Position numbers and translations under genes: made by a program
Source of the DNA: a virus
Reading direction: 5' to 3' (one strand)
IMG/VR virus record: IMGVR_UViG_3300026097_000111
Span: 1-22,878 of that record
Length of the DNA stretch: 22,878 nt
In this document: piece after piece, positions 1 to 22,878 of the stretch
Position numbering within the stretch: the stretch's first letter is position 1
How the letters are laid out: every line of letters starts with the position of its first letter
Notes under the pieces: model-generated
What the model saw: the letters and a program-made list of their open reading frames with translations, nothing else
Databases searched by the model: none
What the model was told of the DNA's origin: nothing

Positions 1-6
1 GCGACC

Positions 7-354
7 CTATCGGGGTCCAGTTCGGGCAAAGTCGGCCTCCGACTTGTGGGCTGCGAGGAGCGACTGGACGGCCGAGAGCTGTGTCCGCCGGGAACGGACT
101 GCTTCGAGCGCCGCCAGCCTCTCACCGTCAGCCAAATCACGACGACGACGAAAATCTCCCATGATGGCGTAAACATGCGCTTCCCGTTCCGCTACGGTCC
201 CGGACTCCGTTTCAAGATACGCCATCGCTTTCTTTTCACGGTAGGCGTGCTCCGCCTCAGCATAAGCGACCGAAGCGTCACGCAACGCGAGGATGCCCTT
301 ATCAAGCAGGCCGGAGAGCCGATTCGCTTCGGCCGTCAGAGCGATCAGGTCCAT
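7..354 (-). CDS. Coiled-coil phage protein of unknown function
   Basis: A 115-residue protein rich in Ala, Glu, Arg and Leu, predicted almost wholly helical, with heptad-like spacing through most of its length and a charged middle. It has no catalytic motif, signal peptide or membrane segment. I recall similar proteins as unnamed small genes in actinophage early regions, but cannot give a function. It is the last gene of the early block inside the window. The ATG at 354 was chosen because it gives the typical MDLI start, with a GGAGG 12 nt upstream. A TTG at 363 is also in frame but lies only 3 nt from that GGAGG. The gene overlaps the upstream gene by about 53 nt, long for this phage, so the true start could lie further in. 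The reading frame is secure and the function is unknown. Confidence 0.72.
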   Translation of the reverse strand: MDLIALTAEANRLSGLLDKGILALRDASVAYAEAEHAYREKKAMAYLETESGTVAEREAHVYAIMGDFRRRRDLADGERLAALEAVRSRRTQLSAVQSLLAAHKSEADFARTGPR

Positions 355-553
355 AGTTCTCAATCACCTCCGCAATCTGCAACCGGATTTCTTTCCACTC
401 GTCCCAGTCCGGCAGACCGTCCACGTTTCGGATGTAGTTGAACAGGTCCACCGTCGTCCGCTCGTAATGGCCGACAAGTTCCTCCACCTCGTGAACGCGG
501 ACGCGGAGGGACAGCAGCTCGGCGCGTTCGTTGGAGACGTAGGGTTCACTCAT
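302..553 (-). CDS. Small helical hypothetical protein
   Basis: An 83-residue acidic protein, predicted mainly helical, with a Leu/Glu/Val-rich N-terminal half that could form a coiled coil and a polar C-terminal tail. No family is recognised. It starts at an ATG inside the last codons of the annealing-protein gene (8-nt overlap), the spacing expected for translational coupling, and its 3' end overlaps the next gene. Its place directly behind the recombination genes suggests an accessory role in early DNA metabolism, but that is only context. The alternative frame from 364 to 549 is Thr/Arg-rich and looks like a shadow. Confidence 0.65.
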   Translation of the reverse strand: MSEPYVSNERAELLSLRVRVHEVEELVGHYERTTVDLFNYIRNVDGLPDWDEWKEIRLQIAEVIENYGPDRSDGRSESALRPA

Positions 554-965
554 CGTCTTCCTCCTTCGCTCGACGCTTCTGCAAGCTGGTGTGCAGGTAG
601 TAGTTCTCTTGGCTCCAGAGGTGTGTGCCGAGGCCGATGCGAGCGGCGCAGCGCTTCAGCGCGTCAGACGCGGCGTTCTTCAGGTTCGACCCGTTGTTTT
701 GGCCGGGGTGCTCAACGTCCCCGACCTCGGTGATGGTGATGTAGTCACCGTCGATCCAGCACTCCAGCGTCGCAAGGCAGCCGGTGACGGTCCCGTCCGG
801 GTTGGTCACGGGCTGGTCGATGGTGAAGTTGAACGGGCCGACGACTTCCAGCAGCCGCTGCACGACGACAGAGTGCTCGACGTAGGACGCGGCGAACTTG
901 CCGGGCTTCTGCTTGATGAGGGACTCGGGGAACGGGCGTGACAGTTCGTACAGTTGCTCACTCAC
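546..965 (-). CDS. Rad52/22-like single-strand annealing protein
   Basis: A 139-residue protein resembling the Rad52/Rad22-type single-strand annealing proteins (the Sak-like group of phage recombinases). These coat single-stranded DNA and pair it with complementary strands during phage recombination and repair. The N-terminal half has the family pattern of a Lys-rich entry segment followed by a YVEHSVVVQRL helix (about residues 17-39) and a beta region. The best signature is the run NAASDALKRCAARIGLG at residues 97-113, matching the family's conserved helix before its final strand. The C-terminus is a charged tail. The start is GTG at 965, set by AGGAG about 7 nt upstream, and it overlaps the 54-codon gene before it. 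It lies downstream of a RecB-like exonuclease, the classic annealase-plus-nuclease pairing. RecT or Erf families fit less well. Confidence 0.85.
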   Translation of the reverse strand: MSEQLYELSRPFPESLIKQKPGKFAASYVEHSVVVQRLLEVVGPFNFTIDQPVTNPDGTVTGCLATLECWIDGDYITITEVGDVEHPGQNNGSNLKNAASDALKRCAARIGLGTHLWSQENYYLHTSLQKRRAKEEDDE

Positions 966-1122
966 GGTTTTCTCCTATCGGTTGGACCCATTCGTTGGAG
1001 TACGCACGGCGCAGACGCTCCACATCACCGTCAGTGAAGAACCTGCCAATCGCGTACTCCAGATGCAGGACGCGGGTCCGAAGCCGCTGCGCCTCTAGAC
1101 CCATAATCTTCTGGTCAACCAT
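958..1122 (-). CDS. 54-residue hypothetical protein between nuclease and annealase
   Basis: A small open frame of 54 residues beginning MVDQKIMGLEA. Its ATG at 1122 overlaps the exonuclease stop by 8 nt, and its TGA at 958-960 overlaps the GTG start of the annealing protein. It fills what would otherwise be a 149-nt gap in a tightly packed operon, which is the main argument that it is real. The sequence is predicted helical with alternating charged and hydrophobic residues (RLRTRVLHLEYAIGRFF). No family is recognised. A role linked to the recombination pair is suggested only by position. Its final codons contain the AGGAG ribosome binding site of the downstream gene. Confidence 0.68.
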   Translation of the reverse strand: MVDQKIMGLEAQRLRTRVLHLEYAIGRFFTDGDVERLRRAYSNEWVQPIGENRE

Positions 1123-1846
1123 CGACCCAAGCCTTGTCGTGCTTCCATTGCCATGCGGTCAGCAGGCCGAAGAACGCAGACAGGCTCGCCTCCGGGTTGG
1201 CGACCGTCTTCTGCTCCCACCCGTCCTGACCGATACGGACCACACGCAACTCGGGCATCTCACCGTCGCCTTCGCGCCACGGAACCGGGTCACCATGCTG
1301 GTCCGTGTAGCAGCCCCACAGGGCAGCGAGCTGAAGCGCAGCCTCGTCGTAGATGGCCTTGGAAGTCTTGAAGTCGCCGAGCGTCAACGTCCCGTCGATC
1401 CGGGCCACAAAGTCTGCGGTTCCGGCGTACAGCGGGTGGAACATCGTGATTTCCGTCTCGACCACCTGAATGTCCGCGTGGAGCATGAAGTCGTCGGCGG
1501 CGGCCCGGTACGGCTCCGCGTCTTCTGACAGCGGCTCCGGCTCCCAGTCGTTCAGACGCGCTTCGAGGTACTCGTGGATGGACGTTCCTCGGTCGGCCGC
1601 CCTGTTGGACCGCTGCCACGGAACTGCTTTGAGCGTGTCCACGATGTCGCCGTCTTCCATCTTGGCGAGCGAGTGCTTCATCAGCGCCGCCCGCTCCGCA
1701 ACCATCTTCGCAGACCAGCGCGGCAGCGCAGGCTTGTCCATCATCCCGATCACGTTCGTCACGCTGGGGACGAGTGACCCGTCTGCCGGGTTTTGGTAGT
1801 GGCGGCCTTTGCCACGGACGTTCTGAGCAAGCGCAGGTGTGGTCAC
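1115..1846 (-). CDS. PD-(D/E)XK exonuclease, RecB/Cas4-like
   Basis: A 243-residue nuclease of the PD-(D/E)XK superfamily, expected to degrade one strand of double-stranded DNA ends and make single strands for the annealing protein two genes downstream. Motifs in order are RGTSIHEYLEA (about residues 86-96, the RecB-type GTxxHxxLE helix), Glu132, GTADF with Asp145, DFKTSK with Asp158 and Lys160, and a downstream helix with Gln172. This is a complete active-site set. The start is GTG at 1846, 4-nt overlapped with the stop of the preceding gene, with GGAGG about 8 nt upstream. The early C-terminal segment (about residues 185-205) is an acidic insert. It probably forms a functional pair with the Rad52-like protein. 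A Cas4-like label would describe the fold only, as the Fe-S cysteines are absent. Confidence 0.86.
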   Translation of the reverse strand: MTTPALAQNVRGKGRHYQNPADGSLVPSVTNVIGMMDKPALPRWSAKMVAERAALMKHSLAKMEDGDIVDTLKAVPWQRSNRAADRGTSIHEYLEARLNDWEPEPLSEDAEPYRAAADDFMLHADIQVVETEITMFHPLYAGTADFVARIDGTLTLGDFKTSKAIYDEAALQLAALWGCYTDQHGDPVPWREGDGEMPELRVVRIGQDGWEQKTVANPEASLSAFFGLLTAWQWKHDKAWVDG

Positions 1847-2082
1847 AGCAGTTCCCTCCCGATGTCGGTGATGTAATCCCGCAGAGCCGCGAGCGTCCCT
1901 TCCGCCGCCTTCGCATACTTGTTCGCGTCAGCAAGCATCGGGGCAACTTCGGACGACTCCGGGTTGTCTTCAATCTCCTCGTACAAGGCGAACATCACCT
2001 GTTCGAGTTTTGCCTGTTCGCCTCGCAGCGTGTCAAGCAGGTCGTTCGAGGCGTCTAGCATCATGCGCAGGTTGTCGTTCAT
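1843..2082 (-). CDS. Small helical hypothetical protein
   Basis: A 79-residue, acidic, Leu/Ala/Glu-rich protein predicted to be two long helices, probably a coiled coil. No known domain is recognised. It begins at ATG 2082, one base after the stop of the upstream gene, and ends inside the GTG start of the exonuclease (GTGA overlap), so the two are probably translationally coupled. Its last codons carry the GGAGG that serves the exonuclease. The role is unknown; as an exonuclease partner it would be only a guess from position. Confidence 0.72.
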   Translation of the reverse strand: MNDNLRMMLDASNDLLDTLRGEQAKLEQVMFALYEEIEDNPESSEVAPMLADANKYAKAAEGTLAALRDYITDIGRELL

Positions 2083-2083
2083 G

Positions 2084-2272
2084 TCACTCCCAGTCGTCGT
2101 TCATCCTTGCTCCCAGAATGGCGTCGGACCGGACCGCGATGTACTCCGCCTCGCGCATCCGACGCTCATGCTCGACACGGCCGAGAGACTGCCGAAGACG
2201 TATCTCCTGCTCTCTCAGCAGCGTGATTTCCTCACGAAGGGCGGTTTCTGAAAGCGGTTCGCGTTCCATCAT
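2084..2272 (-). CDS. Small coiled-coil hypothetical protein
   Basis: A 62-residue protein dominated by Glu, Arg and Leu, with a clear heptad pattern (REEITLLREQEIRLRQSL), so a coiled-coil dimer is likely. No enzymatic motif is seen. Two adjacent ATG codons at 2272 and 2269 overlap the TGA of the upstream helix-turn-helix gene. A GGAGG ends 1 nt before the first and 4 nt before the second, so the second may be the one used. A longer form from ATG 2287 is possible but would overlap the upstream gene by 19 nt and lacks as good a site. Unknown function. Confidence 0.68.
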   Translation of the reverse strand: MMEREPLSETALREEITLLREQEIRLRQSLGRVEHERRMREAEYIAVRSDAILGARMNDDWE

Positions 2273-2454
2273 CCCTCCACTAGCCATTGTCTAACAGACT
2301 CGTGTGACACCGGGATTCCGGTGTTCTTCTCCACCGTGTCCGCGATAGCTCGCAGCGACGCGCCACGCTGCCGCTGCTTCTGAAGCCACGACCCGAAAGA
2401 CTGTTGGCCGCCGTTCTTCAGCTCAAACTGCATCTCAACGATCTTGCGCAGCAT
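2269..2454 (-). CDS. Helix-turn-helix DNA-binding protein, first early gene
   Basis: A 61-residue protein whose C-terminal half has a helix-turn-helix pattern: the LRAIADTVEKNTGIPVSHES region (about residues 33-52) fits helix-turn-recognition helix, followed by VRQWL. The N-terminal part is a short amphipathic helix (LRKIVEMQFEL). It is probably a small regulator or resolvase/AlpA-like DNA-binding protein. It is the first gene after the non-coding junction, has a strong AAGGAG 5 nt before its ATG, and lies about 120 nt downstream of two tandem palindromes that could be its operators (inference). Family membership beyond the helix-turn-helix is not certain. Confidence 0.75.
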   Translation of the reverse strand: MLRKIVEMQFELKNGGQQSFGSWLQKQRQRGASLRAIADTVEKNTGIPVSHESVRQWLVEG

Positions 2455-2475
2455 CCGTGCTCCTTGTAGGTCTGG

Positions 2476-2532
2476 CCTGCGGGGGCCGGTAGGAGAGTTG
2501 GCCGAGGGAGGGGCGGCCCCGGCCCCCGCAGG
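2476..2532. repeat. Perfect 14-bp inverted repeat in the early leader
   Basis: The arms CCTGCGGGGGCCGG (2476-2489) and CCGGCCCCCGCAGG (2519-2532) are perfectly complementary and separated by 29 nt. In a leftward transcript this forms a very GC-rich stem ending about 6 nt before the AAGGAG of the helix-turn-helix gene, where it could affect translation or act as an attenuator. No U-tract follows on either strand, so it is not a standard intrinsic terminator. A protein-binding site or a replication-related structure is equally possible. Confidence 0.7.
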
Positions 2533-2576
2533 GGCGCGCTTCCCGGTTGCTCGGACGCGGGTGCGCTGCCATACCC

Positions 2577-2618
2577 GTCAAGTTAGTTGACGGCGGCGGG
2601 GCTGTCAACTAGATTGAC
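2577..2618. promoter_or_regulatory. Tandem palindromic operators overlapping promoter-like hexamers
   Basis: Two 15-bp palindromes of the form GTCAA-N5-TTGAC lie at 2577-2591 and 2604-2618, 27 bp apart centre to centre. On the minus strand, TTGACA (2603-2608) is followed after exactly 17 nt by TAACTT (2580-2585), a candidate sigma-70-type promoter firing left into the early genes. On the plus strand, TTGACG (2587-2592) is followed after 17 nt by TAGATT (2610-2615), a weaker rightward candidate with no gene to serve. The perfect -35 box and repeated symmetric sites suggest a regulated promoter bound by a dimeric repressor. The -10 boxes are only partial matches, so promoter activity is inferred. 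Confidence 0.55.
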
Positions 2619-2660
2619 CGTCGTGGTCAGGGTTAGGCAGGGGTGCCAAGCACTACCACA

Positions 2661-2706
2661 CGCGAACGGCCGCCTATCCACGTTCCCGTGGGGCGGCCGT
2701 TTCGCG
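2661..2706. repeat. 46-bp near-perfect palindrome (strong hairpin)
   Basis: The outer arms CGCGAACGGCCGCC (2661-2674) and GGCGGCCGTTTCGCG (2692-2706) pair except for one bulged base, and an inner arm CCACG/CGTGG closes over a loop of about 4 nt. This makes an almost uninterrupted stem on either strand. It begins 2 nt beyond the CCA end of the tRNA-like element on the leftward transcript and ends the late gene block. It is therefore a candidate bidirectional transcription terminator or RNA-processing stem. Neither side has a run of T, so classical rho-independent termination is not assured. Confidence 0.7.
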
Positions 2707-2707
2707 T

Positions 2708-2788
2708 TGGTGGAGCCGCCCGGACTCGAACCGGGGTCACCCGCCGTGCGCTTCGGCTTTCAGCAGGTTCGACACCTATCTCGGCCCC
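2708..2788 (-). tRNA. tRNA-like element, isotype not assignable (possible pseudo-tRNA)
   Basis: An 81-nt segment with a 7-bp acceptor stem (GGGGCCG with CGGCTCC, one G-U), a perfect 5-bp T stem closing the canonical loop TTCGAGT, and an encoded ACCA end. Between them are a small AGGT/ACCT hairpin in the D-arm position and a GCCG(AAGCGCA)CGGC hairpin where the anticodon arm should be. The D loop lacks the usual GG, and the seven-base anticodon-like loop lacks U33, so no anticodon can be read with confidence. An alternative 7-bp stem, CCTGCTG with CGGCGGG, competes. The first base is shared with the metallopeptidase stop codon. It may be a decayed or highly divergent phage tRNA, or a tRNA-mimicking 3' end. 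Confidence 0.5.
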
Positions 2789-3081
2789 TAATCGTGCGCG
2801 TGAACCGTAACCACCATCGCCAGCCACGGCGACAGCGCCCGGATCGTCTCCTCCTGCTCCTCATCCGACCACTTCACCGCAAGATGCGTCAGCCCTACAA
2901 CATGGTGCAGCAGCTCGTGCAGGATGATTTCCGACCGGCGCGCATGGTCCAAGTCCGACCGAACCCGGATCAGCCCACGTTTCACGTCCGAGTCGCCCTC
3001 CAACGACTCTTCGGCCAGCAGCAGGTCCGTGGCCTCGTCGGATACGACCTTGACCGTGTAAGGGCCAAGGTTCAGTTCCAC
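2788..3081 (-). CDS. Small HExxH zinc metallopeptidase-like protein
   Basis: A 97-residue protein with the zinc-peptidase helix IILHELLHHVVGL in its middle, which contains HExxH and an additional His. The surroundings (a strand ending RGLIRVRSDLDHARRSE before the helix and an acidic helix after it) match the small phage metallopeptidases distantly related to the ImmA/IrrE type. The substrate is unknown. The downstream Glu-rich segment DEEQEE could supply the third zinc ligand. The GTG at 3081 was chosen because GGGG lies 6 nt upstream; a GTG at 3099 would add six residues but is poorly served. It overlaps the 42-codon gene upstream by 10 nt, and its TAG touches the tRNA-like element. It is the last protein gene of the late block. 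Confidence 0.8.
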   Translation of the reverse strand: MELNLGPYTVKVVSDEATDLLLAEESLEGDSDVKRGLIRVRSDLDHARRSEIILHELLHHVVGLTHLAVKWSDEEQEETIRALSPWLAMVVTVHAHD

Positions 3082-3200
3082 TTCTGACCCCGCCGCCACT
3101 TCTCAAACATCGGCTCGTCGTCCCACTCGTCGACGATTCGGTCCATTTCCCGATGCCACGCGATGTCAGCCTCGTCCGGCTCAGAGGATTCTGAGGTCAT
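3072..3200 (-). CDS. 42-residue acidic hypothetical protein
   Basis: A short frame starting MTSESSEPDEADIAW, with ATG at 3200 inside the last codons of the metallophosphoesterase (20-nt overlap) and TGA at 3072 overlapping the start of the metallopeptidase. It is strongly acidic for 30 residues and then ends in a basic tail rich in Lys, Arg and Trp. No domain is recognised. Its support is that it bridges two overlapping genes without a gap and has strongly biased, protein-like composition. A much longer extension upstream in the same frame (to 3431) overlaps the metallophosphoesterase entirely and is a shadow. Confidence 0.6.
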   Translation of the reverse strand: MTSESSEPDEADIAWHREMDRIVDEWDDEPMFEKWRRGQKWN

Positions 3201-4356
3201 GCCACCCGTCCTGATCGGCCACAAAGGTGAGTGTGCCACAGGCGGTCGTCGGCCCTCCCTGCTCCTCAAACCAGCGCGACCCACCATCGTTAGACGGGCA
3301 GCCGAAGATGGTCCGAGGCCCGTCCTGAAGCACCTGAAGGTGGTGGTAGTGGCCGAACACGAGGACGGTGGCGTCCCCGACCGGGTGCATCGCCGCCATC
3401 TTTCCCTTCCACCACGTCCGCAACTTCGCAAGGGGGATGCCGGACCCGCGAGCCTGATGGCCGTGCGCGAACGCCACCACCGTCCCGCACACGTCCAACG
3501 TCAGCGTCATGTCCCCATCGGGGATGACCCAGCCGATGTGTCCGAACGCCTCCGGGTTCGCGCCAAGAATCTCCTGCACCTGCTCGAACACGGCAAGGTC
3601 GTCGTTGTCCTCGAACGTCGTGAACGACTTGCCGTTCTTCCGGTTCTCACCGTGATTGCCGGGGACCGCGCCGACGACCATCTTCACCGGCAGTTTCGCC
3701 CACTCGCTCAGCATCATCGTCAGGAGACGCCGGACCAACTTCACCTGCTGGCGGCGGTCCAGCTCGACGGAGAATGTCTGCTGCGGATAGTGGCCGTCAC
3801 AGTTCTCCACCATGTCGCCCATCCCCACGACGTACAGGGCCGAAATCGGTCGTCCGGTCTTCTGCGCTTCCTTCACCCGCTTCGGAACCGCATCCTTCAG
3901 CGCCATCAGCCGCTCCACCAGCGCCTCCACCCCGCCGTGGTCCGACTTGCCCGCCTGCCAGTCCGCCAAGCACACGACAAGCGCCCGTTCCGCCAGCACG
4001 TCCTTCGGCGGCTTCGGCTTGCGCCGTTTCACCTCACGAATCAGGTCGTCCACGTCCGGTCCGGCAGCGCCCGCAGCGGGGATGACGGTGGCGCGGTAGT
4101 AGAACGCCCGCCGGTCCCCGGAATCCCACGTTCGGACCTGCACCGGCTGCGACTCGTCCACCGTCCACGCCTCGGGGTCGAGCCCTAGTTCGCGGATGAT
4201 GGCCGACCAGTCCTGCGGCGGCGTCTCACCCGCCTGAACGGTCAGCGTCCCCTTCGCCGTGTCGACCCCCGGTTCCCACCCCTTGGGGTGCGACCGGCGA
4301 GGCACCGAAGCATCGGAAATGTCTCGTTGGACTTTCAGGAACTCGTCAGCGGACAT
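3181..4356 (-). CDS. Calcineurin-like metallophosphoesterase
   Basis: A 391-residue two-domain protein. Residues 1-120 form an N-terminal domain seen in related phage phosphoesterases. Residues 125-391 carry the metallophosphoesterase motif set: LADWQAGK (Asp132), VGMGDMVEN (Gly180-Asp181), GNH (233-235), AHGH (Gly299-His300) and GHYHH (335-339). The complete set predicts a two-metal phosphodiesterase or nuclease of the SbcD/Mre11-like superfamily, though DNA as the substrate is inferred. It starts at ATG 4356, overlaps the preceding helix-turn-helix gene by 11 nt and the next gene by 20 nt. Its place after the endolysin, far from the recombination genes, is unusual for a DNA-repair role. It could act on DNA ends during packaging or on nucleotides. 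Confidence 0.86.
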   Translation of the reverse strand: MSADEFLKVQRDISDASVPRRSHPKGWEPGVDTAKGTLTVQAGETPPQDWSAIIRELGLDPEAWTVDESQPVQVRTWDSGDRRAFYYRATVIPAAGAAGPDVDDLIREVKRRKPKPPKDVLAERALVVCLADWQAGKSDHGGVEALVERLMALKDAVPKRVKEAQKTGRPISALYVVGMGDMVENCDGHYPQQTFSVELDRRQQVKLVRRLLTMMLSEWAKLPVKMVVGAVPGNHGENRKNGKSFTTFEDNDDLAVFEQVQEILGANPEAFGHIGWVIPDGDMTLTLDVCGTVVAFAHGHQARGSGIPLAKLRTWWKGKMAAMHPVGDATVLVFGHYHHLQVLQDGPRTIFGCPSNDGGSRWFEEQGGPTTACGTLTFVADQDGWHDLRIL

Positions 4357-4570
4357 GAGTGCGCCTCCAATGCCCCACCTGCGCAGGAGTCACCGTATGC
4401 CCCCACTTCCCCAGCACCACCGCAATAGCCCGGTGAGAAATCTCCCGCGACCGGCCAGCCTCCAACAAGTCAGCCCGCTGCCCATCCGACAGCTCCGGCA
4501 GGACACGATCCCACCAGCCGGACGTACCCGGCGGCTTCAGCCCACCTTGCGCTTCAAGAAACTCGTTCAC
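4346..4570 (-). CDS. Small helix-turn-helix protein
   Basis: A 74-residue protein with a C-terminal helix-turn-helix-like segment, SHRAIAVVLGKWG followed by HTVTPAQVGHWRR (about residues 45-70), of the sort found in small actinophage DNA-binding proteins. The N-terminal portion has Trp and Pro-rich turns. GTG at 4570 is preferred because GGAAGGGG precedes it by about 6 nt. An ATG at 4660 gives 104 residues but overlaps the endolysin by 46 nt without a clear ribosome binding site. It may be a regulator of late functions or a structural DNA-binding protein; which is unknown. The 44 nt between the endolysin stop and this start contain one TAGTTGACGG copy shared with the operator region. Confidence 0.68.
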   Translation of the reverse strand: MNEFLEAQGGLKPPGTSGWWDRVLPELSDGQRADLLEAGRSREISHRAIAVVLGKWGHTVTPAQVGHWRRTHVR

Positions 4571-4614
4571 GCCGTACCCCTTCCCGTAGACGACGGCGTG
4601 AACGCTACCGTCAA

Positions 4615-5226
4615 CTACCGGCGGCGCAACCACCCCATACGCGACATCTGCCGACGCCAACCATCCCGCAAGTCAGGAATAGGGCTAAGACGCTCTGAGA
4701 TGCGCTGTGCGGCGAGTTCCCCCTTCTCCGCCACCACGCCCCTAGAACGAGGCTGCGGCTCGTCAGTGTCCACCTGCGCGACCCAACGGTAAAGCGTGTT
4801 CCCCGGACACGCCGTCCTGCCCACATCCCGATGCCCCACAACCTCCAACGCCCCGAACCGCTTCTCCGCCTCCCGATGCAGGTCCATGATCGCCCGCTTC
4901 GCCGGACTCGGAACAGGCCGATCCCCGAACCCGACGTAGGCGACGCCGATGGACTCGAAGTTGTGGCCCTTCGCATGGGCACCTCGGAACGCCCAGCCCC
5001 GACCCTCATACACCATCCCATCCGGCGCAACCAAAAAGTTGTAGCCGATGTCCGACCACAACCGCTCCGGCCCCTGATGGAACGCCTGAATCCCACGGAT
5101 GGACCGTGACCCTCGGAACGGGGTGGCGGTGTGGTGGACGACGAACAGGCGGACGAGCGCCGGGGTCAGTTCGGTCGTGTGGTCCGCAGGCGCAGCACCC
5201 CACTCGGCGCGCTTAACGATTCTCAC
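4615..5226 (-). CDS. Endolysin: N-acetylmuramoyl-L-alanine amidase (PGRP/amidase_2)
   Basis: A 203-residue endolysin that would cleave the bond between N-acetylmuramic acid and the L-alanine of the peptide stem in peptidoglycan. The zinc site is complete: His31 in VVHHTATP, His132 in GHRDVG and Cys140 in ACPG, with Tyr62 in GYNFLV and Thr138 near the active site, matching T7-lysozyme-like amidases. The C-terminal 55 residues are charged and Arg/Trp-rich, with no recognisable LysM or SH3 wall-binding repeat, so specificity may reside in that tail. There is no signal peptide, so it needs the neighbouring holin. The start is GTG at 5226, sharing GTGA with the holin stop. Only one catalytic domain is present, simpler than the multi-domain LysA of many mycobacteriophages. 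Confidence 0.93.
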   Translation of the reverse strand: MRIVKRAEWGAAPADHTTELTPALVRLFVVHHTATPFRGSRSIRGIQAFHQGPERLWSDIGYNFLVAPDGMVYEGRGWAFRGAHAKGHNFESIGVAYVGFGDRPVPSPAKRAIMDLHREAEKRFGALEVVGHRDVGRTACPGNTLYRWVAQVDTDEPQPRSRGVVAEKGELAAQRISERLSPIPDLRDGWRRQMSRMGWLRRR

Positions 5227-5456
5227 TCGTCTTCGTACCGGGGTGCGACGGTGAACCCGAGGCCGATGAGGAACGACGCGACCTTCACGCCCCGGTCCTC
5301 CAGCAGCCGCATCACCGCGTAGTAGGCCGCACCCAGCAGCGCGACCAGCGCAGTCTCCACAGCAGCCTCGTCCACATACGGGCTAATGGGCAGCGTCGCC
5401 ACCCACCCCATCACCATAGGAACGACGGTACGGCGAATCGAAGTCAGAAGGTCCAC
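5223..5456 (-). CDS. Holin-like membrane protein
   Basis: A 77-residue protein with the layout of a small actinophage holin: a short basic N-terminus (SIRR), a hydrophobic segment (VVPMVMGWVATLPI), a second Ala/Leu-rich segment (ALVALLGAAYYAVMRLL) and a basic-acidic tail. It would form pores that release the endolysin encoded immediately downstream with a 4-nt overlap. I chose GTG at 5456 because AATGGAG stands 5 nt upstream. An ATG at 5474, giving 83 residues, has no ribosome binding site. Either start overlaps the upstream membrane-protein gene out of frame (74 or 92 nt), so the two share coding DNA. Holin function is by family resemblance and position. Confidence 0.8.
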   Translation of the reverse strand: MDLLTSIRRTVVPMVMGWVATLPISPYVDEAAVETALVALLGAAYYAVMRLLEDRGVKVASFLIGLGFTVAPRYEDE

Positions 5457-5655
5457 GGTGGCTCCATTTGTCATCGTAGGTAGCAGCGAAAACGTATCCG
5501 CTCAGAACAAGTGTAAGCAACGACACCCCGCCTACAACCAACTGCGACGAAACCTGCCGGTCGGTGAAGTCAACTGCGCCGAACAGAATCATCGCCGTCG
5601 CAAACCCGACCGTGAAATAGACCAGCCTGCGCCGGTGCTTCCAACGGTCAGTCAC
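5383..5655 (-). CDS. Two-helix membrane protein of the lysis cassette
   Basis: A 90-residue membrane protein with a basic start (MTDRWKHRRR), a first hydrophobic segment (about residues 12-28), a second (about residues 38-58, VGGVSLLTLVLSGYVFAATY), and a hydrophilic Gly/Asp/Arg-rich tail of about 30 residues. Similar small proteins with a WKHRRR start are common beside holins in actinophages and may be second holins or antiholins. The tail region is encoded by the same DNA as the N-terminus of the holin gene in another frame. Start at ATG 5655, 4-nt overlap with the preceding gene. Role in lysis is inferred. Confidence 0.78.
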   Translation of the reverse strand: MTDRWKHRRRLVYFTVGFATAMILFGAVDFTDRQVSSQLVVGGVSLLTLVLSGYVFAATYDDKWSHRGPSDFDSPYRRSYGDGVGGDAAH

Positions 5656-5900
5656 TTGTCCTCGATGTGCGCCTGCATCATGGCGGTAAGCGTCTCCACC
5701 TGCTCACGCACATACGACAGCGCAGTCTCCAGCGCGGTGAGCCGCTGCTCGATGTGGTCTTGGTCCGTCCACATGCGCGCCATCTCCTCACGAATAGCGA
5801 CCTTCACCGCCTTCAGAAACAGAATGTAAACGCCCCTCGCTGCGCCACCGATAGACAGGAGTGCTGCTGCCCATCCGCCTGCCATGAGGAGCGGGTCCAT
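5652..5900 (-). CDS. Membrane-anchored coiled-coil protein (possible holin or spanin-like)
   Basis: An 82-residue protein with one N-terminal hydrophobic stretch (about residues 6-30, rich in Ala, Gly, Leu and Ile) followed by a long amphipathic helix with heptad spacing (residues 38-80, including LTALETALSYVREQVETL). One membrane anchor plus a coiled coil fits a class III holin, a holin regulator or another lysis membrane protein. Its ATG at 5900 overlaps the TGA of the glycine-rich fibre gene by one base, and its end overlaps the next membrane gene by 4 nt. An internal ATG at codon 6 would leave the anchor intact. Exact role not determinable. Confidence 0.75.
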   Translation of the reverse strand: MDPLLMAGGWAAALLSIGGAARGVYILFLKAVKVAIREEMARMWTDQDHIEQRLTALETALSYVREQVETLTAMMQAHIEDK

Positions 5901-6697
5901 CAGGCGTACAGTTCCACGATAACAAGACCGGAAGAACCGTTGCCGCCCGCCGTGGCACCCGTGCTAGCCGTCGAAACACTACGGCCACCACCACCGCCGC
6001 CAAAACCTTCAGCATTCGAAAAACTTGAACCCGTCGTTTTGTCCTGACCGGAACCACCCGAACCGAACGGGCTAGAACCACCATTGCCGCCCATCTGAAC
6101 AGACGAAGCAGCACAAATCGCACCCTGACCCAACTGCCCGTCATTCGTAATGTCACCGACAGCACTCGTCGTAGGCAGGAAAGGAGACTGCGAAGTTGAA
6201 GGCGGTGCGATAACCGCAGCGCGCACCTTCCCGCCTCTACCTCCGGGGGCGCGAACAAGACCTGCTCCCGACGAGAAAGTGCTGCTTGTTCCGTCGCCGC
6301 CGTCATCGCCTGACGCGGGAACACCCGCCGCACCGACAACAACCGTTTCCGTCGCAGAATAATCCGACGCCAAAGCAAACTTCTCCGCGTACCCGCCGGA
6401 ACATCCACCACCCGCAGGACTGCATTCTCCTGCGCCCGTCGTCTTTCCTCCAGCACCAGCCCCGCCACCACCGACGCAAATGATTCGGTAAGCCCTGATG
6501 TCGTCACCGTCAACCGAACCGTCGCCCATCGGGTCGGACTTTGTGAAGGTTGCGGTTCCGGCGGAATCGAAAAAGCGACGGGCAACGAACCGGTAGCCGT
6601 TATGGAGCGACGCGGTGTTGTCGCGCACATAGGTGTTCATGTCCGCAGCGGACAGGACTTCACCAACTACCCATGTCTTCGGTGTAACGAACGACAT
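5900..6697 (-). CDS. Glycine-rich tail fibre protein (paralogue A)
   Basis: A 265-residue glycine-rich protein. Residues 1-35 (TWVVGEVLSAADMNTYVRDN) match a short N-terminal segment common to actinophage tail fibres and probably attach it to the tail. About residues 40-85 hold a small beta segment with FTKSDPMGDGS, shared with the gene at 8104-8880. The rest, about residues 85-265, is rich in GGGG runs and ends with SSGLVIVELYA. Such Gly-rich regions in receptor-binding adhesins pack as polyglycine helices with variable loops (known from phage S16 gp38; similarity here is in composition only). It may recognise the host surface. AGGAG lies 5-6 nt before its ATG. It is the last tail gene before the lysis cassette. 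Confidence 0.82.
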   Translation of the reverse strand: MSFVTPKTWVVGEVLSAADMNTYVRDNTASLHNGYRFVARRFFDSAGTATFTKSDPMGDGSVDGDDIRAYRIICVGGGGAGAGGKTTGAGECSPAGGGCSGGYAEKFALASDYSATETVVVGAAGVPASGDDGGDGTSSTFSSGAGLVRAPGGRGGKVRAAVIAPPSTSQSPFLPTTSAVGDITNDGQLGQGAICAASSVQMGGNGGSSPFGSGGSGQDKTTGSSFSNAEGFGGGGGGRSVSTASTGATAGGNGSSGLVIVELYA

Positions 6698-6705
6698 TTC
6701 TGCTC

Positions 6706-7893
6706 CTAGAACGCCAGCGGGTTATCGTCTAGTTTACCGCGCACGCCATCGTCAAGAATAAAGAAAGCGCGGGTCTCGCGGCGCTGAAACGAAAGGCCAA
6801 TTTCCCACGCACCGCCAACGGTCACCTGATGCGAAATGCCCTGAACAAGCAGCGCGTTCGAAAACAAGCTGCGACCCGGCGGCGTAAACTCAACATCGCA
6901 AATGTCCGCAAGCTCAAATGACGCCACCTTATTCGCGTCGGACTGTGACAGCCGTTCAAGGTTGACGGTAAGCGCATCGACTCGCGTTGCTGGCTCCTCA
7001 AACTGCGTCAGCAGATACTGGAGAAGGTCTTCCAGCGTAACAGGCGACAAAAGCAGAACGGTTCCGACGTCCAAAGTTCGGATAGAAAACTCCCCCTGAG
7101 AAGTCGCGTTATCGGCCGTCTTGCTCGTTCCGTCGGCCAACGCGCCGGTTACCTTGTTGAACAGGCTGCGTGCTCCGGAAAACCGTTCAACCCGTTCGTA
7201 AGGGATGCCGGTGCCATCGTCAGAAAACTTAGTACCAGCAATCGGATTGTCCAGAGCCGTGTGACGGTTCAGAAAAGTCAGCGTGCCGTCTCTGTCTACA
7301 AAGAAATAGCCCTGTTCGGACTGCTCAATCTGCCTCATGTATTGAAGTGCGTTCCCCGTCGCTGTTCCAGCAGCCAACACCGAAATGCCCGTGTCAACCG
7401 AAGTTTCCGACGGCCAAGACACTCCCGCATTTCCAAGGGTCGTATTGATCCGTGCGCCTGAATCCTCAATCGAAACTGTCTCATCCACGATTTGCTGGTT
7501 GGCGAGCAGCGCGAAACCATCCACGCAGGAAACGAGCGCTTCAGCATCACCACTTAGGGAGTATCCGAGCGTCACGTCTTCGATAAAGCCGGTGAATACT
7601 TTGGGGCCAACCCATGTCAATGTCGGGTCAAGTTCGTCCCATGCACCTGTCTGTTCCGACCATGATTCATACAGGCCGGTTCCGACATAAATGACAACGC
7701 GATCGCGGAGGCGTAGTTCGTCTCCGGCAGGGTCAAACTCGCCGTCAAGGTTGCGAAGGTTGATGCTGGCCCGTCCCGTTTGGAACGGTTCCGTCTCGTC
7801 CGTGCGTCCGCGCGTGATGGAAAGTGAGGTGGCGTAGTCGGACAGGTCTTCGAACCCGGAGCCGCGGTCAATAAGTACCTGAACGTCAGCCAT
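6706..7893 (-). CDS. Minor tail protein, hub/baseplate-like
   Basis: A 395-residue protein of the type annotated as minor tail protein in actinophages. It opens with a beta segment (VQVLIDRGSGFEDLSDYATSLS), has an ITRGRTDET...GRASINLRNLDGEFDP region (about residues 26-55), and an FTGFIEDV stretch typical of hub domains that describe a local coordinate frame. The C-terminal third, with QVTVGGAWEIGLSFQRRE, resembles tail-associated hub proteins. It probably forms the tail tip to which the fibres attach. It is the only protein of this class between the tape measure and the lysis genes, so separate Dit-like and Tal-like proteins are not apparent. Start at ATG 7893 with an 8-nt overlap with the preceding small gene. 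Confidence 0.85.
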   Translation of the reverse strand: MADVQVLIDRGSGFEDLSDYATSLSITRGRTDETEPFQTGRASINLRNLDGEFDPAGDELRLRDRVVIYVGTGLYESWSEQTGAWDELDPTLTWVGPKVFTGFIEDVTLGYSLSGDAEALVSCVDGFALLANQQIVDETVSIEDSGARINTTLGNAGVSWPSETSVDTGISVLAAGTATGNALQYMRQIEQSEQGYFFVDRDGTLTFLNRHTALDNPIAGTKFSDDGTGIPYERVERFSGARSLFNKVTGALADGTSKTADNATSQGEFSIRTLDVGTVLLLSPVTLEDLLQYLLTQFEEPATRVDALTVNLERLSQSDANKVASFELADICDVEFTPPGRSLFSNALLVQGISHQVTVGGAWEIGLSFQRRETRAFFILDDGVRGKLDDNPLAF

Positions 7894-8092
7894 CTTCCGG
7901 CTCAGGCCTGTTGTCTACGAACTCGCCGTCCACATAATCCCAGCCGATACCAACATGAGGATGGTCGGCAAGGCTCACAAGGTCCGCGCCATCCGGCGGC
8001 GACCATGCGCTTTCGCCGTCCCACACGACCGTGTTCTCAACCACGCCGTCACGGACGACCGCCCACACCGCTTCACGACTCTCAAGGTCCAT
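7886..8092 (-). CDS. Small fibre-associated protein (tail fibre assembly-like)
   Basis: A 68-residue acidic protein. The pattern VWAVVRDGVVENTVVWDGESAWSPPDGADLV...VGIGWDYVDGEF is a repeated feature of small proteins encoded next to phage tail fibres: a beta strand with N-x-(V/I)-V-W, a Pro-Pro turn, then IGWDY. In related phages such modules are fibre chaperones or fused to fibre C-termini. Here it follows a glycine-rich fibre gene by 11 nt with a strong GAGGAGG, and precedes the hub protein with an 8-nt overlap. Assembly function is inferred. Confidence 0.72.
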   Translation of the reverse strand: MDLESREAVWAVVRDGVVENTVVWDGESAWSPPDGADLVSLADHPHVGIGWDYVDGEFVDNRPEPEDG

Positions 8093-8103
8093 GTTCAGCC
8101 TCC

Positions 8104-8880
8104 TCAGACGAAACAGTCAATAATGACGATGCCGTTCGCGCCCGCAGCGCCATCAGAAGCAGCAGTAGAGTCACCGATTCCGTGTCCGTTCGCACCGCCG
8201 CCATAAAGAAGTCCACTCTGAGGGTTGTCGCCACGCCCACCTTCTCTAGAGCCGCTGAAAAGACTCGCTCCGCCAAAACCTCCCAAAACTCGCGTATCTG
8301 AGAGCGTCAGCGCGACCCCGCCGCCGCCGTCGCCACCGGCGATTACAAGGTCGCCGGTACCCGTAGTTCCTCCAGCCTCTCCGGGAGCGGTAAAAATGGG
8401 GTCCGATAGAACTCGAATGCCGCCGCCACCTCCATTAGCAGTCACGGTCGCACCGAATGACGACGCTCCACCAGATGAACCGTTACCGCTTGAACCTGCT
8501 GCGCCACCGGAGCCGCGAGTGACGGTCACACTCGAGGCAAGACCGGCGATGTCCGTGATGAACGATTCGGCATAAGCACCAGCGCCCCCACCTCCGGATA
8601 CGGCGGCTTCGGTCGCTCCAGTCGCAGGAAGACCAGCCCCACCTCCACCACCAGCGACCATCCGCACCCGGATAGCGCGCAGTCCGATGTCGCCCGTCCC
8701 CAACGGGTCAGCCTTCGCAAAGGAACCCGACGACGTGTAATACCGCGTACCCGCATAGCGGTATCCGGCAGCCACCGTGCTGTCAATAGCTGACCCCAAC
8801 GAACGGATAGCCGCAGCACCCTGCGACACCGCATCCGAATCATCAGGAGTAGGCCACGAAAAGTTCGGAGTAACCGCCAT
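8104..8880 (-). CDS. Glycine-rich tail fibre protein (paralogue B)
   Basis: A 258-residue protein built like the fibre at 5900-6697. Residues 1-40 hold the FSWPTPDDSDAVSQGAAAIR segment that is widespread at the N-termini of actinophage fibres and spikes. Residues 42-75 carry the AGYRYAGTRYYTSSGSFAKADPLG stretch corresponding to NGYRFVARRFFDSAGTATFTKSDPMG in paralogue A. From about residue 78 the protein is glycine-rich with GGGGG runs and ends GANGIVIIDCFV. The two proteins look like duplicated adhesins whose distal parts have diverged, as expected for host-range variation. ATG at 8880 is preceded by GAGGTGA. It follows the 100-residue protein gene by 31 nt. Confidence 0.82.
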   Translation of the reverse strand: MAVTPNFSWPTPDDSDAVSQGAAAIRSLGSAIDSTVAAGYRYAGTRYYTSSGSFAKADPLGTGDIGLRAIRVRMVAGGGGGAGLPATGATEAAVSGGGGAGAYAESFITDIAGLASSVTVTRGSGGAAGSSGNGSSGGASSFGATVTANGGGGGIRVLSDPIFTAPGEAGGTTGTGDLVIAGGDGGGGVALTLSDTRVLGGFGGASLFSGSREGGRGDNPQSGLLYGGGANGHGIGDSTAASDGAAGANGIVIIDCFV

Positions 8881-8911
8881 CAGACACTCACCTCGAAACC
8901 CGCCTCACGAA

Positions 8912-9214
8912 TCAGACAGCATCGGCCAGCGACTCCTCAACAGCGAGGATCGCCGCCGCCTTCGCACGCTCAACCTTCTCCGTCTTAATGCGGTGACGGG
9001 TCTCGTCCGCGAACCACAGCGCGGACACCTCGTCGACACGGTCGTCGGGGACGTCCTCGACGGCGGCGTGCTGGTTCTTCGGCTTGCGCCACTTGGCGAG
9101 GTCGTCGGGCCACTCCTGCGGGAGTGAGTCGAGGACGGCGGTGAGGACGGCGATGTTGTGGTCGTACTGGGCGACCTCTTCGCGTCGTGCTTCGAGGGGT
9201 GTCTTCTCTTCCAT
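8912..9214 (-). CDS. Conserved small phage protein, tail region
   Basis: A 100-residue, charged, mainly helical protein beginning MEEKTPLEARREEVAQYDHNI and ending in a helix KVERAKAAAILA. Similar small proteins occur in the tail-fibre region of other actinophages, as far as I recall, without an assigned function. No motif, signal peptide or membrane segment is seen. The start is an ATG with AAGGAG 6 nt upstream, placed 23 nt after the stop of the propeller gene. It could be a chaperone or linker for the fibre proteins encoded on each side, but nothing in the sequence shows that. Confidence 0.75.
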   Translation of the reverse strand: MEEKTPLEARREEVAQYDHNIAVLTAVLDSLPQEWPDDLAKWRKPKNQHAAVEDVPDDRVDEVSALWFADETRHRIKTEKVERAKAAAILAVEESLADAV

Positions 9215-9237
9215 GTGTTGCTCCTTGTGTTAGATGA

Positions 9238-10269
9238 TTATGCTGTCGTGAAATCTACGCCTCTCGCCAAACCAGCAAGGGGAGTAGATGGGTCTGCGTA
9301 CTTTGCGCCGAAACCGGGTGACCAAGAATAAGCAGATAGGCCGATGCCGCCGTCGTAGGTTGCCGCGACCGACGAGTCAGCCGCAGAAAATGCCACCCTC
9401 GCGCCGTTTGCCGGAATGGCCGGAGACGGGTCGGCGTACTTGGCACCAAATCCGGGACCCCACTCAAAACTTGTAAGATAAGGGGCACGGTCATGTGCCG
9501 CGATAACTTCCGTTCCCGTCAAGGACCAAGCGCAATCATTGACTTCGTCGCTGATGCCTCCCGGCGGGTCCGAGTACTTTGTTCCAAAACCGCCCGACCA
9601 AGCATACGCCGCCAAATACGGCGAAAGGTTCAACCCCAAAAGAAGGTCTGCCCCTGACGGAGAAAAGGCAGCAGCGTAACAAGGCCTCGTTATTGGAGCA
9701 GCCGCATCTGCGTACTTCGCCCCAAAACCGGAAGACCACGAGTAAACCGAAACGTAAGGTGGAGTCGAGTATCCAAGAGCGATGTCCGCGCCCGAAGGGG
9801 AAAACGAAATACCGCGGGCGCTGCTTCCTATTGCCGGAGATGGGTCAGCGTACTTTGTGCCAAACCCAGAAGACCATGCGTAAGCAAAAACATGAGGCGC
9901 TCCTCCGTAAGTAGCGACGACTATGTCGTCACCGGAGGGGGACCACTGCAAACGTTCGCCCACATTGGGCGGCGCAGAGGCAGGGGCCGCATACCTAGCA
10001 CCGAAGCCCGGACCCCACGGGTAGACCGAAAAATAAGAACCGTTAAGGTGGGTCGCCGCTACGTCTGCGTTAGATGGAGAAAACTTAACGTCGAAACTAG
10101 TGCCGGGAAGTCCGGGAAATGGGTCTGCGTACTTTGCGCCAAAACCGGGTGACCAAGAATAAGCAGATAGGCGAGTACCGAACCCGTGAGAAACAGCAAC
10201 GGCCGCCCCACCCCCGCCGCTACCAACCGGGAACAGGCGGGTCAGCGCAAGACTCAGACCGAGCCGCAT
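9238..10269 (-). CDS. Seven-bladed beta-propeller repeat protein (putative spike or adhesin)
   Basis: A 343-residue protein made of a 46-47-residue repeat with consensus Y-x-W-x-x-GFG-x-KYADP followed by FSPSGADI. Six full copies and a seventh half-copy at the C-terminus can be counted from about residue 34. An N-terminal strand (AVAVSHGFGTR) would complete the seventh blade, the 'velcro' closure of WD40-like propellers. The first 20 residues include a hydrophobic stretch (LGLSLALTRLFPV) and a Gly run that could be a hinge or anchor. No catalytic residues are visible; propellers of this kind bind partners or glycans. It overlaps the spike-base-like gene by one base (TGATG), so the two may form one appendage. 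Receptor binding is inferred. Confidence 0.88.
   Translation of the reverse strand: MRLGLSLALTRLFPVGSGGGGAAVAVSHGFGTRLSAYSWSPGFGAKYADPFPGLPGTSFDVKFSPSNADVAATHLNGSYFSVYPWGPGFGARYAAPASAPPNVGERLQWSPSGDDIVVATYGGAPHVFAYAWSSGFGTKYADPSPAIGSSARGISFSPSGADIALGYSTPPYVSVYSWSSGFGAKYADAAAPITRPCYAAAFSPSGADLLLGLNLSPYLAAYAWSGGFGTKYSDPPGGISDEVNDCAWSLTGTEVIAAHDRAPYLTSFEWGPGFGAKYADPSPAIPANGARVAFSAADSSVAATYDGGIGLSAYSWSPGFGAKYADPSTPLAGLARGVDFTTA
9288..9341. repeat. 54-bp direct repeat, copy 1 (encodes propeller blade 7)
   Basis: These 54 bp match positions 10119-10172 at 53 of 54 bases, differing only at 9310. They encode the LSAYSWSPGFGAKYADP core of the last blade; the partner encodes the same core of the first blade. 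The other blades share the protein motif but are more diverged in DNA, so the end blades seem to have been duplicated or converted recently. Confidence 0.92.
10119..10172. repeat. 54-bp direct repeat, copy 2 (encodes propeller blade 1)
   Basis: Partner of the repeat at 9288-9341, in the same orientation and 831 bp away. Recombination between the two would remove six blades in frame, since 831 is a multiple of three, and leave a short but open protein. Confidence 0.92.
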
Positions 10270-10532
10270 CAGACCAGCCCGACGAGATCCGTCGCGTCCG
10301 TCGCCGTCCCGATAGCCGCAGCACGCACCGGCAGGAACGAACCATCCGCGACGTTCGTGAACGTCACCTCCCCACCACCGACCGTCTCGACGACAACGCT
10401 GCCACCAGTACCGACGTACAGAGCACGCGCCGCAGTAGACAGGGCACTGCCGTAATCGGCAGTACCGATAGCAAAGGCGTTCTCAGCAGGACCGTCGATG
10501 GTCGGCTGGAACGAAGCGAACGGGTCTGCCAT
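10269..10532 (-). CDS. Spike base protein-like (RcGTA Rcc01079-type)
   Basis: An 87-residue protein with the pattern RALYVGTGGSVVVETVGGGEVTFTNV...LPVRAAAIGTATDATDLVGL. This strongly resembles the family named after Rcc01079 of the Rhodobacter capsulatus gene transfer agent, which forms the base of head spikes there. The start MADPF is also typical. The protein should be an all-beta oligomeric base carrying a larger spike. The next gene, overlapping by one base, is the propeller protein, consistent with a base-plus-tip pair; in the gene transfer agent the base is also followed by its fibre gene. Whether the appendage sits on head or tail in this phage cannot be told. AAGGAG precedes the ATG. 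Confidence 0.8.
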   Translation of the reverse strand: MADPFASFQPTIDGPAENAFAIGTADYGSALSTAARALYVGTGGSVVVETVGGGEVTFTNVADGSFLPVRAAAIGTATDATDLVGLV

Positions 10533-10534
10533 TG

Positions 10535-10681
10535 CTACTCCTTTGAGCGGCTTTTATGCAGGTTATCGGCCTGATCAAGCGGCTCGCTGGCGAGAGTGTA
10601 GCGGTCAATAATACCCATCGCAGTAATCGTCGCCCAAAATCGTCTTACACAACGGCGAATGGGCTCCGAAATCGCCATCAT
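10535..10681 (-). CDS. 48-residue protein following the tape measure
   Basis: A small open frame with two ATG codons at 10681 and 10678; the first shares one base with the tape measure TGA. It encodes MMAISEPIRRCVRRFWATI, then a polar C-terminal half ending SRSKE. Its last codons carry the AAGGAG of the spike-base gene, which starts 2 nt after its TAG. The N-terminal basic-hydrophobic helix could be amphipathic. No family is recognised. Without this gene the operon would have an isolated 148-nt gap, so I consider it likely real. The overlapping frame 10605-10841 lies mostly inside the tape measure and is a shadow. Confidence 0.62.
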   Translation of the reverse strand: MMAISEPIRRCVRRFWATITAMGIIDRYTLASEPLDQADNLHKSRSKE

Positions 10682-13437
10682 CACACAAAATCTCCAGATC
10701 CAAGACGTACATAGCCGCCAAGAGGACCGTTCGCCCGCGTAAACCGACGGATAGCTTCAACAACAGCCTGCGGATCAGCAGAAGTAACCGTGACGTTGAC
10801 GTTGGTGGGAGCAGGGGCAACCTGACGTTCCCGTTCGGCACGCTGTGCTGCGGCCATCTCAGCGAACCTACGAGCCTCGTTCGCCGCCATCTGGGAGTTC
10901 ACCCCGACAGACGCCTGAATAATCCCAGCAGACTCGTTGATGCCCTTGGACATGCCCTCCATCATGTCCTGCCCGATGTTCTCGAACAGCTTGGATGGGG
11001 AGGAGATACCGAGGAAGTTTTTGGTCGCGTTCCAAGCGTTCCGGGCCGCGTCGACGAGGGAATCCTTCAGGGCGGACGCTTTGCTCTTAATTCCGTCAAC
11101 CATTCCGTCGATGATGGACTTGCCCCACGCTCGAAAACTGTCAACCTTTCCGGCGAACCAGACGGCAAGTTCCATGAAACGGTCGTTGAACCACCTGACC
11201 ACGTTGTTCTTGAACCAAGTGTCGAACTTGCGGATTCCTTGGAACACGAACTCTACGAGCGCTTCACCGATGTTCTCGAACTCGCGGTCCTGCGTGTTGA
11301 ACCAGTTTCGGAACCGGACGATGAAGATGGTGATTGCGGCGACGATTGCGGCGATGAGGAGGGCGGGCCAGCCGAAGATTGCGGTGATGAACCCTCCGAC
11401 GACCTTCAGGAGGGCTTTCGCGCCGACCTTCAGGAGTGCCATGATTGCCGTGCGAATCGTCGCTCCGGCGACCCCAGCGAACCGGAACGCCCACCGTCGA
11501 AACGCCCCACGGACGGAAATCAGGAGAGTCTGGAACAGCGGTCGGAGGGCGGTCGCTACTGACGCGAACGCGGTGCGGAACGCGGTGGCGATACCCGACA
11601 GGATGATCCGGCCGAGGGATGCGATACCGATAGCGACGAGCTGGATGGCGGTCCAGATGGCCTTCAGGAGCCCCTTGGCGAGGAACGGGACGAGACGGGT
11701 GAAGAACGCCCCTCCGAGACGCTTGAACCCGGCGAACAGGGGGCGGAGGAGGAACCGGATTGGCGCTCCGATGATGGGGATGCGGGACACGATCAGCGCT
11801 GCGAACAGGCCGTTCAGGAGGCTGTCGCTGAAGATGCTGCTGATGGTGCTGGTGCCTTGGTCGGCCTCGTTTCGGGCCGTGGCCGGGTCGCTGAACATGC
11901 CCTTGAAGAACCCGACGAGGAAGTCAACGGCAAACGCGCCGACCGTTATGCCGATAGCGCCCCAGTCCTGCGACTTGGCCCATTCGGCGAGCGGTTCCGT
12001 AATGTCCCCGGCGGCCTCGAAAGCGCTGCGGAACGTGTTGGCGATGAACTCGCCGAGCAGCCTTCCGGCCTCCTCTGGGTCGCCCTCGTCAAGCGCGGCG
12101 CGGAAGTCCGGCGCAAACTTGCGGAAACGCTCCACAAGCGCCTCCAGTTCGCCAAGGCCGATAGCGCCAAACTCTTGCAGGCTTTCCCGAAACTCGTTGA
12201 GCGGCTCACGCAGGTTTTCGTCGAAGAACGTCTTGAACTCCCCGAACTTCGTAATTGAACGGTTGACGAACTCCTCAACTTTGGGGATAGCGCGCTCGAC
12301 GAAATCCTCGATGGCGGGGAGCTGGCCTTGGAACCACTCGACAAACCGGCCGAGCGGCCCGGCGAGCGCCTCACCAATCGTGATGCCGATGTCGGCGAAA
12401 CCGGACTGAAGAATGTCGAGTTGCGCGGAGAACGACTGCAACTGCTTGTCGGCAACCTCGTCGGTAACGCCGCCCATCTCGCGCAGGGCGTCTTCGTACT
12501 CCCGAATCGCATCCCCACCGCCGAGGAGCTGTCGGATGTTGTTACCAACGGAACGGGTCAGTCCGAGCTGGTCGAGAGTGACGGCCTGCTGGGCGTCGGA
12601 CATCGGGCCGAGGAGGTCGGTGAACTCGTCCACCACGTCGGCCATGTTCCGAAGGTTCCCCTCCGAATCCAGAACATTAATGCCGAGCTTCTCGAAGTCG
12701 TCCTGATTCTTTCCGGCCGCACGGGTCACGTCTCGGAGGACGATGTTCAGCGCCTCACCGGCCGTCGCACCCTTGACACCCTGATCGGCGAAGAACGCAA
12801 GGACCGCCGCACCCTCCTCAACGTCCTTCCCGAGGACTCGGAGTGCGGCACCGGCCTTGTTCGTCAGCGCCTCAGAGAACTCCTCTGCCGTCGCGTTAGC
12901 GAGCGTGTTCGCGCCGATGAGCACGTCCGACACTCGCGCCATGTTCGCCATGTTCTCGGCGGTGTCGTCAACGGTCAGACCGAGAGCAGACTGCGCATCC
13001 GTCAGAAGGTCGGTGGCGCGGGCCATGTCGAACGCACCGGCCTGTGCGAACGCCGCAACCTGCGGGAGAGCCTGCAACGACTGTGTGGCATCCAAACCGG
13101 CAGAGGCGAGGAAGAAGAACGACTCTGCGGCCTGCTCGGCGGTGAACCGGGTCGACTTGGCAACGTCGCGGGCCGCCTGCTCCATGTCGGTCCGCATCGT
13201 GTCCGACATGTCGCCCATAATGGCGGTCGAACGGGTCATCGCGTCGTCAAACTTGGCGAACTCGCGGATGGAGAACCCTGCGATAGCACCCGCAGCCGAC
13301 GCGATTACCTTCGCAGCAGCCGCAGCCGCGCCAGCAAGAACACCAAACGCGCTCGCGCCAGTCTTCGTCGCCTTCTGAAGATCGCGGGAATCACCCGCAA
13401 TCATCACCTGAATGACGCTCGTCTTCCTACCCGCCAT
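10681..13437 (-). CDS. Tail tape measure protein
   Basis: A 918-residue tape measure, which spans the tail tube, sets its length and is threaded out at infection. The N-terminal region (about residues 30-400) is the TP901-type core, with Ala-rich helices and the family segments FDDAMTRSTAIMGD, AEQAAESFFFLASAGLDATQ and the phage-typical FADQGVKGATAGEAL. The middle (about residues 540-720) has several hydrophobic helices, including LLIAAIVAAITIFIV, that could be membrane-active. The C-terminal part has LGISSPSKLFENIGQDMMEGMSKGI, a standard tape-measure end motif. At about 1.5 angstrom per residue the tail would be near 138 nm (inference), implying a long flexible siphovirus tail. ATG at 13437 is preceded by GAGGTGA. 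Confidence 0.96.
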   Translation of the reverse strand: MAGRKTSVIQVMIAGDSRDLQKATKTGASAFGVLAGAAAAAAKVIASAAGAIAGFSIREFAKFDDAMTRSTAIMGDMSDTMRTDMEQAARDVAKSTRFTAEQAAESFFFLASAGLDATQSLQALPQVAAFAQAGAFDMARATDLLTDAQSALGLTVDDTAENMANMARVSDVLIGANTLANATAEEFSEALTNKAGAALRVLGKDVEEGAAVLAFFADQGVKGATAGEALNIVLRDVTRAAGKNQDDFEKLGINVLDSEGNLRNMADVVDEFTDLLGPMSDAQQAVTLDQLGLTRSVGNNIRQLLGGGDAIREYEDALREMGGVTDEVADKQLQSFSAQLDILQSGFADIGITIGEALAGPLGRFVEWFQGQLPAIEDFVERAIPKVEEFVNRSITKFGEFKTFFDENLREPLNEFRESLQEFGAIGLGELEALVERFRKFAPDFRAALDEGDPEEAGRLLGEFIANTFRSAFEAAGDITEPLAEWAKSQDWGAIGITVGAFAVDFLVGFFKGMFSDPATARNEADQGTSTISSIFSDSLLNGLFAALIVSRIPIIGAPIRFLLRPLFAGFKRLGGAFFTRLVPFLAKGLLKAIWTAIQLVAIGIASLGRIILSGIATAFRTAFASVATALRPLFQTLLISVRGAFRRWAFRFAGVAGATIRTAIMALLKVGAKALLKVVGGFITAIFGWPALLIAAIVAAITIFIVRFRNWFNTQDREFENIGEALVEFVFQGIRKFDTWFKNNVVRWFNDRFMELAVWFAGKVDSFRAWGKSIIDGMVDGIKSKASALKDSLVDAARNAWNATKNFLGISSPSKLFENIGQDMMEGMSKGINESAGIIQASVGVNSQMAANEARRFAEMAAAQRAERERQVAPAPTNVNVTVTSADPQAVVEAIRRFTRANGPLGGYVRLGSGDFV

Positions 13438-13445
13438 GCGTCACC

Positions 13446-13916
13446 TCAGAGTCTGTTCTGCCGCCGAATGTCGTCAATGTACCCAGCGAAGGCATTAGCA
13501 ACTTCCTCACGACGCTTGTCAAGCGCGTCGTAAAGGAACGGGTTAGGACGGATAGGGCCACCCTGCCAGCCCTTCGCCGGATCAGGCCGAGACGGCCAAC
13601 CGAAATGCACAGGCCCGGCATACGGGACGGCCTTACGGCCCGCACGGACATAACCGCCCCGCCGCTGCCCGGCAGAACGAATCGTGTTCGCCATGTTCCC
13701 CGAAGCGTGCGGAGGTGTGCGCCAGTACGGCGTCCCAGAGATAACAGACGTGGACCCGTGACGCGGAACAATCCGCTTCGCTTCACCCTCGACGATTTTC
13801 GCCGCTTCCAGATGAGCGCGCTTCAGCTCATCAACAGCATCGTCGCCCAAAGCCGTCAACTGCTTCTGAAACTGGCGCAGTCCGACGACGCGAACTCCCG
13901 GTTTACTTCTTCCCAC
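13446..13916 (-). CDS. HK97 gp10-like neck or tail-completion protein
   Basis: A 156-residue protein of the HK97 gp10 type. It has an opening beta strand and helix (VRVVGLRQFQKQLTALGDDAVDELKRAHLEAAKIVEGEAKRIVP), a Gly/Arg-rich central part (SAGQRRGGYVRAGRKAVPYAGPVHFG) and a PNPFLYDALD helix near the C-terminus. Members usually act in the neck or as tail completion proteins and are usually encoded before the major tail protein. Here the gene lies between the tail chaperones and the tape measure. The GTG at 13916 overlaps the chaperone gene by 14 nt; no strong ribosome binding site is seen, so coupling is likely. The overlapping frame 13427-13786 is Arg-rich and not protein-like. Confidence 0.82.
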   Translation of the reverse strand: MGRSKPGVRVVGLRQFQKQLTALGDDAVDELKRAHLEAAKIVEGEAKRIVPRHGSTSVISGTPYWRTPPHASGNMANTIRSAGQRRGGYVRAGRKAVPYAGPVHFGWPSRPDPAKGWQGGPIRPNPFLYDALDKRREEVANAFAGYIDDIRRQNRL

Positions 13917-14040
13917 GGCGCGCCTGCTTATCCCGCTCGTGCAGGACCGCCAGCATCGCCTTCAGCATGTGACTGTCCTCCATGATGAACTGTGGTGGGA
14001 TGCCCGTCTCAACAGCGACGGACGCCACCAGCATCGTCAT
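13903..14040 (-). CDS. Second tail assembly chaperone ORF (frameshift partner)
   Basis: A 45-residue frame starting MTMLVASVAVETGI, with ATG 14040 overlapping the TGA of the preceding chaperone (ATGA), and ending RGKK at 13903. It contains a helix (DSHMLKAMLAVLHERDKQ) like the C-terminal extension (T part) of G-T chaperones. It may be made alone from its ATG, or as the tail of a fusion after a -1 shift at the CCCTTTG site upstream, since the -1 frame is open through that site. The product would assist tape measure and tube assembly. It has no independent ribosome binding site of note, which favours coupling or frameshifting. Confidence 0.72.
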   Translation of the reverse strand: MTMLVASVAVETGIPPQFIMEDSHMLKAMLAVLHERDKQARRGKK

Positions 14041-14297
14041 GGAGTCTCGGACAAAGGGAGTTCGCCACCCTCAATAATCTGAACATCCCGAACCGTGTCC
14101 AGCCAAGCGTCAAAGCCCTTCTTCGACCCGGACGCCTTCCAAGCCAGCCAGTAGATGTGCTCCGCCTTCTGGTCGGTCTGGAAAGCCCGCCCGAGGCCAG
14201 TCTGGAACTCGCGCTCAAACTGGACAACGACACGGGGGGTAACGGGGTACTCCCCCTCGCCATCAGTCGTCTCAACGCGCAGGGTGACAGCAAACAT
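14037..14297 (-). CDS. Tail assembly chaperone
   Basis: An 86-residue protein between the major tail protein and the tape measure, the standard location of the tail assembly chaperone (lambda G-like). It begins with a beta segment (FAVTLRVETTDGEGEYPVTPRVVVQFEREF) and continues with the IYWLAWKASGSKKGFDAWLD helix region seen in actinophage chaperones. It is acidic overall and ends with a disordered tail. It starts at ATG 14297 with AGGAG 8 nt upstream. Near the 3' end is a CCCTTTG heptamer, and its stop overlaps the ATG of the second ORF, so both an ordinary product and a frameshifted long form are expected. Confidence 0.85.
   Translation of the reverse strand: MFAVTLRVETTDGEGEYPVTPRVVVQFEREFQTGLGRAFQTDQKAEHIYWLAWKASGSKKGFDAWLDTVRDVQIIEGGELPLSETP
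14052..14058 (-). promoter_or_regulatory. Candidate -1 ribosomal slippery heptamer (CCCTTTG)
   Basis: Read on the minus strand in the chaperone frame this is C CCT TTG, fitting the X XXY YYZ pattern with codons CCT (14057-14055) and TTG (14054-14052) in the zero frame. It is six codons before the stop counting the stop. The -1 frame continues open (P F V R D S M T) straight into the 45-residue ORF. Programmed -1 shifting here would create a G-GT-like fusion, as in lambda. Confidence 0.65.
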
Positions 14298-14325
14298 GTC
14301 CTTGACTCCTATTCAGTTAGAGATT

Positions 14326-14730
14326 TCAGGCGGTACCACGGGTGAGAACGCCGTCGACCGGCCAAGTGACCGACTTCGTGGCGAGCTCGCCGACGCCGCC
14401 GCCCCAACCCCACTCAGTCACGAGGACCGAGCCGGTGTAGTGCGGGTTCGCGGTGCCGACAGCAGAACCCTTCGGGCCGATGACGATGGCGGCGGTGCCA
14501 CCAACGAGCGGCGCGACGGTCGCGTCAATCTCGGCCGGGTCGAAGTTCTGGTGGAAGTCCAGAGCAACCGACTGGTCACGGAGGCCGCCGACACGAGTAC
14601 GCCCGGTCTGACCGAACGCCGTCGTCTCGATCTCCTCGGCCTCGTCGTTGAACTCAATCGACGCGATGTAGTCCGAGAAGTCCTCGCCCGCGATGCTGAT
14701 GTAAGCGTCCGTAAGAACGGTGCGTGCCAT
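14326..14730 (-). CDS. Major tail protein
   Basis: A 134-residue protein with the compact fold and sequence of a siphovirus tail tube subunit: MARTVLTDAYISIAG...DFSDYIASIEFN (first strands), EIETTAFGQTGRTRVGGLRDQSVALDFHQ (central region) and a C-terminal strand EWGWGGGVGELATKSVTWPV. These are typical of actinophage tail tube proteins, here without an added Ig-like domain. It should polymerise as hexameric rings around the tape measure. ATG 14730 shares one base with the stop of the preceding gene (TAATG). A 28-nt gap follows before the chaperone, the longest in this part of the operon, consistent with independent translation of the chaperone. Confidence 0.92.
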   Translation of the reverse strand: MARTVLTDAYISIAGEDFSDYIASIEFNDEAEEIETTAFGQTGRTRVGGLRDQSVALDFHQNFDPAEIDATVAPLVGGTAAIVIGPKGSAVGTANPHYTGSVLVTEWGWGGGVGELATKSVTWPVDGVLTRGTA

Positions 14731-14945
14731 TATTCCTGCTCCTCCGGCTGGTCAGCCGAGTCATCCTCTAGCGCCGGGACAGGTTCCGGCTCTTGAACCT
14801 TCTTGGTCGTCTTTTTCGGTGCGTCTTCCACCGGAACAACCTTGCCTCCGGCGAGAAGCACGCTCATGTTACCACCGAGGTCTTCGGCGGTCACAAGCGA
14901 ACCTTCAGGGAACGCCATCCGCTTAGAAACAACACGGTACATCAT
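14730..14945 (-). CDS. Small acidic protein between tail terminator and major tail protein
   Basis: A 71-residue protein with a short N-terminal beta portion (MMYRVVSKRMAFPEGSLVTAED, then a GGNMSVLLAGGKVVPV strand) and an unstructured acidic tail with a Lys cluster (PKKTTKK) and a Glu/Pro/Asp-rich end. It begins at one of two adjacent ATG codons overlapping the upstream TGA (14942-14945), and its TAA overlaps the major tail protein start. Small proteins of similar size and position occur in related actinophages, without a known job. A connector or chaperone for the tail tube is possible. Confidence 0.75.
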   Translation of the reverse strand: MMYRVVSKRMAFPEGSLVTAEDLGGNMSVLLAGGKVVPVEDAPKKTTKKVQEPEPVPALEDDSADQPEEQE

Positions 14946-15340
14946 GCGACTACCTCCACCTCGAACTCGACACCAAGATACACCACGTCCCCGACGCTGA
15001 CCTGACCGTAGTTTCGCATCTCTGTCACGCGGGCCGTGTTCGCCACACCCCCGAGGGTCCGGTCGGCCTCGATAGCCGCCTTCACCGAACCGGCCCCGAC
15101 GATGTAAGTGTCGATGTTCCTCTGGGCCGCCCGATCATCCGCACGGCCAACCAGCAGCGAAATCAGGAAGAAAAAGGTGTCTGCGCCACGGTTCGCGTTC
15201 AGGTCGTAGTCCACCCGCTCCGGCAGAACCATCGCTACCGGCGGGCGGGGCGCGTCAAGAAACGTCGCGGACACGCGAAGGTTCGGGACAGTTTCAAGCC
15301 GCTCTGCGATGCCGTCTCGCAGGTCCGCGATGGAACTCAT
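14942..15340 (-). CDS. Tail terminator-like protein
   Basis: A 132-residue protein with the family features of phage tail terminators: an N-terminal helix (LRDGIAERLETVPNLRV), a central beta strand block with FFFLISLLVG, a helix IDTYIVGAGSVKAAIEADRTLGGVA, and a C-terminal strand block ending VVYLGVEFEVEVVA. The terminator caps the tube and joins the tail to the head. Its placement between the connector and the major tail protein supports this. The ATG at 15340 overlaps the connector stop (ATGA). A minor neck or head-tail stopper protein is the alternative; a separate gp7-like stopper is not visible. Confidence 0.78.
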   Translation of the reverse strand: MSSIADLRDGIAERLETVPNLRVSATFLDAPRPPVAMVLPERVDYDLNANRGADTFFFLISLLVGRADDRAAQRNIDTYIVGAGSVKAAIEADRTLGGVANTARVTEMRNYGQVSVGDVVYLGVEFEVEVVA

Positions 15341-15936
15341 AAGTAGCGAATCTTCCGATACGGCTGAAGCAGCAGCTCCACATCCGGGTCCGCAAACCGA
15401 GACACCCGCATAGCCCCCATGTCACCAAACCCTGCCACTCCCAGCGGCGAGTCAAGACGGGTGAACAGGCGGGACGCCTGAAGAATGGTCGCCTCGTGAA
15501 CAGCCTCGGGAATGTCCGGCCATCCGTAACGGGCGTACACGCGGACGGTGGCCTGACCGCGCCACGTCGGCCAGTATCCGTCCTCAAACGGCTTCACCCG
15601 GTAGTACGGCAGGGCGATGCCGTACGTCGTCTCGTTGACCGGCTCCGCCTGCCAGTCAATGTCCCGCAGCGTCTCCGCGAACGTCCGGTCAAGGTCATCG
15701 TCAACGCGAATCTCGGTGATTTCCACCGCGTCGTCGATGAACAGGGTTTCAAACGTGCCGGTCGGGATGTAGTCCCGGTAGGTGACGGCTGTGCCTGCGG
15801 CCTCGAACGAACGGTCGCACCATCCGTCCACCCACGCCGACGCGGACGTGAGAGCGGTGTTCAGCAGCGTGTCGTCCACGTTGTCGCTGATGCGGAGAGC
15901 AGCCTTCAGCTCTGCCACGGTCGCATAGTTAGCCAT
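15337..15936 (-). CDS. Head-tail connector (gp6/Ad1-like)
   Basis: A 199-residue protein of the phage gp6-like/SPP1 gp15-like connector class that rings the portal. The N-terminal helix set MANYATVAELKAALRISDNVDDTLLNTALTSASAWVDGWCDRSF is the hallmark: small helices with a V-E-L-K-A opening and a D-D-x-L-L...A-x-x-W-x-D-x-x-C pattern. The middle has beta strands and the C-terminal third a helix EAVHEATILQASRLFTRLDSPLG before an ADPDVELLLQPYRK end. GGAGG lies 6 nt before the ATG. The gap of 24 nt to the preceding methyltransferase-like gene marks the return to the usual head-neck order after the accessory cassette. Confidence 0.9.
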   Translation of the reverse strand: MANYATVAELKAALRISDNVDDTLLNTALTSASAWVDGWCDRSFEAAGTAVTYRDYIPTGTFETLFIDDAVEITEIRVDDDLDRTFAETLRDIDWQAEPVNETTYGIALPYYRVKPFEDGYWPTWRGQATVRVYARYGWPDIPEAVHEATILQASRLFTRLDSPLGVAGFGDMGAMRVSRFADPDVELLLQPYRKIRYL

Positions 15937-15960
15937 CAGGAACCTCCGGGCCGGAGCAGT

Positions 15961-16563
15961 CTACAGCCTCGCTGCTGAGATACGACCTGCGTAAATAATC
16001 TGCGCCTTCGGGAAGAAGTCGCGGAGAATGTCCCCACCGCCGGGGAAGTCCTCCACGACGTACACGCCGCCGGGGTTCATCAGCGGGGCGACCAGCCGGA
16101 CCGTGTTCGTAATCGCATCCCGCGTGTGCGGCCCGTCATCCACGAACAGGTCAATTCCCGGCAGGTCGGCAAGGAAGTCCGTGTCGTCGCCGTAGGCGTC
16201 CCACTCGTGCAGGATCGGCTGGTTGTAGGTGAACGCGCCCCGTGACACGAGAGCGGGACGGTTCTCCTTGAACCGCTCAAAATCAAGGTCTAGGCCGACG
16301 ACGATCGCCTCGGGGTACAGGTGGCACCAGAGTGCAAGCGACGCGCCACGGAAAACGCCCAACTCCACGACGAGCTGCGGGTTCAGGTCTTTCAGCAGCG
16401 CAGAGTAGACGTGGGCGTAGTTGTTCCGGTCGGCCGCCATCTTGTCGCCACCGAGGTTCCACGGCGCATGAGGGTTCCTGTCCTTCGGAGAGAAAACTCC
16501 CCGGCCCTTCTCCACGGCAGGAGAGAACTGCGCTTCGAGCGCAATCAGGCGTTCAGCGTCCAT
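15961..16563 (-). CDS. CmcI/class I SAM-dependent methyltransferase-like protein
   Basis: A 200-residue protein with a class I methyltransferase core resembling CmcI (cephalosporin hydroxylase family) and related sugar or natural product methyltransferases. The SAM-binding loop is VVELGVFRGASL (about residues 63-74), followed by an acidic VVGLDLD strand, then LFVDDGPHT and GGVYVVEDF, the DDGxH and VVED pairs typical of the family. It likely modifies a sugar or hydroxyl group. ATG at 16563, with AAAGG about 8 nt upstream, overlaps the second glycosyltransferase by 19 nt; an extension to 16638 is Arg-rich and improbable. It completes a cassette with two glycosyltransferases, so methylation of a glycan is plausible but inferred. 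Confidence 0.83.
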   Translation of the reverse strand: MDAERLIALEAQFSPAVEKGRGVFSPKDRNPHAPWNLGGDKMAADRNNYAHVYSALLKDLNPQLVVELGVFRGASLALWCHLYPEAIVVGLDLDFERFKENRPALVSRGAFTYNQPILHEWDAYGDDTDFLADLPGIDLFVDDGPHTRDAITNTVRLVAPLMNPGGVYVVEDFPGGGDILRDFFPKAQIIYAGRISAARL

Positions 16564-17315
16564 TCCCAAAACCTTTCGCCAGCGCCAGACACGAACTCGG
16601 CAACCTCGTCGGGAGTGTCGCCCGGAACCCTGCCACACAGCTCGTTTGTGACAATCTCACAGCCCGCAATCTGCGCCTCGATCACGGTACGGGGACACGG
16701 GTCGATGATGTTCTTCGGCAGGTGAACGAAATACTTGGCGGTCGCCATCTCTGCCAGCACCGTCTCACGGTCCGCGTCAGTCACCGCACGGAACGGAATG
16801 CCGTTCTCCTCGGCCCACTTGCGCGCCCCGTCAGGGTTCTTATGCCAAATGTTCCGGCCCGCCCACAACGCCACGTTCTCCTTCACGCCGTCTCGTGGGA
16901 TGGCGGACACGTCCATCGGGGCAGGGCAAATCTGGTAGGGCAGGTCGAACCATGTGTGCCAGCGTGCGCACTCGTGGGACGGCCACACCATCAGCCGGGC
17001 GGCACGGAACAGTTCCATCCGCCACGACTGCTGCGGCGACCGGACCCACACGACCGGACGGTACGGCAGCAGCGCCGTCTGCATCGCCGGATTCAGATGC
17101 TCCGTCGCGCCGACAACAATCAGGTCGTACTCGTCAAGGTCCGGCAGGGCCAGCGGAAGATGATGCCGAACAACCTCCACACCCTCCGGAGCCTGCGCAA
17201 GCATCTCCTCCGTCGACATCTCCGCGCCACCGGCGTACAGGCCCGGAAGCAGACCCGTGCGCTTCGGCTGCGGCTCAAACGCGGCGAACTGATGGGAAAG
17301 CCAAAGAAGCCTCAT
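16545..17315 (-). CDS. Glycosyltransferase, GT-B type (second of pair)
   Basis: A 256-residue protein with a GT-B-like layout: an N-terminal Rossmann half opening MRLLWLSHQFAAF, a linker LWAGRNIWHKNPDGARKWAEE, and a C-terminal half with NIIDPCPRTVIEAQIAGCEIVTNEL, the E-x7-E-like nucleotide-sugar binding signature of GT4-like enzymes. It is shorter than the usual 350-400 residues, so domains are compact. ATG at 17315 overlaps the stop of the first glycosyltransferase (ATGA). A longer form from 17342 is unlikely. The donor and acceptor are unknown; DNA, capsid protein or tail protein are all possible, with virion proteins favoured by the location. Confidence 0.82.
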   Translation of the reverse strand: MRLLWLSHQFAAFEPQPKRTGLLPGLYAGGAEMSTEEMLAQAPEGVEVVRHHLPLALPDLDEYDLIVVGATEHLNPAMQTALLPYRPVVWVRSPQQSWRMELFRAARLMVWPSHECARWHTWFDLPYQICPAPMDVSAIPRDGVKENVALWAGRNIWHKNPDGARKWAEENGIPFRAVTDADRETVLAEMATAKYFVHLPKNIIDPCPRTVIEAQIAGCEIVTNELCGRVPGDTPDEVAEFVSGAGERFWEWTLNA

Positions 17316-18454
17316 GCCGCACCGTCCAGCAGCGGCACCCAACCCTCGTCAAACACCCGGTCCGCGTCATACTGCTTCGCAAACTCCACAGCCTGCTCCG
17401 AAACCTTGTACGGACCACGCTCGTACGCCTTCTCCAACGCCTCCACAATAGACGGAACCAGCGGCGTCGAGAACCACTCCAACTGCGTCGGATTCCATTG
17501 CGGCTGAACCTGCGCAATCCACCCGTCGCCGACCAGCTCCGGCTGCGCCGAAAAGTTCGACACAATCACCGGCGTGCCGCACGCCTGCGCCTCCAACACC
17601 GGCAGGCCAAACCCCTCTCCCGCCGAGGCGGACAGGAGCACGTCGGACCGCGAGTAGATGGCGGCCATCGTGTCATCGTCCACACCCATACGGTGCTCGT
17701 ACTGGTCGACAACCCGAATCTTGTCCTGCGAAATGCCACAAGCCTTGATCAGCGCGCCAAGGTCGATGCCATGCCCCGAACCTGTTAGGTCCGTGTGCAG
17801 GTAGAGAACCACATCGTCCTTGTCACGAGCGAAGATGGAGAACGCGAGCAGGTTCTCGCCCCATTGCTTGCGAGACGGGAGAACCCCCTTATTGGCCTGC
17901 GGCATGGTGACGACAAACTTGCCGGGCCACGGGTCAGTCTTGAACTCCGAAGGCTTCCAATGCTTCTCCAAAGCGTGCGGGATGTAAACGTGATGGATGC
18001 CCTTCGCCGACATCGCCGTCGAACCGTGCTTCGACATGGCAATCGGCGTCACGTTCGGCTTCACCAGCCACTTCTCAACGGCCGGAGGCACACCGTTATG
18101 GTCGATAGGCACCCACGACCAAATCGTGTCGATGTCGTCTAGACGCGGGTTCGCCAGCACCCACACGTCACACAGCGTCGCAAGAACAAGCGGAGAGTCG
18201 TCCTGAATCTGCACGTCCCGATAGTGGGACATGATCACGTCCTGCGACCACGAATCGTACCCCTGCGGGTAGACCGGGATTCCGTGCCACTTGCCAATCC
18301 TGTTCAGATGGCCGAAGTTCGCATGAACAGATGTCGAATGGCCGCGCCGCTTCAGACGCCGCAACACCTGAGCAGACTGGGTTCCGTATCCGGTACCCAT
18401 CTCAGGATGGTTAGAGAACCAATGAACTCGGGGACTACGCGCAGGCTTTCCCAC
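17312..18454 (-). CDS. Glycosyltransferase, GT4-like (first of pair)
   Basis: A 380-residue GT-B glycosyltransferase. The N-terminal domain opens with VHWFSNHPEMGTGYGTQSAQVLRRLKRRGH, a typical sugar-acceptor domain start with the GTGYG loop. The C-terminal domain carries SASAGEGFGLPVLEAQACGTPVIVSN (about residues 280-305), the GT4 signature with EGFGLPVLEA as the donor-binding E-x7-E motif. No membrane segment is seen, so it acts in the cytoplasm. It begins with GTG at 18454, 87 nt after the major capsid gene, with a weak GAGAAG upstream and a strong hairpin between. It starts a three-gene cassette inserted between capsid and connector genes. Capsid glycosylation is attractive but unproven. 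Confidence 0.9.
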   Translation of the reverse strand: MGKPARSPRVHWFSNHPEMGTGYGTQSAQVLRRLKRRGHSTSVHANFGHLNRIGKWHGIPVYPQGYDSWSQDVIMSHYRDVQIQDDSPLVLATLCDVWVLANPRLDDIDTIWSWVPIDHNGVPPAVEKWLVKPNVTPIAMSKHGSTAMSAKGIHHVYIPHALEKHWKPSEFKTDPWPGKFVVTMPQANKGVLPSRKQWGENLLAFSIFARDKDDVVLYLHTDLTGSGHGIDLGALIKACGISQDKIRVVDQYEHRMGVDDDTMAAIYSRSDVLLSASAGEGFGLPVLEAQACGTPVIVSNFSAQPELVGDGWIAQVQPQWNPTQLEWFSTPLVPSIVEALEKAYERGPYKVSEQAVEFAKQYDADRVFDEGWVPLLDGAA

Positions 18455-18469
18455 TTGCTTCTCACTTGT

Positions 18470-18526
18470 CAGCGCAGGGACGCAGGTACCGGGGCGGGCC
18501 GGCCCTGCGCTGCCGACCCGCCCCGG
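18470..18526 (-). terminator. Hairpin with potential pseudoknot after the major capsid gene
   Basis: On the leftward transcript, CCGGGGCGGGTCGGC pairs with GCCGGCCCGCCCCGG (18512-18526 and 18489-18503; 15 bp, one G-U) around an 8-nt loop. The loop with its closing bases, CAGCGCAGGG (18503-18512), is exactly complementary to the downstream CCCTGCGCTG (18470-18479), so an H-type pseudoknot or alternative stem can form. There is no U-tract. It ends 15 nt before the GTG of the glycosyltransferase, so it could reduce readthrough from the abundant capsid message, stabilise the mRNA or affect glycosyltransferase translation. Confidence 0.72.
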
Positions 18527-18541
18527 AACTTACCAGTCAGA

Positions 18542-19729
18542 TCACGAACCGCCCTCGAAGTACTTGACGTTCGCGGACTGTCCGAGGTCACCCCAGACGC
18601 GCATGGCCACACGCCACACGACCTCATCCGTGTCGAAGGCGAAGTCGTCGCTACGCGCAACCTCGATACCCCCGACCTGACGCACGTGGTAGCTGCTCAT
18701 GTCACCGTAGATGACCGACTTGTTTCCGGCACCAACGGCGGGAGCGAACGGGTTCTCAACGATGCGCTCGCCGAGGATGCGGGGCTCACCAGCAGCCCCG
18801 TACTCGAACAGGTAGCGCCCGTCGCCGTCCCTGAGCTTGCGGACCGCACCGAGGGTCGCACGGCTCATTTGGAGGGCCGTGGCCGGACGCGCCGCAACAG
18901 CCGAGTCGACCGAGTGGAGCAGGTCGATCAGGTTGTCAGCGGTAAACGCACCAGCGACAGAAGTGCCACCCGTGACGCCCGAACCAGCGGCGTCGAAGAT
19001 GCCCTGCGGCTCGACGGTGCCCGTGCCGACCGCGAGAAGGTCGTTGACCTTGTACCCGACAGCCTCACCGGCCTGACGGGCGAGGTACGGAACCAGCGGA
19101 ATGCCGCTGTCCTCGATGATCTCGCGGCTCGTCTTCAGAAGAACGCCCACCTTCTGCGCCTTCAGGGTGAAGGACTCGCCGGTCGGGTTGGAGACGGCGT
19201 ACTGCGCGCCCTCAGCGGTCGCCGTGGCGGCCGAGAAAGCGGTCTGACGCGGAACCTTGATGTCGTTCCCCGACGCCGTGTTCAGGATGGTGTACAGGCC
19301 CGGCTCGAACGCGGGGCCGGTGTACCGGAGAATCTCCTGAATCTGGTCGTAGAAGCCCTGCGGCACGAGCTCCGCGTCAGCGGACGTGCTCATCGGGCTG
19401 GAGCTGTCACGCATCTCGAAGACGTGACCGCGAATCTCGCCAGTCAGAAGGCTGCGGAGGATGTCGTTGTCCGTGGTCGTCTCGACCTTGGACTCGACGG
19501 TGGGAACCTCGATGCGGGCCTCAACGGCACGCGCCTCGCGCTCCGCGTCCTCACGGAAACGGTTGATGGACTCGTCGTAACGGTCAATGTCAGCGACGAT
19601 GCGGTCGTACTGCGCCTGCTCCTCACCCGAAAGGTCACGGGCCTCGGTAGCGGCGTGGTCAAGAAGGCTCTTGGCCTCCTCCCACGCACGGTTGCGCAGC
19701 TCAACCTGACGGTCGATGTACTGCTGCAT
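18542..19729 (-). CDS. Major capsid protein, HK97 family
   Basis: A 395-residue HK97-fold capsid subunit. Residues 1 to about 105 form a charged, coiled-coil delta/scaffold domain (GEEQAQYDRIVADIDRYDESINRFRED) that the prohead protease would remove, with maturation cleavage expected near residues 100-115. The mature part starts with the N-arm and carries QGFYDQIQEILRYTGPAFEPGL, the P-domain AKQV...TSREIIEDSGIPLVPYL style segment and the LAVGTGTVEPQGIF stretch usual in actinophage capsids. The C-terminal half ends with VVWRVAMRVWGDL. Whether the HK97 chain-mail crosslink (Lys-Asn) occurs cannot be decided. GGGGGTGA lies just upstream of the ATG. Leader and trailer both have unusual structure, described separately. 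Confidence 0.96.
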   Translation of the reverse strand: MQQYIDRQVELRNRAWEEAKSLLDHAATEARDLSGEEQAQYDRIVADIDRYDESINRFREDAEREARAVEARIEVPTVESKVETTTDNDILRSLLTGEIRGHVFEMRDSSSPMSTSADAELVPQGFYDQIQEILRYTGPAFEPGLYTILNTASGNDIKVPRQTAFSAATATAEGAQYAVSNPTGESFTLKAQKVGVLLKTSREIIEDSGIPLVPYLARQAGEAVGYKVNDLLAVGTGTVEPQGIFDAAGSGVTGGTSVAGAFTADNLIDLLHSVDSAVAARPATALQMSRATLGAVRKLRDGDGRYLFEYGAAGEPRILGERIVENPFAPAVGAGNKSVIYGDMSSYHVRQVGGIEVARSDDFAFDTDEVVWRVAMRVWGDLGQSANVKYFEGGS

Positions 19730-19770
19730 GTGTCACCCCCGTAGGGACTAGAAGGAAATGGTTTGTGGCT

Positions 19771-19810
19771 TCCGCGTGGTTAGCGGCAAGCGGTCCGCGT
19801 GGGTAGCGGC
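19771..19810. repeat. Tandem 17-bp direct repeats in the capsid gene leader
   Basis: The plus-strand copies TCCGCGTGGTTAGCGGC (19771-19787) and TCCGCGTGGGTAGCGGC (19794-19810) are 16/17 identical and start 23 bp apart. Each also contains a CCGC/GCGG inverted pair around a 7-nt loop. They lie in the 114-nt non-coding gap between protease and capsid genes, upstream of the capsid start. They could be a protein-binding pair, or two small hairpins in the mRNA leader. Confidence 0.8.
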
Positions 19811-19822
19811 ACATGCAAAAAG

Positions 19823-19831
19823 ATTATCGCA
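19823..19831 (-). promoter_or_regulatory. Possible extended -10 promoter for the capsid gene
   Basis: Minus-strand TGCGATAAT (19823-19831) fits an extended -10 (TGN plus GATAAT). It lies in the 114-nt gap before the capsid ATG. No good -35 box is present at 16-18 nt. If real, it would give extra capsid transcription with a leader of about 90 nt that contains the direct repeats. This is a weak call. Confidence 0.3.
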
Positions 19832-19843
19832 CGTTGGCGCTTG

Positions 19844-21292
19844 TCACCACTTCTTCGCAAGAAGGTCAACCTGCTTCTGCTTCAGACCAAGCAGGTCGGC
19901 AGGCTGCGGCTCCGGCGTCGGCTTCGCCTCGGTAATGGCGTTGATGAGCAGGTCGGCCTTCGACGGGTCCACCTGATCGCCATCGGCAAGCGCGTCGAGC
20001 ACCTCGTGAATCTCGTCCACGTCGATGCCGGTCCGCTCGGAAAGCTTCTCCAGCGACCGGACGGCAGCCTCGGTCTGCGGGTAAGCCGGGAATCCGGTGA
20101 CGACGGACACCTCATGCAGGTTGATGCCGTTCAGCGTCCGCTCCATCCCATCACCAGACCACTTATCACCGCCACGAGGGACCGTAAATCCGAAACTCAT
20201 GGTGGAAACGACGCCGGAGTTCATCAGGGCGCGCAAATCCCGTGCGGCCGTGGTGTCAGGCAGGTCAGCCTCCACCCGCAGGCCCGTCTCGTCCTCAGAA
20301 AGGCGGAGGGTGCCGGAACGCTTCGACGCCAGCACCATGTCCGAGTTGTGGTTGATGTAAAGCCGCACGTCCTTGGACCGCTGGCGGAGCGACTTGCGGA
20401 ATGCGCCGGGTGCGATGCGCTCGGTAAACGGGAGCGGCTCCGACGGCACGTTGAACTTCGCCGCATACCCGACAAACGTGTTCCCGTCCCCTTCGGCGCG
20501 AATCTCGCCCTCAAACGAACGGAACTCTGCCTTGGAACCCTTGGCACGCGGCTCAACGGGCGTCACCATCATCACACTCCTGTCGGCCTTTACCTGCTCG
20601 GCCTTGCGATCGAACCAAGCAACAGCATCAGAGTACCGCGCACCAGTTGGGATACCCCAAAGCAGATGTGCGACTGCCCCCGGCGTCGGATAACCATCTT
20701 GATCCGGTCGCGCACCTTCAGCGTCAAGGTCAACACGGTGACGTGCAGCCCACGCCGACGCACGAACAACCTTGTCCTCCGAAATCTCACCGCGAGCCAT
20801 AGCACGAGCATCCGCAACCGTCCGAGCAACAACACCGTCGCCCGACAGCCCCTCCTCGTGATACTCGACGCCCTGCTCAGCAGCCTCACGCATGTAACCC
20901 GGAAGACTTAGGTCCACATTCCGGCTTTCGTCGTCCTCACGCGGCTCCCAAGCGTCACAGTAGAAACCGCCGTCCACATACTCGTCCCACTTCGTGCATC
21001 GCGCACGACCGTCAGGCGCAACGTCCTCCTCGTTGAAGAACACGCAGTTGCCGCACGCACGGCCCTCCGGCACATCTTCTGCTGTGGCAGGCCGGTAGGC
21101 GTCGGGAAGGTCGCGCACATAATCCTTCTTCTTGCGCTCACCCTCGTAGCTGCTTCCCTCCGACTGTGCGATAGCGAGCGCTTGGTCGATTGCGCCCTGA
21201 TTCGTGTCGTGGCAGCCCATCACCTCACCGTCGTCCTTTACGGTGGCCCACCCTGCGCAGTCTGCGGCTTCGTCGGTGATGAAGTATGGCAT
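19844..21292 (-). CDS. Prohead protease with N-terminal accessory domains
   Basis: A 482-residue fusion. Residues 1-45 match a small segment (ITDEAADCAGWATVKDDGEVMGC) often found at the N-termini of phage capsid-assembly proteins. Residues 78-118 hold a four-cysteine cluster (C80, C83, C99, C112), a possible metal or Fe-S site. Residues 125-235 carry a helical domain with RASAWAARHRVDLDAEG and LLWGIPTG, common in phage head proteins. The S78 HK97 prohead protease domain is at about 255-410, with His315 in YINHNSD and Ser366 in VSTMSFGF. The C-terminal 70 residues are helical, perhaps a scaffold. It should cleave capsid delta domains during maturation. Start ATG 21292 overlaps the previous stop by one base. 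The total is about twice the length of a simple prohead protease. Confidence 0.9.
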   Translation of the reverse strand: MPYFITDEAADCAGWATVKDDGEVMGCHDTNQGAIDQALAIAQSEGSSYEGERKKKDYVRDLPDAYRPATAEDVPEGRACGNCVFFNEEDVAPDGRARCTKWDEYVDGGFYCDAWEPREDDESRNVDLSLPGYMREAAEQGVEYHEEGLSGDGVVARTVADARAMARGEISEDKVVRASAWAARHRVDLDAEGARPDQDGYPTPGAVAHLLWGIPTGARYSDAVAWFDRKAEQVKADRSVMMVTPVEPRAKGSKAEFRSFEGEIRAEGDGNTFVGYAAKFNVPSEPLPFTERIAPGAFRKSLRQRSKDVRLYINHNSDMVLASKRSGTLRLSEDETGLRVEADLPDTTAARDLRALMNSGVVSTMSFGFTVPRGGDKWSGDGMERTLNGINLHEVSVVTGFPAYPQTEAAVRSLEKLSERTGIDVDEIHEVLDALADGDQVDPSKADLLINAITEAKPTPEPQPADLLGLKQKQVDLLAKKW

Positions 21293-21561
21293 CAGCAGGA
21301 CTTTTGGAAGACAACATACGAAAGGTTGTGGCCGGTCTTGCTAGACACCGCGTACACACGGTCAAGAGGGTTCAGGTCAAGCCGAAGGTTCTCCAACTTG
21401 TTCAACTGCATCCCGGTCGTCGGAGTCGCATCCGGACCGCCGATAAAAACTTCGTCCGTGTTGTCATCGTTGTGCAACTGGATGGAGAACGGCATGACGC
21501 ACGTCTCAGGGATTTCCGTCGCCGCAGTACCAACCGCGACACGACCGCTGTTCACCGGCAT
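21292..21561 (-). CDS. Small conserved protein between portal and protease
   Basis: An 89-residue mainly beta protein with the pattern NSGRVAVGTAATEIPE...PFSIQLHNDDNTDEVFIGGPDATPTTGMQLNKLENLRLDLNPLDRVYAVSSKTGHNLSYVV. It recalls small all-beta phage virion proteins, such as head decoration or spike elements, that display a GGPD loop. No enzymatic motif. It is linked by one-base overlaps to both the portal (TAATG) and protease (TGATG) genes, so it is expressed with the head proteins. Head decoration is a guess from composition and position. Confidence 0.75.
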   Translation of the reverse strand: MPVNSGRVAVGTAATEIPETCVMPFSIQLHNDDNTDEVFIGGPDATPTTGMQLNKLENLRLDLNPLDRVYAVSSKTGHNLSYVVFQKSC

Positions 21562-22868
21562 TACTCGGCCTCCTCAACAGGCTCAGGCGGAGCCTGCACC
21601 TGAACGGAAGGCAGGCCGAACGAATCCACGTCAATGTCCAGAAGCTCAGCAATTGACTCCGGCGTGTAACCAGAAATCGCCAGCGACTGCGCCACCGACG
21701 CCTTCTGCTTCATTGAAATGACCCCGGCGTCCGTAAGCGGAATGTTCTGGAGCGGCACCCGGTACTGGTCGCCGTCGTCCACCGGACCCATGTCCTCCAG
21801 CCGGCGTACGTCATTTACCGACATGAACCCGGCCAGCAGCGCCGTGTTGTACGACGAATACCGGGTGGCAAGGTCGGCGCGGACGATGGACGACATGTTG
21901 AACTTGATAAACGAGTTCGGGTTCTCCAGCAGCATCGCAAAGTGGTCTTCCAGCATCTCAACGTACGGCTGGATCGTGTGCTGCCGGAAGAACAACTGCT
22001 GCTGCTCGATGGATGCGAACGCCATCGCCGCGTTCTCCGACACGCCCAGCATGAACGGCGGCACACGAAAGATACGGGCAACCTCCTCTACAGCGAACTT
22101 CCGCTGGTCGACAAGCTGCGAAGCGGAAGGGTCGACGGTGAGCGGGTTGAACTTCCCCCCGCCCCAAAGCATCCCGACGCGGTGCGCACGGCGCGGACCC
22201 TGATGCACAGAGTTCCACGTCTCCCGAATCTCCTTGCGCTGCTCAGGGGAGAGCTTGTCGGGGAACTCCAGCACACCGCCCGCGTACGCGCCGTTGCCGA
22301 AGAACTGTGCTGCGTACTCCTCTAGAGCGAGCCCGAGGCCGAGCGCTTCCTTTGCCTGATCGATGCGTGACACGCCGCGCAGCTTGCCGGGCATGAGCAT
22401 CTCGGTCAGGTGAAGCATCCGGTCGTCGGTGACCCGCTGGTTCTCCGCAATGATGTAAACCTTGCGGCCGTTCTCCTTCTCAATGCGAACCTGCTTCGGG
22501 TTTAGCGGCGTCAGCTCAACAATCTCGTTGCCGGACCGGCTAATCAGGACGAAAGCGTTGCCGTCAAGCAGCAGGGAGATGAGCACTTGCTTCCAGAACG
22601 TCGTCTTTGGCATTTCGGTGGAAGGACGGTCGACCCAGCCGTCCTTCGGCCGGTACGGGAACCGCTGGCCGTCACGACGGATGAACTGGTCGTACGGCAA
22701 CGTCGAAATCGTGTCGGAAATAAGCCGGACACAGGCGTAAACGGCGGACAACTTCAGAGACGTGTCTTCGTTGACCGTCATCCCGGAGGCAGACGGCTTC
22801 TCAAACAGCATCCCTGACCCGAAAAGGGTCTGGTAAGCGCCGCGACGCTCGAAAAGGTTATTCAGCAC
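21561..22868 (-). CDS. Portal protein, HK97 family
   Basis: A 435-residue portal, the dodecameric ring through which DNA enters and leaves the head. The N-terminal part has LKLSAVYACVRLISDTISTLPYDQF (about residues 38-62), the middle has LTPLNPKQVRIEKENGRKVYII and LHLTEMLMPGKLRG, and the most diagnostic block is LVDQRKFAVEEVARIFRVPPFMLGV (about residues 245-270), the HK97-family core. A helical MKQKASVAQSLAISGYTPESIAELLDID stretch leads to the acidic end. The start used is GTG at 22868 with GGAG 5 nt before it. The frame remains open to the window edge, so a few more residues cannot be excluded. The terminase genes would be expected just beyond the right edge. Confidence 0.94.
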   Translation of the reverse strand: MLNNLFERRGAYQTLFGSGMLFEKPSASGMTVNEDTSLKLSAVYACVRLISDTISTLPYDQFIRRDGQRFPYRPKDGWVDRPSTEMPKTTFWKQVLISLLLDGNAFVLISRSGNEIVELTPLNPKQVRIEKENGRKVYIIAENQRVTDDRMLHLTEMLMPGKLRGVSRIDQAKEALGLGLALEEYAAQFFGNGAYAGGVLEFPDKLSPEQRKEIRETWNSVHQGPRRAHRVGMLWGGGKFNPLTVDPSASQLVDQRKFAVEEVARIFRVPPFMLGVSENAAMAFASIEQQQLFFRQHTIQPYVEMLEDHFAMLLENPNSFIKFNMSSIVRADLATRYSSYNTALLAGFMSVNDVRRLEDMGPVDDGDQYRVPLQNIPLTDAGVISMKQKASVAQSLAISGYTPESIAELLDIDVDSFGLPSVQVQAPPEPVEEAE

Positions 22869-22878
22869 TCTGGCTCCG

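Follow-up and report, generated by a model that had tools for sequence, protein, structure and literature searches.

How did two blades of a phage propeller gene come to share almost the same DNA, and what might such a gene be used for? The window analysed here is the whole 22,878-bp IMG/VR virus record IMGVR_UViG_3300026097_000111, which encodes portal, capsid, neck, tape measure and tail proteins on the minus strand (Table 1). Since the portal found its nearest match (42%) in Pontimonas phage phiPsal1, obtained from a marine Microbacteriaceae strain in culture (PMC6106888), and the gene order also resembles that of this phage, the host is likely an actinobacterium. Methyltransferase- and glycosyltransferase-like genes are located between the capsid and neck genes (15961-18454, minus strand), at the same place as in phiPsal1.

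Table 1. Features at the propeller locus of the window
Feature	Position	Strand	Basis
395-aa tail gene, right cassette border	6706..7893	-	Follows tape measure gene in contig L157; phiPsal1 position
Glycine-rich tail-fibre-like gene, cassette member	8104..8880	-	PF21722, PHROG 863
100-aa helical partner gene, possible chaperone	8912..9214	-	Homologue downstream of propeller in relatives; helical model
Propeller gene, 343 aa, seven WD40-like blades	9238..10269	-	ORF, blade motif spacing, AlphaFold2, Foldseek
Near-identical tract, blade 7 copy (strands c and d)	9288..9341	-	53/54 bases, 16/17 codons, codon shuffles
Near-identical tract, blade 1 copy (strands c and d)	10119..10172	-	53/54 bases, 16/17 codons, codon shuffles
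87-aa tail-fibre-like gene, directly upstream of propeller	10269..10532	-	PHROG 12296 tail fiber protein, E 6.8e-15
Tail tape measure gene, left cassette border	10681..13437	-	PF10145, many tape-measure PHROGs

The 343-aa propeller protein, which carries no further domain, consists of seven blades of 46-47 aa with spacings of 46, 47, 46, 46, 46 and 46 aa. AlphaFold2 modelling with 24 relatives predicted a seven-bladed propeller (mean pLDDT, 91; pTM, 0.89), and both the strand order of the model and Foldseek agreed with a closed ring of four-stranded blades of the WD40-like type. Among solved structures, Foldseek placed first 7bid, a designer propeller with seven blades from the WRAP lineage; WD40 and lactonase-type propellers came next. 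A Pfam search at E 0.1 returned no family, WD40 and propeller models included, and a sequence search for solved structures of the propeller found none; the protein is thus classed as a WD40-like beta-propeller by its predicted fold only. In the model, the N-terminus supplies strands b, c and d of blade 1 and the C-terminal strand at residues 335-340 can supply strand a. This strand order supports the initial proposal that blades 1 and 7 lie next to each other in the ring. In two relatives, L034 (3941-4987) and L046 (3971-5014), the ring is seemingly closed elsewhere, as the proteins start at strand d and end after strand c as if permuted.

The two near-identical tracts lie 831 bp apart, corresponding to 277 codons and therefore in frame. 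The remaining blades matched the 54-base tract at 63-72%, confirming that the blades in between are more diverged. The tract encodes LSAYSWSPGFGAKYADP, i.e. strands c and d of each blade. Of the 17 residues that the tracts of blades 1 and 7 have in common, 16 were encoded by the same codon, compared with 1-8 of 8-13 in the remaining 20 pairs. The edges were sharp, with codons differing on either side in blades 1 and 7. As the c-d core is the best-conserved part of the blade at the protein level, selection on protein or codons might have kept the tracts alike without recombination. Synonymous codons were shuffled within the gene, keeping the protein and the codon usage, and the best-segment score was taken over all 21 blade pairs. 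None of the 20,000 shuffles was as good as the actual gene (top score of 47 against 51 observed), ruling out protein-level selection as the cause of the identity, and blades 1 and 7 were the sole significant pair in the window gene. Blades with 11-13 identical tract residues also shared just 1-8 codons with either copy, and the first-last pair was unlike in most relatives, so that selection of either kind is hardly credible. As the sharing of synonymous codons far exceeds chance, the identity appears to have been made by a DNA-level copying event, in support of the gene conversion suggested by the sequence-only reading. The best reading is a recent, short-tract gene conversion from blade to blade, of which the direction and pathway are presumptive parts.

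As repeats are a known source of error and the window gene is known from metagenome contigs only, misassembly was also considered, in which short reads of one blade would have been placed in the other. A single base, however, distinguishes the two copies, whose flanks are unrelated, and usual reads are longer than 54 bp. The window and a further IMG/VR contig, L002, were 100% identical over 6,008 bp with both tract copies included, although the independence of L002 is uncertain. An assembly artefact is thus very unlikely. A scan of IMG/VR for variants of the window gene with an exact 52-base pattern returned L002 alone.

Scans of IMG/VR for propeller relatives gave 61, and then at least 585, confirmed stretches, compared with 11 loci in approximately 85,000 bacterial and archaeal genomes, and the family is therefore mainly viral in the collections scanned. 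The contigs L145, L152 and L154 are bacterial genome contigs encoding relatives. Codon-level blade similarity beyond that of the protein was detected in at least one blade pair in 83 of 107 distinct family genes. The copied pairs differed widely among the relatives (5-7, 4-5, 4-7, 5-6, 3-6 and others), and the identity pattern of the window was thus not repeated in distant relatives. Only in the window gene and in L078 did the first-last pair rank highest among the significant pairs, and its median rank in 81 seven-blade relatives was 13 of 21. Given this lack of enrichment, an effect of ring neighbourhood was rejected, and the special role at first given to the first-last pair is unsupported. 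The window appears to be one instance of a general blade-copying habit with no effect of ring closure.

Amplification of single blades is known to have given rise to propellers in every lineage (PMC9218822), and codon-level blade similarity is common in this family as described above. The tract could accordingly be a remnant of amplification, in which single blades were duplicated and, with no later copying, divergence has stayed smallest between blades 1 and 7. We regard this as unlikely, as the one significant pair in the gene is confined to 54 bases and has sharp edges; elsewhere blades 1 and 7 are diverged, and so are the other pairs. Sister genes with a constant blade number, moreover, differ by clusters that copy other blades. 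The strongest case was the sister pair L115/L162 of the 14-blade type (L162 is truncated at its 5' end), in which the downstream flank was approximately 96% identical and the propeller 86%. The differences were clustered, and 83% of the clustered variant sites were matched by the best in-register blade of the own gene, compared with 63% matched by the blades of 15 control genes; 9 of the 17 clusters beat every control. A similar own-gene excess (0.68-0.72 vs 0.52-0.56) was seen for neighbouring paralogues in L068, L132 and L006. Two propeller genes lie side by side in one phage in L006, L068, L132 and L202. Those of L006, L068 and L132 are 80-85% identical in DNA, and copying between paralogues is therefore possible too.

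Own-gene copying was little or absent in the pairs L190/L194, L194/L234, L164/L165 and L016/L020, and hence variation appears to come from elsewhere as well, for instance from exchange with other phages. The genes L016 (816-1853) and L020 (3962-4999) have near-identical ends and strongly diverged middle blades, for which neither gene has a donor; the middle was probably replaced by exchange with another phage.

The sequence-only reading had pointed out that recombination between the two tracts could delete six blades in frame. No such deletion was seen. Among 205 distinct complete ORFs, 154 had seven blades, 34 had fourteen and three had twenty-one (191 in total, 93%), numbers that may be biased since seven- and fourteen-blade genes served as the survey queries. 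Five of the 14 ORFs with other blade numbers look real, namely L276 (6 blades), L203 (5), L169 (12), L179 (13) and L031 (13), and for three of these five there are close sisters of full length. L276 is shorter by exactly 141 bp than the one identical seven-blade gene carried by six contigs from six metagenomes, and it matches these sisters at 99.9% over 3,303 bp starting just before the junction. The junction lies within 32 identical bases, which is short for assembly collapse. In L203, two single blades are missing, with junctions in 62 and 51 identical bases. Two blades are also missing in L169, where the loss spans a 101-bp exact repeat and assembly collapse is possible. As the junctions of L276 and L203 fall in the conserved core that also holds the window tract, recombination in the core seems to remove blades in frame, one or two at once, with the ring number mostly kept. 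The idea of in-frame deletion is thus supported for small losses in relatives and unsupported for the six-blade one. L050 was rejected as a blade-number variant because its contig begins inside the gene, and L282 and L316 because of interrupted frames. The first propeller frame of L282 (561-1649) is broken near 780-800 and open in the near-identical L277-L281. L028, L147, L154 and L284 are probably divergent or fused proteins miscounted by the blade model.

Genomic context was informative on the role of the protein. In the window, the 87-aa gene, the propeller gene, the 100-aa gene and the glycine-rich gene form a cassette between the tape measure gene and the 395-aa gene. In phiPsal1 and L157, the tape measure gene adjoins the 395-aa tail gene and the four-gene cassette is absent; the phiPsal1 counterpart of the 395-aa gene, at the same position, is annotated as a putative tail fiber. 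Because it is absent from these syntenic phages, the propeller would be dispensable and appears to belong to an accessory tail module. The propeller and glycine-rich genes showed the lowest GC3 among the genes measured (0.54-0.56 vs mostly 0.7-0.86), which would suit an acquired, exchangeable cassette. Two glycine-rich tail-fibre-like genes (PF21722; 5900-6697 and 8104-8880, minus strand), both of low GC3, flank the 395-aa gene. Of the nearest phages by the 395-aa gene, L156 stops short of the site and L157 is devoid of the cassette.

The window propeller gene stands beside tail-fibre-like genes, as would be expected of a tail receptor-binding protein. In relatives, several upstream genes matched tail-fibre or other tail families, including collagen-like fibres, and the upstream gene of L106 encodes an Mtd N-terminal domain; not all the upstream neighbours tested had a clear tail-fibre match. 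On the other side, 78 of the 106 distinct propeller genes have a helical gene of approximately 80-130 aa downstream, and a reverse search with the window 100-aa gene found a propeller at all 20 of the 20 loci detected. The 100-aa product was modelled as helical (pLDDT, 95.6) and gave no convincing match in Pfam, PHROG or PDB (best fold match, E 1.0). It has a conserved pattern around YxxNIxxY. From its genomic association the gene appears to encode a dedicated partner of the propeller, perhaps a chaperone.

The variability of the blade was surveyed with 742 in-register blades of 109 genes, setting the invariant first G of GFG as position 0. The most variable positions were -14, -30 and -32 (entropy, 3.2-3.4 bits), followed by -13 (2.5 bits), and these were mapped to the d-a loop and the b-c turn using the strands of the AlphaFold2 model. 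The 54-bp tract sits between the variable loops of the blade, and therefore the copying event in the window would itself have changed no loop. In seven sister pairs, nonsynonymous and synonymous changes numbered 41:7 at the loop positions and 126:228 elsewhere, counts that did not establish a dN/dS above 1. The same regions are known to vary in the HNWD genes (het-d, het-e and het-r) of Podospora anserina, which are WD-repeat recognition genes (PMC1805685, PMC2873952). Diversifying selection in the HNWD propellers acts on four codons of the binding face, numbers 7 and 9 belonging to the d-a loop and numbers 25 and 27 to the b-c turn (PMC1805685). The phage blades have their entropy peaks at -32, -30, -14 and -13 in the corresponding loop and turn, and -32, -30 and -14 are spaced as codons 7, 9 and 25.

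The propeller might instead have a structural or decorating role in the virion, its blades being copied neutrally as a by-product of the repeats. Concerted evolution is expected in any repeat gene, the loop counts fell short of a dN/dS above 1, and a distant propeller relative in Pseudomonas phage ZRG1, cultured on Stutzerimonas stutzeri NCTC10475, is encoded between capsid-region genes and baseplate gene V with no adjoining fibre gene. The dispensability of the propeller, its neighbours such as fibres and the Mtd N-terminal domain, and the focus of variation on two loops of one face all argue against this possibility, which we consider rather improbable. In our judgement, the WD40-like propeller is probably a tail-tip receptor-binding protein that acts with a helical partner and undergoes blade recombination, the window tract being a recent short-tract conversion. 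Gene context and loop pattern are what suggest receptor binding; the protein would be located at the tail tip, and blade variation would change the host range. A route to variable adhesins, put forward at the outset, is plausible in view of the tail-fibre neighbours, the partner gene, the loop hypervariability and the blade losses in relatives; a route by way of the first-last pair or a six-blade deletion is unsupported.

In the proposed mechanism, the c-d core, the most conserved DNA of each blade, would provide the homology for recombination. Copying without length change would homogenise the cores and could move loop variants, and a misaligned crossover in the same cores would remove whole blades in frame. 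The ring geometry would hold the blade number at 7, 14 or 21, and most length changes would therefore be lost, with variation concentrated in the d-a and b-c loops.

These propellers resemble the HNWD genes in several respects. In both, DNA is exchanged between the WD40-like repeats of a gene, with a short stretch ascribed to gene conversion; among the phage sisters, this exchange was strong in L115/L162 and weak or absent in the others. Both also lose repeats by deletion and vary in the d-a loop and the b-c turn, where three of the four positions are spaced alike. The HNWD genes are, in contrast, fungal genes with a NACHT domain, a freely variable repeat number and demonstrated positive selection, whereas the phage propellers are tail-module genes with the blade number held at 7, 14 or 21. 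The window gene, a phage gene with no NACHT domain, was thus rejected as a member of the HNWD family proper, and HNWD is used as a working parallel with no claim of membership. The WRAP lineage (7bid, 7bie) shares the fold and an internal DNA-level similarity of blades, but there the similarity is explained by amplification, while the window has a single short tract in otherwise diverged blades (PMC9218822). The text of that study mentions neither phage, recombination nor gene conversion. The 'wD40 repeat protein' of Caudoviricetes sp. ctYwJ313 (MW202701), a podovirus, is a member of this sequence family (41% across 91% of the query) and forms a double propeller of 14 blades; its annotation gives no function. 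An annotated tail assembly chaperone is encoded two genes downstream of this propeller. Mtd of the retroelement phages is alike in having a fibre gene beside an accessory tip gene, a conserved scaffold and variable loops, with an unrelated fold. The same arrangement is known for gp38 of the T-even phages, whose fold is also unrelated to the propeller. As to a template repeat (DGR), no other copy of the tract was found in the 22.9-kb record, itself probably incomplete.

It is already known that exchange of WD40 blades generates recognition diversity in fungi. The same pattern appears here in a widespread phage family (at least 585 stretches), of which the window member is matched by no Pfam model, often beside tail-fibre genes and with matching loop positions. 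We give about even chances to the broader view that this large environmental family diversifies host recognition by intragenic blade recombination, in which the cores would be the recombination sites and the top-face loops the variable cargo. If true, blade recombination would join retroelement mutagenesis and gene inversion as a further route, in parallel to the fungal HNWD genes. It can now be tested whether the shuffling of propeller blades lets phages vary their recognition of hosts, and one gene is available for comparison in natural forms with six and with seven blades. The propeller is probably used to grip the host, as judged from its sequence and context, and blade copying together with the occasional clean loss of a blade is a plausible way for phages to vary that grip.

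Follow-up and report, generated by a model that had tools for sequence, protein, structure and literature searches.

A candidate RcGTA-type head spike with a seven-bladed propeller tip in an uncultured bacterial virus

Described head spikes and the setting of the locus

The closest described system is the head spike of RcGTA, in which a base, Rcc01079 (GhsA), carries a fibre, Rcc01080 (GhsB), that binds the capsule (available part of PMC10218006). According to the available part of PMC7296036, the N-terminus of Rcc01079 contacts the capsid, with E12 sharing a cation with the capsid residue Asp210, and a single Rcc01080 fibre enters the base pentamer by its residues 2-10, IALGLGLGL (the "five-point star"), the alternate side chains of which fill five pockets, the remaining fibre being flexible; the same text describes the RcGTA tail fibre as having a beta-propeller foot, which is on the tail and not on the head. 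Both spike genes are located away from the main RcGTA cluster, and relatives of the base are already known in phages, for example in RcapNL (available part of PMC8601537). A 5:1 star plug has so far been described for one particle, RcGTA. The turret of the archaeal virus HFTV1 is akin to the arrangement considered below in being a base plus a putative glycan-binding tip on the capsid, but it differs in its hexameric base on hexamers and its trimeric tip, and the available part of that report (PMC12494034) mentions no five-fold plug formed by a single peptide. In the open-access literature, we found neither the plug reported as a general rule nor a propeller reported on a head spike, which agrees with a preliminary description of the present locus, whose author knew of no characterised example of a propeller tip on such a base.

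The sequence under study (the window) comprises positions 1 to 22,878 of IMG/VR record IMGVR_UViG_3300026097_000111, from an uncultured bacterial virus. By PHROG matches, its minus strand carries the structural region of a long-tailed phage, with genes for the portal, a protease, the capsid protein, a glycosyltransferase, a methyltransferase, the neck, the tail, and the tape measure; the base, propeller, 8912..9214, capsid, tape measure, and 6706..7893 genes treated below all lie on this strand. A megablast search of the whole window against phages gave zero matches; at the level of the capsid protein, the nearest named phage is Pontimonas phage phiPsal1, at 37% identity, which shares the gene order of the window and from which a Microbacteriaceae-like actinobacterium may be guessed as the host. 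The base gene (10269..10532) and the propeller gene (9238..10269) are located among the tail genes, in the order tape measure (10681..13437, directly upstream of the base and assigned by sequence family matches), base, propeller, a Gly-rich tail-fibre-like gene, and a tail protein (6706..7893). The last of these has a relative in phiPsal1 (a 396-aa product of 14044-15231, 28% identity, E 9e-39) that comes immediately after the tape measure gene, and the base/propeller pair is absent from that phage. Since the two genes follow each other there without a gap, we regard the base, the propeller, the 8912-9214 gene, and one Gly-rich gene as additions in the window.

Other parts of the gene order may be recorded here. 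The Gly-rich proteins of 8104-8880 and 5900-6697 both match Gly_rich_2 and phrog_863, and they are likely a duplicated tail-fibre part. The glycosyltransferase (17312-18454) and methyltransferase (15961-16638) genes sit between the capsid and neck genes, as do their phiPsal1 equivalents, and their products may modify the virion. Between the portal and protease genes, 21292-21561 encodes an 89-aa protein with a weak DUF7339 match and 29% identity to a phiPsal1 counterpart in the same place, which is perhaps another small head protein.

The spike base, the propeller, and the docking peptide

The 87-residue product of 10269..10532 is related, in sequence and predicted fold, to Rcc01079, the base of the RcGTA head spike, and the homology on which the preliminary description had staked its reading was upheld. 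In a phmmer search against the PDB, residues 3-81 matched 6tb9_E3, "Head spike base Rcc01079" (E 7.9e-6), with a flagellin as the runner-up (E 0.0056), and the AlphaFold2 model (pLDDT 92.5), a jelly-roll fold, found its best PDB match in 6tb9_A1 (TM 0.83/0.86; Z 12.3, rmsd 1.6 Å over 83 residues). The second PDB match of the model was 8cjz_h (Z 9.5, rmsd 3.8 over 79), which is, by its PDB title, from the Carin1 phage mature capsid (no Carin1 phage paper was found in the open-access literature), and the turret protein A223 of the archaeal virus STIV resembles it in fold (Z 5.4, rmsd 2.5 over 65). The PHROG match, over the full length, is phrog_12296, labelled "tail fiber protein" (E 6.8e-15). 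The N-terminal segment (residues 1-16; 10485..10532) corresponds, by alignment, to the N-terminal stretch by which Rcc01079 binds the capsid, with D13 of the window base aligned with E12. Within the base family, P15 is present in 87 of 98 rows, and an acidic residue (D/E) occupies position 13 in 24 of 98 (both among the matches listed). The window base found zero matches in the named phages, even at E 10, and we therefore used the Rcc01079 stretch as the query, which found 15 records. Five loci (L214, L140, L100, L106, and L108) contain two or more base-like stretches close by each other.

The adjoining gene, 9238..10269, encodes a 343-aa protein that is, in its predicted structure, a closed ring of seven four-stranded beta-propeller blades preceded by a peptide and a linker. 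Both reading frames were found where the preliminary description had placed them on the minus strand, sharing base 10269 in a TGATG stop/start overlap, and its count of seven blades was borne out by seven GFGxKYADP-type repeats at a spacing of 138-141 nt (46-47 residues), by a model with a pLDDT of 92.1 and a pTM of 0.89, and by a best structural match to the designed seven-bladed propeller 7bid (Z 37.6, rmsd 2.0 over 286). Other good structural matches were lactonase-type and WD40 propellers; by sequence, the propeller gave zero matches in the PDB, and the Pfam WD40 profile was unmatched up to E 1. The propeller domain spans residues 21-343 (9241..10209), and residues 10-20, with a Gly-rich end, form a predicted flexible linker (10210..10242), residues 1-19 having a pLDDT below 50 and being predicted disordered. 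Stretches of 54 nt in the first and last blades (9288-9341 and 10119-10172) are 98% identical, the other blades being at 63-72%, a near-identity that reads as a sign of recent blade-to-blade exchange.

The N-terminus of the propeller protein reads MRLGLSLALTRLFPVGSGGGG, and its first nine residues, MRLGLSLAL (10243..10269), are the putative docking peptide, in which the alternate hydrophobics M1, L3, L5, L7, and L9 make a run of five, provided that the start methionine is retained. Like the RcGTA spike, the window thus has (i) a base homologous in sequence and predicted fold, (ii) a next protein that starts with alternate hydrophobics and has a predicted flexible N-terminus, and (iii) a capsid protein nearest to that of RcGTA among solved structures. 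It differs from RcGTA in its tip, a seven-bladed propeller that belongs to another family and has a partner gene of its own, and in the placing of the genes within the phage structural cluster. The coupling of base and propeller is better supported than the preliminary description had it, because the propeller carries a docking peptide of the RcGTA-spike type that went unmentioned there.

The propeller family is common in environmental phages, with 61 loci found by exact patterns (including the twin of the window) and more by profile. The genes upstream of these relatives are mixed and often fibre-like, in a survey that includes near-identical loci (for example L043-L046); in the cultured phage POR1, the propeller (Orf76) lies downstream of a collagen-like gene, with no base gene beside it. 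Relatives of the 100-aa product of 8912..9214 lie directly behind 42 of 63 propeller genes (a count that includes the same near-identical loci and omits six propeller genes without room) and at none of 170 propeller-free loci, among the matches listed, and we accordingly treat the propeller and this small partner as a cassette. The 8912-9214 product is possibly an assembly helper; it gave nothing above the Pfam curated cut-off, and its relatives had no trusted Pfam or PHROG match. Members of its family (such as L009:7464-7829 and L041:4721-4969) have YQINIDNY-like and SEKLEQKKA-like stretches. In one phage record, MW202701 (L235), seven places match the propeller family, one of them a gene annotated "wD40 repeat protein"; a gene for a tail assembly chaperone lies two genes downstream of it.

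The cassette of the window is thus of the same family as those elsewhere, which have other N-termini and no adjacent base (among the matches listed), whereas the window's is preceded by a spike base and not by a fibre-like gene. The five-position peptide was found only in the window's propeller among 112 distinct ones, and a base beside the propeller only in the window among the 108 tested; with a looser motif, seven of 108 propellers pass, which is about the background rate (all among the matches listed). A second IMG/VR record, L002, contains the same 6008 bases as the window at 100% identity; it stands for the window in the propeller set and is counted as the same phage.

Star-type starts beside other base genes

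In the named phages RcapNL, P8625, Pben1, immuto, and ctsTn925, the base is followed, as in the window, by a protein with a star-type start (MGLGLGIGLGL, MIGLGLDLSL, MLIGLGIGIGF, MYIGLGISL, and MLAGLSLGMGI, respectively). Their tips differ from the window's, that of P8625 being a lectin-like domain according to its record. The one-base overlap of base and partner also occurs in RcapNL, P8625, ctsTn925, and Pben1. Further, the base partners in L004 and L005 begin with MLHLGIGM. In DSS3P8, RpoS-V10, RHph_Y25, and Cr30, the neighbour of the base lacks a star start, and the R. capsulatus DSM 1710 genome (L359) has a base without an adjacent one. In L003, a star-type start, MALALPLSL, belongs to a gene (4095-4853) that stands before the base (4866-5258) and not after it.

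We compared start codons at -5 to +60 nt from the base stop with those more than 300 nt away, after narrowing the permitted peptide offset from 6 to 4. The counts cover the best 80 matches of each of three scans, one of which used the propeller profile, and omit five base rows without downstream room, as well as loci with less than 300 nt downstream or with the same stretch around the base end. A star start lay beside the base in 51 of 130 viral and phage loci, being absent in 79 (among the matches listed), and in 12 of 44 bacterial-genome loci, being absent in 32, although 11 of 44 is the safer figure because the inclusion of L360 rests on a wrong, later start; the first start at that locus, MLGLGLGGLGLG, fails the strict rule. 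The corresponding start codons passed in 61 of 209 cases near the base versus 153 of 10217 distant ones in the viral and phage loci (p 4e-55; among the matches listed) and in 15 of 90 versus 59 of 4677 in the bacterial genomes (p 3e-12), p-values that serve only as a guide since nearby start codons overlap and the loci are related. The genome set is the fairer test, because the rule was shaped on the seeds RcGTA, RcapNL, P8625, immuto, L004, L003, and the window. Five near misses among the bacterial-genome loci (L319, L321, L326, L340, and L342) look star-like and are uncounted. An earlier procedure, greedy gene picking, returned 37 of 69 neighbours versus 54 of 762 and 14 of 295 controls (among the matches listed), and 4 of 19 versus 3 of 183 and 4 of 134 in the genomes; it missed true partners in GC-rich loci, and the start-codon test was used instead.

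Runs of five or more were found in 21 of 12815 start codons. After removal of the spurious partners L148 and L169 and of duplicate starts, the strict alternate runs of 38 distinct starts numbered five at three positions, 21 at four, nine at five, and three at six. A clean peak at five had been sought as support for a five-fold plug, and it is not claimed, since the runs peak at four (21 of 38).

Compared without their first 20 residues, the star partners from 50 loci gave 16 sequence clusters, two of which (L148 and L169) are probably spurious (among the matches listed); in the same analysis, 4.5% of shuffled N-termini pass. Pfam searches with 31 partner proteins (30 of the 45 listed partners, with that of L003 as the thirty-first) found Laminin_G_3 seven times and five further domains once each (GLEYA, PA14, VWA, DUF7483, and an arabinofuranosidase domain). 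The diversity of these clusters, with their lectin-like, PA14, GLEYA, and VWA domains, indicates that the tip varies behind a conserved peptide. The window and L132 have "LALTR" in common at the end of the plug, yet sit in different partner clusters, which fits an exchange of tips behind the plug.

A proposed two-part head spike and its alternatives

What is new here is the star-like N-terminus of the propeller and the recurrence of such starts behind base genes before unrelated tips. Given that base relatives are known and that we found no propeller tip reported in the open-access literature, we file the pair as an RcGTA-type head spike with a new tip; we judge it probable that the base and propeller genes encode a two-part spike on the head, with the propeller plugged into the base ring by its N-terminal peptide. 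In this arrangement, five copies of the 87-residue base would form a ring on a capsid pentamer, their N-termini holding it as in RcGTA, and one propeller per ring would thread MRLGLSLAL into the ring, presenting one hydrophobic side chain to each subunit pocket as a 5:1 plug. The flexible Gly-rich linker would keep the seven-bladed propeller away from the head, where it would most likely make the first, reversible contact with a host surface glycan, in the way that the RcGTA fibre contacts the capsule. A propeller and its 100-residue partner, found elsewhere behind other, often fibre-like, genes, would here have been joined to a base-docking peptide. We infer the pentamer, the capsid location, the single copy, and the role of the 100-residue protein; glycan binding is suggested by analogy with RcGTA and with other tips, as a propeller fold alone does not show its ligand. 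Several findings act as counterweights to this reading: a star start is absent at most loci, the strict runs peak at four positions, the window reaches five only with its start methionine, the cation-binding acid is conserved in only the minority of bases counted above (24 of 98, among the matches listed), the pair is located among tail genes, and PHROG labels the base family "tail fiber protein".

The preliminary description had left the spike on either the head or the tail. The head is now favoured and the tail less so, because the clear solved relatives of the base, 6tb9 and 8cjz_h, are both capsid-located, and because the major capsid protein of the window (18542..19729; phrog_10), the presumed docking surface for the base, has the RcGTA capsid protein as its best PDB matches (E 1.7e-13 and 1.8e-13). 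That the base ring instead sits on the tail, at a tip or baseplate, with the propeller as a tail spike, is improbable in our estimate. It would be reflected in the position of the pair behind the tape measure gene, with a Gly-rich tail-fibre-like gene and a tail protein following, and in the PHROG label of the base family; against it stand the capsid-located relatives and the gene order in other phages. In immuto, the capsid gene is followed directly by the base and star genes, and the upstream genes of other bases (70 of 111 compared with PHROGs) include capsid, portal, and head-tail adaptor families. Moreover, gene place says little, given that the RcGTA spike genes lie apart from their main cluster. 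As a whole, the interpretation in the preliminary description is partly supported.

Among the readings that compete with the glycan-binding head spike, the most serious accepts the spike and makes its propeller an enzyme or a protein binder; propeller folds have many functions, and lactonase-type and WD40 propellers were among the good structural matches, but lectin-like and PA14 domains are found as tips on other such bases, and the ligand of the RcGTA fibre is the capsule (available part of PMC10218006), so that we consider this unlikely, though worth keeping in mind. It is less probable still, below even a location on the tail, that the propeller is mounted on the Gly-rich fibre-like protein of 8104-8880 or another tail fibre and stands behind the base by accident: propeller relatives do follow other genes, a collagen-like one in POR1, and Gly-rich tail-fibre-like genes are present in the window, but the fibre-like gene here comes after the propeller rather than before it, and both the five-position peptide (among 112 propellers) and the neighbouring base are confined to the window's propeller among the matches listed. 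An assembly error that joined a propeller cassette to a base gene would account for the arrangement being found as a single sequence (among the matches listed), and we give it very little credence, since the peptide, the one-base overlap, and the 8912-9214 partner gene are all in place and the 6008 bases recur at 100% identity in the second IMG/VR record, which may be from the same sample.

Extending the head-spike reading from this locus to phages at large, we regard the chances as evenly balanced that a single kind of head-vertex socket serves them all, a pentameric jelly-roll base able to accept any tip with a short N-terminal plug of alternate hydrophobics, one tip per five-fold ring, with lectin, PA14, GLEYA, VWA, and propeller tips exchanged by recombination and the window representing a fibre-context propeller cassette captured onto the head. 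The recurrence of the socket and plug with different tips suggests that phages may swap tips like tool heads. If the plug recurs before unrelated tips in many phages, a sequence rule could find head-mounted host-binding proteins that are annotated as "hypothetical" or "tail fiber". Host binding by virion heads has received little study, and the compact tip found in the window can be expressed and assayed; further, the plug could serve to attach one chosen protein per capsid vertex.

A related arrangement was seen in L333, a contig binned as Microbacteriaceae, in which none of the window genes found a match by tblastn. Its base is followed by a protein starting with MDLGMGVTS, and such spikes may therefore exist near the host group of phiPsal1.
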